From a virus, in IMG/VR virus record IMGVR_UViG_3300008952_000013, positions 62,001 to 126,000 of that record: a stretch of DNA of 64,000 nucleotides. One strand, given 5' to 3'. The translations under genes and the position numbers were made by a program. Of the stretch, positions 1-64,000 are shown piece after piece. Position 1 is the stretch's first letter, and every line of letters begins with the position of its first letter. The notes below the pieces were generated by a model. The model was not told the origin of the DNA. It was given only the letters and a program-made list of their open reading frames with translations, and searched no databases.

Positions 1-2
1 TA

Positions 3-3000
3 GGTGGAGTGTCTAGCACAATTTCTTCATCAATGAGCAACACTACTATATCTTTAATTGGAACTACTCAAGAGTGGGATGATTGGAATGCATTAGAAGA
101 TCCAGATCCAGAACTGGAACCAATTAAATATCCAGATCAAAACCTCTATGAGTTGATAGATACAGAGATTACTGCAGTCACAACTGCATTAACTGACACT
201 ATAGAAGTTACACTTGAGGAAATAGATAAGGCACTAAGAACTGAAGGGTATTTGAAGGATATTGATAGTACATTAAGTGATCAATTAGATATAAAAGTTT
301 CTAATTTAGAAACCTTATTGCTGAATGTATTAAGTGCACCTGGTGTTACTCTGGATGCATCTACAAATACATATCTAGATGACCAGGGTGTCACAGCTTC
401 TTTTATAAATTTAGATGATGTTAAAACTGAGGTAAACACTGCTAGTGCCAATATTACTGGGGGAATAACAGATCAGACTACTACTTTAGGTAATAAAATA
501 GATGCCTTATTTACAGATCCTTTAGATACTGACAAAAGATCACTGTATGACCTATATGAAACCATAACAAAAATACATTCAACTACATTAGCTGAATATG
601 CTAGTTTGTTTGATGTTAAAACTTCAATAGATAGTCTTTTGGTTACTTCTGCAACTGGAGTGTCTATTTTTGACTTAGATGCGACTGTAACTAGTGAATT
701 CACTAACTTAAAAAATGGGAAAACACTTTCAGATTTAGATACTTCTATAGGGAATGTTCAAGGCGCAATAGAGACTCTTCAGGGAACAGAGACATTCACT
801 ATTGAAACATTAGAAGGTAAAGTTGGTAGTTTATTAGAAGTCACTACTGATGGAGCAAAAACTTCCATTTTTGATTTAAATTTTAATTTAGTTGACGATA
901 CTAGTGGTCAATTTAGGCTCTTAAAAGATGATTTAACTAAAGCATATGTTAATGGGGAAGATAGATTAAATATTCCAGGATTAGGAGAGAAGATAAATCT
1001 TGCTTTATTGGGAACCATAGATGATGGAACTTCAGGTGTTAGTGGCACATCAGTTACTTCAGTTATTGAGAAAGAAATATCTTCTTTAGAGGATATGTTG
1101 ATTGGATCTACAGCTTTAGTGGGAGATACCTCTAATCTTTATGAAATAGAAAAAGATATAGAGAGAATTAGGGGTCTTGTTGGCAATGATGTAGAGGATA
1201 GCACTAAGAAAAATTTAAAAGATCTTCATACATCTTTAGAGAGTATTAAGGGATCTAGTGTTAACTATCAAAAGAATTTAAATGACATTTATGATAGGTT
1301 AGGTAATCTTTCTTTAGAAGTCAATAATGTAGCTGTTAATACAGATCAGCTTGAACAATTAATAGGTTGGGATTTCACTAGAGATCTATATACTCCTGAG
1401 TATATAGCGTATGTTGATGATATATATGTTGTAAATGCGCTAATTTATCCAGACCAGATTGATGCTTCAGGTGTTTCAGTAGAAGACTATAATAAAAATA
1501 ATTATCTAGCTTATTCTAGTTCTTATTGGCAAGATGCTCATGAGTCATTAGGTGGTGAGATCTTTTTATATGGTGGTAATGCAGGTAGGTCAGTTTCTGA
1601 CGTATCATCACCAGGGGATGAACACCCACTAACAGATGTGGTTGGTTTTTCCTCTATTTTTGATAGAATGTCTGAGAGTAAAACTACTCTTGACAGTATT
1701 AAAAACACACTAGAAAACTTAAATAAAGCTACTAGAGAAAGTAGTTTTTTTGATGGAAATGGTGATCTTACTGGAACTAAGAAAACAATACAAGATTATC
1801 TTGATTCTTTACACATTAACATTAATAAAGGACTAATAGATGGTCAAACAGATAGTGAATCAAGATTATGGCTTTTAAACGATGATTTAAATGAAGGGTT
1901 GTTTACAAACAGGGATTCACAACCTGGTGAAGAGCCTAAACTGGATAGAATAACTAATGAGTTGTTGAGGCTACAGGGAAATTATCCAGTTGATTGGGTA
2001 TCTACTTCAGGGTCACCCCATGATGGCTTTACTAACTCTGAGTCTAGTAATCTCTATGAGATAGAAAAAGATTTAGAGAGAATTAGAGGTATAGTCGCTG
2101 GAGATACATTAGGAAACACTACCTCTAATCTTCTAGAAATAGAATCAAGATTGTTAGATATTCAGGGATATGATAATTCTAGTAATAGAGTAGAGACTTT
2201 AACAGATGATGCATCATTACCTAATATTGATAGTGTTATTAAGGTATTAAGAAACTTTAGGGGTGGTTCATTAGATACTGAACTAGATGATGTAGTTGAC
2301 AATCAGGGTCAAGATGTTACTCAACCATACAATCCAGAAGACCCATTACATGACCCAATAACTACTTTATATCCAACTTTCAGGGATATTAGGGATGTTT
2401 TAAACACCTTAAAGACATCTATTGATCAAATAGGTGGTGTTTTCTCAGAAAATCCAGGGAAAATTGAAGCTTTATCATCTAACTTTTTTGAATTAGGCAA
2501 TCAAATTAATTCATTAAGGGGTGAAGTTCCAGAGTTAGATCCCTCTGTATATGGGTATTTCTATAATAGTGTTAGAAATTTGCATGATTTTAATGAAACA
2601 TATGATGCTTCTAATGTAGATAGAATAGAGGATTTTTGGAATGTTGAAGGATCAGATTTTTTTGAACATTCTACTTCAGAAGATACTTCTCATGCTACTA
2701 CTTATCCTGATCCAGATGGTTCCTATGTATATGAGGCTAAAACATCCAACTTATATCAAGTTAATGAGAATATAAAGTCATTATATGCTGCACTAACTGG
2801 AGATTCAGTTACAGAAAGCATTATTGATAAGGATGAGGCTAATGATAATCTTTTAAGTCAATTAAGGGTTATAAGTAGTGACGCAACTGCAGTTGATAAT
2901 ACCAATCTATATGATATTGAGTATGCTATAGGTGAATTGAAGGGTGTTAGTGATAAAACCCTTACAGATGTTAATTCAACTATAGGTGATATAAGAGGAT

Positions 3001-6000
3001 CTATTGTTAAAGATGGAGTATCAGAGGAAACTGAAACAACTTTAGCTAGAGTTGTAGAGACTTTAACCAGCTATGATGATTTTCAAGTAACAATCCCCAA
3101 TGTAGCTTATCAAGATTATCTTAATTCTGTTGCCAGTGGTACTTGGACAGGAGAAGAAGATATACCAGCAGAAACAATATTAGCAGAAGGTGCTTTTGAG
3201 TCTAAAAACTTAGTGGACTTATACTATAAACTGGAGACATTAAGTGGGGATGTTAGAGCTACAGATCCTGTGGCAGCACTGTCTAATCTAGAGTTATCAG
3301 TTGGAGTTCAATCTACAGATACAATTAGGGCTATAGTTGGTTGGGATTATGACCCTGATGCTGATGGTTTTGATGAAGCAGCTTGGATAACTGAAAACAG
3401 AAATATATTTGATGAAATAAATACTTTATCAAACGATATAACTGGCTATGTACCTGCTGCTGAAGGTGTACCTGAAGTAACAGCAGGTACTTTAAAAGGT
3501 ATAGAGAGTGCAATTGGTGGAGTAGCTTCAGACATAACTGGTGGCACTTCATTATCTGCAGTAAGTGATTCTATAGGTGGTATAGCTTCTGCAATAACAG
3601 GTACTTCATCAACAACTTTATCTGATATTAGTGATAATTTAACAGGTGATGGTGGTGTAAAGTCAGAAGTAACTTTAGTAAAAACTGCTGTTGATACTGC
3701 AACAACAGCAGTTAATAGTCTAACTGTAGGGGATAAATATAAGTATGAGATTATTAATAATGAACTTACCAGAGTAATAGATGCCCCCCCTGAACTAGAA
3801 GTAGAGTTTACAGCTTTTGCAGACATTTACAATGCTATTATTGATCAAACTGAGGAAGTTAAGAAAGTACAGTTGGAAGTTGGGTCTGTAATAGTTAATA
3901 CAGACCAGTTAGAACGCTTAATTGGATGGGATTTTGATGGAAATGTTGAGTTTAACATTGAGGATGGTGATACTTTATATCAAAACACCTTATTTCAGCG
4001 TCTTGAGATGCAGAAAAAAGACATTGTTGATGCAATTCAGCAAGTAACAGTCAACATTGGTGATGTAGCAGTAAATACAGACCAACTGGAACGCTTAATT
4101 GGGTGGGATTTTGCAGATAAAACACCAGTAGCGTCTTATGCAGATTTTTTAGCTAACCAACTGGTAAATACAGAAGATAACCCTGTAAATAGACAAGCTT
4201 TTTTAGATGAAAACCCCTCTTTTCATTGGGATGACCTATATATAGATGCTTCAGGGGCAGAATCTGTAGTTAAAGAAGATCCTGATGACACATCTGAAGT
4301 AAACAACACACTTTTCCATAAAATTGACTTAATTGCATCAGATTTAGCACTTTGGGCAAATGTAGCAGATTTATTTAAAGCACCTGTGGGTGGGGAATTA
4401 GGTGGGGCTGCATATATTAACCTAGAAGAGTTAAGAACGTCTGTTGATACCACTACAGGTGAAATCACACGTTTAATTGATACTTTCACGAAGGATAATC
4501 CAGATAATGATCTTTTTGATCATTTAATAAGCCTAACTAGTTCGATAAAGGGTGACCAGGGGTTAGTTGATGCAATTACTACTCCAGGAACAGGGTTAAG
4601 TGCAATAATTGAGAGCAATAGTGGTGCGATATCTGGAGTTGGTGGCTTATCTGAGAAGATAGGGCTTTTAGACACATCAATAAGTGATGGAACTACAGGT
4701 TTAAATAGCAAAGTAGTTAGTTTAGACACATCAATATCTGGTGTTGATGGATTAACAGCTAAGATAGTGTCTTTAGAGTCTGCAAATACAGGGTTAACTA
4801 CTGAATTAGGTGAATTAGAAACAGCAATAACTACTGTAGACACTGGCTTAAGTGCTAGATTGTTTGGCTTAGACACATCAATATCTGCTAGTGATGGCTT
4901 AAGTGATAAATTAAGTGAATTAAGTGGGTTTATTACTGGAGATACTGGTCTAAATAAGAAGATTGAGGGTTTAACTTCCAATTTAGATAGTGATAGCGAA
5001 TTTGTTTTAGGGATTGGTCAACTAGAGACAGAAATATCTAACGTTAGTACTGAAATTAGTACTTTTTCTGGATATTTAGCCCCTAATGCTACACTACAAA
5101 GTAGTTTTAATATCATAGCTACTTCTTTAGATGACAATATATCAACATCTTTAAGCACAATAGCTGGACTACCCACTGCTACAGAAGCCTCTAATAGTAT
5201 AAAGGGTGTAACAGGTGAGGGTAATGATGCAGCAGATGCAAATAATCATCCTGGTATTAATCTGCATCAATTATTAATTGGTTTAACTGAGTCTGGAGCT
5301 AGTAGTGGAAGTAATCTACATGAATTAACTGAAGCAGTTTCAGCACAAGAGTTGGATTTTGATGATTTAATGATAAATCCAGTTTGGTCTACTTGGAATG
5401 ATGGAGATAAGGTTGATCCTGAACCACCAGGTGGTGTAAATGACAAAAATAACCTATTCCATATTGTAAATAAATTATCTGATTTAACTCAACCAGGTGC
5501 TCCAGTTGAAGGAACGACATATGAGCCAAAAACACTATATAACGTAGCAGATAGCGTTGATGGTCTTGAGGTAGATATTGGTTTAGTGAGGAAAGGATTG
5601 ATAAATGAAGCCAATATGGAAATTTATGAAACTCAGTGGTTGGATCAAGATAGTGATTATGTAGATGGGTCTTTAACTATAGCTGCGCCAAGAGGAGAGA
5701 CTACAGATGAGTTCACAACAGCTACAGGCAGATATGTTTATAAGTTAGATGAAGTAGCTCAAGCAGTTACTGCTTTAAAAGAGTTTCAAAGACCTACTAA
5801 TGATTTTGAAAATGGATCTGTAGGTGGTGTTGCGACATCAGGTCAAACACCTATACCAGTTGAAACTACAGATGATCCACTCATTGATGCAGTTCCTTTA
5901 GCGACAGAAGGATCAGAAGAGGATTTTTCATGCTCTAGAGGGGTGACTGTTACAGCCCACACTGAAAATTCTGGTATTTTATTTGTGGGGAAGGACAATG

Positions 6001-6155
6001 AGATTACAGCAGGAACAAATCAATTAAAAGATGGAATACCTTTGACAGCAGGAGATTCATTGTTTTTACCAGTAAGAAACCCAAGTAGTATTTACGTCAT
6101 AGCAGACTATGAAGCAGGTAGTTCACCCAATTTTCTTTATTGGTTGGCAGTGTAG
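3..6155 (+). CDS. Giant fibre-like structural protein, 5' end outside window
   Basis: The frame is open from the first complete codon, so the true start probably lies upstream. The GTG at 9 has its only GGAG overlapping it, and the ATG at 33 has no ribosome site. At least 2048 residues are visible. The protein is rich in D, T, S and L, with long stretches of heptad-like helix. Four copies of a motif resembling VNTDQLERLIGWDF lie near residues 443, 1100 (divergent), 1296 and 1355. Segments beginning NLYEIEKDIERIRG recur near residues 375 and 685. Residues about 1530-1660 hold a ladder of about 20-residue coils (GLxxKIxxLDTSISxxDG). The last 75 residues form a beta-rich cap (SRGVTVTAHTENSGILFVG, then IYVIADY) like small C-terminal beta domains of phage fibre and head-decoration proteins. 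I infer a trimeric fibre or whisker; no enzyme motif is seen. Its stop shares bases with the GGAG of the next gene. Confidence 0.75.
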   Translation, partial: GGVSSTISSSMSNTTISLIGTTQEWDDWNALEDPDPELEPIKYPDQNLYELIDTEITAVTTALTDTIEVTLEEIDKALRTEGYLKDIDSTLSDQLDIKVSNLETLLLNVLSAPGVTLDASTNTYLDDQGVTASFINLDDVKTEVNTASANITGGITDQTTTLGNKIDALFTDPLDTDKRSLYDLYETITKIHSTTLAEYASLFDVKTSIDSLLVTSATGVSIFDLDATVTSEFTNLKNGKTLSDLDTSIGNVQGAIETLQGTETFTIETLEGKVGSLLEVTTDGAKTSIFDLNFNLVDDTSGQFRLLKDDLTKAYVNGEDRLNIPGLGEKINLALLGTIDDGTSGVSGTSVTSVIEKEISSLEDMLIGSTALVGDTSNLYEIEKDIERIRGLVGNDVEDSTKKNLKDLHTSLESIKGSSVNYQKNLNDIYDRLGNLSLEVNNVAVNTDQLEQLIGWDFTRDLYTPEYIAYVDDIYVVNALIYPDQIDASGVSVEDYNKNNYLAYSSSYWQDAHESLGGEIFLYGGNAGRSVSDVSSPGDEHPLTDVVGFSSIFDRMSESKTTLDSIKNTLENLNKATRESSFFDGNGDLTGTKKTIQDYLDSLHININKGLIDGQTDSESRLWLLNDDLNEGLFTNRDSQPGEEPKLDRITNELLRLQGNYPVDWVSTSGSPHDGFTNSESSNLYEIEKDLERIRGIVAGDTLGNTTSNLLEIESRLLDIQGYDNSSNRVETLTDDASLPNIDSVIKVLRNFRGGSLDTELDDVVDNQGQDVTQPYNPEDPLHDPITTLYPTFRDIRDVLNTLKTSIDQIGGVFSENPGKIEALSSNFFELGNQINSLRGEVPELDPSVYGYFYNSVRNLHDFNETYDASNVDRIEDFWNVEGSDFFEHSTSEDTSHATTYPDPDGSYVYEAKTSNLYQVNENIKSLYAALTGDSVTESIIDKDEANDNLLSQLRVISSDATAVDNTNLYDIEYAIGELKGVSDKTLTDVNSTIGDIRGSIVKDGVSEETETTLARVVETLTSYDDFQVTIPNVAYQDYLNSVASGTWTGEEDIPAETILAEGAFESKNLVDLYYKLETLSGDVRATDPVAALSNLELSVGVQSTDTIRAIVGWDYDPDADGFDEAAWITENRNIFDEINTLSNDITGYVPAAEGVPEVTAGTLKGIESAIGGVASDITGGTSLSAVSDSIGGIASAITGTSSTTLSDISDNLTGDGGVKSEVTLVKTAVDTATTAVNSLTVGDKYKYEIINNELTRVIDAPPELEVEFTAFADIYNAIIDQTEEVKKVQLEVGSVIVNTDQLERLIGWDFDGNVEFNIEDGDTLYQNTLFQRLEMQKKDIVDAIQQVTVNIGDVAVNTDQLERLIGWDFADKTPVASYADFLANQLVNTEDNPVNRQAFLDENPSFHWDDLYIDASGAESVVKEDPDDTSEVNNTLFHKIDLIASDLALWANVADLFKAPVGGELGGAAYINLEELRTSVDTTTGEITRLIDTFTKDNPDNDLFDHLISLTSSIKGDQGLVDAITTPGTGLSAIIESNSGAISGVGGLSEKIGLLDTSISDGTTGLNSKVVSLDTSISGVDGLTAKIVSLESANTGLTTELGELETAITTVDTGLSARLFGLDTSISASDGLSDKLSELSGFITGDTGLNKKIEGLTSNLDSDSEFVLGIGQLETEISNVSTEISTFSGYLAPNATLQSSFNIIATSLDDNISTSLSTIAGLPTATEASNSIKGVTGEGNDAADANNHPGINLHQLLIGLTESGASSGSNLHELTEAVSAQELDFDDLMINPVWSTWNDGDKVDPEPPGGVNDKNNLFHIVNKLSDLTQPGAPVEGTTYEPKTLYNVADSVDGLEVDIGLVRKGLINEANMEIYETQWLDQDSDYVDGSLTIAAPRGETTDEFTTATGRYVYKLDEVAQAVTALKEFQRPTNDFENGSVGGVATSGQTPIPVETTDDPLIDAVPLATEGSEEDFSCSRGVTVTAHTENSGILFVGKDNEITAGTNQLKDGIPLTAGDSLFLPVRNPSSIYVIADYEAGSSPNFLYWLAV
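4600..4990 (+). repeat. Coiled-coil peptide ladder in the 2048-residue protein
   Basis: About six imperfect repeats of roughly 20-24 residues follow the pattern GLxxKIxxLDTSISxxDG. The octamer LDTSIS plus flanking bases (ttagacacatcaata) recurs almost unchanged near 4667, 4724 and 4870. The spacing of L, I and V residues suits a parallel trimeric coiled coil with short turns. It is protein-coding repeat, not an intergenic element. Confidence 0.7.
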
Positions 6156-6164
6156 GAGTATAAA

Positions 6165-9100
6165 ATGGCAACTCTAGGCACACTAAGTAGATCAGGATAC
6201 ATAAAAAAATCACAACAAACCTACTCCATTAAAGGTGCTCCTGAAGATGAAAAGAATTTTGGTTTAAATACAGAGACACCATTAGCGCATTTACATATTG
6301 TAGGTTGGGGAACTACTGAAGTTGGTAGTAATGGTGAGAAGGGTGGGTCTATAAAATTATCATATGATGACCCAAGTAAGATTGATAGTGAATTACCTTT
6401 AGACAATATAAGTCATTTAGATATTTGGGTTAAAGATGATAACAGTCAATATATAACAGCTAGTAAAGAATTACATATTCAGTCTGATTTAGGGGATATT
6501 TATATAGAACCTGATTTGGATGTTTTTATTGGTAATCAAGATTTAACTAGCTATATAGAAATGAGGGGTAGGGTTTTTGTAGATGGTGGTCTAACAGTTA
6601 GAGGGGTTATTGATTATCATTCTAGATCTGATTTGGCTGTTGAAGATGCTTCAATTTTCTTAAACACACCACTTTATTTTTTCAACACTATAGATGAACT
6701 AGAAGACATGGCAGAAGATGCCACTAACGTAGGGGGAGAAGATCAAGCAATAGCTAGGCATGAGCCATCTGCTGAAGGGCTAAATGGATCAGGATTAAAG
6801 TTAATTTATGGATATGCAGAAAGTGAAAATGATTATGATCCAGCAAATGGAAGTAAGATTGCCCTTGACGATGCTACAGATTTAGAGACTTACGATGCTG
6901 ATGCTTTAGCTTATTATCATGAACATAGTGGATTATATAAGCCAGCAACTAAAGATTTTGTTTATAACTCAAATGGTAATGGTAATGGTCATTGGGAATC
7001 TAACATACCTATTAAAGCTACAGAGCTTAAGGTAGGTGAATCTGAAGTCTCTATAGATGATTTTATTAGCTCTATAGATACTGAAAGTGAAACTTTAGAT
7101 ACTTCTTTAGTAACAGCTAGTGGTATTGATACTTTTGTTAGTGATTCTATTGCACATCTATTTTCTCATACTATTTATTCTGGTAATGGTATTGGTGATG
7201 CGAAAGCCAAGCTTTCTTTATCTGAAGATGGAAGTGACTCTAGTTTTCTATTTGAGATAGATGATACAGATGTTTTTAAAATAACTAGTGATAACAATAT
7301 AAAAATACTTCAGGGATATAACTTAAGTTTCACTGAAAATGGTCACACAGTATTTGACATTAAGAACCCTGATGCATCTAGTTGGAGTAGCTTAACAGAA
7401 GGTTTTTCTACTAATGTACTAGTTACACATTATGCTGTAGATAGTTTTGTTAAGCAGCATGTTTCTGATGAACTAGCAGCTTTCGATATGAGCTTCATCA
7501 TTAGTGATGATGATGTAGCTAAAGTAGAAACTATAGGATCTACAGATCCATCTATCAATTTCATTATTTCTGACATTGGGGTCATAAATGTTGACTCTAA
7601 TGGTTTAAGAATACCAAGCGATATAACTGATGATTTTGATACTTGGATGACAGATCTAAAAGAGGGTGATGAACCAACTGAAAAATATACTGGATCAAAC
7701 TTCTCTTTAAACCCAGGGGTTGAGATTCGTGCTATTAAAAGAAATTCAACTCAAGAAGAAGATGCTTTTAATTACTTAGACATAGTAGATTGGGATTTAG
7801 AAGAAGACGATGTCCTCTTAACTCAGAGTGCTATTAAATACAAAATTGGAGATATAACCCATCAAATTGTATCTCAAGACACTAAAGCTATAGTAATTAA
7901 TGAAAACCTAGATTTATCAGTAGAAGAGAAGATATCTATTGTTTATAAAACCCATGAAATAGCTAAGTTTAGTAATGCTGGATTAGAAATTTTATCTTTG
8001 GGTGAACTAGATGGATTGGGAGTTCGTACTCCAGTTCTATATTTAGGTAGTGGATCTACTGGAGCTACAGAGATAAGGAATGCCAGTAATATTGATTGGG
8101 AAAACCCATCAGCTTCAGCTTTAGTTACACAAGAAGTATTAAAGGATTTTGTTGATTCAACTGTAGGTAATGTCACTACTGTTGGAACTGATGGTCAATC
8201 TTTAGCTTTTGAAGAAGATGAAACAATTTTTTATTCTGATGATAATGAAGTACTGTACTTAAGTTCAAATGCTGTTGTTTTAGATAGGGCTAATGATTCA
8301 GAAGTTGAAGGGAATATTTTTGTTGAGGGTCTTTCTTTCTCTGATTATTTAAATGATCAGGGAGAGGTTAGTGATAGTCATCATATTATAAGAGGTGTCT
8401 TTACTGCCCAAACTTTTGATGATCAAGTGGTTGGAGATTGGTATGACACCAACACTGATGAGCAATTGCCAACACAACTTTCTGTCAAGGGTTTTGTCAC
8501 TAGTGTTTTAACTTCCACACTATTAGACTATCCACAAAATCAGATTTATGAAGTGTGGAGTGATCAAACCACTAGGAGTTCTATTACAGTTAGGGGAGAT
8601 ACAGAATCAGAAGACGATCCAATTATTAACTTCACATTAGATGATACTGCAGGAAGATTGCCAGATGCAGTAATGACATCCAGCTATTTCCTATTAGATT
8701 TAGGTTTAAAGCTTGGCAGAAAGGTTGATGATTCCCCAACAGATCCTACTGCACAATACTTGCAAGATAACAAAGATAGTTGGAGTGATGATGATTCAAA
8801 AAGTGTCAGCATAGCTACTCAAAATTCAATTGATTTATGGATTCAGGATCAACTAGATGGCTTAGATTTCACTTCAATAAGAACTGCAGATTCAGATGGC
8901 ATTAGTAGGATTGCTAGTGGTAATGAGTTAGCTAGGTTAGAGATATTAGATAAAAACGTTGCTTTACAAACTGGATTTGACTCCAGGAAAACATTCTCTT
9001 TTCGCACAGATGATTTACAAAGTGTTCCTCATCAAGTACTCATTATAGATGAAGATGGAATTTCTTTTTTCTATACTGGAACTGGAGATAACCCCATCTG

Positions 9101-12100
9101 GCATGGGATTCCCATTAGGGGTTTCACTAATGACCCTGAAGATATAAATATAGCTCAATCTAATGTACCTGGTAGTTTAGAGTTAATAACCCCTTATGCG
9201 ATTAAAGAGTTTTCTAACACCTATAGTAAGACTTCTATAGGTAGTGAAAGAATTGATAATGTTGGGTTTGCCAAAGATGATCCATTGAGTGGTCAAGTTC
9301 TTGTCTATAGTGAAACTAGTGGCAATTGGGAGAATAAGTCTTTTGCATCTACTACTAGTACTCAAATAATAGTTGAAGATGGAACTTTAGATCTTTTTAT
9401 AAAAGAAGAGCAAATAAAGAACAATCATATAGCTCCAGATGCAGAAATCGAAGATAGTAAATTAGAATTAATTTCTTCAGCTAATAAAGTAAGTGCTAGT
9501 GCCTTTCCAATAGATACAGATACTGGATTATCAACTGTATTAATAGGGGAAGGGGATGATCGTTTTATTGAAGGGGAAGTTTTGTATGAGTTGTCTTTAG
9601 ACAACACCCAAATGGCTGGATATGGACTGCAGTTCAAGTCAGCAGAAAAAGAATTAGAAGTTATTACAGATTACACCAAATCTAATTATACAAGTCTTCC
9701 TGGTGCTGGATCTGATTTATGGTGGAACAACATCTCTAGATTAACTACTACGTTGTCAGCTAGTTCTTTCTTAGTACATAAGGATGATGGTGTAGGGGAA
9801 AATGTAAATCAGGATGGTCATAGTTATGGTGGTAACATTTATCTTCCACACAGAGAATTAAATGAGCCATTTAGGTCTTCAGCTTATAACGATAATGGTG
9901 ATCAATATTATTATGATAATGATCCATTTGGACAAATAAGAGTATTAAAGCCATCTCCAGAATTTGATTACAGTGATTATATTTATCGTAAAAAACAAGC
10001 TCTTGAGGGATCAGAACATCCTTGGGGTCAAAAATATGATCGAAACAATAATAGTCTTTTAGATATAACTGAAGAAGGTTATTTATTTGATAATTCTGAA
10101 CCCTTTCAGATTACTAAAGATTATGTGGATGAAGACTTTATAGATCAAAAATTAACTTTTGATACTACGTTGGGCGTAAATAGAATAGCAGTTACTGAAT
10201 TATCTTTTTATACAGCAGCAGGGAATGTAGATTCATATGATGATATTACGTACTTAGGAACTCAAGCAGGTGGGTGGTCAACTGTTAATGGGATTAAGAC
10301 AGGGGTTACTGATGAAGCTCAAATTAACATGGAGAACCCATCTCAGTTTTTATTAGCCTCAGAGTCTGCTATTGTTAATTTAATAACAGACCAAATGAAT
10401 GTTGCTAATGAAATATTTGAACAAAGAGATGCCAAAATTTTTAGGGATGATGAATCTTTTTATCAGTACACCATAGAAGAGTCCAAAGCTATGCTTTCCC
10501 CACTATCAGATGGGGATTTGCTTATGTTTAGAGAAGGGTTGGAGAAAGATGTATTGGGTGCAGTTACAACCTTATCTCCTGGTAAATGGGTCAACTATAA
10601 AGTTGCTGAAGATAGTCATATTATTTTTGATGTTGATGAGAATCCAGATGCTTACTACCTGCTAGAATATGCTCAGTGGCTAGAAGACAGAAGAGATCCA
10701 CTTGGATATTGGACTTATGGGTTTGAAGACCCCAACTATACAACTGAATATCAAAACTGGATAAATACTGGAAGTGATGGTAATCCACCAGAAAGATGGT
10801 GGGTTGAGAACAAATGGGTTCAACAGGCAGAAGATCCATCTACTGGAATTTCCTGGCCTGTAGAGCAAATTACTGAGAATCTATATCCTAATTTAACATC
10901 TTCTGAAAGAAGACAAATTAGTGATGATAGTTATGAAAACAGACAGTATTTTCAAGAAGAAAACCCTTCAGAATTAAGATCACCCTATTTCACTTCAGAA
11001 GAATACTTAGATCTTTTCTATACTGCTGCAGGTGGTGCTCAGTTTACATTTTATTTAGATAGTTCAAATGCACCTAGTGAGGTAAGTTTCCCTATTGGTG
11101 TTCTTAGTAAAGGTTCTACTATTACCCCTACAGAGATAACTTATGTAAATCTTGAAACTGGTGTAATCACAGGATCTTATGATTATCGTCAGTATGTCTT
11201 CCCTAATCCAGGTATACATTTAAATTTAAGAGATCTATCTATTACTAATGATGCTATAGCTGTCAATGCTGAAATAGCAGACTATAAGTTGGCAGACATT
11301 AGTACACCAGATAAGGTTCTTGGAACTGCAGTTCAACTCCATCCATATACTGCACTTGAAAATTATATTATTGAAGAAGCCTTAAGCCCAGGCTCTAGTT
11401 TAGCTCAAGCTGGATACTCTTACGAAGAGGGTGGGTTAAATAGTGTTGGTTTAAGAATCAAATCAAGCTTTGCTGGTCAGGGTTTAGAGATGACAGAAGA
11501 TAACATTATGAATATCTCTGCATCTTTAGCCCATGTTACAGAGTTGGGAACTCTAACTATTGGTAATTGGCAAGCAGATCCAATTGAAATGGAGTTTATT
11601 GAGGATATAGATCAGTCTTTATTATCATCATCAACACCATCATTTGCAGGTATACGCTTGGGGTCAGTTGCTGGTGGATATCATACTATTAGTAAGTTCG
11701 ATGATGATGGTCAGTTAGGTGGTCAAGTAGATGAAAACCATTTAGGTGATGGGTTTTTACCTACTCAAAAAGCTGTTAGACTATTCTTTGACCAGAGGTC
11801 AGACCAAGACTTAAAGACAACAGATTCAGTGACATTTACTGGATTACAGATAGATGTTTCATCTCCTGTAGAAATAAAACATATCTTTGATGATATGTCT
11901 TTAACAGATGAGGGAAATACAGGTTATTTGAGTGAGTCTTTAGCAACTCAAGGGTCTATTAAAGCATATGTAGACTTAAAATCTGGTGATGCAGCAGATG
12001 CTGTAATCTTAAGTGGTTTACAAGACACAAGTATTCAGGCTCCAGTTGTTGGTCAAATGTTGATGTATCAAGAGCTTGCTCTTGGTCTTGGGGAAAATAA

Positions 12101-15100
12101 CCCTAAGCGTTGGGTAAATATAAATATAGGTACTGATAATAGTGATATAGAAGTAGATGAAACAAATAGTTTCATATTGAGATCCAATGCTGTATCTAAT
12201 ATAAACATTGTTCCAGGAGCAGGTATATCTGACTCTAAACTAGAGCAAATTACTACTCCTGGTAAAGTCTCTGGTACAGCAATTCAACTATCTACATTTT
12301 CTTCATTAACCACTAGGCTAGAAGAGGGTGGTGCTTTAGAGATAAGCCATAATTTAGTAGGAACTCAAACAGTAACTGGATTAGATTTTTGGCATATAGA
12401 TGAAGATGGTAATGAAGAGTTAGTTTCTCAAGGATCAGGTGCATCGTTAGATTTACCTAGACAAGAAATTAGGCTGAATACAGAGAGCATAGAGTGGCAA
12501 GGGAATAAATTTAAACTTTCCCACATGGATGCTACTTTCACTAATCAAGCCCTAAGAACACAAGATGAAGTAGGGTTTCAATCAGTAGATGCCAGTAGCA
12601 TTTCAGTTACTAATAATATGACTATTGGTGGAACATTAGAGGTGGGTGATGAGCTTACTGTAGATAGTGATGTTACGATTACTGGTGATTTAGTAGTTCA
12701 GGGAGATGGTTCTCAAGTTGAATTAGAAGTAACTCATTTATTTGTAGATGATTCTAGGGTCATGTTTGGAACTGACCCTACAGAAGGGCCAAACAATGGT
12801 GTGGGATTTTATGGGTTATATGGTGGTTCTTCTGCTCAATCTGAAGTCTCTACAGTTGGTCTTGTGTATGGGGAATCAATTTATGCCACAAATGGAAATC
12901 ATGGGGATATTTTTTACCTATTTGACACTAACAATGACATTGGAGTTGCTCCTAGTTGGAATTTAAATTTAATCGCTAATAATCTCAGTACAATAACAAG
13001 CAATAGGGCTACTTTAAGTGCCAATATTATTGGGAACATTCTCACTGAAGTACAAGAGTTTAATGAGATTAACCCATCAGATGGAAATGATATTGACATT
13101 AATGAATTAAGGGTAACCAGTATTAGTACTGGTGTTGATCCAAGAATCACTATAGCTCCAAAGGCATCTGGTATAGCCTTAGTAGTTGGAAATCAACTTG
13201 CAAGATATGAAGGAACTTGGAGTGGAGAACTAATACAAAGAGAATATCTTGAAGGAATGAGTGAAGATTCAGTAGCTGAGTTTAAAAAGCTAGTTCTTGA
13301 TCATCAAGAAGGTGGAGTATATGACTCTAGTTTCCAACTTAGGGGCGTAGAGATTAATGAAATATCTAAATCTGGAATTTGGAATTCACATGAATCCACG
13401 CAATTTGGATATGGAAATGACATCACTACTGTTACATCTTCTGTGCCTTTAGATATAGAAGAGTTAGCTGAATTTGTTCATTTACACTTAAGAGAAACAG
13501 GATCATTTTATTATACAGATTATGCAAATATTGGTTCATCTGATGACTTTAGTGATGGAGATATTAAACAACATGAATACTTATCAGGTTCAGATCCTGT
13601 TAATTTAGATGATGAATTAGTTACTAAAGGGATGTTGGTTGAGTTTTTAAATAATATTAGTATTAATAATTTAGTTGATGTTGTTACTCATGAAAAACAT
13701 ATTGATTATAATCAAATTAGTAGCACTAATTATACATCTAATATTAGGTGGAGAGCTTTAAACAATGCAGAACCTTTCACTTTAAATGAATTTAATGTTG
13801 GTGGTGGAGATTTTGATGCTAAAATTAAATCAGATGATAATTATAGTGATGATAGAGTAGAAAGCTTTGGTTCTGTTTTATTTTATGTGAATGTTGATCA
13901 ACATGAGAGATACGATACCAATAATGAACAGGGTGATATGTATCCTAAATTTGATTATAAGGATAATATAAAACATACTCACCCTACATTTTTTGGAAAC
14001 CTAAATAAGAAATATAATGATAGTGGTGCTTGGATTCCTAGAAGAATCGAAGACATGGTGTGGAAAGGTAGTTGGCAAGGAGATCCTATATCCAATGATT
14101 ATATTGGTGGAATTAATCAGGATTTATTAACTTCTTCATCAGTAGTTTTTCACGAATTAGAACTCTCAACTGCAGGTGGTTTTTCTCCATCTTTAACACT
14201 GCCAAGCACTAAGTCTGTTAATGATAAAGCTGTCATTAACAAGATAAATGATGATGTAATAGAATTAGGATCAAACCTAACTATAGACACATCAACTGGT
14301 GGATATGTAGAAGATAATTATTTAGTAACAGAGTCTGTGCTTAGAACTTATGTTCATGAAACATTAACAGAAGGTTCTGAATTAAAAGTTGAGGCAATGG
14401 GTGATGTTCAATTTGATTTAGATCATATTGACAACTTCAAACTTTGGGTTAGGTATTTAAATCAAGGTGAGATTCATACTGAACAGCATAGAACTTATCC
14501 CCCTACGCATAATGCATATTTATACGCTAATTTTATAGTTAGTAGAGGGTCAATACCTGTTTTCTTTAAAGAGCAAGATGTTGATTTTGATCATGAATTA
14601 ACAACACCTTCTTTAGGTGGTTTAAATCCAACTATTAGATCAATTTTATTTTCATCTAATAGTCAAATTAATTTTTCTTTACCTCAAAATGTAGTTCAAT
14701 ATTATGGTAAGACCTTAAGTAGTGGTATACCAAATGATCCCACTGGATTTGTTTCTGGAAATCGTGCTATTACAGCCAATTATTCTTCTGCACCCCCCAT
14801 TAATGTAGATTATACTGATGATCATAATTATGCTTCTGGAAGTTGGGATTTTGTACCTGTAGATGAAGATATAGAAAGGTTCAATAGTCTACACAATAGT
14901 ATTTTCCCTAAAACTATTTCTGACATCAGGGATCATCTTGGGAATGTAGATGATGGAAATGGTGGTTGGATTGATGGATCAGATGGTTCCATAGAAATAG
15001 TCTTAAGAGTAGTTGATTTAGATAAGGATTTATCTGGTGAGCCATCTGTACAGGATTTTATATCTGATGATGAGGCTCAGTTTGTAGTTAAATTTAATTC

Positions 15101-18100
15101 ATTAGCTGATTGGTGGAACAGATTAATTTCTGTTGAAGCATCTGAATATGCAGGTGAGCAACCAGGTGATGTTTTTCAAGTTGATGGTTATGAGTCTTTT
15201 AGATGGAAATTACAAAGATCAATAGAGGGTTATCTTGATTCTCTTTTAGAAGATCCTAGTTTAACTATAGATAACCAGAGTTCTTTAAATCAACAACGTG
15301 ATATAAGGGCTAATGATAAAGACCTACTGTTGTTTGACTATGATTTAGTTTCTACTGCTACTGGAGAACAGGGAACATGGACTACTTCAACAGATTTATC
15401 TATAGATACTTTAAAACTATATGATTGGGAAAACACTAGAACAGAGGTAGTTCCTTCTGGCGATGAATTTATAAACATAGATACAGGAAGAACTTATTCA
15501 TCAGACTATGTTAAATCAGAAAATATTGTTATAGATGGTGCAAATGTATCTCTTCACTTGGGGGAAAACGCTTACTTCTATACAGTACAGGATTTACCAA
15601 GCTATCTTTTAGAAGAAGATGAAATAACAACTATAAGTAAAGTATCTAGAACTATAGAAAGATATAACAATAACGATAAGACTTTAGTAACTGAAAAAGC
15701 AATTTTTGATCATATTAGGGAATCTCTTAATACTTTAGAGTTAAAAGATATAAACATTAAATATGATGTTTTTTCAATTCTTAACAACTACACTCATCCT
15801 AATAATAATCTTTCAGATAATAACCTTAGCTATTGGGAGTTAGATCATGTTGACTTCCAAAATGATACTGTTAAGGAAAGACCTAAGTTCACCATGATGG
15901 AAGTTAAGTCTGAGTGGGATAGTCATGTTGGAAATACCAATATAAAGCTTCCTGTTGGGCATCAGACTAATGGTGTAGATGCTAGTTCTAGTACTAATGA
16001 ATACCATAGCCTTCAAGATTGGCAAAAATATGAGTTTAATGTATACACTCAGTTAACAGCAAGGGTTGATGATTTTTATATTAGTGTACTTCAAAATAGT
16101 TGGAGTAGTCGTTATAGCTGGAGATCTCACTACACTGGATATAGTAAGGGAATGCCAGGGTATGATTGGTCAGATTCATCAAGCTTCAGTGATATAGAAG
16201 CTTATATGCATGGGGAGAATGATGACAATCCAGGAGTCATTTCTTTTAATTATCTACCTCAGTCAATTAACATTAAAGATAAAGATCTATCTCCTTTATC
16301 TCCAGTATATTCCTATAGGTATAATTATGGTAATAGTGCATATCCAGATTATAGAAGACTTGGTGGAATAAGTTTAGATCACATAGGTTTTCTTGATAAA
16401 TATGCTCAAAAAGCTTATGTAGATCAGTCTAACTTAGACGATAACAACAATATTCAGTGGAATCAAGATGATCCTGATGGTAATGATGATGATTGGAAAG
16501 GATTATTTAGCAGTAGTCTTTTAAGATTAGGGGAAGACTTAGAACTACATAATAGTTTTTTAGAGGTAGATACAAAAGAATACGATGATAACACTTATGC
16601 ACGTTATAACAAGTTTAGAAGATCCCATGATGTATTAAAGGTTGACGTACATTCTTTAGTTAGTCCAACGTCTAGTCGTATAACCCAGGGATATTATGGT
16701 CATTCTGATGATCAGTTTTTATATGATGATGCATCCACCTATAGGGTTTCAGATGGAAGTGGTGGGTATGATTATGATGTTGATTCTTTTGAATCAGGAC
16801 TAGAGGTTGTTTCTTATAAATATAGTCCATATATTTATCATTATTCTGGCAGTGGTAATAGTTATAGGCGTAGGATTGGAGACAGTAATTCCCCAGGTGA
16901 TTCATTAGGAGATGATGGAGTTGGATCTGCTGATTTTATTAGAACTTCCCCTAATCAACAACACCACCCTTTAGTAACATTCAATAGTATAGAAGTTAAA
17001 AACGATTTAATATTAGGTAGTCAAGAAAACACAGATTATGCAGATTACATTGCTGCTTCAGACCAAGCACAGTGGTTAATTGATAATGGTCTAACTGAGC
17101 CACCAGAGCCAACTGTTCCTTTATTGGGTTTATCTAGTAGTGGGGTTTTAACTGCACAAGAATATAGAGGAGTATGGAGAGGAGATCCACTCAAACAGGA
17201 AGATTTAGATGACAGTTTTTTAGATCAAGATTTAACTACAGTTTCTTCACCTAATTTCTTAAAGATTGGTGTTGGGCCATTATGGAACCAAGCATCTACA
17301 AATTGGGCTAACTGGAGTTACTTATCTGAGTTTGGAATAGTAGCGCAAGGTGGAATTCTTGTAAGAAAAGATGTTGACGCAGGAACTGATAATGCACTAG
17401 TTGTTACAGAGGGTCTTAAAATAAAAGACATGACTAGTGGGTATGGGCTAACCTCTAATGGTGGCAATGTTTTAGGTGGCGAAAACATATTAAATCCAGA
17501 AGGATTCAGTGATGCTGTAAGTTTACCTTATACCATAGAGTACAATGATGAAGATACTGGAGAGTTAATAACAGAGAATCATACGTTTAGTGAGATTATT
17601 CCTACAATTAATTACATCACTAATAATCCTGACTTTTTCAATGTTTTTAATCCAAATTCAAATACATTTAAAGACACTGAGTCTTTAGCCACAGTCTACG
17701 CTATAAAATCCTATATTGAAGCTAAAACAGGGATTTCTCCCAACTTGTCTGCACTAGGAGACACCTATTTTGTAGATTTAATGGAAGTTACAAGTTCTGG
17801 AGATGCTCTGTGGTTCCCTTTGTTTAATAAAGATAAAATAGTAGGTGGATCAGAAGGTGTTGGTAAGTGGGTAAATAGAAAATTTGGTGGTGACATTATA
17901 CTATCAGACCCACACTTTGCACTAGAGGGTGGACTTGAACCCAAAACTGCAGAGTTTAAAATTGTAAACATAGATGATGGTATTGTTCCTATTAACGAAG
18001 GTGCTTCAGGGCTAGAAGATGTCAATGGATTAAGAATAAAAACTGACATTGCTGGAGAAGGGCTATTGGTTGATGCTTCATCATCAAGTACAAGTACCCC

Positions 18101-21100
18101 TGAAGAATATGCAAATTTTTTAGCTCTAGGAACACCTAATTATATGACAGTTAGGGTGGTTGAAGTTCCAGCAGGAATGATAAGAGCAACTGGAGAGTAT
18201 GGTGATCCTGTAACAGATTTTGCTACTGGTAATGGAAGTTCTAGTGACTATGAGTTTGTATCTGGAAATGAACAATGGTGGTATTTGTCTAGTTATGGAT
18301 TCTTACCAGATGCTTTAAAAGAGTCAAATACTGGTGGTTTTTCTGTAGGTGATGTCATTACTATCCATACTACAGATAGTAATTTTAATTTCTCAAGTAC
18401 TGAGTATATTACACTTTTAGAATATTTTAGAGAAGCTTTTCAAGCACACTTTGGTGATCAAACTTCTAATGATTTTATTTTAAATTTTAATTCTTCAGGT
18501 TTAATTTGGGAAGGAAGAGGGTTTACATTATCTGACGTTAGGAGTGGTCTTGAAGATGGTGATCAGTGGGTAGATCAAGATTTAAAAACCACAGACGATG
18601 TGGAGTTCAAATCAATTGTTATTGATACTCAGACCTCTGTTAATACATTAACTATTAGTGATGGTAATATTACTTTAGAAACTTATCATGATCCTATAGG
18701 GATTGGTAATGATTATCATAATTTTATAGATTTAAATGTTGATGGTGATGGTTATATTAAGTCTAATGGACTTCAAATATATGAAACAAGAACTCACCAA
18801 CAACAACAAAATTCTTCTGCTACTATCACAAAAGAAGGTGCTTTAACAGCCTTATCAATTTCATCAGATAGTATCACAACAGATGAATTAGCAGCAAGAG
18901 AGATTCAGAGTGATGGGAACTTATCTATTGGTAAAGATTTTAAAGTAGGATCTAACGTCAATATAACTTCTTATTATGAGGAAGATCCCATAACAGATTC
19001 TTACACTAATTTAGTGAATTTTGAATCTTCTTCTGGACTAAACCTAAGAGATTTTTATTATGTAAATACTGATGCTCAGGGTGATTTAACGATTAGGAGA
19101 CAAGATAGGGAATTACTTGAAGCTCCTTTTATTGATGAAAGTCTTACAGGAGATCAGTTACTAGAAGAAGAGAAGAAGCATGAGAATCTTTTAGCAGAAG
19201 CAGGTCATACTGTTTTAGATACTAAGTCTTTAATTGTTAATACATCATTAATAAAATTATCTAGTAGAAATATAACCATAGATGGTGAAGCACCATTTGG
19301 AAATATTGCTAATGATAATCATGATATTGGTTTTTATGCCAACTATAGAGATGCCTCTAGTGAAGTAGATAAAATAACAGGTTTATTTAGGCAACATTCT
19401 GATGGATTAAACGAAGGAGAAGCAGGAAGAAGAAAGGGTGAATATTATCTTTTTGATGTTCCCAGGTTTGTTAGAGGATATAGGAAAACTAGGAAATATA
19501 CTGAGAGATATAAGGCATATCAAACACTAGTAGAGTATATAAGTATATCTAGTAATTATCATGCAGATAGTAACCCTAAAGGTCAGTCTGAAGGATACTA
19601 TGTAAACCATTTTCACAGTATGTTTAAGCATCAACATATTGAAGGTGATGGTCAATATGAGCCTAATCCATATTGGTATCCAGAGATATTGTTTGATTAC
19701 ACAACTAGAGCTTTATATACACCTTCCACTGATCCATCATCAGAAGGATTTGATGATACTTCTGGTATTTCTTGGTTTGTTGGTGAATGGACTCAATCTG
19801 GAAATTCAACTCAGTATCATGTAGATTTACCAACAATTAAAGATTATAACGATGGGATGGTATATGCAGGTACAGCCTCTCCTTATGGATCTCATCAAGC
19901 TGAAAATACTTCTCTGAAGGATTATTTCGATGGACTTTTAAGTTGGAAAGATGCTTATGATCATAATAGTACATTATCACCTATAGAAGTTGGGGGGGTT
20001 GTAGACTCTAGCCACCCTGATTGGATGGTTCCAGGATCAGAGGGGATAAACGCTATATATGAATATGATGAATCACATTCTCTTTCTGAGAAAGATTCTG
20101 ATAAAGCTTGGTTTGGATATGTTTTAGAGGATATGCCTGGTGAATTAGAGTATGAAGCATACAATGATCCTTATGATCCAGCACCTTTAAGTGGGTATGA
20201 TCTAACAGATATAGGTAATCCTGATAATACTCAAAGTGGAACACAGACTGCATCAGAAACACCAGCACCTAATTCTTATTCAGAGTTTGATAATTTTAAT
20301 GAGATTTTAGGCAAGGAGATATATACAGCGTTTGTTGGGGATTATGGTGTTGGTAGTCATATTTACAAGTGGTATAGAAAGTCTGGAGAGGACATGGCTC
20401 CACCACAAGAATATGAATATATTGACACACCAGAAGGGAGACAATATTCCTATGAAGTAAACAGTACTGTAAGTATAGAAATGGCTTATTTAGATAGGCT
20501 TGAGGATGTAGAGGATGTAACAGGATATTGGGATACTCCTTATAGACGTGTTGATGGAAAAGACATAATAAAGTTTACCACAGAGTTTGGTAATTTTTTA
20601 AATACACCTAAAGTACAGTATAGGTATTCTCCAACTGAAGATTATCCTTTTGAAATAATAACTGGTAGTCCACATTTTTATATCTATCAAGAGCCAGACT
20701 ATACTGATCATGATTTAGTGGGTAAGTACAGATATTTATGGTTAGTTAAAGGAGAGGGAGATCAAGCTGATAGAGTTACTACGTTAACGCCAGAAGAATT
20801 CTCAGAAATATATGGTGGAAATGTAAATAGTATTGTTCCTTTACTTAGGGAATTTACAGATGATAAATACAACCCAAGAGATTTTCAATTAGCAAAATTA
20901 AATGCTGTTCTTTCAGAGGATTCTAAGTGGAAAGGACAAAAAATTGAATTTGAATACATAGATGAAGAGTTAACTTCTAAAATTCAAGAGGCAGATACTC
21001 ACAGAGGAAGATTAGACAATCCTCACAATGTAACATCTAATCAAATTCAAGATTTTGATGATAATGTTTCTGAACTACTCAATGTATTTACTGGAGATAT

Positions 21101-23393
21101 AAGAACAGATGAACAGCAAGACTCTAACAATAGTGAATATATAGATCCATCTAATCCATCTGATATTAGTGTTATCCAGCATGTAGGTGTAATAGATACA
21201 GGAGTGTGGCAAGGAGATAGGATAGATGCAGCTTATTTAGATTTAACACCATTAAACATAGGAGAGGGTTTAAGACCAAGTTTTGATGGAGTCAATTTTA
21301 CTGATTACAGTACTGGTAATTTTGGTCTTTTCAATACAGGTCTGAACTTTGAATGGAATGAAAATCAAATTGATGCACCTATACATGTTAAAACACTGGA
21401 TGAGAATGCTGTTATTTTAGAAAGGTTAGTTGGGGATGAGCAAACACCTTCTAATATTCAAGCAGTTTCTTTAGTTTTTAGATCTTACAATAATGAAGAT
21501 CATATAGAGTCAATATCTTCTGGTGGAGACTATAGTTATGGTGAGTCTACAGAAAATGGAGCCATCACTGGTAGATCTAAAGGACTAAGATTAAGAAATA
21601 GTGGGGGAACTTCTAGCTTACAACTACTAGAAAATGGAAATATTGCATTTAATTTAGGAGAAGATCCATCAGTTGATGATGACTTCTATTTTTCTGGTTC
21701 CAAACTTAGAATTAACAATCCAAGTGCAGGTGATGTTAATTTATATGTTTCTAGTAGTCAGTCTGACCAAGAGATTTTTACTGTTTATGAGGAAAGTCTT
21801 GGTGAAAGCACAACCAACAAAGGAACTTGGAAATTTGGAAAAACTTCTAATAATAATTTTGGTATTTTTAGAGATTTAGATGATTATGATATTGCTTCTA
21901 CATTAATAGAAAATTATTCAGGAGCTAGATTAGTAATTATAGAAGATGATCCAAACAATGTTGGTTCTGGATGTCATTTAATTTTTAATAAGCATTCAGA
22001 AGTGGCAGAAAATTGGATCTCTACTGCATCTAAAAGATATTCAGCTATAGAATTAGGTAATGGATTTACCATTTACAATGAAGATAACAATGGTTCTAAA
22101 TTTGGATTGGTTAGAGGTGCTTATTTTGGTATAAACGAAGAGGATTACCCCACCTGGAACTCTACTCAGACTTTTAATTCTGAAAGATTAGAGTTTAATG
22201 ATGGAATTAAGTTTTTTGTTGCATCTACAAGCCTTGTTGACGAAGCAATTAATTATGATCAACAAATGACTATTACTGATAGAGGTGTGGGTATATTTAC
22301 ACTTGAACCTGGATTAATTGGTGGTGATTCATCAAAACCAATTAGATTAGATGTTACTGGTAATTTAAGAGTTACTGGTGGTTTATATAAGGGATCACTT
22401 GGGAGTGAAGTAAGATTACCTTTTGATGCTTGGACACCAGTAAATGACAATAATGATGATGACATTTACCATTCTGTAGGTCAAGTTGCAATTGGAACTT
22501 CTACTACTCTTAATACAACTCTATCAGTTAAAAATACTGATCAAACTTTCTCTCCATTTCAAGTTAAAGGCGCATCTAATATAAATGCTCCTAATGGACT
22601 ACCAGTTATAACAGTTACTGACGATCCTATTTATACAACAGTAGATGAAGGTTTACCTAATCCACAATATGCTTTATATGAAGAGCAACTTGCAATTAGT
22701 ACTGCAGCAGCAGAAGCTTGGTTAGAAGAAAATAATTTAACTGAACCACCAAATCAATTTTTACCTGGAGCAACTACACAATATAATCTTCACGATGTGA
22801 CTGATGTCATCCCTGGATTTTCAGAAGATGATCCTTTAATAGATGTAGTTGGTGGTAGAGTAGGGATTAATGTTGCTAACCCATTGTTCCCACTAGAAGT
22901 TAGAGGAACAGTTTATATTGATGGAAATCTTTCTGTATCTGGTGGAATTAATGGTCAAGATTTTGGTGATTTTAGTTGGGATAATTCTGGACTTAGTTTA
23001 AATGATGCACAGTTAATTACAGTTGTTATAAATCCAGAGACAGGAGCACAAGAAACAAATCTTTCTGCTAATACAAAAAGATTTGTAATTGATCATCCAA
23101 CTAAAAAAGGAAAAAAATTACAGCATGGAAGCCTTGAAGGGTCTGAATATGGAGTTTATTCTAGAGGAAAAAGTAAAGAAAAGATAATTTTATTGCCAGA
23201 ATATTGGACAAAGCTAATTGATGATGATACAATTACAATTCAATTGACTCCAATAGGAAAGTTTCAACAGTTGTGGGTTGAAAAAATTGAGAGCAATATG
23301 ATTTTTGTGGGTTCTGATCAAGAAGAAGTACACTATTATTTCTTCATAAATGCTGAAAGAAAAGATGTCAGTAAATTAGAGGTAGAAATTTAA
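6165..23393 (+). CDS. Giant modular tail fibre protein, 5742 residues
   Basis: One unbroken frame of 17.2 kb. The start is set by GGAG at 6155-6158, six bases before the ATG. The N-terminus has a fibre lead-in (FGLNTETPLAHLHIVG, residues about 32-47). The body is built from recurring phage-fibre modules. Six copies of a W-x-G-[DE]-x-I-x(3)-Y module start near 11565, 13215, 14070, 17173, 20927 and 21203, often followed by an NQDLKTT-type segment. Three copies of a KVSGTAIQL module lie near 9420, 11262 and 12214. One LVVQGDGSQVELEV...DDSRVMFG module lies near 12690, and an RLDNPHNVT segment, common in tail fibres, near 21008. Aromatic-rich insertions (about 13430-16980 and 19400-20800) match nothing I know and may be receptor-binding or glycan-active. 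The C-terminus (from residue about 5638) carries KRFVIDHPTKKG, then LEGSEYGVYSRG, then LTPIGKFQQLWV, a beta domain seen at the ends of other phage fibres. It has no S74 chaperone. Fibre role is well supported; target unknown. Confidence 0.85.
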   Translation: MATLGTLSRSGYIKKSQQTYSIKGAPEDEKNFGLNTETPLAHLHIVGWGTTEVGSNGEKGGSIKLSYDDPSKIDSELPLDNISHLDIWVKDDNSQYITASKELHIQSDLGDIYIEPDLDVFIGNQDLTSYIEMRGRVFVDGGLTVRGVIDYHSRSDLAVEDASIFLNTPLYFFNTIDELEDMAEDATNVGGEDQAIARHEPSAEGLNGSGLKLIYGYAESENDYDPANGSKIALDDATDLETYDADALAYYHEHSGLYKPATKDFVYNSNGNGNGHWESNIPIKATELKVGESEVSIDDFISSIDTESETLDTSLVTASGIDTFVSDSIAHLFSHTIYSGNGIGDAKAKLSLSEDGSDSSFLFEIDDTDVFKITSDNNIKILQGYNLSFTENGHTVFDIKNPDASSWSSLTEGFSTNVLVTHYAVDSFVKQHVSDELAAFDMSFIISDDDVAKVETIGSTDPSINFIISDIGVINVDSNGLRIPSDITDDFDTWMTDLKEGDEPTEKYTGSNFSLNPGVEIRAIKRNSTQEEDAFNYLDIVDWDLEEDDVLLTQSAIKYKIGDITHQIVSQDTKAIVINENLDLSVEEKISIVYKTHEIAKFSNAGLEILSLGELDGLGVRTPVLYLGSGSTGATEIRNASNIDWENPSASALVTQEVLKDFVDSTVGNVTTVGTDGQSLAFEEDETIFYSDDNEVLYLSSNAVVLDRANDSEVEGNIFVEGLSFSDYLNDQGEVSDSHHIIRGVFTAQTFDDQVVGDWYDTNTDEQLPTQLSVKGFVTSVLTSTLLDYPQNQIYEVWSDQTTRSSITVRGDTESEDDPIINFTLDDTAGRLPDAVMTSSYFLLDLGLKLGRKVDDSPTDPTAQYLQDNKDSWSDDDSKSVSIATQNSIDLWIQDQLDGLDFTSIRTADSDGISRIASGNELARLEILDKNVALQTGFDSRKTFSFRTDDLQSVPHQVLIIDEDGISFFYTGTGDNPIWHGIPIRGFTNDPEDINIAQSNVPGSLELITPYAIKEFSNTYSKTSIGSERIDNVGFAKDDPLSGQVLVYSETSGNWENKSFASTTSTQIIVEDGTLDLFIKEEQIKNNHIAPDAEIEDSKLELISSANKVSASAFPIDTDTGLSTVLIGEGDDRFIEGEVLYELSLDNTQMAGYGLQFKSAEKELEVITDYTKSNYTSLPGAGSDLWWNNISRLTTTLSASSFLVHKDDGVGENVNQDGHSYGGNIYLPHRELNEPFRSSAYNDNGDQYYYDNDPFGQIRVLKPSPEFDYSDYIYRKKQALEGSEHPWGQKYDRNNNSLLDITEEGYLFDNSEPFQITKDYVDEDFIDQKLTFDTTLGVNRIAVTELSFYTAAGNVDSYDDITYLGTQAGGWSTVNGIKTGVTDEAQINMENPSQFLLASESAIVNLITDQMNVANEIFEQRDAKIFRDDESFYQYTIEESKAMLSPLSDGDLLMFREGLEKDVLGAVTTLSPGKWVNYKVAEDSHIIFDVDENPDAYYLLEYAQWLEDRRDPLGYWTYGFEDPNYTTEYQNWINTGSDGNPPERWWVENKWVQQAEDPSTGISWPVEQITENLYPNLTSSERRQISDDSYENRQYFQEENPSELRSPYFTSEEYLDLFYTAAGGAQFTFYLDSSNAPSEVSFPIGVLSKGSTITPTEITYVNLETGVITGSYDYRQYVFPNPGIHLNLRDLSITNDAIAVNAEIADYKLADISTPDKVLGTAVQLHPYTALENYIIEEALSPGSSLAQAGYSYEEGGLNSVGLRIKSSFAGQGLEMTEDNIMNISASLAHVTELGTLTIGNWQADPIEMEFIEDIDQSLLSSSTPSFAGIRLGSVAGGYHTISKFDDDGQLGGQVDENHLGDGFLPTQKAVRLFFDQRSDQDLKTTDSVTFTGLQIDVSSPVEIKHIFDDMSLTDEGNTGYLSESLATQGSIKAYVDLKSGDAADAVILSGLQDTSIQAPVVGQMLMYQELALGLGENNPKRWVNINIGTDNSDIEVDETNSFILRSNAVSNINIVPGAGISDSKLEQITTPGKVSGTAIQLSTFSSLTTRLEEGGALEISHNLVGTQTVTGLDFWHIDEDGNEELVSQGSGASLDLPRQEIRLNTESIEWQGNKFKLSHMDATFTNQALRTQDEVGFQSVDASSISVTNNMTIGGTLEVGDELTVDSDVTITGDLVVQGDGSQVELEVTHLFVDDSRVMFGTDPTEGPNNGVGFYGLYGGSSAQSEVSTVGLVYGESIYATNGNHGDIFYLFDTNNDIGVAPSWNLNLIANNLSTITSNRATLSANIIGNILTEVQEFNEINPSDGNDIDINELRVTSISTGVDPRITIAPKASGIALVVGNQLARYEGTWSGELIQREYLEGMSEDSVAEFKKLVLDHQEGGVYDSSFQLRGVEINEISKSGIWNSHESTQFGYGNDITTVTSSVPLDIEELAEFVHLHLRETGSFYYTDYANIGSSDDFSDGDIKQHEYLSGSDPVNLDDELVTKGMLVEFLNNISINNLVDVVTHEKHIDYNQISSTNYTSNIRWRALNNAEPFTLNEFNVGGGDFDAKIKSDDNYSDDRVESFGSVLFYVNVDQHERYDTNNEQGDMYPKFDYKDNIKHTHPTFFGNLNKKYNDSGAWIPRRIEDMVWKGSWQGDPISNDYIGGINQDLLTSSSVVFHELELSTAGGFSPSLTLPSTKSVNDKAVINKINDDVIELGSNLTIDTSTGGYVEDNYLVTESVLRTYVHETLTEGSELKVEAMGDVQFDLDHIDNFKLWVRYLNQGEIHTEQHRTYPPTHNAYLYANFIVSRGSIPVFFKEQDVDFDHELTTPSLGGLNPTIRSILFSSNSQINFSLPQNVVQYYGKTLSSGIPNDPTGFVSGNRAITANYSSAPPINVDYTDDHNYASGSWDFVPVDEDIERFNSLHNSIFPKTISDIRDHLGNVDDGNGGWIDGSDGSIEIVLRVVDLDKDLSGEPSVQDFISDDEAQFVVKFNSLADWWNRLISVEASEYAGEQPGDVFQVDGYESFRWKLQRSIEGYLDSLLEDPSLTIDNQSSLNQQRDIRANDKDLLLFDYDLVSTATGEQGTWTTSTDLSIDTLKLYDWENTRTEVVPSGDEFINIDTGRTYSSDYVKSENIVIDGANVSLHLGENAYFYTVQDLPSYLLEEDEITTISKVSRTIERYNNNDKTLVTEKAIFDHIRESLNTLELKDINIKYDVFSILNNYTHPNNNLSDNNLSYWELDHVDFQNDTVKERPKFTMMEVKSEWDSHVGNTNIKLPVGHQTNGVDASSSTNEYHSLQDWQKYEFNVYTQLTARVDDFYISVLQNSWSSRYSWRSHYTGYSKGMPGYDWSDSSSFSDIEAYMHGENDDNPGVISFNYLPQSINIKDKDLSPLSPVYSYRYNYGNSAYPDYRRLGGISLDHIGFLDKYAQKAYVDQSNLDDNNNIQWNQDDPDGNDDDWKGLFSSSLLRLGEDLELHNSFLEVDTKEYDDNTYARYNKFRRSHDVLKVDVHSLVSPTSSRITQGYYGHSDDQFLYDDASTYRVSDGSGGYDYDVDSFESGLEVVSYKYSPYIYHYSGSGNSYRRRIGDSNSPGDSLGDDGVGSADFIRTSPNQQHHPLVTFNSIEVKNDLILGSQENTDYADYIAASDQAQWLIDNGLTEPPEPTVPLLGLSSSGVLTAQEYRGVWRGDPLKQEDLDDSFLDQDLTTVSSPNFLKIGVGPLWNQASTNWANWSYLSEFGIVAQGGILVRKDVDAGTDNALVVTEGLKIKDMTSGYGLTSNGGNVLGGENILNPEGFSDAVSLPYTIEYNDEDTGELITENHTFSEIIPTINYITNNPDFFNVFNPNSNTFKDTESLATVYAIKSYIEAKTGISPNLSALGDTYFVDLMEVTSSGDALWFPLFNKDKIVGGSEGVGKWVNRKFGGDIILSDPHFALEGGLEPKTAEFKIVNIDDGIVPINEGASGLEDVNGLRIKTDIAGEGLLVDASSSSTSTPEEYANFLALGTPNYMTVRVVEVPAGMIRATGEYGDPVTDFATGNGSSSDYEFVSGNEQWWYLSSYGFLPDALKESNTGGFSVGDVITIHTTDSNFNFSSTEYITLLEYFREAFQAHFGDQTSNDFILNFNSSGLIWEGRGFTLSDVRSGLEDGDQWVDQDLKTTDDVEFKSIVIDTQTSVNTLTISDGNITLETYHDPIGIGNDYHNFIDLNVDGDGYIKSNGLQIYETRTHQQQQNSSATITKEGALTALSISSDSITTDELAAREIQSDGNLSIGKDFKVGSNVNITSYYEEDPITDSYTNLVNFESSSGLNLRDFYYVNTDAQGDLTIRRQDRELLEAPFIDESLTGDQLLEEEKKHENLLAEAGHTVLDTKSLIVNTSLIKLSSRNITIDGEAPFGNIANDNHDIGFYANYRDASSEVDKITGLFRQHSDGLNEGEAGRRKGEYYLFDVPRFVRGYRKTRKYTERYKAYQTLVEYISISSNYHADSNPKGQSEGYYVNHFHSMFKHQHIEGDGQYEPNPYWYPEILFDYTTRALYTPSTDPSSEGFDDTSGISWFVGEWTQSGNSTQYHVDLPTIKDYNDGMVYAGTASPYGSHQAENTSLKDYFDGLLSWKDAYDHNSTLSPIEVGGVVDSSHPDWMVPGSEGINAIYEYDESHSLSEKDSDKAWFGYVLEDMPGELEYEAYNDPYDPAPLSGYDLTDIGNPDNTQSGTQTASETPAPNSYSEFDNFNEILGKEIYTAFVGDYGVGSHIYKWYRKSGEDMAPPQEYEYIDTPEGRQYSYEVNSTVSIEMAYLDRLEDVEDVTGYWDTPYRRVDGKDIIKFTTEFGNFLNTPKVQYRYSPTEDYPFEIITGSPHFYIYQEPDYTDHDLVGKYRYLWLVKGEGDQADRVTTLTPEEFSEIYGGNVNSIVPLLREFTDDKYNPRDFQLAKLNAVLSEDSKWKGQKIEFEYIDEELTSKIQEADTHRGRLDNPHNVTSNQIQDFDDNVSELLNVFTGDIRTDEQQDSNNSEYIDPSNPSDISVIQHVGVIDTGVWQGDRIDAAYLDLTPLNIGEGLRPSFDGVNFTDYSTGNFGLFNTGLNFEWNENQIDAPIHVKTLDENAVILERLVGDEQTPSNIQAVSLVFRSYNNEDHIESISSGGDYSYGESTENGAITGRSKGLRLRNSGGTSSLQLLENGNIAFNLGEDPSVDDDFYFSGSKLRINNPSAGDVNLYVSSSQSDQEIFTVYEESLGESTTNKGTWKFGKTSNNNFGIFRDLDDYDIASTLIENYSGARLVIIEDDPNNVGSGCHLIFNKHSEVAENWISTASKRYSAIELGNGFTIYNEDNNGSKFGLVRGAYFGINEEDYPTWNSTQTFNSERLEFNDGIKFFVASTSLVDEAINYDQQMTITDRGVGIFTLEPGLIGGDSSKPIRLDVTGNLRVTGGLYKGSLGSEVRLPFDAWTPVNDNNDDDIYHSVGQVAIGTSTTLNTTLSVKNTDQTFSPFQVKGASNINAPNGLPVITVTDDPIYTTVDEGLPNPQYALYEEQLAISTAAAEAWLEENNLTEPPNQFLPGATTQYNLHDVTDVIPGFSEDDPLIDVVGGRVGINVANPLFPLEVRGTVYIDGNLSVSGGINGQDFGDFSWDNSGLSLNDAQLITVVINPETGAQETNLSANTKRFVIDHPTKKGKKLQHGSLEGSEYGVYSRGKSKEKIILLPEYWTKLIDDDTITIQLTPIGKFQQLWVEKIESNMIFVGSDQEEVHYYFFINAERKDVSKLEVEI

Positions 23394-23394
23394 A

Positions 23395-26300
23395 ATGGCT
23401 AAAGACATTGTAATACAACCTTTATTAGGAAAAATTGATTTTCAAGATGACGTTGGTGGTAGTTATGCTACTAATAGCAATTTTTTAATTGCTGATGATG
23501 GAACCACTACTCTAAGTCTGAATAAAAATAATGGTGGGGCAATTCCAACTATTGATTCTGTGGCTAATGTTGCCTTAGATATTGATGGTTCTCTTGCTAT
23601 TACAGATAAATTCATTCAAAATGGAGTTCATCGACCTTATGACAGTGCTTTCTTTGGTGTTTTAAGAGAAGAAGGAAGTAATGGTGATAAAAGAGCATAC
23701 TATGAAGGTGGTATGTTGGGCGTTGGTGACTTTTCTTCAAGTGCACCCATTGCAGCTTTAGATGTAATTGGGTCGATTCATGCTTCTGGTGACATTACAA
23801 GTGTTAATGTTAATTTCACTGGAGAGCTACAAGACAATGGTACTAAAGTTGAGTTAGAAAAACTAGACTTTTTTGATAAACCCTCAGATACAGTTACTAC
23901 AACCCACAACCTACAAGCTGCTGACATCACAGCTACAGGTGCAGTAATTGTTCAAGGTAATTTGACTGTTGAAGGCACTACTACCACAATAGAGTCTTCC
24001 ACCCTAGCCATTGATGATAAAAACATCGTACTTGGTAGATCTGATGATTCAACTAATGATGCATCAGCACAAGGTGGTGGTCTTACATTAAGTAATGACG
24101 CAAATGGCGATAAGACTATTGCATGGTCTGCTACAGGTTCAAATCACATTTCAGCTTGGGAATTTAGTGAAACAGTTGTAGTAGCTGGTGATGTAGATTT
24201 TACAGGTGCATTAAAGAAAAATGGTGTAGCCATTGATTTTGCTTCAGAATCAGGAGTTATTTGGTCTGAAATTCCTGGTGAAGCTATTGACTTAACTAGT
24301 GCTACACAAACTGCTTATGGGTCAAGTGGTCAGTTAGAGTTAAATTCTACTCAAATAAAAAGTGGAACATCTGCAACTGATAATATTTCAGATCTTGCCA
24401 ATATTACAATTAGTGGTGATTTTGAGATTACTCTTACTCCAAATGTAGCAGAGACTATGGGTAGTTCTGCTGCAGTTAATTTTCTATTTGTGTCTGAATC
24501 ACTTGGTGTTCCAACCAGTGGTGGTGGTGGTGTATATCCCAATTTTGGTACATTAGTACATATTGGACATTATCCAAGTGAAAACAGATCTAGGATCTAT
24601 AACTTAGCTACTGAAAATTGGCCTGTTAACTCCTTAAGTTATCGTATTATTTATACATCAAGTAGTAGGGTTTTGGTTGTTTTAGATGATGGTGGAAATT
24701 TAATAATACAGACCACAATGCCTGGAACAGGTGGAATTTTATTTGGTGTTCAGGGTTATAATGTAGATCAACACACCAATGGCTTAGTAGCTACTTATTC
24801 AGGGTTTATTGGTGCTGCATCAATTGATACAGCTACATACACAGGTGATGTTTCAACCACTGGTAACATTAAACTAGGTGGAGATTTATTAAATTCAGCA
24901 ACTGGTGGAAATTATGTTGATGAAAGAATCAATGTAAAAAATGATGGTTCTGACGCTTATTTAGCTGGAAAACTATCTATAGGTAGTTCTGCTAATGCTA
25001 CCAATAATGATAATTATGACTTAAGTGTTCTTGGTTCGTTGAATTATGGAACTCTCCACGCAGATGGAAATCAAATTGATTATGGTACTGATTTTGGTCA
25101 GTGGAGTCTTAGTGGGTCTAGCTTAACTACTGCATCTGGTAATAATTTAGGTCTTGGTGGTGCTGCCAATGCATCTTATAAATTAAAAGTAACTGGAGAT
25201 TCTCATGTTACTGGCAGTTTATATTATGGTGCTTCAGCAACTCTCATAGAAGATTTTATAGTTACTAGTAAAACATCAGCTATTAACTATTTAATTAAAG
25301 ATGGTAGTGATAATTTAAGTTATAGTGATGGTGATTTAACTATAGATAGCACCATTAGTGCAGATACAGTTACAGCATCCAATATAGATTTCACTAGTAG
25401 TTTACAAAAAAATGGTTCTGCTTTAACCCTAAAATCAGGTGACTTTGGCGTTTGGGAATCTGCTGGAGCTAGTGTTTCTTTACCAGTTCCTGCTACTCAA
25501 GGAATAGATATTTCTTCTTTCATTACATCTGCTGGTAACACTAAAGTTTTTGGAGTAACCAATAGTGGTTTTTATTTTCTTGCTAACGATAATCTGTATT
25601 TATATAACTTCTCTACAGGAAGTGTCAGTACTATTCAACAAAACTTAGAGAATACTATTGATGGTGATGGTGCGACTACTACTTATGGTGTAAATACTCA
25701 TGAATCCATAATAAAAACTGTTTCTTCAGGTGATGAATATTTTGCATGGTCAAATCGTCAGACTAGTAAATTTTATGTTTACAACATAACAAATGGTTTT
25801 ACTCAACTTAATGACAGCACTGTTAATTTTTCATCATTGGGTTTAACTAACGATGTACATATTAAGCAATTGATTCCAGATCCTTCTGGAACTGAATGGA
25901 ATGATTTTGCTCTACACAGTTATAGTGAAGATGCTATTAAACACGCTAATAAAAAGTGGACAATAAACTATAGCACTGATCTTATAGACGATCTTATAGG
26001 TCTTGATTCTACTGGTAGGTTGTTTTACTCTACTAGCAGTGGTTCTTTAGCTTATGTAGATGTCAGCAGCTTAAGTAATGATCAAGTTGTTAATTTAGAT
26101 GACTTAAGTCCAGTTACAGTTACTACTCTATTTAGTTCCTATACAGATAGTAATGGCAGGTTCCAAATCACATCTCAGATAATAGAGTCTTCTGGTAGTC
26201 CACAAACTATTTTAACTGACACTTCTGATAATTTTTGTCATCTCTATGATTTGTTGACAGGGGATGTGGTTACTGATCTTATAGATGGTATTTTTGATGT

Positions 26301-29300
26301 GGGTAATGGACTTGAACCTATAGGTGGAAGTAATTATTCGTTTGTAGCTTATAACCCTTCAAATGATGAAACAGCTTGGATGGGCAATAGTAAACATGTC
26401 TATACAACAGGGGCAATTATTGGTGGACAGGTTATTCATAGTCAAGCTTCTGTTGCTATTGGAAAAACAGCACCAGATTATGCTCTAGATGTTGTTGGAG
26501 ATATTAACATAGAGGGTGGAAAGCTTTATCAAGATGGTGCAGAAGTTGTTACTGGTACATTGGCTACTATTAACTTCTTGCAAATGATAGGTGATGAAGC
26601 TGCCAGTACAGAATTTTTATATACAGATGCACCTTTCCAAATTGGTCAAAGAGATGCTTCATCTTCTCATGCCACTTCAGCTACTTTTACATCAGGTGTT
26701 CTTCTTGAAGTTGATGGTCACATTGAAGCAGCTAATAATATTTTAGCAGCAGGAGCAATTTTTACTAATTCCATCACTACTGGTGGATTAGATACTGGAT
26801 CTGGAAATATTGTTACTACAGGTCAAGTTGCGATAGGTGATGGTGCGACTACAGGAACATATGGTCTAGAAATTCAAGATGGATTGAACGTTAAAGGTGG
26901 ATTCTACAACAATGGTGGAAGTGCCTTAAAAGTTGAAGCACTAGATTTTTGGGTAAATAGTGGTGACAATAGTGAAAAACTATCAACTAGATCAGCTACT
27001 GATAACATTACTAAAGTAGGTATTGGTGTAGCAGATCCAACTAGTGCTTTAGAAGTATCTGGAGACATCAATATCGTAAGTGGTAGTCTTCTAATTGATG
27101 GCACAGCATTAGTAGTAGATCCTTATTTCAATGTTAACGAAGATGGTCATCTAACCCTGCTTGCCAAAGATAATGGTGAAGATCCAAATACAGGTAGATC
27201 ATTAAGTGTTGGTTCTACAGATACTAATAGTGTTCCAAGTGCAACATTAGATGTTACAGGAGATATATTGGCTTCTGGAGACATTACATTTAATGGAAAC
27301 TTAAAAAATGGCAATAATACTCTGACAATTGCAGCCCTGGATTATTGGACTGAAGGTTCAGGAAATCTAACTAGAGGATCTGGTGATGTAATTATCTCTA
27401 GTGGAGATTTAAGTGTTAGTGGAAATGTTGATATTGGAGCAGGGGGTCAATTCTTAAGAGATGGAACGCCTATTGACTTCAACGCAGAGGGTGGATCTTT
27501 ATGGACTTTAGGAACTAATAATGACCTTACTTCTGGAGCTAGTAAAGTAGGTATAGGAACAGGTTCTACCACACCACTATCAGAACAACTAGAGGTTGAT
27601 GGAAACATTAAGTTCACAGGTGACCTCAAGCAAGTTGTTGATGGTGTTACCACCACAGTAGATTTACTTAATGTTTGGTCTTCAAGTGGTGAGACATTTA
27701 CATATAATCTATTAACTGGAGATAATTCTACTGTTTTTGAAGCATATTCATCTGCAACTGATCCAAGTTATTCTGCGAATGTAATCACTCACAGTGGCAC
27801 ACTTCAGATTCAAAGTATTCTTCCAGTAACAGAGATGAGCCTAGATTATAGAGTTACTCAATCTATTCAAGGAACCCATCTAGGTTATAAATGGCGTGTT
27901 AATGTTATTGAGAATGGTGTGGTAGATGCTCAAAATTCTTTTTATTTAAATATTTCATCGCACACAGTTAGTCCTGAAATATTTACACGATTAGACTTTG
28001 TCTCAACAGTAAATGGTGTAGGTGGTTATTCAGAACATCCTGGCTCTTCTCCATACCTAAATGACTCTGCAGTTTTTAATTATGATGGTGCAGGTAATTT
28101 CACATTTGGTAAGTCATCTTCCCAAGTAACAAAATCTATACCAGAATGGGCAGGAAAAACACTGCAGATTATATTCGATGGTTCATCAAATCTTTCATCA
28201 GGTGGTGTTAATTGTGGTGCAAAACAACTTACTTTTGATAGTGGAACGTTAGTTGTTACAACAGGAGCTTTAACAGCTACTTTTGAAGGTTCTGTCTCAG
28301 CAGAAGGTGGACTAACTATAGGTGGAGACATCTCAGGTGCTGGCATAACAGGAACTGGTTTAACTCTAGGTGCTGGAAACATTACTACTACTGGAACTAT
28401 TGGATCAGGAGCAATCACCAGTTCAGGTTTATTATCAGGTGTTGGAGCAGAATTGGGTGGTGGTAACATCACTAATGCTGGAACTATTAGTTCAGGACAA
28501 ATCACTAGCACAGGATCACTATCAGGAACTAGTTTATCATTAGCTGATGGTGGTATTACTAATACTGGTGCAATTATTGGAGCTACTACCATAGTGGCAT
28601 CTAGTTCAATTGAAGGTGGTAGTTTAGACATATCTGGTGTAGCAGAAGTTGGATCATTAACTACTACAGGTTCAATTGCAGGTGGTGCTCTTTCTGGTAC
28701 TGGATTAACCCTAACTAATGGAAACATTTCAGATGTCACAAATATCACAGCAGGTGGGTTTGTAAAAGCAACTGGTGCTCTAGAAGGGGCTACTTTAGCA
28801 CTAACTAATGCAAGTATTGTTTCTGATGGAAGTATTACAGCTACTAGTCTAGATCTAAATGATGGTGGAATAGTTGATGCTGGAGCCATAAGTGGTTCAA
28901 GCCTTGCTTTAGGATCTGGATCTATTGGTAGTGGTGCAATAACTAGTACTGGAACAGTTCAAGGAACCAGTTTAGTAGCATCTGCTGGTGGAGTACAGGC
29001 TACTGGAAATATTATTTCATCTGCTGGTAACGTAGAAGGTGTAGATGTCACAGCTAGTGGAACTCTTGGTGGGTCTATTCTTAATGTAGATACCATTAAT
29101 CTATCAGGTGCATTTAGTCAAAATAATCAAGTAATTGACTTCACTCATGTGTGGAATACAGAGATTGTAGATGCTGCTGGAGCAAGTGGTGGTGTTCAGT
29201 CTGAAAGTTTTGATTTGGATGAGCACTTTATTGACATAGAAGAGCCAAACCACATGGGTGTCATTAAATATGGTGAAAGTACAACCACCTATGTCCAAAG

Positions 29301-32300
29301 AGTGAATGCAGGTACACAGAATACTCATGATAATTTTACAGTTAAGTCTGGAATTTTCATGTCAGAGTTAGATACTACAGTCACAATTCTACAAGTTGGA
29401 CAGATGAATACCAATCCAGTAATTACGTTTACTGGATCTATTTACATATACGATTCTTTAACTGATGAAGTCATAGGTAGGGTTGAATCAGGTAGATACT
29501 CGTCGTCAACTAGTGGTGGACATTATCAATGGTGGGCAAATGTTTGGACTTATGATGGTGGTGTTGAGACTGAGCATGTACATGCAGATACTGGAAGTAG
29601 TTTTGCAGAAGGTATTGGCTTTGTAGTTGTAAGTGAAACTGGTGCTATAACACTTGGTAATTACACCCACATATCACCAGATTTAATTGGAAAATCATTT
29701 TGTATTAGGCTTTCCATTCATGATAAAGCATGGAGATATACCTTTGGTGGTTCTAGAACCTATAAGGGTGCAACTGTAACACAAATAAGGGCTGATAAAT
29801 CAGTAGTAATTGATGGTTCTTTAACTGTTGGTGATACTGCTAGTCAAACTTATGGTTTTGGTACAGATGGAACTCTAAACATCTCCACACTGAAAGTTGA
29901 CAACACTTCAGTTGATCTTTCTTCTATTACAGGTGATTCAACTGCTAGTCAAGAGAACATCAACTATTGGGAAATAGATGGTGGAGCCATTTCTTACTAC
30001 GATGGTGATGTATCCATTGGTGGAACAGATCCAGCAGATAGTACTCTCAAGTCCAGAAGCTTAACAGTCACCAATGACTTAGGTGTAACTAATAAAGCTA
30101 CAGTTGGATCTTTGAATGTTCCAGTAGGTGGAACTCCAACAGATATCACTTTTGGTGAATCAGATCTTTCAAAAGCCAACATCAACTATTGGACAGATGA
30201 TTCATCTACATTATCAACTCCTAGAAACATAGATGTAAGTGGTAATGCAACTGTTGATGGAAATTTAGTACTAGAAGGTGCTGGAAATATAGATTTCAAC
30301 CATGCAGACAACTCTTATGAAATAAGAGTTACTCCTCATGCCACTGCACCTGTATTTGAAATTTGGAGTGATATAGATAGTGGTTATTTACTGAGAAGTG
30401 GAAATGGTCAAGATGTAGTTATTAATAGAAATCTTGATGCAACAGATATAGCTGCTAGTGGCGCACTAAGTGGAGCCACACTAAGCGTTAATGGAACAGC
30501 CATTACTTTTGATGTTCCTAATGATGAAGTTAATCAAGCCAACTTAAATTATCTAACTCTATCAGGTTCAGATCTCACTTATACTGGTGGAAGTCTTGGT
30601 ATTGGAACATCCTCACCAGATTCAGCACTAGAAGTTGTTGGTGACATTGAATTATCAGGTAGTTTCAAAAGAAGTGGTGCAGTACTAGAACTTGAAAATC
30701 ATTGGGGAACAAGCCCTCAAGGTTCAGGTCTTCCAATTGATAGTAACGTGTTCTTGCCAGGTGGTGATCTTGGTCAAACTGAAGGTAATGGTAATTTCTT
30801 AGTAAATGGTCTTGGAAATGATGCAAGTACTTTGTTATGGCTAAGAACTGGCACTAACCAATATGTGCTTTATACAGTCAACAATCAAGGTCAAGCTAGT
30901 ACTAATGGTGGTGTACTAACCTTTCAAAACACACCCAATCTTATAGATGCTACTGAATATATAAGGCATGATGGGGGTACTAATGCGTATACAAGATCTG
31001 ATTTCTATCCAGGTGGGCTTGGAAACTTTGTTTTCATGTTGGATAACACAAACAGAACGATTCAAACCCACTTCATAGGTTGGTTGCCAAGAATAGATAC
31101 GCAACCACATTTAGAATCACAATTATCAATTGGCCCAACTAATAGTGGTTTGCGTCAATGGAGAGCATTCCTAGATGGTGCACATGCTAGTAATGATTCT
31201 TCAAGGTCACTAACTACTAGTCAATCTAATTCTGATTGGAATAGAATAGAAGCTGCATCAGCATATCATAGAGTTTATCTTTCTAATAATAACACAGCAG
31301 GTGAGGGGTCTGATTCTGGAGTTTACTCCTGGAAAATAAACCCAAAACAACATGGTGATTTGTCTTCTGCTGCTAGTATGTATAGTCAAAATGCAGTACT
31401 TTTCCCTTGGCAAAATGTTACAGAAAGCTATGCAGACGCAGATTCAACATTTGACTATGATACAGATGGTAGTGTAGTACAAGTAGTTCAATTAAATAAT
31501 ATTGTAAACACCTTATATGATGGTATGGATGAAGGAGATAAAGCCTCTGTTAAGATATTAGATATGGCTTTTGATGACACAAATGACATTGCTGTATTCT
31601 TAACAAACAAGGGTTTGTTCAAAGCAGATATAAATCCTTCAACTGGCTTGTTATCAAATGAACAGAGCTTCCTATTATTCTCTGCAATAACAGGGGTTAA
31701 TACTAATAGTGGTGTAGTTGGAGATCCATTTGCTGATACAAGAATTAGTATAGATCCATCAAAAAGAGAAGTTTATTGGGCAGATAGAAATGCAAAAGCT
31801 ATTTTTAGGGCTGGATATTCTTCTGAAGATAACAATTCTTATGACATAGTTCATCAATGGACTAATTCTGATTCTTGGAATGATACACATCTTATTTCTG
31901 GAGACTTAATAGTTCTTGATACTGATACTGACTATAAAACTAGTTACATCACTGGAATGACAAGCATAGTTGGTGGAGCACCACACGTATATTATGCAGA
32001 TACAGTCTCTATTGGTAAAACTTCTAAACCAGATTCAACATTAGACGTTGATGGTTCAGCTACTATTAAGAATAGTATTACATCTACTCTAGGCAATATT
32101 ACTGCTACAGCAGGTGGATTAGTTGGTCAAAGCCTTACAGTAGGTGGTGATAGTGTAACTTTTGAAAACTCAACTGTTAATAAAGTTAACTATAACTATT
32201 TGGTAGATGCTTCAACAAAATACACCCTTAATAATCCACTAGAGATAACAGGTGCATTAACAGGTGTAACTGATCTAACAATTGGTGGGGCAATTTCTGG

Positions 32301-35300
32301 TGCAACCAACGTAACAGCTTCTGGTACATTGTCAGTTGGTGGTGCTGCATTAGGATCTAATGCATTAGCAGTTACTGGAGATGTTCACATTTCTGGTGAT
32401 ATTTCAGCTACCAATGCTACTTTTACAGATATTAACATTGCTGGAATTAGCACAACCATCGAAACTTCAGACTTAGATGTTACTGATAATGTTATCAGAG
32501 TAGCTTCTGGTGTGACAGATACTCTTGTTAATAACACAGGTATATTGTTTGGTGGTAACGCTAGTGATGCTGTTGGTTCTGGTGAGTTAGAGTCTTTACT
32601 TTATCTCACATCTACTTCTGGTTTTAATCTTTCTACAGATTTAGTAGTTTCTGGAGCTTTATCAGCTAATAGTTTGGATCTTAATGATGGTGGAATCACC
32701 AGCGCAGGTGCGATTGCAGATGCCACATCCATTACAGCTACTGGTGCTATCTCTGGAGCAAAAGGTACTTTCACTGCTGTTGACGCAACTTCAGGTCTAA
32801 TTGAAACATTAGGTAACATTGAAGGTGCAGATATTACAGCGTCTGGTGCTTTATCTGCTGCAAGCTTAAGTGTTACAGGTCTAGATTTCAGCAAGATGGA
32901 TCTTTGGACATTAGATGGTGGTGGTAATTTAACCAGAGCAACAGGAAACGTAGAAATTGGTGGTGGGAACTTAATTGTTGATGGAAACATAACTGCAGCA
33001 ACAGCTTCTACTATAAGTGCAGGTAGTGCCACATTAACTATCAATAATATCACCTTGGGTGAAAATATCACTAAAGATGGCACACCAATTGATCTCTACA
33101 ACGTTTGGGATACAGTTAGTGCACCAGCAGAAGTTCCCTTAGATCTTACAGCCCTTTCTGATAATATATATAATAGTGCAATCACTGTTACTAGTACTAC
33201 TATAGTATCCAACGCATCTGCCAATGATGGTAATTGGTATGTAAGTGGTGTGTTCAATGAAGATTTCACTATTACTTTTACTGCTACTGGTGATACTGTA
33301 CCAGCTACAGGTTGGGGGCCAAGGATAGCATTTGCTAATGGTGGACTCAGTTCTTTTGTAGACCACAATGGTTATCTAGACCTCTCTACAGATTTTAATG
33401 CTGGATTTCTCTTTAATCATCAAACTGGTTCTAATCCAAATGATACTACTATACCAATTTATTTCTTTAGCAGTTCTGCTGTAGCAGAACTTGAAGATTC
33501 AGATACAATAACCCTTAGTTTTGTTGCATCAACTAATGTAGTTAGTCTTCTTGACAATGAAAACAATGTAGTTTTTTCAGGTACTTTAGCTAATGGAGAT
33601 GGTTCTTTTAAATTTGCTGTTCAGATGACTGAAGAGGATCATTTTATAAATTATTCAGGAACAACAGTTAATCCAAATGCAGGTTCAATAGCCACATTTA
33701 CAAATAAAGTTGCTCTAGGTGCTTCATCCTACTCAGCTAGTTATACTGGTGCTATTGATGATTCCAGTGGTAGCTACTCAGCAATTCTAAATGTCACAGC
33801 AGATGAAGATTCAGGTGATTATTTCAGAGTTAGTGATGATGGTGATGTTTACTTCTCTGGAGATCTAATTAAAGATGGTACTGTATTAGATCTAACAGCA
33901 GTCTCTGGTGATGTAGCACTCAACCAAGCTCAAATTAACTACTGGACACTTGGTGGTAGCTCTTCATTAACTTACAATGCAGGAGCCATTAACACCAATC
34001 AAGCTCTAACAGCAGGTAGTATTTCAACTGGTGGAACTTTAGGTGTAACAGGAAAAGCTACTGTAGGTTCCTTGAATGTTGGTGGATCAGACATTACCTT
34101 TACTGAGACAGTTATTGATAAACCCACTTTAAACTATTGGTCTGATGATGAAACTACACTATCTACTACTAGAAGTGCTAGTGTTACAGGATCTTTAAGT
34201 TCTGCTTCATTAACTGTCACTAATGCCATAGGTGCAGCCAGTATGACATTATCTGGAGCAGCTAATGTTCAATCATTAACTGCTACAGGGAACATTACAG
34301 GTCAAACTATAGACTCTAATGGTGCAATCACTGGTACTGGTCTAACAGTAGGCAGTGGTGGAGTAACCATTAATAGTGGTGGAGACTTAAGTGTAGCTGG
34401 AGATATTACTTCAGTAACAGGCATTACAGCTACTGGAAATATTGGTGCTGTTGGTATTACTGCTTCTGCAGACATTGGTGCTGATAACATAGTAGCTACA
34501 GGTGATGTTACAGGTGCAAACTTAATAACTGGTGGCAATCTTACAGCCACTGGAAACATAAGTGGTGCTAATTTAACTATAGCTAATGTAAACGTCATAG
34601 GTGAATTAAGTAAAAATGGAGTAGTTCAAAACCTAAGTCACACTTGGGGGATAGATCCTGCATATCCAATTGCAGATATAACAACTTTAAGTGATACAAC
34701 TTATGATAGTAGTTATTGGTCAGTAACATCAACAACAACTGGTACAAGTTTAAGTTATCTTCAAGCTAATAACCCTAATGGTAACGCAGGGGCAGCATAT
34801 TTAAATAATGTTTATACATATATGCCTGGTGGTAGTGATTTTGACATCACTATATCAAGACCATTAAACACTAATGGTGACCCTGTTACTCTTTCTATGG
34901 GTTTTGGAGTACCATTAGATATTACTAGTAATGATTTCTTCCATTATAGTAGTGGAATGGTTGATGGGTCTAAGTATGGAGTAGGTGCTCTTACTTGGGC
35001 TGGCTCTAATGGTCATTTTTCTTGGAGATCTTGGGGCAATACTAATACTTTTAGTGACATATCCTTTTATATGGATGATGCTTCTAATTCTGTACTCAGA
35101 ATTAAGTATGATCTCTCAGACAATAAAGTACAGTTTATAGATGCCACTACTGGTACAGTAATTCAAGAATATAATAGTCCACCAGGTATGGGTAATTCTA
35201 CCAATGGTTGGGCATTGAGTTTATGGGTTAATGCTAGTGGAGATAACCCAATTACTCTTGATCTTGGTGGGCTAATGGCTGATGCAGAAAGTGATGGGTT

Positions 35301-38300
35301 AAATACAGCCACTTATACAGGAAATGCTGTTTTAACCAATGATCTTACTGCTAACAACATTTCAGGTGTTGATATCACAGGAACTGGAGCACTAGCAATT
35401 GGATCTACTGGTCAATTATCAGTAGACGCTACTGGAGCCATAGTATCTGTTGGTGCAATCACAAGTTCAGGCTTAATTAGCACAACTAATGGTATTACAG
35501 CTACAGGAGACATTGCAGGTGCTAATGTCAACATAGCTACAGGTGGTGAACTAACTGTAGGTGGAAGTGCCATCAGCTTAGAACCCAACGTTTGGGATAA
35601 AGTAAGTGATATTGCAGTTTATTCAGACAATGTTGCATTAGGTGCTACATCATATGATTCAGGATATACCCAAACAGAAGCTCTATCAGTCACAGGTAAC
35701 ACCAAAATTGATGGTAACTTAGAGTTCACTGGTAGTCTAGTAGATGGCTCAGGAGCAACTGTTGATACTACTTCAACATTTGTTGAGGTTATTGAAGAAG
35801 GAAGTGTTTTCTTACCAGTTGGCAAAAAGCTTGGTGTTGGAAAAGCCTATACAGAAGGTGCTGAAGCTACTGCAGGTTTTGATACTAGTAATATCTTAGA
35901 AATTACTGGTGAAGCTGCAATTAGTGGAGATTTCAAAGTTGGTAGTTTAGTTGATGATAGTGAAACCATTAAGCTTAGTGCTGATGGTGCTATTACAGCT
36001 ACTTCATTTACAAGTTCTGGTGCAATCACAACTACTGGAGACATAAGTGGTGCAAACATCACAGCTTCAGGAAATGTAACTGGAGTAGTTGACTTAACAG
36101 CTTCAGGAGATATCACAGCTTCTTCTGGAACACTAGGTATTAACAACATCACCCTTGGTGGAGACATCACCAAAGATGGTACAGCCATTGATCTCTTCAA
36201 CACCTGGGATAAAATAATTGTACCTGCATTTGAAGATTACCCCAATACAGGTGGTGATGATGGTTTCTTTACTGATGATAACTACCCAGATTCATCATTT
36301 ACTGTTTCAATTATAAGTACTGATCCCAATCAGTGGAGCATATATAGAGGCAGTGGCCCAGCTAATGTAGGTGCTTGGCATACTTCATCCTTAGATTCTG
36401 GTATTGAATTTGAATTCAGGATGAATAATGAGTGTAGATATGCTTTGGTGTTAGATGGTGATGATGTAGCTGATGCTAGTATTTTTCGTCATGAAGATCA
36501 TATATTTGGTTTTAGAGTAGAAGGGGATGAATGGTCTGATCATGAGGTTAATATTCATTCTTATGGAACTCTTGTACTTAATGCTCACAAACCTGCAATT
36601 GGAAATGATGAGTATGAAAGGCTCAAATATAAACTCACTTATGATTATGTAACAGGTGATGCCTCTCTTCATGAAAGTATTGATAATGGAGCTTATTCCT
36701 TATTGCATACGCAAGCAATAGGTTCAGGTTTAAATCTGAAAGTTGCTGGTACTTCAACAAAATCCTATGCATATACATATATTGACAAACTGCAAAAGAT
36801 AATTGTAGGTGGTGGAACTACAATAGCTCATATAGATGAAGGAAAGATAGCTATTGGTGCATCTACTTATGATGCTGCAAGTTACACTCAGACTGAAACA
36901 CTAGCAGTTACAGGTGCAATTACATCTACAGGATCAATTACAGGTGGTTCATTAGTCTCTGGTGGAGATGTCACCATTGCAGCAGGTAGTAACCTGATAG
37001 TTGGCTCTTCAGCTATTGACTTTAGTCTACTAGATAACTCCATAGATCAGATCAACCATTGGGTAAAAACAGGAACAGATTACATTCTAGGTTCTGTTTC
37101 CAGTACTGTAAATGCAGGTATTAACCTTGATTCACTTGGTGATGTACATGCTTTAGAAATCAATGGTTCACTGAAAGCTTCTGGAGACATCGTAACAGAT
37201 GCTGATTTAGAAGTTGTACACATCTCAGCTACTGGAGATATGGGAATTGGTGGAGATGTTGTATCTTCTACTGGAAACATTGCAGCAACTGCTGGAAATG
37301 TTACAGCAGGTGGATATATTACAGCTACTGGAGATGTTACAGGTGCTAACCTAACAACTACTGGAGACTTAACAGTTGACAATGTTGTTCTAGGTGGAAA
37401 CATCACCAAAGATGGTACAGCTATTGATCTCTACAACGTTTGGGATAAGTTAGTTGTTCCAGAAACTGAAGATATATCTGCTTCCAATGTAATTGTTTAT
37501 AAGGATGGTAGTGAAGTTAGTGGTCTAACTCATAACTTTACACCTACTGTTGGTAATACAATTGGTATTGGAACAAGTGTTTCAAATGGTAAACCAGTTT
37601 TTGATAATCAATCCTTTAGTCTTACAATTGATGCTAATATTAGTGCTGATGATTGGTATAACATTAATATCACGACTGAAAGTACTGTAGGCAACCAAAG
37701 TCAGGGATTATGGATTGGTGGTTGGGGTGATAGTGCTGGAAACAAAATTACTATATCATGGAACCACTTAGATAGTAGCACTGGAGATATCACTACTGCA
37801 CACAATGGAAGTGATGGTGTAATTACTCTATCTTGGAATAATGATACAGGTGTAATGACCTTTGATTTTGTTCATGATAGTGATTCAAGTAAAGACGTTA
37901 ATTTTGTTTTTGATGACAATCCAGTTCAAAGTGGTGCAGTTTTAGGTGTTTCTTTTGCTGGTGGAACACATGTTGGTATGTCTACTACTATAGACTCTAT
38001 TACTTATGGTGGGTCTTTTACAAACCCCAATAGTGGAGAAATAGCAACACATGCTGATAAAATTGCTCTAGGTGATAAAACACCAGGCGCATACGATGCA
38101 GGATATACTCAAGATGAAGCACTAAAAGTTACTGGAGATGCTAACATCTCAGGTATCACTACTCTAGGCAATAACTTAAGACTAGAAGGCAATGATCTAG
38201 TAATAGATGGTGATATTGTTAACACATCTGGTGTTAAACTAGTAGACAGTGATAATGCAGCAACAGGTGGTGTTAATCCAGCAGATATTAACTACTTATC

Positions 38301-39255
38301 ATCTGATGGTACTAACTTAAGCTACGCTGGTGGAAACTTAGGAATAGGTTATGCATCTCCAGGAGTTGTTCCTTCATCTTTTAGTATTAACACTAATCAA
38401 CATGTTCAAGCACAGGGTGGCTTTTATAGTTCAGGATTCTTCAAGCTTGATGCTTATAGTTTAGGGAATAATACTTTAGATGACATCAGTCATTACACTG
38501 AGGTATACACGCCATTAACACACAGCAATGGTGCTCAGTTCCTACATAATGTGGGTATAAAGACTACACCAAGCACTCAATATGATCTAAACATTGCAGG
38601 TGATTTGAACTGGAATGGTAAGTTATATCAAGGTGGAGAAGAGTATAAAGCTCTTCAAGCTGGTGATCAATTAGAACTGCAAGCAGAAGGTGTAGGTACT
38701 GGTGTTAACTACACAGTTCTTAATCTACAGAAGAACAAATTCCAGTTTGTGGATGACACAACTTCAGGTTTGTCTTATGCTAATGGGTCAGTAGATGCTG
38801 CAACTGTAGCTGCAATTACCATCACAGATCAAGCAATAGGTCTTGAAACAGATGGTCAAGTAATTGCATCAGATGTTATTGCTGGTAACCAGCAGTCAAC
38901 TTCAGACGAAAGACTGAAGCAAGACATCACTCAGATCACTAACGCAGTTGATAAAACCCTACAATTAACAGGAATCACATTCCAGTGGAATGTTGAAAAG
39001 ATCAACGAAGAAGGATTGAGAGTACCTGGTGTTGTTGAAGATCGAACAGAAGTGGGTCTGGTTGCACAACAAGTTGAACAAGTACTACCAGAAGTAGTAA
39101 CTGAAGTTCAATTTGGATATAGCAATGTTAATGAAGACACAGTCTATAAAACTATCAATTACGATAAGGTTGTGGCTCTATTGGTTGAAGCTATTAAAGA
39201 ACAGCAAGAACAGATTAATGACTTAAAGCAAGCTGTTGAAGATTTAAAAAAATAG
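23395..39255 (+). CDS. Giant beta-repeat tail fibre with S74 intramolecular chaperone, 5286 residues
   Basis: The ATG lies one base after the previous stop. The nearest GAGG is 12 bases upstream, so translational coupling is likely. Most of the chain is a ladder of about 20-residue beta repeats (TGDISGANITATG type), expected to form a trimeric beta stalk. Fibre lead-ins such as VGIGTSSPDSALEVVG recur. A module GTTTTIESSTLAIDDKNIVLG lies near residue 195, with a second version near residue 3020. Globular insertions interrupt the ladder: several look like jelly-roll/lectin sandwiches, entered by KDGTAIDLYNVWD and left by IALGASTYD...YTQTEAL. Two look propeller-like (residues about 700-1010 and 2690-2860), the second containing a YWTD-like segment. 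The last 117 residues are a Peptidase_S74 chaperone: Ser5170-Asp-Glu-Arg-Leu-Lys5175 matches the serine/lysine pair of the endosialidase chaperone, followed by VGLVAQQVEQVLPEVV and a terminal helix. Expected to trimerise the fibre and be cleaved off at Ser5170. Confidence 0.88.
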   Translation: MAKDIVIQPLLGKIDFQDDVGGSYATNSNFLIADDGTTTLSLNKNNGGAIPTIDSVANVALDIDGSLAITDKFIQNGVHRPYDSAFFGVLREEGSNGDKRAYYEGGMLGVGDFSSSAPIAALDVIGSIHASGDITSVNVNFTGELQDNGTKVELEKLDFFDKPSDTVTTTHNLQAADITATGAVIVQGNLTVEGTTTTIESSTLAIDDKNIVLGRSDDSTNDASAQGGGLTLSNDANGDKTIAWSATGSNHISAWEFSETVVVAGDVDFTGALKKNGVAIDFASESGVIWSEIPGEAIDLTSATQTAYGSSGQLELNSTQIKSGTSATDNISDLANITISGDFEITLTPNVAETMGSSAAVNFLFVSESLGVPTSGGGGVYPNFGTLVHIGHYPSENRSRIYNLATENWPVNSLSYRIIYTSSSRVLVVLDDGGNLIIQTTMPGTGGILFGVQGYNVDQHTNGLVATYSGFIGAASIDTATYTGDVSTTGNIKLGGDLLNSATGGNYVDERINVKNDGSDAYLAGKLSIGSSANATNNDNYDLSVLGSLNYGTLHADGNQIDYGTDFGQWSLSGSSLTTASGNNLGLGGAANASYKLKVTGDSHVTGSLYYGASATLIEDFIVTSKTSAINYLIKDGSDNLSYSDGDLTIDSTISADTVTASNIDFTSSLQKNGSALTLKSGDFGVWESAGASVSLPVPATQGIDISSFITSAGNTKVFGVTNSGFYFLANDNLYLYNFSTGSVSTIQQNLENTIDGDGATTTYGVNTHESIIKTVSSGDEYFAWSNRQTSKFYVYNITNGFTQLNDSTVNFSSLGLTNDVHIKQLIPDPSGTEWNDFALHSYSEDAIKHANKKWTINYSTDLIDDLIGLDSTGRLFYSTSSGSLAYVDVSSLSNDQVVNLDDLSPVTVTTLFSSYTDSNGRFQITSQIIESSGSPQTILTDTSDNFCHLYDLLTGDVVTDLIDGIFDVGNGLEPIGGSNYSFVAYNPSNDETAWMGNSKHVYTTGAIIGGQVIHSQASVAIGKTAPDYALDVVGDINIEGGKLYQDGAEVVTGTLATINFLQMIGDEAASTEFLYTDAPFQIGQRDASSSHATSATFTSGVLLEVDGHIEAANNILAAGAIFTNSITTGGLDTGSGNIVTTGQVAIGDGATTGTYGLEIQDGLNVKGGFYNNGGSALKVEALDFWVNSGDNSEKLSTRSATDNITKVGIGVADPTSALEVSGDINIVSGSLLIDGTALVVDPYFNVNEDGHLTLLAKDNGEDPNTGRSLSVGSTDTNSVPSATLDVTGDILASGDITFNGNLKNGNNTLTIAALDYWTEGSGNLTRGSGDVIISSGDLSVSGNVDIGAGGQFLRDGTPIDFNAEGGSLWTLGTNNDLTSGASKVGIGTGSTTPLSEQLEVDGNIKFTGDLKQVVDGVTTTVDLLNVWSSSGETFTYNLLTGDNSTVFEAYSSATDPSYSANVITHSGTLQIQSILPVTEMSLDYRVTQSIQGTHLGYKWRVNVIENGVVDAQNSFYLNISSHTVSPEIFTRLDFVSTVNGVGGYSEHPGSSPYLNDSAVFNYDGAGNFTFGKSSSQVTKSIPEWAGKTLQIIFDGSSNLSSGGVNCGAKQLTFDSGTLVVTTGALTATFEGSVSAEGGLTIGGDISGAGITGTGLTLGAGNITTTGTIGSGAITSSGLLSGVGAELGGGNITNAGTISSGQITSTGSLSGTSLSLADGGITNTGAIIGATTIVASSSIEGGSLDISGVAEVGSLTTTGSIAGGALSGTGLTLTNGNISDVTNITAGGFVKATGALEGATLALTNASIVSDGSITATSLDLNDGGIVDAGAISGSSLALGSGSIGSGAITSTGTVQGTSLVASAGGVQATGNIISSAGNVEGVDVTASGTLGGSILNVDTINLSGAFSQNNQVIDFTHVWNTEIVDAAGASGGVQSESFDLDEHFIDIEEPNHMGVIKYGESTTTYVQRVNAGTQNTHDNFTVKSGIFMSELDTTVTILQVGQMNTNPVITFTGSIYIYDSLTDEVIGRVESGRYSSSTSGGHYQWWANVWTYDGGVETEHVHADTGSSFAEGIGFVVVSETGAITLGNYTHISPDLIGKSFCIRLSIHDKAWRYTFGGSRTYKGATVTQIRADKSVVIDGSLTVGDTASQTYGFGTDGTLNISTLKVDNTSVDLSSITGDSTASQENINYWEIDGGAISYYDGDVSIGGTDPADSTLKSRSLTVTNDLGVTNKATVGSLNVPVGGTPTDITFGESDLSKANINYWTDDSSTLSTPRNIDVSGNATVDGNLVLEGAGNIDFNHADNSYEIRVTPHATAPVFEIWSDIDSGYLLRSGNGQDVVINRNLDATDIAASGALSGATLSVNGTAITFDVPNDEVNQANLNYLTLSGSDLTYTGGSLGIGTSSPDSALEVVGDIELSGSFKRSGAVLELENHWGTSPQGSGLPIDSNVFLPGGDLGQTEGNGNFLVNGLGNDASTLLWLRTGTNQYVLYTVNNQGQASTNGGVLTFQNTPNLIDATEYIRHDGGTNAYTRSDFYPGGLGNFVFMLDNTNRTIQTHFIGWLPRIDTQPHLESQLSIGPTNSGLRQWRAFLDGAHASNDSSRSLTTSQSNSDWNRIEAASAYHRVYLSNNNTAGEGSDSGVYSWKINPKQHGDLSSAASMYSQNAVLFPWQNVTESYADADSTFDYDTDGSVVQVVQLNNIVNTLYDGMDEGDKASVKILDMAFDDTNDIAVFLTNKGLFKADINPSTGLLSNEQSFLLFSAITGVNTNSGVVGDPFADTRISIDPSKREVYWADRNAKAIFRAGYSSEDNNSYDIVHQWTNSDSWNDTHLISGDLIVLDTDTDYKTSYITGMTSIVGGAPHVYYADTVSIGKTSKPDSTLDVDGSATIKNSITSTLGNITATAGGLVGQSLTVGGDSVTFENSTVNKVNYNYLVDASTKYTLNNPLEITGALTGVTDLTIGGAISGATNVTASGTLSVGGAALGSNALAVTGDVHISGDISATNATFTDINIAGISTTIETSDLDVTDNVIRVASGVTDTLVNNTGILFGGNASDAVGSGELESLLYLTSTSGFNLSTDLVVSGALSANSLDLNDGGITSAGAIADATSITATGAISGAKGTFTAVDATSGLIETLGNIEGADITASGALSAASLSVTGLDFSKMDLWTLDGGGNLTRATGNVEIGGGNLIVDGNITAATASTISAGSATLTINNITLGENITKDGTPIDLYNVWDTVSAPAEVPLDLTALSDNIYNSAITVTSTTIVSNASANDGNWYVSGVFNEDFTITFTATGDTVPATGWGPRIAFANGGLSSFVDHNGYLDLSTDFNAGFLFNHQTGSNPNDTTIPIYFFSSSAVAELEDSDTITLSFVASTNVVSLLDNENNVVFSGTLANGDGSFKFAVQMTEEDHFINYSGTTVNPNAGSIATFTNKVALGASSYSASYTGAIDDSSGSYSAILNVTADEDSGDYFRVSDDGDVYFSGDLIKDGTVLDLTAVSGDVALNQAQINYWTLGGSSSLTYNAGAINTNQALTAGSISTGGTLGVTGKATVGSLNVGGSDITFTETVIDKPTLNYWSDDETTLSTTRSASVTGSLSSASLTVTNAIGAASMTLSGAANVQSLTATGNITGQTIDSNGAITGTGLTVGSGGVTINSGGDLSVAGDITSVTGITATGNIGAVGITASADIGADNIVATGDVTGANLITGGNLTATGNISGANLTIANVNVIGELSKNGVVQNLSHTWGIDPAYPIADITTLSDTTYDSSYWSVTSTTTGTSLSYLQANNPNGNAGAAYLNNVYTYMPGGSDFDITISRPLNTNGDPVTLSMGFGVPLDITSNDFFHYSSGMVDGSKYGVGALTWAGSNGHFSWRSWGNTNTFSDISFYMDDASNSVLRIKYDLSDNKVQFIDATTGTVIQEYNSPPGMGNSTNGWALSLWVNASGDNPITLDLGGLMADAESDGLNTATYTGNAVLTNDLTANNISGVDITGTGALAIGSTGQLSVDATGAIVSVGAITSSGLISTTNGITATGDIAGANVNIATGGELTVGGSAISLEPNVWDKVSDIAVYSDNVALGATSYDSGYTQTEALSVTGNTKIDGNLEFTGSLVDGSGATVDTTSTFVEVIEEGSVFLPVGKKLGVGKAYTEGAEATAGFDTSNILEITGEAAISGDFKVGSLVDDSETIKLSADGAITATSFTSSGAITTTGDISGANITASGNVTGVVDLTASGDITASSGTLGINNITLGGDITKDGTAIDLFNTWDKIIVPAFEDYPNTGGDDGFFTDDNYPDSSFTVSIISTDPNQWSIYRGSGPANVGAWHTSSLDSGIEFEFRMNNECRYALVLDGDDVADASIFRHEDHIFGFRVEGDEWSDHEVNIHSYGTLVLNAHKPAIGNDEYERLKYKLTYDYVTGDASLHESIDNGAYSLLHTQAIGSGLNLKVAGTSTKSYAYTYIDKLQKIIVGGGTTIAHIDEGKIAIGASTYDAASYTQTETLAVTGAITSTGSITGGSLVSGGDVTIAAGSNLIVGSSAIDFSLLDNSIDQINHWVKTGTDYILGSVSSTVNAGINLDSLGDVHALEINGSLKASGDIVTDADLEVVHISATGDMGIGGDVVSSTGNIAATAGNVTAGGYITATGDVTGANLTTTGDLTVDNVVLGGNITKDGTAIDLYNVWDKLVVPETEDISASNVIVYKDGSEVSGLTHNFTPTVGNTIGIGTSVSNGKPVFDNQSFSLTIDANISADDWYNINITTESTVGNQSQGLWIGGWGDSAGNKITISWNHLDSSTGDITTAHNGSDGVITLSWNNDTGVMTFDFVHDSDSSKDVNFVFDDNPVQSGAVLGVSFAGGTHVGMSTTIDSITYGGSFTNPNSGEIATHADKIALGDKTPGAYDAGYTQDEALKVTGDANISGITTLGNNLRLEGNDLVIDGDIVNTSGVKLVDSDNAATGGVNPADINYLSSDGTNLSYAGGNLGIGYASPGVVPSSFSINTNQHVQAQGGFYSSGFFKLDAYSLGNNTLDDISHYTEVYTPLTHSNGAQFLHNVGIKTTPSTQYDLNIAGDLNWNGKLYQGGEEYKALQAGDQLELQAEGVGTGVNYTVLNLQKNKFQFVDDTTSGLSYANGSVDAATVAAITITDQAIGLETDGQVIASDVIAGNQQSTSDERLKQDITQITNAVDKTLQLTGITFQWNVEKINEEGLRVPGVVEDRTEVGLVAQQVEQVLPEVVTEVQFGYSNVNEDTVYKTINYDKVVALLVEAIKEQQEQINDLKQAVEDLKK
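28300..29130 (+). repeat. Uninterrupted beta-ladder peptide repeats
   Basis: Residues about 1635-1912 of the 5286-residue fibre are the longest pure stretch of its repeat. Units of about 17-24 residues alternate GxI, GAI, STG and GTSL elements (for example ITSTGSLSGTSLSLADGG). The low-complexity G/T/S/A/I/V composition and regular hydrophobic spacing fit a triple-stranded beta stalk. The DNA copies are diverged, so this is an old repeat maintained at protein level. Confidence 0.75.
38902..39252 (+). other. Peptidase_S74 chaperone domain (first copy)
   Basis: This codes for the C-terminal 117 residues of the 5286-residue fibre. SDERLK gives Ser5170 and Lys5175, spaced five residues as in the endosialidase self-cleaving chaperone. 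GLVAQQVEQVLPEVV and the closing charged helix (EQQEQINDLKQAVEDLKK) are typical of the family. Inference from the family: this domain drives trimer folding of the stalk and is then released. Confidence 0.88.
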
Positions 39256-39256
39256 C

Positions 39257-39285
39257 TTGACAATAAACTAGTAAAGTTATAAAAT
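39257..39285 (+). promoter_or_regulatory. Sigma70-type promoter for the 97-residue gene
   Basis: A perfect -35 hexamer TTGACA (39257-39262) is followed by a 17-base spacer and TAAAAT (39280-39285), one mismatch from the -10 consensus. It starts one base after the stop codon of the giant fibre gene. Transcription would begin near 39291-39293, leaving a leader of about 35 bases that carries GGAG (39310-39313) and AGGA (39319-39322) before the ATG at 39328. Confidence 0.75.
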
Positions 39286-39327
39286 ACATCTATAACTTTT
39301 AGAAAAAAAGGAGTCTATAGGATAACT

Positions 39328-39621
39328 ATGGCAGACGAAAATGGTACGATGAAGTTGGAAGACCAAGAATTCATGCGAATTCAAGTCCTCACTGAAGCAG
39401 TAAATAAGGCTAGAACAAAGTTGGAAGCTCAACGTTCTGTACTAATTGAGCATGATGAGAACTTCAAAGAGTATTTTGATCAGTTAATTACAAGTAAAGG
39501 TGGAGATCCTGAGAACAGGTATCAACTGAATCCACAGACTTTAGAGTTAACTTTGGTTCCAGATCCAGAAGCAGCAGAAGCTCCAAGTCCACTTGCTCAA
39601 GGTGATGCAGAGTCAGTATAA
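39328..39621 (+). CDS. Small acidic coiled-coil protein, 97 residues, function unknown
   Basis: I do not recognise this protein. Residues about 8-55 form one long amphipathic, charged helix (LEDQEFMRIQVLTEAVNKAR onward), probably a coiled coil. A short segment with YQLNPQTLELTLVPDP follows, then an acidic, Ala/Pro-rich tail. It has no cysteine, signal peptide or membrane segment. AGGA sits five bases before the ATG, with a second purine-rich GGAG further up. The gene has its own near-consensus promoter and is closed by a strong terminator, so it is probably made in larger amount than the giant fibres on either side. Helix-then-short-strand proteins of this size occur among unassigned genes of marine phages. 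Possibilities are a fibre folding helper, a decoration protein or a scaffold; the sequence does not decide. Confidence 0.8.
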   Translation: MADENGTMKLEDQEFMRIQVLTEAVNKARTKLEAQRSVLIEHDENFKEYFDQLITSKGGDPENRYQLNPQTLELTLVPDPEAAEAPSPLAQGDAESV

Positions 39622-39624
39622 TTA

Positions 39625-39642
39625 AGCCAAGTCCTTTTGGCT
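39625..39642 (+). other. Short stem-loop after the 97-residue gene
   Basis: AGCCAA (39625-39630) pairs with TTGGCT (39637-39642) around a six-base loop, starting four bases after the stop codon. It has no U tract of its own. It may help protect the 3' end of the short transcript or assist the terminator immediately downstream. Confidence 0.4.
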
Positions 39643-39652
39643 AATACTTAAG

Positions 39653-39690
39653 AGACAGTCCAAAGTTGACTTTGGGCTGTCTTTTTTTTT
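39653..39690 (+). terminator. Strong intrinsic terminator
   Basis: AGACAGTCCAAAG (39653-39665) pairs with CTTTGGGCTGTCT (39670-39682) around the tetraloop TTGA. The 13-bp stem contains a single U-G wobble and is followed by an unbroken run of T to 39690. It ends only nine bases before the next ATG, so transcription of the 4911-residue gene must come from read-through or from a promoter I cannot see. Confidence 0.9.
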
Positions 39691-39699
39691 GGGGTTAAA

Positions 39700-42600
39700 A
39701 TGAATAACAATAGAAATAAAAATACTTCTACTAGAAATCATCAAGAGAGTCATGTTCCATCATCTTCATCTAACCACCAAAAGATTGCACAAAGTGACTA
39801 TAATCATTTACCTATAGTTAGCCCTCAAAATAGATATGGATTGATGGATTGGGATTTGTTGAAATCAGATCCATTGTTATATGGTAAGGGTGTTTTATAT
39901 GGAAGGATGATTATAGCTGGTTCTTATTTGGGCAATAGAAAATATACAGCAACTATTGAACAGATTCATGATAGGGTAGTTCAGACAATTACTCCAATAA
40001 GTGCAGAAGAGTTTGTAGATGAGGATGGAAACCCTAAACTTACACCACTAACAGAAGAACAGTATGAATCTGCAGTAGAGGAGGGTTTAGCTCCTCAAGG
40101 TTGGGAAGCAAATCAACAATTTGTTGATTCTACTCAATGCATTATAAGGTTTGATGATTTTAAAATTTCTTATAACGATAGAAGAAGTAAGAAAAATAAA
40201 CCAGAAGTAGATTATTATTATATAGTTTGGGATGCTGATGAAAGCGTAGAATGGTCAATGGTTCACCAGATTGGTGCAGCATTGTTTTCCAATATATCTG
40301 CTGATTTTGAGGCTTGGTTAGCCTCTGATCCTATTATATTTAGAGATATAGATTCTGAAGAATTTACTGCAGATACTACTAGTCTTTGGTCAACTTCTAT
40401 GACCTATGAAGAATGGTTAGATAAATTTTTAGCTAGAAATGAGGCTAAACCTAGTGATCAATTTTTAGCTTGGGTTCAAAATGGATTTAATGTTACTGTT
40501 GCTAATAGTATTTTAAATGGAGAAGGTTTAGCCTCATTAGGAGATATTGATAATTTATTTGGAGAAGGGGTATCAAAGAAATATAGGATAGAGAATTATC
40601 GTGACTATGGTGATAAAAACAGAAGAGATGCCATACAAAATAAAGAAGGTAACTCTAGTATAAATGATAGATATGGACAATATTATGTATTAAAAAATAT
40701 AGATGTTACAGACATTGTTGAAGGAAAGGAAACTACAATAGTTTCTGATGTTACCAAGATAGAAATAGAAGAAGATGGTCAAACAATAAAGCCATTTTTT
40801 AATCAACAATTTGATGAATCTTCAGGCAAGCATTATTTTAGTTATTTAAATGACAATAATTTCCAGTTAAAATCTACAGACTTTGGCCCTCATACTTATA
40901 ACGTGGAGTATTATGGGGATTATATAGCATACAATACTCAAGAAAATTTAGATGCTTATAATGCTTGGATAATCGAAAACTCAGAAGAACATAATAGTGA
41001 TCCCACTAAAGTGTTTGAAGCTTTGGGGTTTACTAATTCAGATGATTCTTTTAGAACAGAACCACCAATAGTAGCTAGTGGTTTTTTTGAAGATGATTAT
41101 GCACATTTTGTGGACAATTATGAAATCCAACAAGCATATATGAATTCTTTTGGAAAAAGTTGGTTTGATCTTCTTAGTTCTGATAAAGATTTAGCTTCAA
41201 GTGTTGAAAGAGTAGAAAGATATAGTGATTACTTAGCAAAAAGAGGATTGGATGATACTGAATTAAATAAATTGGGATATCAGGCTGATTATTTTGAAGC
41301 TTATGAGAAATCCACAGGGCAAAGAGCTTTTAATTTAGATAAGAACTTACCTGATGATCAACAGCCTGATGAAGAAACAGATAGAGTTTATGCTAATTTA
41401 ATTCATGGTACTTTCCCATTAGAGTTAAGTAACAATAAGACTTTTACAGGAACAGTTAGTATTATTGCTCCAGATATATTTTATGATTATAGGAATAGAT
41501 ATTTGGAGTTTTTAGATGTAGATAATTTTGGTTTTCAATCTATAGTAGATAATAAAGAGTTACAGTATAAGTATAAAGATGAGTTTTACTCTAATTTATC
41601 AAGCAGAAGATTAGAAATAATAGATAAGTCTGATGAATTTTCTCCTACAACATATGGTGATTGGGGAGAAAGATCTCAACTATACCCTGGGTATTTAAAA
41701 CTTCAGAGAAATAGAGGACATTATAGGGTATATAGTGATGTTTTCAAAAATTACGTAAATAGCTTTGTAGATAGTGGTAGATTTCCTTCTTTTGAGGATG
41801 TAATAGGTCAATTAGTAGATGAAACAAATCTCATAACGAATGCAGATTATGCAATTTGGGATTTTGAAAGGCAATCTAAAAGAAATGAACTTTATAGTGA
41901 GGCTTCAGACCCTAGTAATACATATCATAGTGAGTATTCAGACTATCAAAACGATTTAGATGATTGGAATAATAATGGTCAAGTTGGTGATGAACCAATA
42001 GATCCATTTATTGGTCTAGCTAATAGTTTCTTGGAATCTTCAGGTGTTGTAAGTATACATGGATCAAGATTACAAGGTATTCCTTCAGAAGATATAAGAT
42101 TTGGAGATGGAAATATATATAGTGAGCCAGATCAAGAAATACCAGAATATTCAACTAACCCAATTTGGACACAATGGGATGGATACAGTGCTGAAAAAAA
42201 ACAAGAAACTACTCTAGAGTGGGATCAATGGGTAGTAGATCATGAAGCATGGGTTGAATTAGGATCTACTCAAGAACCAGAACCTGAAGAACCATCAGGA
42301 AAATATAAATATCCAGAACCTTATAAAACTGTTGTAAATAAAATGAGAGTGGAAAACACTCTACAGTTTAGAGAGAAAATAGCTGATTCATTAGAGAAAG
42401 TTTTTGAGAGAGATATAGATTATACAGTAGATCCTTTGAGTAGTGAGACTGTTAGTGTAGATTTAGGGTTCTTAGTTGATAAGGGAATAGTTCCTAGTGA
42501 AGAAGAATATTTAGAAAAATATAAAACCAACTATAAGCTAACTGCTACTAAATCTTTTTATTATATTGGTGGAAATGGAGAAAAAATATATTATCAAGAG

Positions 42601-45600
42601 GAAGATAGAGATAATACAGATCTTATAAAGCCAAAAGAAGAACTTATTAAGCATAATAGTAAAAGAAGAAGTTATTTCAAACAAAATGGATCTCCTGTAA
42701 CTAAAAAAGATTTTACTAATATAGGATCATCACTTGAGGAAATAAGCTTTGATTTTCATATTACTAGCGATTTTAAGAGGTGGTATAAATTTAACCAATT
42801 TAAGGGTTTTACTGCCTATGAAATGCTTTATAATTGTTTAAATCCACTGTACTCTACTGCAGATGGGCAATCTTATAGAACAGAAAAACTTTTACATCTA
42901 GATTGGAATGGTGCGTATGGTACTTTAGAGAATAAAGTAACAAAAATATCTTGGGAAAAAGATTTAGCTAATAATCAAACATCATTGAATTGGAACAATT
43001 TAAACTTAAGTGGATATAGTCTTTTTGATCCTACTGATGTTTATAGTGGTAAGTTAATAGAAATGTTGATTTATCAAGCATTAGTTAATAAAAAACCATT
43101 TGTTTATGAATATTATATAGAAGTTGATAATTGGTATTTATTGCCAGATTTAACTGATGAATCAAAAAAAGCTTATGATGAGGAATATTCTTATAAAGGC
43201 ACTCCCTATGAATTGATACCAGATCAAGAAGATGAATCTGATGTTTTCTTTTCAGAATTGTCAAGTGATAAGATTTATTTTTCAGTTAAAATGAAAGATG
43301 AAGATGGTTATTATTCTTCTTTATCTAGTAATTTCACTTCATTAGATAGAGGTAGATTAACATTACATCAAGGATTAATAGGTGCTAATAATGCTGGTAT
43401 TTTAGAAGTAGATGACTTTAAACCATTATTTACTGCTGTTGTTTCTGGATCTTCTTTTAACATTAAAGAGTATACACCTTTAGCCAAGTATAGAAACATA
43501 AGTGGAGTATTAATAGATGAAGAGGTTTCTATTTTTCATCCAGAAGTAAAGGCTGATCAGCAATATCAAACTTATCAAAAGGGAACACAAAGTTTTTTAG
43601 ATTTAACTAGCAAGCATATTTCAATTAAATCAGATGATTGGCAAGTGGATGTTTCAGAAAAAGAAGTGGAGAATGGAGAATCCACTTATTTACAGAACAA
43701 AGAAGAAAAAGGGTTTTTTGCTTCTCAAGATGGGATCAATATTCATAAAACTTTTTCAATAATAGAACCAGAATATTATGTTTATAACGATCAAGGAATT
43801 TTAGAAGAGGAAGTTCCAGAAACTTCAACAGAAAAAGAATTCAGTATAAACTTATCCCATAGTACTTTAACAATAGATAATCCCTATCAAAGTAAAAACT
43901 CACCCAATACTATTCTAGATAGTGACAAATTAGAGTTAAGATCAGATGCAGGTGGTATTACATTATCATTAAATTCTAATGTTGACAATGGATCATCTTT
44001 ATCAGATAGGCCATCTATTATAATTGAAGATGATAGTTATAATTATTTTATTTTAACTAATGATGGTGTAGTGAATGTAAGTGGTGATTATAAAGATTTT
44101 TCATCACATAAGTTTGGAAAAACATTAGAAATCTATGCACCAACAGTTTCTATGGATACTGGTTGGTTATCAATAAATAGCGATGGGCGTTATGATTACA
44201 CTAGTGTTATTACACACAGTTATTTAGGTCATGATCAAATTTTAATAAATGAGTTTAATTATTCTAATTTATTAACCCCTAGTTCTATTGTTTTAACGAA
44301 TAAGCATTCTATTCTTGATGATAATGTAAGGTTAGATCCATCAACAGGTAATGAGTTATTTAATATAAGAGAAGAAGAAGATGATTCGACAAAAACTTAT
44401 TCTTTAGCAATACCATTTGGTTCATTTGGTCAAATGTACTATATTGAAAATATTGATGTTGATACTAGATATGGTGATTTTCAAACTCATTTAGCACTTA
44501 AAAATTATAATCCTGCTTTATTTGGTAGTCCAGTTGTAGACATAGATGATCCTTATAGTTTTGCAACTCCCCCTAATCAAGAACAATCAGCTAATATATC
44601 AACATGGTTCAGTTTAAAAAATTGGATTATAAGCAGACCTTATCTTTCGCAATATTCATTAACAAAAGAAGATTTACTTAAATTTAAAAGATTTACAAAT
44701 GACGATAATTTTGACTTTCCAAATGGAGAAGAAGAAAATTACTTACACTTTATAACACCACATTATGTTGATTTTATAGAAACTCCTGATTTTCACTCTT
44801 ATGCTAGTGAGTTAACATTAAAGCCAAATTATTTGTCTATTTCACATGTTAATGAAGGAGCTATGTTTAGACATGGATTAATGGCTTTATCTGAAAACGA
44901 CAGACTGGAACTCTACCCTAAAGCATTTGCACAGGTTACTAAAGATAACATTACAATAAAAAATAAGGATGAAGAAAAATTGATCTTAGAAGCTAATTTA
45001 GTCGCTGGTGAAAATTCAAGTGGCAAGTTTGTTTTAAATACAAATAATGGATTAGTTCTTTTTGATAACCTAACAGATGATAATGACGAAGTTTCTGACT
45101 TTGAAGATTTAATTTCAAAAAGTAAATCAACATTAACAACTAGTGGTGTTTCTTTTATAGATAATTTATCTTCAGACCCCAAATTTGAAGAACTTGCTGA
45201 ACCTGGTGATGAATGGGGTTATGAAGTCTCTTTAGGTAGATTAAGTGGTTTACGATTAACCTCTAATATTTTATTAGAAAGCGAAAGTGAAGATCCTAAT
45301 AGTGAAGATTCTAAAATTGTTGGATCTTACACTACCTCTATAAAACCAAAAGAAGCAACCTTTGGGGGTAATGTAGAAGTAAAGAATGATTTATTAATTC
45401 AAGGTGATTTTTTAGTTACAGGAGAATCCTCAATAATTGAGACAAGTATACTGTCCATCGAAGATCCATTAATTCATTTAGCAAGAGGAAATGAAGGGCT
45501 AAATATAATGGACTTAGGGATTTATGGGGATTATTTTGATGCTTCAGATCAAATAGTAAATCCAGAATATGAGAATTATCAAAATAATCTTGGAAACACT

Positions 45601-48600
45601 AATTGGTTGTTAAATTGGCAAACTGAAAATGAATACATTACTCAAACACAGAATGAAGTTGCTACAGATGAGGATGGTAATCCTATAATACCTTCACAAT
45701 ATATAGGTGGACATCCAACAAGGTTTGCTTTTGTTAAAAAGCGTAATACCATCAGTGATTTTTATCTGTTAGCTGATCTACCACAAGATGACAAAGATTT
45801 TTTTGAAGAAACAGACGATAATGAAATTATTAATTATCAAATTAAAGAAGATAATTTTGCTAAAGAGTATTTAGCAACATTATATGCCAATCTTGCACCT
45901 TTCAACCTTACTTTAAAGTCATTTAACCATATAACATCTATAGAACCAGATCTTTATAGTCAGATTGAGTATGCATGGGAGAGTGATGCTGATCTTGAAC
46001 AACAAGATGGTTCAGACATTAATACTGAAACAGAGATAAATTCTATAGTATTGAAAGAAGGAAAGATTACAGTTAGTCATGAGTTGAACTCTCAAGGATC
46101 TTTAACTGTAGATGGAAGTGCAAAACTTAAAAACGACCTAGTTATTGAAAATACAAGTCTTTTTGAGGCATACACAACTTACATGGGGGATGGTGGTTCA
46201 GATGCCTTGGCGTATTTTAATCTTGATGAAGTTCCAACAGAAACTATTGAGGTTTTTAAAGTTGATAATATTGGAAATACAGATATATTTGGCACAGCAT
46301 CTATAAGAAGAACCCTATCAGTAGATAAAAAGACAACTCTATCTGATGAGTTGGAAGTAACTGGTGTAACAACACTTAATGATAACCTGAATATTGGAGA
46401 CGTAGGGGATGATGATTTACCACAATTTTCAGTTATTGAGAGTTCAGGAAACACTAATATAAAGGGAACTCTAGGTGTAAAAGGGATAACCACTTTAGAT
46501 AGCTCTTTACAGAGTAGAAATATATATGCTGGTGGTTCTATTTATGTTCAAATCCCCCCCAATACTGATTCAGGAAATACAGCACCTATAAACACATTTG
46601 AGATAGATAGAGACACTGGTAATACGACTATAAAAGGAACATTAGATGTTAAAGAGGAAGATAAACTAACAACCCTATCTAAACTAAAGGTATTGGATTC
46701 CATTGATATTTCAGGATTTGTTACGTTTGGTGGATATGGTGATAAATCTGGTTGGCTTATAACTGGTAATGATGACACTAATGGTGATGATTTAGATAAT
46801 GAAGAAACAACAGAAAATATCACAACATATATAAAAGCATCTGTAGATGCTTCAGTTAATGATGGTTTACCTCATAGCGTTATATTAATAAGTGATGGAG
46901 AAGATAGTCTAACAACTTTAAGTACAGTATCTTCAACAATAAATGGAACTTTAGCAGTTACTGGTACTTTAGATGTAGATGAATTAACTACTTTGGGTGG
47001 AACATTAGGTGTAACAGGAAATACTCAACTTAACAATGGTTTAACAGTAACAGATGATTTAACCACCTTGGGTGGAACATTAGGTGTAACAGGAAATACT
47101 CAACTAGATGGTGGATTAACAGTATCTAATGAATTAACCACTTTGGGTGGCACACTAGATGTGACAGGTGCTACTCAATTAAATAATGGTCTAACAGTAA
47201 CAGATGATTTAACCACTTTGGGTGGTACACTGAGCGTAGCAGGTGCTACTCAACTTAATAATGGTTTAGAAGTTAGTAATGCCCTAACAACATTAAATCA
47301 GGGATTATCTGTTACAGGGGATGTCACTACACTAACTGGATCATTAACAGTAACAGGTGCTACCACATTTAATGATGGTAGTGCAACAGCCATAGATAAC
47401 ACTTTAACTGTTACTGGAGCTACTGTCTTAAATTCAACACTATCAGTTCTTAATAACTTAACAACTCTCCATTCTTTGGTAGTTAATGGGGGAATTACAT
47501 TTAATGACATTACTGTTTTTGATGGATATGGTGATGAATCTGGTTGGATTATAACTGGTAATGATGACACTGATGGTGGAGAATATAATTCTGATGATAG
47601 TGATATAAATTCTACTACATATATAAAAGCATCTGTAGATGCTTCAGTTAATGATGGTTTACCTAATAGTGTTATATTAATAAGTGATGGAGATGGAACA
47701 GAAGAAAATACTGTTATAACAACATTAAGTGCAGTAGATTCAACAATATCTGGAACTATAACCACAACTGGAACCACTACATCAGGGGGGAAACTAACAG
47801 TAAGCTCTGATGGTCTTGAAGTTACTGGAGCAACAACTTTAAACAATAAGCTAACAGTAAGCTCTGGTGGTCTTGAAGTTACTGGAGCAACAACTTTAAA
47901 CAATAAGCTAACAGTAAGCTCTGGTGGTCTTGAAGTTACTGGAGCTACTCTTCTCCAAGACACCAGAATGACCAGTTGGGAAATTTGGAAAAATGATGAT
48001 GAAGACGAAAATACGTTATCTAGAAATTCAAATGATGGAGTTTTAACTTTAGGTAAGGGGTTGATTAAAGGGAGTCAAATTGGTGAAATTCCTTCAGACA
48101 TAGTTACTGGAAACTCTACAGATATTCTTGGTGCAGGAGAAGTTACTTATGAAGCTTGGCTGCAAGGAGTAAAGGATTTCAGCTTTCTAGTAGGTCATTC
48201 TTTACCAGCAATTGGTCTTAGTGCAGAAACCCTAGAAGTCTTAGTGGGAGAAGATAAACCATATTCAAATAATAAGTTGTTGTCTCAGGATATCTTCACC
48301 AGTGGAATTAATAAAGCAGTAGAATTAGGATTTAGTGAAGCAGAGAGGGCTTTTGTTACTGGTTATTTAACTTTTTATGAAGATAATTCAGGTCAGAGTA
48401 GAAATACTTCAGGTGGTTTTGATGAGCCTGAAAACACTCACTCTAACTCAATTCCTACTGATGGGATCTATTCTCCTATAGCATCTAGAGCTTGGGTTAA
48501 TAATCGAAATATTAAGCTAGGTGTTAAGCAAACAAATGAAAGCATACCTTATTTTGACTTATCTTTCAGAGAAATGGATAGTTCTCAAACTTTTAATGAC

Positions 48601-51600
48601 AATAGTAATTCTATATTGTTGTTTGATTCTAGTGATAATAGTATCAATTTAACGTATTCAAATGATTCATCAAATAATCATATAATTGACATAACTGCAG
48701 ATATACCAGAACAAGCAAAACCCCTGGAAATGTTCTTTTATCCTACATTTGATTTTAAAGAACTATTGCCTTTAATTAAGGAAAAAGGCACAGGGGGAGA
48801 TCCTCAATTTATATTTGACTATAACCAATTTCAAATACCAGGAAAATGGCAAGATTTTATTGAAACAAAAGAGGTTCAAGTTGAGGTTACAAAAAAAAGA
48901 GAAATAAGTAAGGTTAACTTCACCACTATAACTGTAAATGCAATTGAATTGTGGAATACAACTTGGAAAGATTATTTTGAAGGAGCAAATTCTGCAGCAG
49001 AGGCTGCAGATCAAGAACCACCATATGATATGGATTTGATAAGCGAACATGTTGCTGATACTGATTTAGAACATATACATATACCAGATGCAATGGATGC
49101 TCAAATTGGGGGGTTTGACCCACAAACCTCTCAGCAGATTATGCCTGAGTTAGATGAACCTATTCGTTTAAGAATTCCAGAGGATGTGAGTACAGAAGAG
49201 GAAGAATATACAGTATGGGAACCAACAACTGAAGAAGATGTGGTTCAATCTCTTGTAATACAACCATCTTATGCCACTACTGCAGAACTTGTTGCTACAG
49301 TAGCAGGACAACAACAGGAGTTTAAGCATGGATGGATAATGCAACAACCAAATGGAACTCAGGTAGTTGAATATAATAATCCAATAGAATATGATAACTT
49401 AACAGTAGTATATGTAGATCAGTATGGAGAAAGAATAACGCAACCAAATGATGTTAATACACAATCTGTGAAGGGTTTTCAAAGGTTATTTGAGTTTTTC
49501 TCACATAAGTTTGGAGATATTGAATCTTCATTCAGGTCTAAAAACTTCTGGACAGGTAAAGATCCCTATATACCTAGAAAATATCAATATTATTTAGCCA
49601 ATGATATTGACGAAGCTTCTACAACTAGAAGTCACTTTAGTGGTCAATTAGTAGAATTAGGCTTTCCAGATATTATGAATAAGGAAAGCTTTCAACATCT
49701 TGACAGTAAGCATAATTTAACTATTCAAAAAACAACAACAGATGACCATGCACAATATTTTGGTGATTTATTTGATAATTATGAAAGCTATACAAATATA
49801 GTTGGTGATTTAAGTGAGGGAGTGGATGGTGTTATCTTTTCAGAAGAAGTGTCTACGAAAAATGTTTTTTATGCTGTAACAGATAGCCATGTAGAGGAAG
49901 TTTTTAATGTCAGCAACAACTTCCAGGTTGATAGTGTAAGTGGTGCAGATAATGCTGCTTCTGTAGTAGGTATTACAGAAAATGATACAGAGATAGGTTT
50001 TTATTATCCTGTTGTAAAATATGCCACTCATTGGGAAAGCAATACAAGAATCCCCATAAATACAGCAATGTACATTGCCTCTGATGGTGGTGATCTTGTA
50101 GTAACTAATGATGGTCAAGAACTTAATTACTTAAATAGCATAGAGCAATTAGGTTTATATTTTGTAAATTTAATAAAAAAAGATCTAGAAGGTATTTTTA
50201 ACACATGGGATGGGGGTAATAAGCCTTGGCTATATAAAGACAACAGGGGAGATTGGATAGGGTTTGATCATTATTATCAACCTAGTGGAACAGATAATTT
50301 AGTTTATTATGCACAAAGCAAATTATCTAAAGGTTATGATGGGAAAGCTTCAGCACAACACACAGATCTTAGAGAAAGAAATTTAGTTGATTTTACTGAA
50401 TGGGTTGAGCTTAGGTTTACTGAATTTGATGATTATAACTATAATGCTCTAGAAGAAGTATTCCAACAGATCTATGACACTATAGATGGTCTTGATAATG
50501 ATTACCATCCACTAGAAGGTAATCCAAACCTTGATTTTACAGCTAAAACTCTTACGTCTGCTGGATCTATTGCAGGATTAGATATTTCTGCAAGTGGTGG
50601 TTATAATTCAAGTGATGATTCATGGTCAGGTGGGTTTAATGGAGATCTTGACGCTAGTTATGCAGATATTACAACTGCTGTAATAACTAATCTTACTTTA
50701 AAAAATCCAGGTTCAACAATTACCAATTTACTTTTAACTGCTGAACAAAATGAAGCTTTAGCTGCAGAAGTATCAGCAGAACAAATTAGGAATGCTTTTG
50801 ATCTAGTAGATGACCTTGGTGTTTCTTTATTAGATAAGTTTGCAGAAGAGTTTGACACTAATGACAGTTTAACATTCTATGAGGACTTAGCTAAAACATT
50901 TGATTCTAATGATCAATATTTTGAAGAAGCTGGAACCATAGAATTTTATGAAAGACTAGCAAAATCATTTGATATATTTGATAGACACAATGACACTGCA
51001 GGTGTGACAGTTTTTGATTTTTATGAAGAATTAGCTAAAGAATTAGATACTGTAACTAATTTTTATCTACAATTGTCAGCACAACTTACTTCAGGACAGG
51101 TATCAAATGTAGGTAGCTTTATAAATAGATATGATAATTTAGCTTCAGGATTTCAAACTATAAGTTCTGATAATGATCAAGACCACAACCATATAGAGAG
51201 ATTACAGCAAGTTGGAGCTAGATTTGTTGAATATGGAAATTTAGCAGATGGTTTTGAAAATGAATCTATAATAGTTTCAGTAAGTAGTCAAAATATAGAT
51301 GGGGCATGGAGATTAGAACAAGTTGGAGCTAATTTAGATGGATATGGTCATATAAAAGATGGATTTTCTCAAAATGGAGATAGGCTTAAAGAGATAGGGT
51401 ATTTACTTACAGGTTCTAATGATTATAGTCAAATAAAAGCAGGGTTTATTGAAGGTAATCCTGGTATGGTTAACCTTCAAGAAATAGGGGAGAGGCTTAC
51501 AATTGCCTCAGACTATAATCAAATAAAAGTGGGGTTTGCAAATAGTGATGATAGACTTAAAGAAGTTGGAGCTAGGCTAGTTGAATATGAGACATTAGCA

Positions 51601-54435
51601 GATGGTTTTCAAACAGAAGATATAGACGCTGCAGTACCTGGTGTATTAGAAGATCAAAATGGTGTATATAGGTTAAAACAAATAGGGGCTTGGTTAACTG
51701 ATTATGAACAGATAGCAAATGGATTTTCTGTTTATGATGATGGTGCTAATTTAGCAACTATTGGTGGTTTATTAAATAGTGATTCTGAATATGAAGCAAT
51801 AAAGAATGGATTTGTAGTTGGTGGTCATCTTCCTGAGATTGGTGCTTTATTAGATAGTGAGTCTGAATATGAAGCAATAAAAGATGGCTTCAACACTGAT
51901 GACAATTTAAATGAAATAGGGAAGCTTCTTGGCGTAGATTATGATGGCAACACACTTTCCTCAGATTATGATTATATAAAATTTGGATTTGCCACTGTTG
52001 ATAATCTTCTAACTATTGGTGGCATGTTAACTTCTGCTAACAATTATGTTAACATAAAAAATGGTTTTGCTGAAAAGGAAGTTAATAATGTTACTGGAGA
52101 AACTAGACTTCAAACTATTGGTGGTTTACTAAGCAGTAATGATGAACATGAAACCATAAAAAATGGATATGTAAATGCTGGATTTCTCACTAATGTTGGT
52201 GCTTTATTAGATCATGAGGATGAACATGAGTTAATAAAATCAGGATATGCTACAGATGCTAATCTTGAAATTGTTGGTGGTTTAATAAACAGTAATGATG
52301 AACACTTAAAAATAAAAACAGCATATGCTACAGATGCTAATCTTGAAATTATTGCTGGATATTTAACTAATGATGTAAGCACAATAAAAGGGCATTTTGT
52401 TAATCATGATGGTGGGTCAAATTTAGTTACTATAGGTGGTCAATTAACTGATGATATAGATGCAATAAAAGGACATTTTGTTAATCATGATGGTGGGTCA
52501 AATTTAGTTACTATAGGTGGTAAATTAACTGATGATATAGATGCAATAAAAGGACATTTTGCTACAGATGCTAATCTTGCAACTATTGGTGGTTTAATAA
52601 ATACTGAGCCAGAACACTTAAAAATAAAAACAGCATATGCCACAGATGCTAATCTTATAATTATTGGTGGCTTAATTACTGAACATGCAGCAATAAAATC
52701 TGCATATGCTACAGATGATAATCTTGAAACTATTGGTGGTTTAATTACTGAACATGCAAAAGTAAAACTTGGATATGATACTGATGATAATTTAGGAGCT
52801 ATTGGTGCTTTATTAATTACAGATAATGATTATGAAAAGATAGCACTAGGGTTTTCAACATTAGGTGGTTCTGATGCTGGTACTAGATTACAGACTGTAG
52901 GGGCTAATATAAACACCAATCATGATGAGATAGCAGCAGGTCTTACTTCAGAACAACTAGCTATTATTGGTGCAAATATAAATGATACTGATACAGTAAC
53001 ATTAGCTGGTGGTGCTACTGCTACTCAACTTGAGTTTGTAGCTCAAAATATAGATTTAACTTCTACTGGATTATCAGGTATTACTGGCTTTTATGACAAC
53101 ATAGCGTTAGAGTTACACCAGTGGGATTATAATCATGGTGTTAATACTCCATCAGGAAGTAAGTTTTATTTCTATAACAACTTAGCTGAATCTTTAAGTA
53201 ATAGATCTCAATATGTGAATCCTAGTGATGATAGTGCAATACCATTTTATTCAAAACTAGCTCTTGGTTTACATAATACAGATGATTTTTACAGTAACAT
53301 TTCATCAAGTATAGATATTGGAAATTTATCAATAAGCTATATAGATCTAGCTACAGCACTTTTAGCTGATGATACTTTTTGCCCTAGTTTAAGTTCAGTG
53401 CTTGATTTTTATGATGATTTAGCTAAAGGTTTTGATGACACTAAATCCACTACAGGTTTCTATAATGAATTAGCTTCTGGATTTCATGATTTAGATAGTA
53501 CCATTGGTGGAAGTGTTCCTGGAGCTATAGATTTCTATGAGAATTTAGCTAATGGTGTAGCTTCTACTACAGCATTTCATGGATATATTGCTCTTGAACT
53601 AGCTGATACAGATAATTTTCATCCACTTTTAGCTGGTGGATTCTTTAATGCTTATTCTGTCAATGACGATGGTAAAATGGCAGGTGAAGTTCTTGTTGAT
53701 GAATTGATAGACAATAGTGCTTTTATAGGTGTTTTAGCATCTAACATAGCAACATCTACAGATTTTTTAGATGCTTTAGTTGAGTGGGAAGACTCTCCAC
53801 ATACTTTCTGGTCAAAACTAGCAGCAGAAATAGATTTAGCAACTTTATCCAGTCATCTTACGCCTATTAATACATTATCACAAGAGAATATGTATGGTCA
53901 AAAAACTATTTCATTAAAATTCCCTAATGATGTACATAGTGATCCAGACAATGATCTTGTAATTGATCATACTCATGATTTTTCTGAAAACATAAGTGTA
54001 TCTGGTTATGCTGATTCTACACAAGTAGATTCTTCAGGAACTGTTGCAGGAACAACAGATTATTGGCCTAGTGGGGGATACAGTAATCCTTCAGATATTA
54101 GATGGAAAGAAAACATTTCTAATTTAACAGAAAGTTCGCTGGATAAACTTTCTAAATTAGAAGTATTCAATTATGTTTGGAAGAAAGATAGACCATTTGC
54201 AGTTGTAGCACCAGAGAAAATTAAGGTAGGTATTTCAGCCCAATCATTAGAAGAACAATATCCTGAATTAATATATGAAGTTAATGGGGTCAAGAACATT
54301 GATACTTTGGGCTTAACCACTACAGTCATTAAAGCTACTCAAGAACTTAAAGAAGAAAATCAACAATTAAAGAAAGAGAATCAAGAACTAAAAGACAAGG
54401 TTGAGAGGTTGTATAAGCACTTAGGACTTAATTGA
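39700..54435 (+). CDS. Giant repeat-rich tail fibre with S74 intramolecular chaperone, 4911 residues
   Basis: The ATG at 39700 follows GGGG (39691-39694), which directly abuts the terminator T-run. Residues 1-1850 are a mixed, aromatic- and acid-rich region without familiar motifs. A fibre module (SSIIETSILSIEDPLIHLAR, residues about 1910-1930) matches modules in the two preceding giants. Residues about 2340-2760 are beta repeats: LTTLGGTLGVTGNTQLNNG x4 and LTVSSGGLEVTGATTLNNK x3, flanked by two copies of a GYGDxSGW module. TTDDHAQYF near residue 3348 is a common fibre motif. Residues about 3710-3800 and 4460-4650 hold FYxxLAxxF repeats that bracket about 21 NLxxIGGLLxxxxEYxxIKxGF repeats (3833-4437). 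The C-terminal 114 residues are a Peptidase_S74 chaperone: Ser4798-Asp-Ile-Arg-Trp-Lys4803, then VGISAQSLEEQYPELI and a coiled-coil tail. Role as a fibre is well supported; receptor unknown. Confidence 0.87.
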   Translation: MNNNRNKNTSTRNHQESHVPSSSSNHQKIAQSDYNHLPIVSPQNRYGLMDWDLLKSDPLLYGKGVLYGRMIIAGSYLGNRKYTATIEQIHDRVVQTITPISAEEFVDEDGNPKLTPLTEEQYESAVEEGLAPQGWEANQQFVDSTQCIIRFDDFKISYNDRRSKKNKPEVDYYYIVWDADESVEWSMVHQIGAALFSNISADFEAWLASDPIIFRDIDSEEFTADTTSLWSTSMTYEEWLDKFLARNEAKPSDQFLAWVQNGFNVTVANSILNGEGLASLGDIDNLFGEGVSKKYRIENYRDYGDKNRRDAIQNKEGNSSINDRYGQYYVLKNIDVTDIVEGKETTIVSDVTKIEIEEDGQTIKPFFNQQFDESSGKHYFSYLNDNNFQLKSTDFGPHTYNVEYYGDYIAYNTQENLDAYNAWIIENSEEHNSDPTKVFEALGFTNSDDSFRTEPPIVASGFFEDDYAHFVDNYEIQQAYMNSFGKSWFDLLSSDKDLASSVERVERYSDYLAKRGLDDTELNKLGYQADYFEAYEKSTGQRAFNLDKNLPDDQQPDEETDRVYANLIHGTFPLELSNNKTFTGTVSIIAPDIFYDYRNRYLEFLDVDNFGFQSIVDNKELQYKYKDEFYSNLSSRRLEIIDKSDEFSPTTYGDWGERSQLYPGYLKLQRNRGHYRVYSDVFKNYVNSFVDSGRFPSFEDVIGQLVDETNLITNADYAIWDFERQSKRNELYSEASDPSNTYHSEYSDYQNDLDDWNNNGQVGDEPIDPFIGLANSFLESSGVVSIHGSRLQGIPSEDIRFGDGNIYSEPDQEIPEYSTNPIWTQWDGYSAEKKQETTLEWDQWVVDHEAWVELGSTQEPEPEEPSGKYKYPEPYKTVVNKMRVENTLQFREKIADSLEKVFERDIDYTVDPLSSETVSVDLGFLVDKGIVPSEEEYLEKYKTNYKLTATKSFYYIGGNGEKIYYQEEDRDNTDLIKPKEELIKHNSKRRSYFKQNGSPVTKKDFTNIGSSLEEISFDFHITSDFKRWYKFNQFKGFTAYEMLYNCLNPLYSTADGQSYRTEKLLHLDWNGAYGTLENKVTKISWEKDLANNQTSLNWNNLNLSGYSLFDPTDVYSGKLIEMLIYQALVNKKPFVYEYYIEVDNWYLLPDLTDESKKAYDEEYSYKGTPYELIPDQEDESDVFFSELSSDKIYFSVKMKDEDGYYSSLSSNFTSLDRGRLTLHQGLIGANNAGILEVDDFKPLFTAVVSGSSFNIKEYTPLAKYRNISGVLIDEEVSIFHPEVKADQQYQTYQKGTQSFLDLTSKHISIKSDDWQVDVSEKEVENGESTYLQNKEEKGFFASQDGINIHKTFSIIEPEYYVYNDQGILEEEVPETSTEKEFSINLSHSTLTIDNPYQSKNSPNTILDSDKLELRSDAGGITLSLNSNVDNGSSLSDRPSIIIEDDSYNYFILTNDGVVNVSGDYKDFSSHKFGKTLEIYAPTVSMDTGWLSINSDGRYDYTSVITHSYLGHDQILINEFNYSNLLTPSSIVLTNKHSILDDNVRLDPSTGNELFNIREEEDDSTKTYSLAIPFGSFGQMYYIENIDVDTRYGDFQTHLALKNYNPALFGSPVVDIDDPYSFATPPNQEQSANISTWFSLKNWIISRPYLSQYSLTKEDLLKFKRFTNDDNFDFPNGEEENYLHFITPHYVDFIETPDFHSYASELTLKPNYLSISHVNEGAMFRHGLMALSENDRLELYPKAFAQVTKDNITIKNKDEEKLILEANLVAGENSSGKFVLNTNNGLVLFDNLTDDNDEVSDFEDLISKSKSTLTTSGVSFIDNLSSDPKFEELAEPGDEWGYEVSLGRLSGLRLTSNILLESESEDPNSEDSKIVGSYTTSIKPKEATFGGNVEVKNDLLIQGDFLVTGESSIIETSILSIEDPLIHLARGNEGLNIMDLGIYGDYFDASDQIVNPEYENYQNNLGNTNWLLNWQTENEYITQTQNEVATDEDGNPIIPSQYIGGHPTRFAFVKKRNTISDFYLLADLPQDDKDFFEETDDNEIINYQIKEDNFAKEYLATLYANLAPFNLTLKSFNHITSIEPDLYSQIEYAWESDADLEQQDGSDINTETEINSIVLKEGKITVSHELNSQGSLTVDGSAKLKNDLVIENTSLFEAYTTYMGDGGSDALAYFNLDEVPTETIEVFKVDNIGNTDIFGTASIRRTLSVDKKTTLSDELEVTGVTTLNDNLNIGDVGDDDLPQFSVIESSGNTNIKGTLGVKGITTLDSSLQSRNIYAGGSIYVQIPPNTDSGNTAPINTFEIDRDTGNTTIKGTLDVKEEDKLTTLSKLKVLDSIDISGFVTFGGYGDKSGWLITGNDDTNGDDLDNEETTENITTYIKASVDASVNDGLPHSVILISDGEDSLTTLSTVSSTINGTLAVTGTLDVDELTTLGGTLGVTGNTQLNNGLTVTDDLTTLGGTLGVTGNTQLDGGLTVSNELTTLGGTLDVTGATQLNNGLTVTDDLTTLGGTLSVAGATQLNNGLEVSNALTTLNQGLSVTGDVTTLTGSLTVTGATTFNDGSATAIDNTLTVTGATVLNSTLSVLNNLTTLHSLVVNGGITFNDITVFDGYGDESGWIITGNDDTDGGEYNSDDSDINSTTYIKASVDASVNDGLPNSVILISDGDGTEENTVITTLSAVDSTISGTITTTGTTTSGGKLTVSSDGLEVTGATTLNNKLTVSSGGLEVTGATTLNNKLTVSSGGLEVTGATLLQDTRMTSWEIWKNDDEDENTLSRNSNDGVLTLGKGLIKGSQIGEIPSDIVTGNSTDILGAGEVTYEAWLQGVKDFSFLVGHSLPAIGLSAETLEVLVGEDKPYSNNKLLSQDIFTSGINKAVELGFSEAERAFVTGYLTFYEDNSGQSRNTSGGFDEPENTHSNSIPTDGIYSPIASRAWVNNRNIKLGVKQTNESIPYFDLSFREMDSSQTFNDNSNSILLFDSSDNSINLTYSNDSSNNHIIDITADIPEQAKPLEMFFYPTFDFKELLPLIKEKGTGGDPQFIFDYNQFQIPGKWQDFIETKEVQVEVTKKREISKVNFTTITVNAIELWNTTWKDYFEGANSAAEAADQEPPYDMDLISEHVADTDLEHIHIPDAMDAQIGGFDPQTSQQIMPELDEPIRLRIPEDVSTEEEEYTVWEPTTEEDVVQSLVIQPSYATTAELVATVAGQQQEFKHGWIMQQPNGTQVVEYNNPIEYDNLTVVYVDQYGERITQPNDVNTQSVKGFQRLFEFFSHKFGDIESSFRSKNFWTGKDPYIPRKYQYYLANDIDEASTTRSHFSGQLVELGFPDIMNKESFQHLDSKHNLTIQKTTTDDHAQYFGDLFDNYESYTNIVGDLSEGVDGVIFSEEVSTKNVFYAVTDSHVEEVFNVSNNFQVDSVSGADNAASVVGITENDTEIGFYYPVVKYATHWESNTRIPINTAMYIASDGGDLVVTNDGQELNYLNSIEQLGLYFVNLIKKDLEGIFNTWDGGNKPWLYKDNRGDWIGFDHYYQPSGTDNLVYYAQSKLSKGYDGKASAQHTDLRERNLVDFTEWVELRFTEFDDYNYNALEEVFQQIYDTIDGLDNDYHPLEGNPNLDFTAKTLTSAGSIAGLDISASGGYNSSDDSWSGGFNGDLDASYADITTAVITNLTLKNPGSTITNLLLTAEQNEALAAEVSAEQIRNAFDLVDDLGVSLLDKFAEEFDTNDSLTFYEDLAKTFDSNDQYFEEAGTIEFYERLAKSFDIFDRHNDTAGVTVFDFYEELAKELDTVTNFYLQLSAQLTSGQVSNVGSFINRYDNLASGFQTISSDNDQDHNHIERLQQVGARFVEYGNLADGFENESIIVSVSSQNIDGAWRLEQVGANLDGYGHIKDGFSQNGDRLKEIGYLLTGSNDYSQIKAGFIEGNPGMVNLQEIGERLTIASDYNQIKVGFANSDDRLKEVGARLVEYETLADGFQTEDIDAAVPGVLEDQNGVYRLKQIGAWLTDYEQIANGFSVYDDGANLATIGGLLNSDSEYEAIKNGFVVGGHLPEIGALLDSESEYEAIKDGFNTDDNLNEIGKLLGVDYDGNTLSSDYDYIKFGFATVDNLLTIGGMLTSANNYVNIKNGFAEKEVNNVTGETRLQTIGGLLSSNDEHETIKNGYVNAGFLTNVGALLDHEDEHELIKSGYATDANLEIVGGLINSNDEHLKIKTAYATDANLEIIAGYLTNDVSTIKGHFVNHDGGSNLVTIGGQLTDDIDAIKGHFVNHDGGSNLVTIGGKLTDDIDAIKGHFATDANLATIGGLINTEPEHLKIKTAYATDANLIIIGGLITEHAAIKSAYATDDNLETIGGLITEHAKVKLGYDTDDNLGAIGALLITDNDYEKIALGFSTLGGSDAGTRLQTVGANINTNHDEIAAGLTSEQLAIIGANINDTDTVTLAGGATATQLEFVAQNIDLTSTGLSGITGFYDNIALELHQWDYNHGVNTPSGSKFYFYNNLAESLSNRSQYVNPSDDSAIPFYSKLALGLHNTDDFYSNISSSIDIGNLSISYIDLATALLADDTFCPSLSSVLDFYDDLAKGFDDTKSTTGFYNELASGFHDLDSTIGGSVPGAIDFYENLANGVASTTAFHGYIALELADTDNFHPLLAGGFFNAYSVNDDGKMAGEVLVDELIDNSAFIGVLASNIATSTDFLDALVEWEDSPHTFWSKLAAEIDLATLSSHLTPINTLSQENMYGQKTISLKFPNDVHSDPDNDLVIDHTHDFSENISVSGYADSTQVDSSGTVAGTTDYWPSGGYSNPSDIRWKENISNLTESSLDKLSKLEVFNYVWKKDRPFAVVAPEKIKVGISAQSLEEQYPELIYEVNGVKNIDTLGLTTTVIKATQELKEENQQLKKENQELKDKVERLYKHLGLN
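46729..47755 (+). repeat. Duplicated GYGD-SGW module flanking beta repeats
   Basis: Two copies of an approximately 75-residue module lie at about 46729-46945 and 47518-47755. Each begins GYGDxSGW(L/I)ITGNDDT and contains TTYIKASVDASVNDGLP and SVILISDG. The second copy is slightly longer because of an acidic loop. Between them sits the 25-residue repeat block. Within the giant fibre this looks like an internal segmental duplication. Confidence 0.8.
46981..47280 (+). repeat. Four tandem 75-bp repeats (25 residues each)
   Basis: Copies start at 46981, 47056, 47131 and 47206 and read LTTLGGTLGVTGNTQLNNG plus a short linker. A degenerate fifth unit follows from 47281. Period is exactly 75 bases, keeping the frame. 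Copies differ mainly at synonymous or conservative positions. Confidence 0.9.
47794..47945 (+). repeat. Tandem 57-bp repeats (19 residues each)
   Basis: Units begin at 47794, 47851 and 47908 and encode LTVSSGGLEVTGATTLNNK. The first differs from the second by one base (GAT to GGT). The third is identical to the second over the 38 bases before it diverges. The near identity points to recent slippage or unequal recombination inside the gene. Confidence 0.92.
51198..53010 (+). repeat. Array of about 21 IGG/IK-GF peptide repeats
   Basis: Residues about 3833-4437 of the 4911-residue fibre repeat a unit of 19-29 residues with the consensus NLxxIGGLLxxxxEYxxIKxGFxTD. By reading I count about 21 units, some with insertions (for example near 51950). 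The N-terminal units use RLxxVGARLxEYxxLADGF and the C-terminal ones NLxxIGGLITEHAAIKSAY, so the array shows a gradient. I do not recognise this repeat family; the pattern suggests short helices in a long trimeric stalk. Confidence 0.85.
52393..52554 (+). repeat. Near-perfect 81-bp tandem duplication
   Basis: Two consecutive 81-base units (52393-52473 and 52474-52554, 27 residues each) appear to differ at only two bases: C/A at 52441 versus 52522, and a G/A near the unit boundary. They sit within the longer IGG repeat array and mark its most recent expansion. Confidence 0.92.
54091..54432 (+). other. Peptidase_S74 chaperone domain (second copy)
   Basis: This codes for the C-terminal 114 residues of the 4911-residue fibre. 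SDIRWK places Ser4798 and Lys4803 five residues apart, as in the known self-cleaving pair. GISAQSLEEQYPELI follows and the chain ends in a long charged coiled coil (KEENQQLKKENQELKDKVER). It is clearly diverged from the copy ending at 39252, so the two chaperones are not a recent duplication. Confidence 0.87.
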
Positions 54436-54468
54436 ATTCTATATAAAAATGGGGTAAGATATAGTAAT

Positions 54469-54498
54469 TTTACAAATAGGCAATGAATCATGTATAAT
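54469..54498 (+). promoter_or_regulatory. Sigma70-type promoter for the tail-tube operon
   Basis: TTTACA (54469-54474, one mismatch) is followed by an 18-base spacer and a perfect TATAAT (54493-54498). Transcription should begin near 54505, where the 11-bp hairpin starts. It would drive the 80-residue gene and the tail terminator and tube genes downstream. Confidence 0.7.
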
Positions 54499-54504
54499 AG
54501 TCAA

Positions 54505-54549
54505 GCCCTATTTTGTTTTTTGACTCCTTTTTGAATTTCAAAATAGGGC
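54505..54549 (+). promoter_or_regulatory. 5'-terminal leader hairpin before the 80-residue gene
   Basis: GCCCTATTTTG (54505-54515) and CAAAATAGGGC (54539-54549) are perfect 11-bp inverted repeats separated by a 23-base pyrimidine-rich loop. The stem begins at the expected transcription start. Its 3' arm contains AGGG (54545-54548), the only candidate ribosome site for the ATG at 54559, so folding could hide it. The A/T mix that follows is a poor terminator tail. The loop holds GACTCCTTTTT, the complement of a purine-rich leader element used by two other genes in this window. Confidence 0.65.
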
Positions 54550-54558
54550 ATTTTAATT

Positions 54559-54801
54559 ATGCAGATAACAAGAAATATTAAAATAGATATTCCTGATTTA
54601 AAGATGAATCAATCTCATCTTAACTATATGGCACAACAACATGCAGTTCAATTTTTAAGCACTAAAGATTATTATAATGTTACTACACTTCAAGCTAGAA
54701 GCATTAGGGCTGAAGGTAGATTAAACAGTGCTAAAATTCATCTTGAAGGGAATCAAAATTTCATTACTAAAATATCAGATCATGTGTTAGAGGACTTTTA
54801 A
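54559..54801 (+). CDS. Unidentified 80-residue protein, first gene of the tube operon
   Basis: I do not recognise this protein. It is small, mildly basic, without cysteine, signal or membrane segment, and looks mostly helical after an initial beta-like stretch (MQITRNIKIDIPDL). Its stop overlaps the start of the next gene by one base, so the two are translationally coupled. Position directly before a probable tail terminator suggests a head-tail joining or tail-completion role, but only by context. Its only ribosome-site candidate lies in the 3' arm of the leader hairpin. Confidence 0.7.
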   Translation: MQITRNIKIDIPDLKMNQSHLNYMAQQHAVQFLSTKDYYNVTTLQARSIRAEGRLNSAKIHLEGNQNFITKISDHVLEDF

Positions 54802-55364
54802 TGGCATTTAGTGTAACCTCAGACATATATAAGACTATATTTGAAACACTAGTAAGTGAAAGTGATGGTGGTGAGCTAGATTATGTAACTACTTTTCAAT
54901 CTAGGTTTTACCCTGTAAGAAGGGAAATGGAATATAACGCTTTATATCCCTATGTGTTCTTAAGTTTTTCAGGCACATCAAATGAAGAATTACACTCCAT
55001 GCCACAAATGCATCAATATACTAGCACTATTAGTGTGGTGGTGTTAACTTGGAATGAGGGTGATGTAAATGTTCAAACAGATGCAGGAGATCTAAATCAA
55101 GATGCAGGTTATGTTGATTTAGAAAGCAAGGGTGTTTTAGAGGTTATTGAGGATATTAAGAGGGTAATTTATACTACCCATAAAGTTAATAGATTTGGAT
55201 ATAGTGAAGGTGAAAAAAGAATTGCTATGTCTGCAGATATAGATTGGAACTTTGGCACAGTAGAAAGTCCTACTGTAACAAGCTTACAACCATTGTTGTT
55301 AAGTCCTTACATTGAGGCTAAACAATTAAACATTAATATTACCATTAGGGAAGGTAGAATATAA
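54801..55364 (+). CDS. Probable tail terminator (tail completion) protein
   Basis: 187 residues. The ATG overlaps the previous stop by one base and has AGAGGA (54789-54794) six bases upstream. The layout fits gpU-like tail terminators: an N-terminal helix (SDIYKTIFETLVSE), a beta segment (ALYPYVFLSFSG), a central strand with TSTISVVVLTWNEG, a helix (VLEVIEDIKRVIY), and final strands including DWNFGTVESP and LNINITIREG. Members of that family cap the tail tube and join it to the head, and are usually encoded just before the tube gene, as here. There is no motif that would make the call certain. A head-tail adaptor is the main alternative. Confidence 0.5.
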   Translation: MAFSVTSDIYKTIFETLVSESDGGELDYVTTFQSRFYPVRREMEYNALYPYVFLSFSGTSNEELHSMPQMHQYTSTISVVVLTWNEGDVNVQTDAGDLNQDAGYVDLESKGVLEVIEDIKRVIYTTHKVNRFGYSEGEKRIAMSADIDWNFGTVESPTVTSLQPLLLSPYIEAKQLNINITIREGRI

Positions 55365-55374
55365 GGGGTTCAAA

Positions 55375-56589
55375 ATGGCAACATTTGCAAGATTTTCATC
55401 AGGAGCTATAGGTTTAGGCTCAAGATTGTTCTTAGGGGAAGAAACTGCATGGGGAGATGCAGTTACAGAACTAAAAACATATAACATCTATAATCAACCT
55501 GGTCAAAGACCAGTAAAAACTACTACACCAATTGATGTTCCACAGCTTTATCCATCAATGTTGAGAAGAAAACCCATTAAGAGTTCAGTATCTGTAGAGG
55601 GTTCCTATACTTTCTCTTTACCTAAAACGAATATAGCTGATTTTCTTACTTTAATTTTAGGTGATGATGATGGAACAGGTGGAGTTTATGCCTTGAAGCC
55701 TTATAACACTAATAGTTGGACTATAATTCAAACAATTGGTGATACTAGGATTGCTAGATATACTGGAATGAAAGCTCAATCCATGACTTTAAATATTACA
55801 GCAGATGCTGTAGCTTCTTTTGATGTTGCTTTCTTAGGTAAAGATGAAGAGGTAGATACACCACTTAATGCAAATGGAGATGGTTCTAGTACTGGTTGGT
55901 TTACATTTGGTGGTGCTTATGCAGCACCTTTTGCATTAACAGATGGAAAAATATCTGGTTGGGCCAATAATGATTTTAGAACTGGATTAGATGAATTTGA
56001 TGCTGCTGGTGCAGCAGGTACAGATAGTGTTTTTGCTACATATGACAACTTTGTAGATTATTTCCCATCTTGGAGTGCTACTTTAAGGGTACAAAAATTA
56101 GGTTCGCCTAATACAAATGTTGCTGGTAGTGCTTTATCAACTACGCCTATTGATGAAGACAACACTATTGTTCCATTTTCAGATCTAAGTCTAACTGTTA
56201 ATAATGCATTAGAGTTTCCCACTTACATCAATGGAACCATTAACAGGAATGAACCTGTTCAAACTAGCTATAAAGAAGTAACTGGCACAATGACAGTTCC
56301 ATTCAATGAATTCACTGAAAAATTTATTGAAGATGGGATCTTTAAACAGGAAAATTATATAGCTACTATCAGTTTTACTGATCCAGATGGTGGCTCTAGT
56401 GCTGTAGAATTTAAACTACCAAACTTCTGTGTTACAGGGGATGGTGGTTTACCAGATATTCCAGAAGGTGAGGTTACTTTACCATTGTCTTTTGGTGCTT
56501 ATGCAGCTTTAGATAATAATGATACTAGTTTTGCTGATGGTAATCCTGAAGGAACAGAAGCTCCTTTAGTAGTTACAGTTACTGCTTAA
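55375..56589 (+). CDS. Tail-tube-type protein, paralogue 1
   Basis: 404 residues; AAGGGG (55363-55368) lies six bases before the ATG. The first strands (SRLFLGEETAWGDAV) match the opening of Phage_tube_2-like tail tube proteins. A central strand pair (TGMKAQSMTLNITADAVASF, then FLGKD) and a late pair (TGTMTVPF, then LPLSFGAY) complete the tube fold shared with the next three genes. It has no recognisable Ig-like extension. Being first in the series, with the best ribosome site, it is the likeliest major tube subunit; that ranking is inference. Its stop overlaps the next ATG by one base. Confidence 0.72.
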   Translation: MATFARFSSGAIGLGSRLFLGEETAWGDAVTELKTYNIYNQPGQRPVKTTTPIDVPQLYPSMLRRKPIKSSVSVEGSYTFSLPKTNIADFLTLILGDDDGTGGVYALKPYNTNSWTIIQTIGDTRIARYTGMKAQSMTLNITADAVASFDVAFLGKDEEVDTPLNANGDGSSTGWFTFGGAYAAPFALTDGKISGWANNDFRTGLDEFDAAGAAGTDSVFATYDNFVDYFPSWSATLRVQKLGSPNTNVAGSALSTTPIDEDNTIVPFSDLSLTVNNALEFPTYINGTINRNEPVQTSYKEVTGTMTVPFNEFTEKFIEDGIFKQENYIATISFTDPDGGSSAVEFKLPNFCVTGDGGLPDIPEGEVTLPLSFGAYAALDNNDTSFADGNPEGTEAPLVVTVTA

Positions 56590-57653
56590 TGGCTATATAT
56601 GATCTAAGAGAAGACCCTTCAAGTCTTCTCAGTGGAATTAATTCAAGATTGTTCGTTAGAGAAGAGGACGTATATGGAGAACCATATGTTAATGGACTCA
56701 TCTTTGAGGATTATTATCTTGGATTAATTCCTGGATCAGTTATCACTAAAGAGCAATCTTTAATAGAAATAGATTCTTTTACTGGAGAAAAAAGTTATTT
56801 CCCTCATCAGTTTGGTAAAAAAACTACTGGTGGGGTTTATGGGTTTCACCTTAATTGTCAAACTCTTGATAAACTATTTCTTCATGCATTAGGTGAACAA
56901 AATAGTAAAGTTTTAGATTTCAGTGTAGATAGAAAAGAATTCTTAGACTATGGTTTGGGTTTTTTACAAGTAGTAGATAGTAGTACAGAAGATCAAGGAT
57001 ATGTTAGTTATTTTTCTGGAAATAGAATCTCAAGTCTCACCATAGTATGTGCTGGTAATGAAACATTAATAAATGTTTTATTTACTTTTGTAGGTAATGA
57101 TGCTCAGTTTTTTAATAAGAGTGAAGTAATAATCCCTAATGATGCTACTAAGATAGTTGAAAATGTGTTTCCATCTTGGAATTCTCAATTATCTTTAACT
57201 AAGATTCCTAATGGGGATAGTTTTATTTTGGCTTTTAAAGATCTTGAAATAACAATAGAAAACAATCCCATAATTCCTGATTATTTTGATGGTGGGGATA
57301 CAATAAGAGAAATACAATTAGGAAGAAGAAGAGTATCAGGAAGATTTACATTACCATTATCTTCTAAAAATTCTACTCAAAACACTATTAGGTTTATTAA
57401 TGATTATTTTAATAAATCAAATTTCTTGATGCATTTTACTTGTTATCATGAGGGATATGAGAAAGGATCTACAGATCCTTTAACTGGTGATGTAGTTCAT
57501 ATTACACTCCCCAATGTAGTTTTTTCAGCAGATACTACACCTAAAAATATGGATTATGGAATATTAGGTTTTGATGTTGAATTTATAGCATACCCACTAC
57601 AACAAGGTGAGTCAGAAATCGAATATGATTTAATTCCATATACTGGAGTATAA
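56589..57653 (+). CDS. Tail-tube-type protein, paralogue 2
   Basis: 354 residues. It starts on a 1-base overlap with the previous gene and has no clear ribosome site of its own, so it depends on coupling. It shares the tube-family landmarks: SRLFVREEDVYGEPY at the start, ISSLTIVCAGNETLINVLF then VGND in the middle, and RRVSGRFTLPL plus LGFDVEFIAYPL near the end. It is the shortest of the four and lacks the loop expansions of the others. Expected to form a specialised tube ring or a minor tail segment. Sequence divergence from its neighbours is high, so the duplication is old. Confidence 0.65.
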   Translation: MAIYDLREDPSSLLSGINSRLFVREEDVYGEPYVNGLIFEDYYLGLIPGSVITKEQSLIEIDSFTGEKSYFPHQFGKKTTGGVYGFHLNCQTLDKLFLHALGEQNSKVLDFSVDRKEFLDYGLGFLQVVDSSTEDQGYVSYFSGNRISSLTIVCAGNETLINVLFTFVGNDAQFFNKSEVIIPNDATKIVENVFPSWNSQLSLTKIPNGDSFILAFKDLEITIENNPIIPDYFDGGDTIREIQLGRRRVSGRFTLPLSSKNSTQNTIRFINDYFNKSNFLMHFTCYHEGYEKGSTDPLTGDVVHITLPNVVFSADTTPKNMDYGILGFDVEFIAYPLQQGESEIEYDLIPYTGV

Positions 57654-57655
57654 GT

Positions 57656-58957
57656 ATGTATTTAACAGGCACTAATCATAGACTCTACATAGGAGAAGAA
57701 GCAACTTGGGCTGAAATGCCAACTAAAACAGGGGGTGTATATGCATCTGTGGACTTTAGTAGCGTATTTAAGCATCCCACTCTTTTTATTAACCCAGGAT
57801 CAAGACCTGCAATGCAATCCTCTATTTTAGAAGCAGAATCTTTGGGTTTTACTATTAGTGCTGGAGAATCAAAAACTTCTGTAGCTGGTGGATTTTCTTT
57901 TTATCTCCCTAGTTTTAAAAATCAAACTACAGTGGGTATGATGATTTTAATTAAACACCTAATGGGAAGATTAGATTATCCAACTGGAAGTACTGGTAAT
58001 TTACAATCATATGTTCCAGAAGATAATAAAAAATATGAGTGTAAATTAACCACTGGTGATGATGCTATAGATTATTTTGAAACTAGTGGAAATCAAGAGA
58101 AAAATTCTAGCCTTACTATGTTGTCATGTTTGAACCAAGACAAACAAATATACTTATACAGGGGCGTTAAAGTTACAGGAATGACCATTAGTGCTCCAGA
58201 TTCTAATTCAGTCATCTCTGTAGATTTTACTTTTTTAGCTAAAGAAGTCTTAAAATGTAAAACAAATACTAATTCTACATTAACTTTTGAAGATGACACT
58301 TCTTTTACTGGTTTTAACCCTACAGATATTGCTCCATCAGGATTTATTGCAGCCACTACTGGACAGATAGCAAGTTTTTACTATGGTGCTGCTGCTGATG
58401 ATCAGTCTACTTATCCCTCATTTAATGATGTAGCCAATACTTGGGGTGTTGGTAAGCCAAATGGTGCAGATAAACCCTTTACTGGATTTAGTTTGAGCAT
58501 TCAAAAACCAATGGATATGATACCATTGTTTGGTGGATCTAAAGTTACTTATACAAATGGAGTCATTGATTTACCAACTAAAAAAGATCAAAATATCATT
58601 AGTGTTCCACCAGGAATGTCTGGAAGTAAGACAGTTACTGGTTCTTTCTCTGTTCCACTACAGACTTTTGATTCTTCTATTTTTATTGGTGAGGACAATA
58701 ATTATTTAAGTTTATTTAGAAAAATAATTACGAAAGAAGTTGAACCAGTAGGTAATGAAAAATTGAGCTTTAAGTTTGGGGATAGTACAACATCTACTTT
58801 TGAGTTTGAATTTAAAAACATAAGGTTTGCAGGTGTAGACTTCACTGATATAGGTGAAGATGTAATTGACATACCTATTGAATTCTCAGCTTTACCTGTA
58901 GCTAATGAACATACAATTAATTCTTTAGAGAATTGTCAGATTAACATTACCATTTAG
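57656..58957 (+). CDS. Tail-tube-type protein, paralogue 3
   Basis: 433 residues; GGAG (57645-57648) lies seven bases before the ATG, inside the end of the previous gene. Family landmarks: NHRLYIGEEATWAEM at the start, YRGVKVTGMTISAPDSN then VDFTFLAKE in the middle, and KTVTGSFSVPL followed by IDIPIEFSALP near the end. The region around residues 200-270 is a longer loop than in paralogue 2. Its stop TAG shares a base with the GGAG of the next gene. Function as a tube or tube-like ring is inferred from the shared fold pattern and position. Confidence 0.65.
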   Translation: MYLTGTNHRLYIGEEATWAEMPTKTGGVYASVDFSSVFKHPTLFINPGSRPAMQSSILEAESLGFTISAGESKTSVAGGFSFYLPSFKNQTTVGMMILIKHLMGRLDYPTGSTGNLQSYVPEDNKKYECKLTTGDDAIDYFETSGNQEKNSSLTMLSCLNQDKQIYLYRGVKVTGMTISAPDSNSVISVDFTFLAKEVLKCKTNTNSTLTFEDDTSFTGFNPTDIAPSGFIAATTGQIASFYYGAAADDQSTYPSFNDVANTWGVGKPNGADKPFTGFSLSIQKPMDMIPLFGGSKVTYTNGVIDLPTKKDQNIISVPPGMSGSKTVTGSFSVPLQTFDSSIFIGEDNNYLSLFRKIITKEVEPVGNEKLSFKFGDSTTSTFEFEFKNIRFAGVDFTDIGEDVIDIPIEFSALPVANEHTINSLENCQINITI

Positions 58958-58966
58958 GAGATAATC

Positions 58967-60265
58967 ATGGCTATAACAGGTGCTGGTGCAGCATATATTT
59001 ATATTAGAGAAGAAGGATTTAAAAAAACTGATAGTACTTCTATAGATGGTTATGGCTATGGTATGATGAAGCCAGATGGAGTAACTTCATATTTTAAAGA
59101 AGATAAACTTACAGGGTTTTTTGAACAACAAACAGCATTAAGTGATGACAGTATTCCTGTTTTAACAGATTTAGATGACAATAAAACCCCTGTTGTTGAT
59201 GCAATGATTAGTGCTGGTACAATGCCTAGTAAAACTCATCAAAGATTTCACCCCAGGTCTTTAGGCTATAGATATGATATGAATAAAAGTTATATGTCTA
59301 AACATACAGTAGAGGGTGGATATAACTTTTATGTCAGTCAAGCACCATTTTTCAAAGAATTGTTTAACTTAGTCTACCCTGATAATGTTAATGAAGAATT
59401 GAAGTCATATGCTATATTTCACCCATTAGAAAAAATTGGTGAAGATGATGCTAAGGGTTATGTTTTTACAGGCATGATGGCTAATCAATTTAATTTTAAC
59501 ATACCAAATCAAGATGCTTTTCCAGATGCATCTATCAGTTTTATGGGTCAAGATGCTATTGTCTATACTAATGTCACCAGCGTTAGTACAGACATTACTG
59601 ACGAAGAGAGGCTATCTAAAAGAGAATTTAATCCAGGCACACCACTAGTAGCATGGAATTCTTTAATCACAATACAAGAAGTTGCAAGAGGAGTGATAGG
59701 AACTCCTGCTTCTGGAGACTATAATCCTGATACTGAAGAAGGAACTCCTGCTTCTACAGACTATAATACTGATGGTGAATTACCATTTAGTAATAACAAT
59801 TTTTTACCAGAACTTCCATTTGATATATTTGATTTTACTTTAAATGTAAATAACAATTTGATAGTTCCAGATTATTTAGATAACAGTCAATTTAGACAAA
59901 GACCAATTTCTGGAGTTAGAGAAATAACTGGAAGTTTTACTTTGGGATTGGATTTAGACTCAGTTGCAAGTCTTGTAAAAAATGATGTACTAGATGGATC
60001 TCAAGAACTTAATGTTCAATATATGCTTGAGAAATATTTATTTAGTTCTGATCTTGACAATACTCAAAAAAGAATTAAAGTAAGACTATATGAAGGAAGT
60101 GGAGATAATTTACAGATGGTTGATTTAACTTTAAATAATGTTATTTTTGAACAAGGTGGAACGCCATCAGATTTAAATATAAATTATTTAAGGGTTCCTA
60201 TGACCTATAGGGCTATATCTAGAAAGCTTGATGAACCAGAAATTAGTTTAAGTCTCACTCAATAA
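58967..60265 (+). CDS. Tail-tube-type protein, paralogue 4
   Basis: 432 residues; GGAG (58957-58960) is six bases before the ATG. Family landmarks are weaker but present: AAYIYIREEGF at the start, FTGMMANQFNFNIPNQDAF then ISFMGQD in the middle, and VREITGSFTLGL plus LRVPMTYRAIS near the end. The N-terminal part is expanded. Around residue 245 a short in-frame duplication (GTPASGDYNPD / GTPASTDYNTD) forms an extra loop. It is the most diverged of the four, so it may be a distal-tail or connector ring and not shaft. The stop overlaps the next ATG by one base. Confidence 0.6.
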   Translation: MAITGAGAAYIYIREEGFKKTDSTSIDGYGYGMMKPDGVTSYFKEDKLTGFFEQQTALSDDSIPVLTDLDDNKTPVVDAMISAGTMPSKTHQRFHPRSLGYRYDMNKSYMSKHTVEGGYNFYVSQAPFFKELFNLVYPDNVNEELKSYAIFHPLEKIGEDDAKGYVFTGMMANQFNFNIPNQDAFPDASISFMGQDAIVYTNVTSVSTDITDEERLSKREFNPGTPLVAWNSLITIQEVARGVIGTPASGDYNPDTEEGTPASTDYNTDGELPFSNNNFLPELPFDIFDFTLNVNNNLIVPDYLDNSQFRQRPISGVREITGSFTLGLDLDSVASLVKNDVLDGSQELNVQYMLEKYLFSSDLDNTQKRIKVRLYEGSGDNLQMVDLTLNNVIFEQGGTPSDLNINYLRVPMTYRAISRKLDEPEISLSLTQ

Positions 60266-60930
60266 TGATTTTTATAGATACAGTGTTGCCTAAGACTTTA
60301 AAACATGCAACACCCACTAACTACTTTTCTTTAGGGGAATCTAAAACTATAGGTAAGTTTTTTGTGAGAACTGAAGACTTAAATAAAGTTTTTAATTTTT
60401 CTAATGAGAATAATGTGCCATCAAGTGTGGGAAATTATATCTCAAATGATGAATTCAATAATATTGTTTATTTTATTGATGAAGTAGATGAACATCTTAA
60501 CATCAATGTTGAGACATTTAGATATGGATCAGCAACTGAAAATTTAGAAATATACCCATTGTCTGATGATAGGATTACTCTTTCAGCAATGAACAATAAT
60601 ATGCCTATAGGCATGAGAGTTAATAAAACATTTCCTGGAAAGAAGGGCTACACCTTATATGATGGAACTTATGTTAGCTATACACCCAATCAAAAACATA
60701 TCGTTGCTTTCAGTTTTGATTTCTTGCCAGAATCAACCTATGATAAGTTAATTGGATTAGTAGACAAGGAAGTAGTTATTTCTCCAGAGCCTATTTCAAC
60801 CCCAAAAGTCTCACCTTTTGAAGGTCAATCGTTTGTTTGTCAATTGCAGAACAATAATTTAGAGTTTGATTACACTATTCCAGTTAAAGGAGCAGGTTAT
60901 AAAGGAACTCTAACATTTTTAGAATCTTAG
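60265..60930 (+). CDS. Unidentified tail-region protein, 221 residues
   Basis: I do not recognise this protein. It starts on a 1-base overlap with tube paralogue 4 and has no ribosome site of its own, which ties its expression to that gene. It looks mainly beta, with strands such as NIVYFIDEVDEHLNINV and HIVAFSFDFLPES, and ends in a conspicuous segment GAGYKGTLTFLES. There are two prolyl/acidic loops near residue 175, no membrane segment and no signal. Position between the tube paralogues and the assembly chaperone suggests a minor tail protein or a tube-associated ring. Confidence 0.65.
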   Translation: MIFIDTVLPKTLKHATPTNYFSLGESKTIGKFFVRTEDLNKVFNFSNENNVPSSVGNYISNDEFNNIVYFIDEVDEHLNINVETFRYGSATENLEIYPLSDDRITLSAMNNNMPIGMRVNKTFPGKKGYTLYDGTYVSYTPNQKHIVAFSFDFLPESTYDKLIGLVDKEVVISPEPISTPKVSPFEGQSFVCQLQNNNLEFDYTIPVKGAGYKGTLTFLES

Positions 60931-60951
60931 CCAAAAAAAAGGAGTCATTTT

Positions 60952-61545
60952 ATGGCAAGAAGAGGAAGACCCCCCAAAAACCCTGTAGAGGGGGTTGTTA
61001 ATGAAGAAGTAGTGCCAGAGGCTACTGAAGAAGAAGAAGTTACACCAGAAGAAGATTTAACCCCTTCTGAAGAGACTGAAGAAGAAACACCAGTTGAAGA
61101 TAAACCAGCACCTCTAGCTAGTAGAGATGCACTTATTAAGAAAAGATATAGAGAAGGTGTAGTTACTACTAGCATGGATCGTTCTTTTGAAATAAAATCA
61201 ATAGATCCTAAAACAATGTTGTTAACTAGAGGTACAGCATTCTTACCAGCATTTAACGATTTTTTGGTAGACCCTAATCCTCAAGCTATTGGAAATCCAG
61301 AAATACAAAGTTTTGTTAAAGACATAGTATGTAAGGCAGTAACGTCTATTAATTTTGTAGATAAGGAATTAGAAAATTGTACTGAAGAAGAAACACCAGT
61401 TGAAGTATTAGATATTGATGAACAAGTGGAAATATTTGGTGCTGTTATGGAACTCTGCTCTACAGAGGAGGAGAGAGAGGAATGGTCGTTTTTTCCTGGC
61501 AGGATTGAAGAAACCACAGATGATCAATTGCCTGATAGAGATTGA
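60952..61545 (+). CDS. Tail assembly chaperone, short form (G-like)
   Basis: 197 residues; AAAAAGGAGTC (60936-60946) precedes the ATG by five bases, the strongest ribosome site in this cluster. Residues 1-13 are basic and contain an AT-hook-like RRGRPPKNP. Residues 14-52 are almost all E, P, T and V. The folded part (from about 58) has FEIKSIDPKTMLLTRG, then a helical region ending EEREEWSFFPG. Small, acidic, lying directly before the tape measure and overlapped by a second reading frame, it fits the G / G-T chaperones that coat the tape measure while the tail assembles. In that family a fixed fraction of ribosomes shifts frame before the stop. Confidence 0.75.
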   Translation: MARRGRPPKNPVEGVVNEEVVPEATEEEEVTPEEDLTPSEETEEETPVEDKPAPLASRDALIKKRYREGVVTTSMDRSFEIKSIDPKTMLLTRGTAFLPAFNDFLVDPNPQAIGNPEIQSFVKDIVCKAVTSINFVDKELENCTEEETPVEVLDIDEQVEIFGAVMELCSTEEEREEWSFFPGRIEETTDDQLPDRD

Positions 61546-61708
61546 TGTAATAGCTAGAAGATATAATCTTAATCCAGTTGATCTATTATTTACTGATTGT
61601 GAAAATGAATTTCTCAGATTGGCCTATATTAGGAAAATTGCAGAAATTGGAATAGAACAAGAAAACAAAGCTTATGAACAAGCACAAAGAAATGCCCCAT
61701 CTTCCTAG
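61412..61708 (+). CDS. Frameshift extension of the tail assembly chaperone (T-like part)
   Basis: This frame is open from just after a TAG at 61409-61411 and is +1 (equally -2) relative to the chaperone frame. The ATG pair at 61415 has no ribosome site and its first residues look out of frame, so I read it as reached only by a ribosome shift. The sensible part is the end: LIEIDVIARRYNLNPVDLLF, then a helix through IRKIAEIGIEQENKAYEQA. A shift at 61489-61495 would give a protein of about 251 residues (181 + 70). In related phages the extension recruits tube subunits to the chaperone-bound tape measure. Confidence 0.7.
   Translation: MLMNKWKYLVLLWNSALQRRRERNGRFFLAGLKKPQMINCLIEIDVIARRYNLNPVDLLFTDCENEFLRLAYIRKIAEIGIEQENKAYEQAQRNAPSS
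61471..61495 (+). other. Candidate programmed frameshift site
   Basis: Two slippery sequences lie within the only stretch where both frames are open (61412-61545). At 61489-61495 the codons TTT TTT C would allow phenylalanine tRNA to move +1 from TTT to TTC. At 61471-61479 GAG AGA GAG lets both AGA and GAG tRNAs re-pair exactly after a -2 shift. Both lead to the same frame. Sequence alone does not decide between them; no strong downstream hairpin is obvious before the stop. Confidence 0.5.
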
Positions 61709-61721
61709 TGGGGCATTTTTT
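61690..61721 (+). terminator. Intrinsic terminator between chaperone and tape measure
   Basis: AAATGCCCCA (61690-61699) and TGGGGCATTT (61709-61718) form a perfect 10-bp stem around a nine-base loop, followed by T to 61721. The loop holds the stop codon of the frameshifted chaperone, so a ribosome finishing the long form would melt the hairpin, while one stopping at 61545 would not. It would lower tape-measure transcription relative to the tube genes. Confidence 0.8.
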
Positions 61722-61734
61722 GTAGGAGAATAAA

Positions 61735-64000
61735 ATGGCTGGAGCATCTATAGACATTGGCGTAGTAATGCATGGTTTTGGATTCGCTAATGAATCCTTG
61801 GGAATATTGCGCCAAAGTTTTGAAAGAGTTGCTGCATCTACAGATAATTTAGAAGCTTCTGCTAAAAGATTTTCTGCTACACAAGGTAATATATCTAGAT
61901 TATCCAGTAATTTAAATAGTACATTACAAAATTCGACTAGTACTATTCAGGATTTTAACGATAAGATAAATAAATCTGATCATTTTTTTGATAACTTAAC
62001 TGAAGCTGTAGCTAGAGGAGAGCAGGAACAGGCTGATTATGAGAGAACCTTAAGGGAAGTAAATAAATCTTTACTTGACTTAGGGGTGACATTTTCAACC
62101 ATTGCTGGTACTCATTTAAGGGCATTAACTCAAGCATTACTTCAATCTTCCATACAAATGGAACAGTTTCAATTAATGCTTAGAGCTACTGGTGGCAGTG
62201 CTGATATAGCTGCATCTCAGATGCAGAGGTTAATTAAAATGGCAGATGCTCCTGGGTTGGAATTCCAGGGGTTAGTTCAAGGGGTTGCTTCATTACAGGC
62301 TACAGGTGTTAGTGCAGAACTAGCTGAAAAATCTGTATCTGAAATTGGTAACGCTTTAGCAGCAATAGGTGCTCCAGCATCAGAATTATCAGGAGTAGTA
62401 AGAGCCTTTAGTCAAATACAAGCTAAAGGTAGGGTATATGCTGAAGAAGTTCAACAAATTGCTGAACGTATGCCTCAAATTAGAACTATATTACAGGATA
62501 CTTTTGGTACAGGTAGAACAGAAGAAATCCAAAGAATGGGTTTATCAGCCAATGAATTTTTAGAGTTATTGGTTGATGGTATGAGTAATTTGAGTCGTGT
62601 AGGAGAAACTACACAAAACACAATAAAGAATTTTAATAATCAATTGTTCTTGCTAGGTTCAGAATTAGGAGAGGTAATTTTACCAGTATTTAGTGATTTA
62701 GTGAAGGGGTTAACTAATACTGTTAAGTGGTTTAGAGAATTACCCAAGGGAATTAAATCTACTATAGCATGGGTTACCTCTATTAGTGGAATTGTTCTTA
62801 CATTTTCAGCTATTTTAGGAACTGTTGTAACGACAATTGGATTTTTAATTCAGGGATTAAAACAATATTCAATTGCAAGTGCTACTGCTGCAGCAGCAGC
62901 AAATGTTCAAGCAGCAGCAGTAGGGGTTTTAAATTCACAATTAGCTCTTCAAAATGCTTTATCAAGGGGGTCAAAAACGCCTATAATTGATTCACGTTTT
63001 GGTGATGTTTCTAAGGCTAATCAAGAACTGCAAAAGATGCAAGGTAATTTGAATAAGGTTACAGCATCTACTACAGCAGTTAGTGTAGCAAGTGGATTTT
63101 GGTCTAAAATCATACCTATTTTAACTAAAGCTGCTAAGATATTTGGACTTTTTGCAGTAGTAGCAACTGTTGCATATACAGCTATATCTAAGATGCTAAA
63201 AATAACTAGAGATTCTTATCATTCTCTTAATGACTTGAGTAGGGGAATAGATTCTGTTGGGAATAAAACTTTTGATGTTTTAAACGCTCAATATAAAAAA
63301 GATGGGTTTTTAGATGCCATTAATAATAGGAATGAAGCCTTAAGAGAAGAATTAAAACTTTTAGACGAAACTAAAAATAAATCTTTTGGATCTATGAGGT
63401 TCAAAGGTTTAACTCAGGAATCTGAAGAAACTACAGAGTTATTTGAAGAAAAGTTAAGAAAAAGAGGAATAAGGTCAGAAATAGACTTGTCTACAGGACA
63501 AAGAAGATATCAGCAAAAAATCACTCCTACTTGGCAATATTTAGGATCTAGGATTGCTTCTCCTATGGCAAGTGAGAATCCAATTATTGGTTTAAAGTGG
63601 TGGACTAATCTTTTTACTAAAAAGTTATTACAGCCTAAAGTTGATAAGCAACCAGATGGTTATTTAAAAGAGCAAGGACAGAATATTCTTAAAAACCAAT
63701 ATGACCAGGCAGATCAAGAATATGTGGATGCATTAAGAAATAAAGATCCAAATTTTAAAGCAATAGTTATAGAAGTTCCAGCACCTATTCTAACTTATGC
63801 AGAAGATACTGTAGGTGGGGGTAGAACTCATAAGTTTAAATTAGATACTATAAAAAAGTTTAGAGAAACCATGTCTGAAGGAATGGATATGGTAAATAGA
63901 TTTGTTAAAGATGAGTTTGGAAAATCTAAATCATTTTTAAGTACAGATTTAAGTGGGGTAGATTTCAATGTTGATGTAGGTCTTTTAACTGTTGATCAAG
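61735..64000 (+). CDS. Tape measure protein, N-terminal part (3' end outside window)
   Basis: AGGAG (61724-61728) is six bases before the ATG. The frame stays open for 755 codons to the end of the window. Residues 1-110 are helical and coiled (LSSNLNSTLQNSTSTIQDF). Residues about 140-260 match the conserved N-terminal tape-measure domain (TIGR02675 type): MEQFQLMLRATGGS, then QGLVQGVASLQATG, then the signature IQAKGRVYAEEVQQIAERMP. Two hydrophobic segments lie near residues 341-372 (TIAWVTSISGIVLTFSAILG onward) and 468-490 (IFGLFAVVATVAYTAI), as usual for proteins that set tail length and may help DNA cross the membrane. It follows the assembly chaperone, the standard tail gene order. Confidence 0.92.
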   Translation, partial: MAGASIDIGVVMHGFGFANESLGILRQSFERVAASTDNLEASAKRFSATQGNISRLSSNLNSTLQNSTSTIQDFNDKINKSDHFFDNLTEAVARGEQEQADYERTLREVNKSLLDLGVTFSTIAGTHLRALTQALLQSSIQMEQFQLMLRATGGSADIAASQMQRLIKMADAPGLEFQGLVQGVASLQATGVSAELAEKSVSEIGNALAAIGAPASELSGVVRAFSQIQAKGRVYAEEVQQIAERMPQIRTILQDTFGTGRTEEIQRMGLSANEFLELLVDGMSNLSRVGETTQNTIKNFNNQLFLLGSELGEVILPVFSDLVKGLTNTVKWFRELPKGIKSTIAWVTSISGIVLTFSAILGTVVTTIGFLIQGLKQYSIASATAAAAANVQAAAVGVLNSQLALQNALSRGSKTPIIDSRFGDVSKANQELQKMQGNLNKVTASTTAVSVASGFWSKIIPILTKAAKIFGLFAVVATVAYTAISKMLKITRDSYHSLNDLSRGIDSVGNKTFDVLNAQYKKDGFLDAINNRNEALREELKLLDETKNKSFGSMRFKGLTQESEETTELFEEKLRKRGIRSEIDLSTGQRRYQQKITPTWQYLGSRIASPMASENPIIGLKWWTNLFTKKLLQPKVDKQPDGYLKEQGQNILKNQYDQADQEYVDALRNKDPNFKAIVIEVPAPILTYAEDTVGGGRTHKFKLDTIKKFRETMSEGMDMVNRFVKDEFGKSKSFLSTDLSGVDFNVDVGLLTVDQ

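Follow-up and report, generated by a model that had tools for sequence, protein, structure and literature searches.

What does a phage build with four tail-tube genes standing in a row? The question is raised by a window of 64,000 bases, taken from a virus record of 133,564 bases (62001-126000), in which four consecutive open reading frames of the plus strand, referred to here as T1 to T4, encode proteins of the tail tube family (Table 1; positions are those of the window unless labelled otherwise). The lengths of the four products and their unbroken succession from 55375 to 60265, as given in the original prediction, are exact.

Table 1. Features of the tail region in the window and their counterparts in the related contig G009
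Feature	Position	Strand	Remarks
Giant fibre-like ORF, first	9-6155		belongs to a longer frame; about 2,246 aa including the portion upstream
Giant fibre-like ORF, second	6165-23393		5,742 aa
Giant fibre-like ORF, third	23395-39255		5,286 aa
Giant fibre-like ORF, last	39700-54435		4,911 aa
Putative tail terminator / tail completion protein	54801-55364	+	187 aa; assigned by position; G009 orthologue 36% identical
T1, tail tube protein, probable main tube subunit	55375-56589	+	404 aa; phrog_290 E 2.1e-15, PF18906 E 2e-18
T2, tail-tube paralogue	56589-57653	+	354 aa; phrog_290 E 1.2e-8, PF18906 E 3e-13
T3, tail-tube paralogue	57656-58957	+	433 aa; phrog_290 E 1.7e-10
T4, tail-tube paralogue	58967-60265	+	432 aa; phrog_290 E 4e-10, PF18906 E 3e-14
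Conserved 221-aa protein	60265-60930	+	overlaps the T4 stop; G009 counterpart of 255 aa (L030 15486-16253), 32% identical
Putative tail assembly chaperone	60952-61545	+	197 aa; before the tape measure; G009 orthologue 63% identical over 138 aa
Overlapping frame (+1 or -2), chaperone extension	61415-61708	+	probable frameshift product
Tape measure protein, N-terminal part	61735-64000	+	TMP_3 E 8e-20, phrog_2335 E 9e-23
G009 T1			494 aa; 34% identical to T1; next to the same neighbour
G009 T2	L029 16654-19053		799 aa; first ~390 residues match T2
G009 third tube copy			391 aa; before the 255-aa, chaperone and tape-measure genes

The description of the four as paralogues of one tail-tube family is borne out by the PHROG family phrog_290, which matches each of them (E 2e-15 to 1.2e-8) and no further gene of the whole record. 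The Pfam family PF18906 (Phage_tube_2, with a cut-off of 27 bits) recognises T1, T2 and T4 at 67, 51 and 54 bits, respectively, all above the cut-off; T3 has no PF18906 match, and its match to phrog_290 spans nearly the whole protein. When each copy was left out in turn and scored by the profile of the remaining ones, 152 (T1), 94 (T2), 84 (T3) and 80 bits (T4) were obtained, versus at most 6 bits for the best other open reading frame of the record, so that, at the level of sequence, the kinship of the four is far above chance. The two neighbours of the block, of 221 and 187 aa, were considered as a fifth tube copy and rejected, the comparison with the tube profile being negative.

Within the family the copies are as strongly diverged as had been stated, T2, T3 and T4 sharing 23-26% identity with T1 in pairwise alignments. 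Three shared landmarks had been proposed for them. The middle one is found in all four copies (in T1 by eye), and the other two hold in a modified form: the opening landmark is clear in T1-T3 (SRLFLGEE, SRLFVREE and HRLYIGEE), being degenerate, as judged by eye, in T4 (YIYIREE), and the "closing" landmark is present in every copy (VTGTMTVPF, VSGRFTLPL, VTGSFSVPL and ITGSFTLGL) but is followed by a further 95-115 residues or so up to the C terminus, belonging to the protein's second half and not to its end. The similarity between the two halves within a protein is weak (profile E 1e-4 over 53 columns).

The type of tube protein is indicated by a profile of seven copies, the four described here and three from the relative G009, discussed below. 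Among solved structures this profile finds gp93 of phage P74-26 (PDB 8ed0; E 2.8e-9) and the 8xan major tail protein (E 1e-4), with T5 pb6 matched weakly (E 0.02), and in a profile-profile comparison the seven copies match ten single-copy tube proteins with 98% probability. Structure prediction gave low-confidence models for T1 (mean pLDDT 42.5) and T4 (35.8). The T1 model matches the fold of P74-26 gp93 with E 2.9e-7; the best eleven fold matches of T1 and the best ten of T4 are all chains of T5, DT57C, P74-26 or SH-Ab15497 from tube, baseplate or tail-tip entries, T5 p140 is included in the matches of both models, and strand-helix-strand blocks recur in both, at low pLDDT. Different predicted folds had been named in the original prediction as a refutation; applied to T1 and T4, this check gives two-domain tube proteins as the best matches of both, in models of low confidence, so that the fold matches count as supporting evidence only. 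In P74-26 the subunit comprises two tube domains and three subunits form a ring (PMC10034513); T5 and phiCbK likewise have tubes of trimeric rings (PMC8718954). Judging from the profiles and the models, each of T1-T4 is probably a tube protein of this two-domain type, forming trimeric, pseudo-hexameric rings.

The position of the block is that of a tube gene, between a terminator gene and the genes for a chaperone and the tape measure, the terminator and the chaperone being assigned mainly by position. The order is the 187-aa protein, T1-T4, the 221-aa protein, the putative chaperone and the tape measure protein, and it is comparable in P74-26, T5 and R26L. The 187-aa gene, for whose product no family match was found, adjoins T1 upstream, as the annotated tail terminator does in Jersey and KS_S4. 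Neither the 221-aa protein nor its 255-aa counterpart has a Pfam or PHROG match. The putative chaperone matches Phage_TAC_5 weakly (E 0.02, under the cut-off). At its frame overlap the sequence GAATGGTCGTTTTTTC occurs in both phages (window 61380-61710; L030 16700-17000), and the frames downstream of it look alike by eye; the overlapping frame is a probable frameshift-made extension of the chaperone. The tape measure frame runs on past the end of the window, and the complete protein encoded in the record has 2,524 aa.

Elsewhere in the genome (G000 37748-39403 (-), 55525-56787 (+) and 58363-61293 (-)), the portal gene is situated about 16 kb from the capsid gene and on the opposite strand, and primase- and DnaB-like genes lie on the minus strand between the head and the fibre genes, the primase and helicase having the same place in G009. 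A conserved protein encoded on the minus strand (L004 1281-2363 and L034 1103-2191) is 45% identical between the two phages, and its start, MF.(H/Q)DTEILT..GFK.I, resembles by eye that of an intein or Hint domain.

The relative was found by scans with the portal protein, which gave nine loci, one of them on the long contig G009 (104,851 bases, portal 61% identical). The remaining portal matches are on short contigs of at most 26 kb that yielded no tube gene. G009 was also the sole match of the scan with the terminator pair; no relatives were found with T1, T3 or T4 among viral contigs, with the T1 pair among genome contigs, with the chaperone pair among viral contigs or with the portal set among genome contigs. 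G009 carries three tube-family genes. T1 and T2 are each the reciprocal best match of their counterpart there, in the same order, and the branch uniting both T1 proteins is supported in the tree at 97/96. T3, T4 and the third copy of G009 are not separated in the tree, and neither the tree nor the reciprocal matches assign the third copy to T3 or T4. At least T1 and T2 probably existed as separate copies already in the ancestor that both phages share. Since each of these two pairs reciprocally with its G009 counterpart, the duplications look old, and at least two duplications apparently predate the split from G009. No significant family match was found for the approximately 400 additional C-terminal residues of G009 T2, an extension such as would be expected of a specialised ring. 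In G009, large fibre-like genes separate T2 from the third copy; in the window, such genes precede the T1-T4 block.

How unusual the number of copies is was assessed with 16 annotated isolates, picked from family hits and known phages as a yardstick rather than a census, and searched with both PF18906 and phrog_290. PF18906 finds one tube gene in each of the 16 (including T5, P74-26, phiCbK, CcrBL9, Epa43 and Jersey), where "one" means one detectable gene, since the known duplicate p140 of T5 is missed by both models; second PF18906 matches in phiCbK, CcrBL9 and SN1 adjoin the first with the same open-frame length and were counted with it as one gene. In 15 of the isolates phrog_290 matches the gene found by PF18906; in T5, and in a second match in Jersey, it covers just the last 70-80 positions, in another, short frame. 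The tube proteins of phiCbK, Epa43, Jersey, Vieuvirus B1251 and Seuratvirus KS_S4, among others, belong to the same family by both models. Against this single detectable copy per isolate stand the four of the phage studied here and the three of G009. Copies were not counted from a broad tblastn census (966 records, 988 places), as a single query misses diverged paralogues; the "second place" that the census gives in CcrBL9 appears to fall within the same gene. A nucleotide search of annotated phages with the region gave no match; translated searches gave weak partial matches for T1 in four Pseudomonas records (29-30% identity, E 5e-3) and no match for T4. An array of four still recognisable tube copies, or of three as in G009, has no precedent among the 16 isolates or in the open-access literature searched.

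In our opinion the balance of these data makes it probable that T1 is the main tube protein and that T2-T4 form specialised rings, probably at the tip. Specialised rings sharing one fold, at the neck and the tip, were among the possibilities offered in the original prediction; that interpretation is partly supported, the tip version being the best supported reading. T1-T4 descend from one ancestral tube gene through old duplications. According to this explanation each polypeptide would contain two tube domains, and three polypeptides would make one pseudo-hexameric ring. T1 would polymerise along the tape measure of 2,524 aa to give the long tube, and T2, T3 and T4 would each form a single trimeric ring or a few of them, of the same bore, at the tube ends, probably at the tip beside the distal tail protein, like T5 p140. 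The outer surface proper to each of the T2-T4 rings would hold a collar or a giant fibre.

Three features make T1 the likely bulk subunit: its gene stands behind that of the putative terminator, its orthologue is the best kept, and its codon use is the most MCP-like, with the highest score among the tail genes tested. The codon-use argument is a weak one, with scores similar across T1-T4 (0.65-0.70). A purine-rich AAGGGG precedes T1, and no ribosome site is seen upstream of T2, whose start overlaps the stop of T1 (TAATG); the choice of T1 is made uncertain by T4, which also has a good ribosome site (AGGAGA).

Upstream of the block the window contains four very large fibre-like open reading frames in a row, of which only the last has a Pfam match, to a C-terminal Peptidase_S74 chaperone domain; the second and third match large G009 genes in their C-terminal parts. 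Giant fibre-like proteins encoded just upstream would offer a reason for a larger number of anchoring rings, and the outer surfaces of the rings may well be the places where fibres are held. In a bolder version, the tube of this siphophage tail would consist of distinct trimeric rings in a fixed order, each of the three non-bulk types would anchor a different giant fibre, and ring identity would encode the place of attachment; we consider it rather unlikely and put it forward only tentatively.

Both the codon scores and the ribosome site of T4 could also be read as signs that two or more of the four proteins make up the long tube, in successive zones or mixed, with a surface or stiffness that is not uniform, and the four are indeed full-length members of one family. 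We regard such a tube as unlikely: a single bulk protein makes up each of the solved tubes of T5, DT57C and P74-26 (PMC8718954, PMC10713586, PMC10034513), SPP1 uses two forms of a single gene, and the extra TTP-like genes whose products have a known place, T5 p140 and T4 gp54, form single rings. Less likely still is that at least one of the extra copies forms neck rings at the head-proximal end and not at the tip. It is true that the T1-T4 block starts directly behind the putative terminator gene; in the T5-type neck, however, the tail completion hexamer joins the first TTP ring directly, with no extra two-domain ring (PMC10713586), and the known extra ring, that of p140, sits at the tip. The tip is favoured over the neck as the probable site of the T2-T4 rings because the T5-type neck contains no such ring. 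It seems very improbable that the extra copies have no role of their own, as alternative or decaying tube genes. Duplicates can persist by chance, and profile evidence alone does not show function; on the other hand, all four genes are free of interruptions and closely packed, their starts overlapping or adjoining, and G009 keeps three copies despite a T1 of just 34% identity, so that two or more of the extra copies appear to have survived a deep divergence.

The locus has a wider bearing. Tube proteins self-assemble, and a phage with four related ring proteins must therefore control where each ring is placed. With T1-T4 it becomes testable how baseplate rings arose from tube genes and how very large fibres are anchored, and the rings, should they assemble separately, would also supply parts for building tubes whose segments are ordered.

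An extra ring protein that arose by duplication of a tube gene is already known from T5, and the original prediction overlooked both T5 p140 and T4 gp54 (PMC10038345). The T5 protein p140 is regarded as a tube-gene duplicate, 9% identical to pb6, and its single trimeric ring sits between the end of the tube and the distal tail protein, within the p132 collar, which bears the side fibres; gp54 is a comparable extra TTP-like ring in T4 (PMC10038345). In T4, gp19, gp54 and gp48 form TTP-like rings toward the baseplate end of the tube (PMC10038345, PMC8718954); its tail is contractile with hexameric rings, and is comparable to the present one in arrangement alone. P74-26 provides in gp93 the best solved relative, by the seven-copy profile as well as by the T1 model, and has, unlike this phage, a single detectable tube gene. 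The best-matching annotated relatives of the major capsid protein of this phage are T5-like (34% over 106 aa). We liken T2-T4 to p140 in their presumed way of working and do not class them as its family members: homology to p140 was found neither by the seven-copy profile (E 0.9) nor by profile-profile comparison (probability 0.3%), and the failure of that profile to detect p140 means that sequence methods do not separate tip-ring from tube-ring copies. The p140 gene follows the pb6 gene in T5, and T2-T4 likewise follow T1. T5 has one extra copy that profiles do not detect, whereas this phage has four copies still recognisable as one family and about 20-27% identical, so that, in contrast to those of pb6 and p140, their interfaces are directly comparable.
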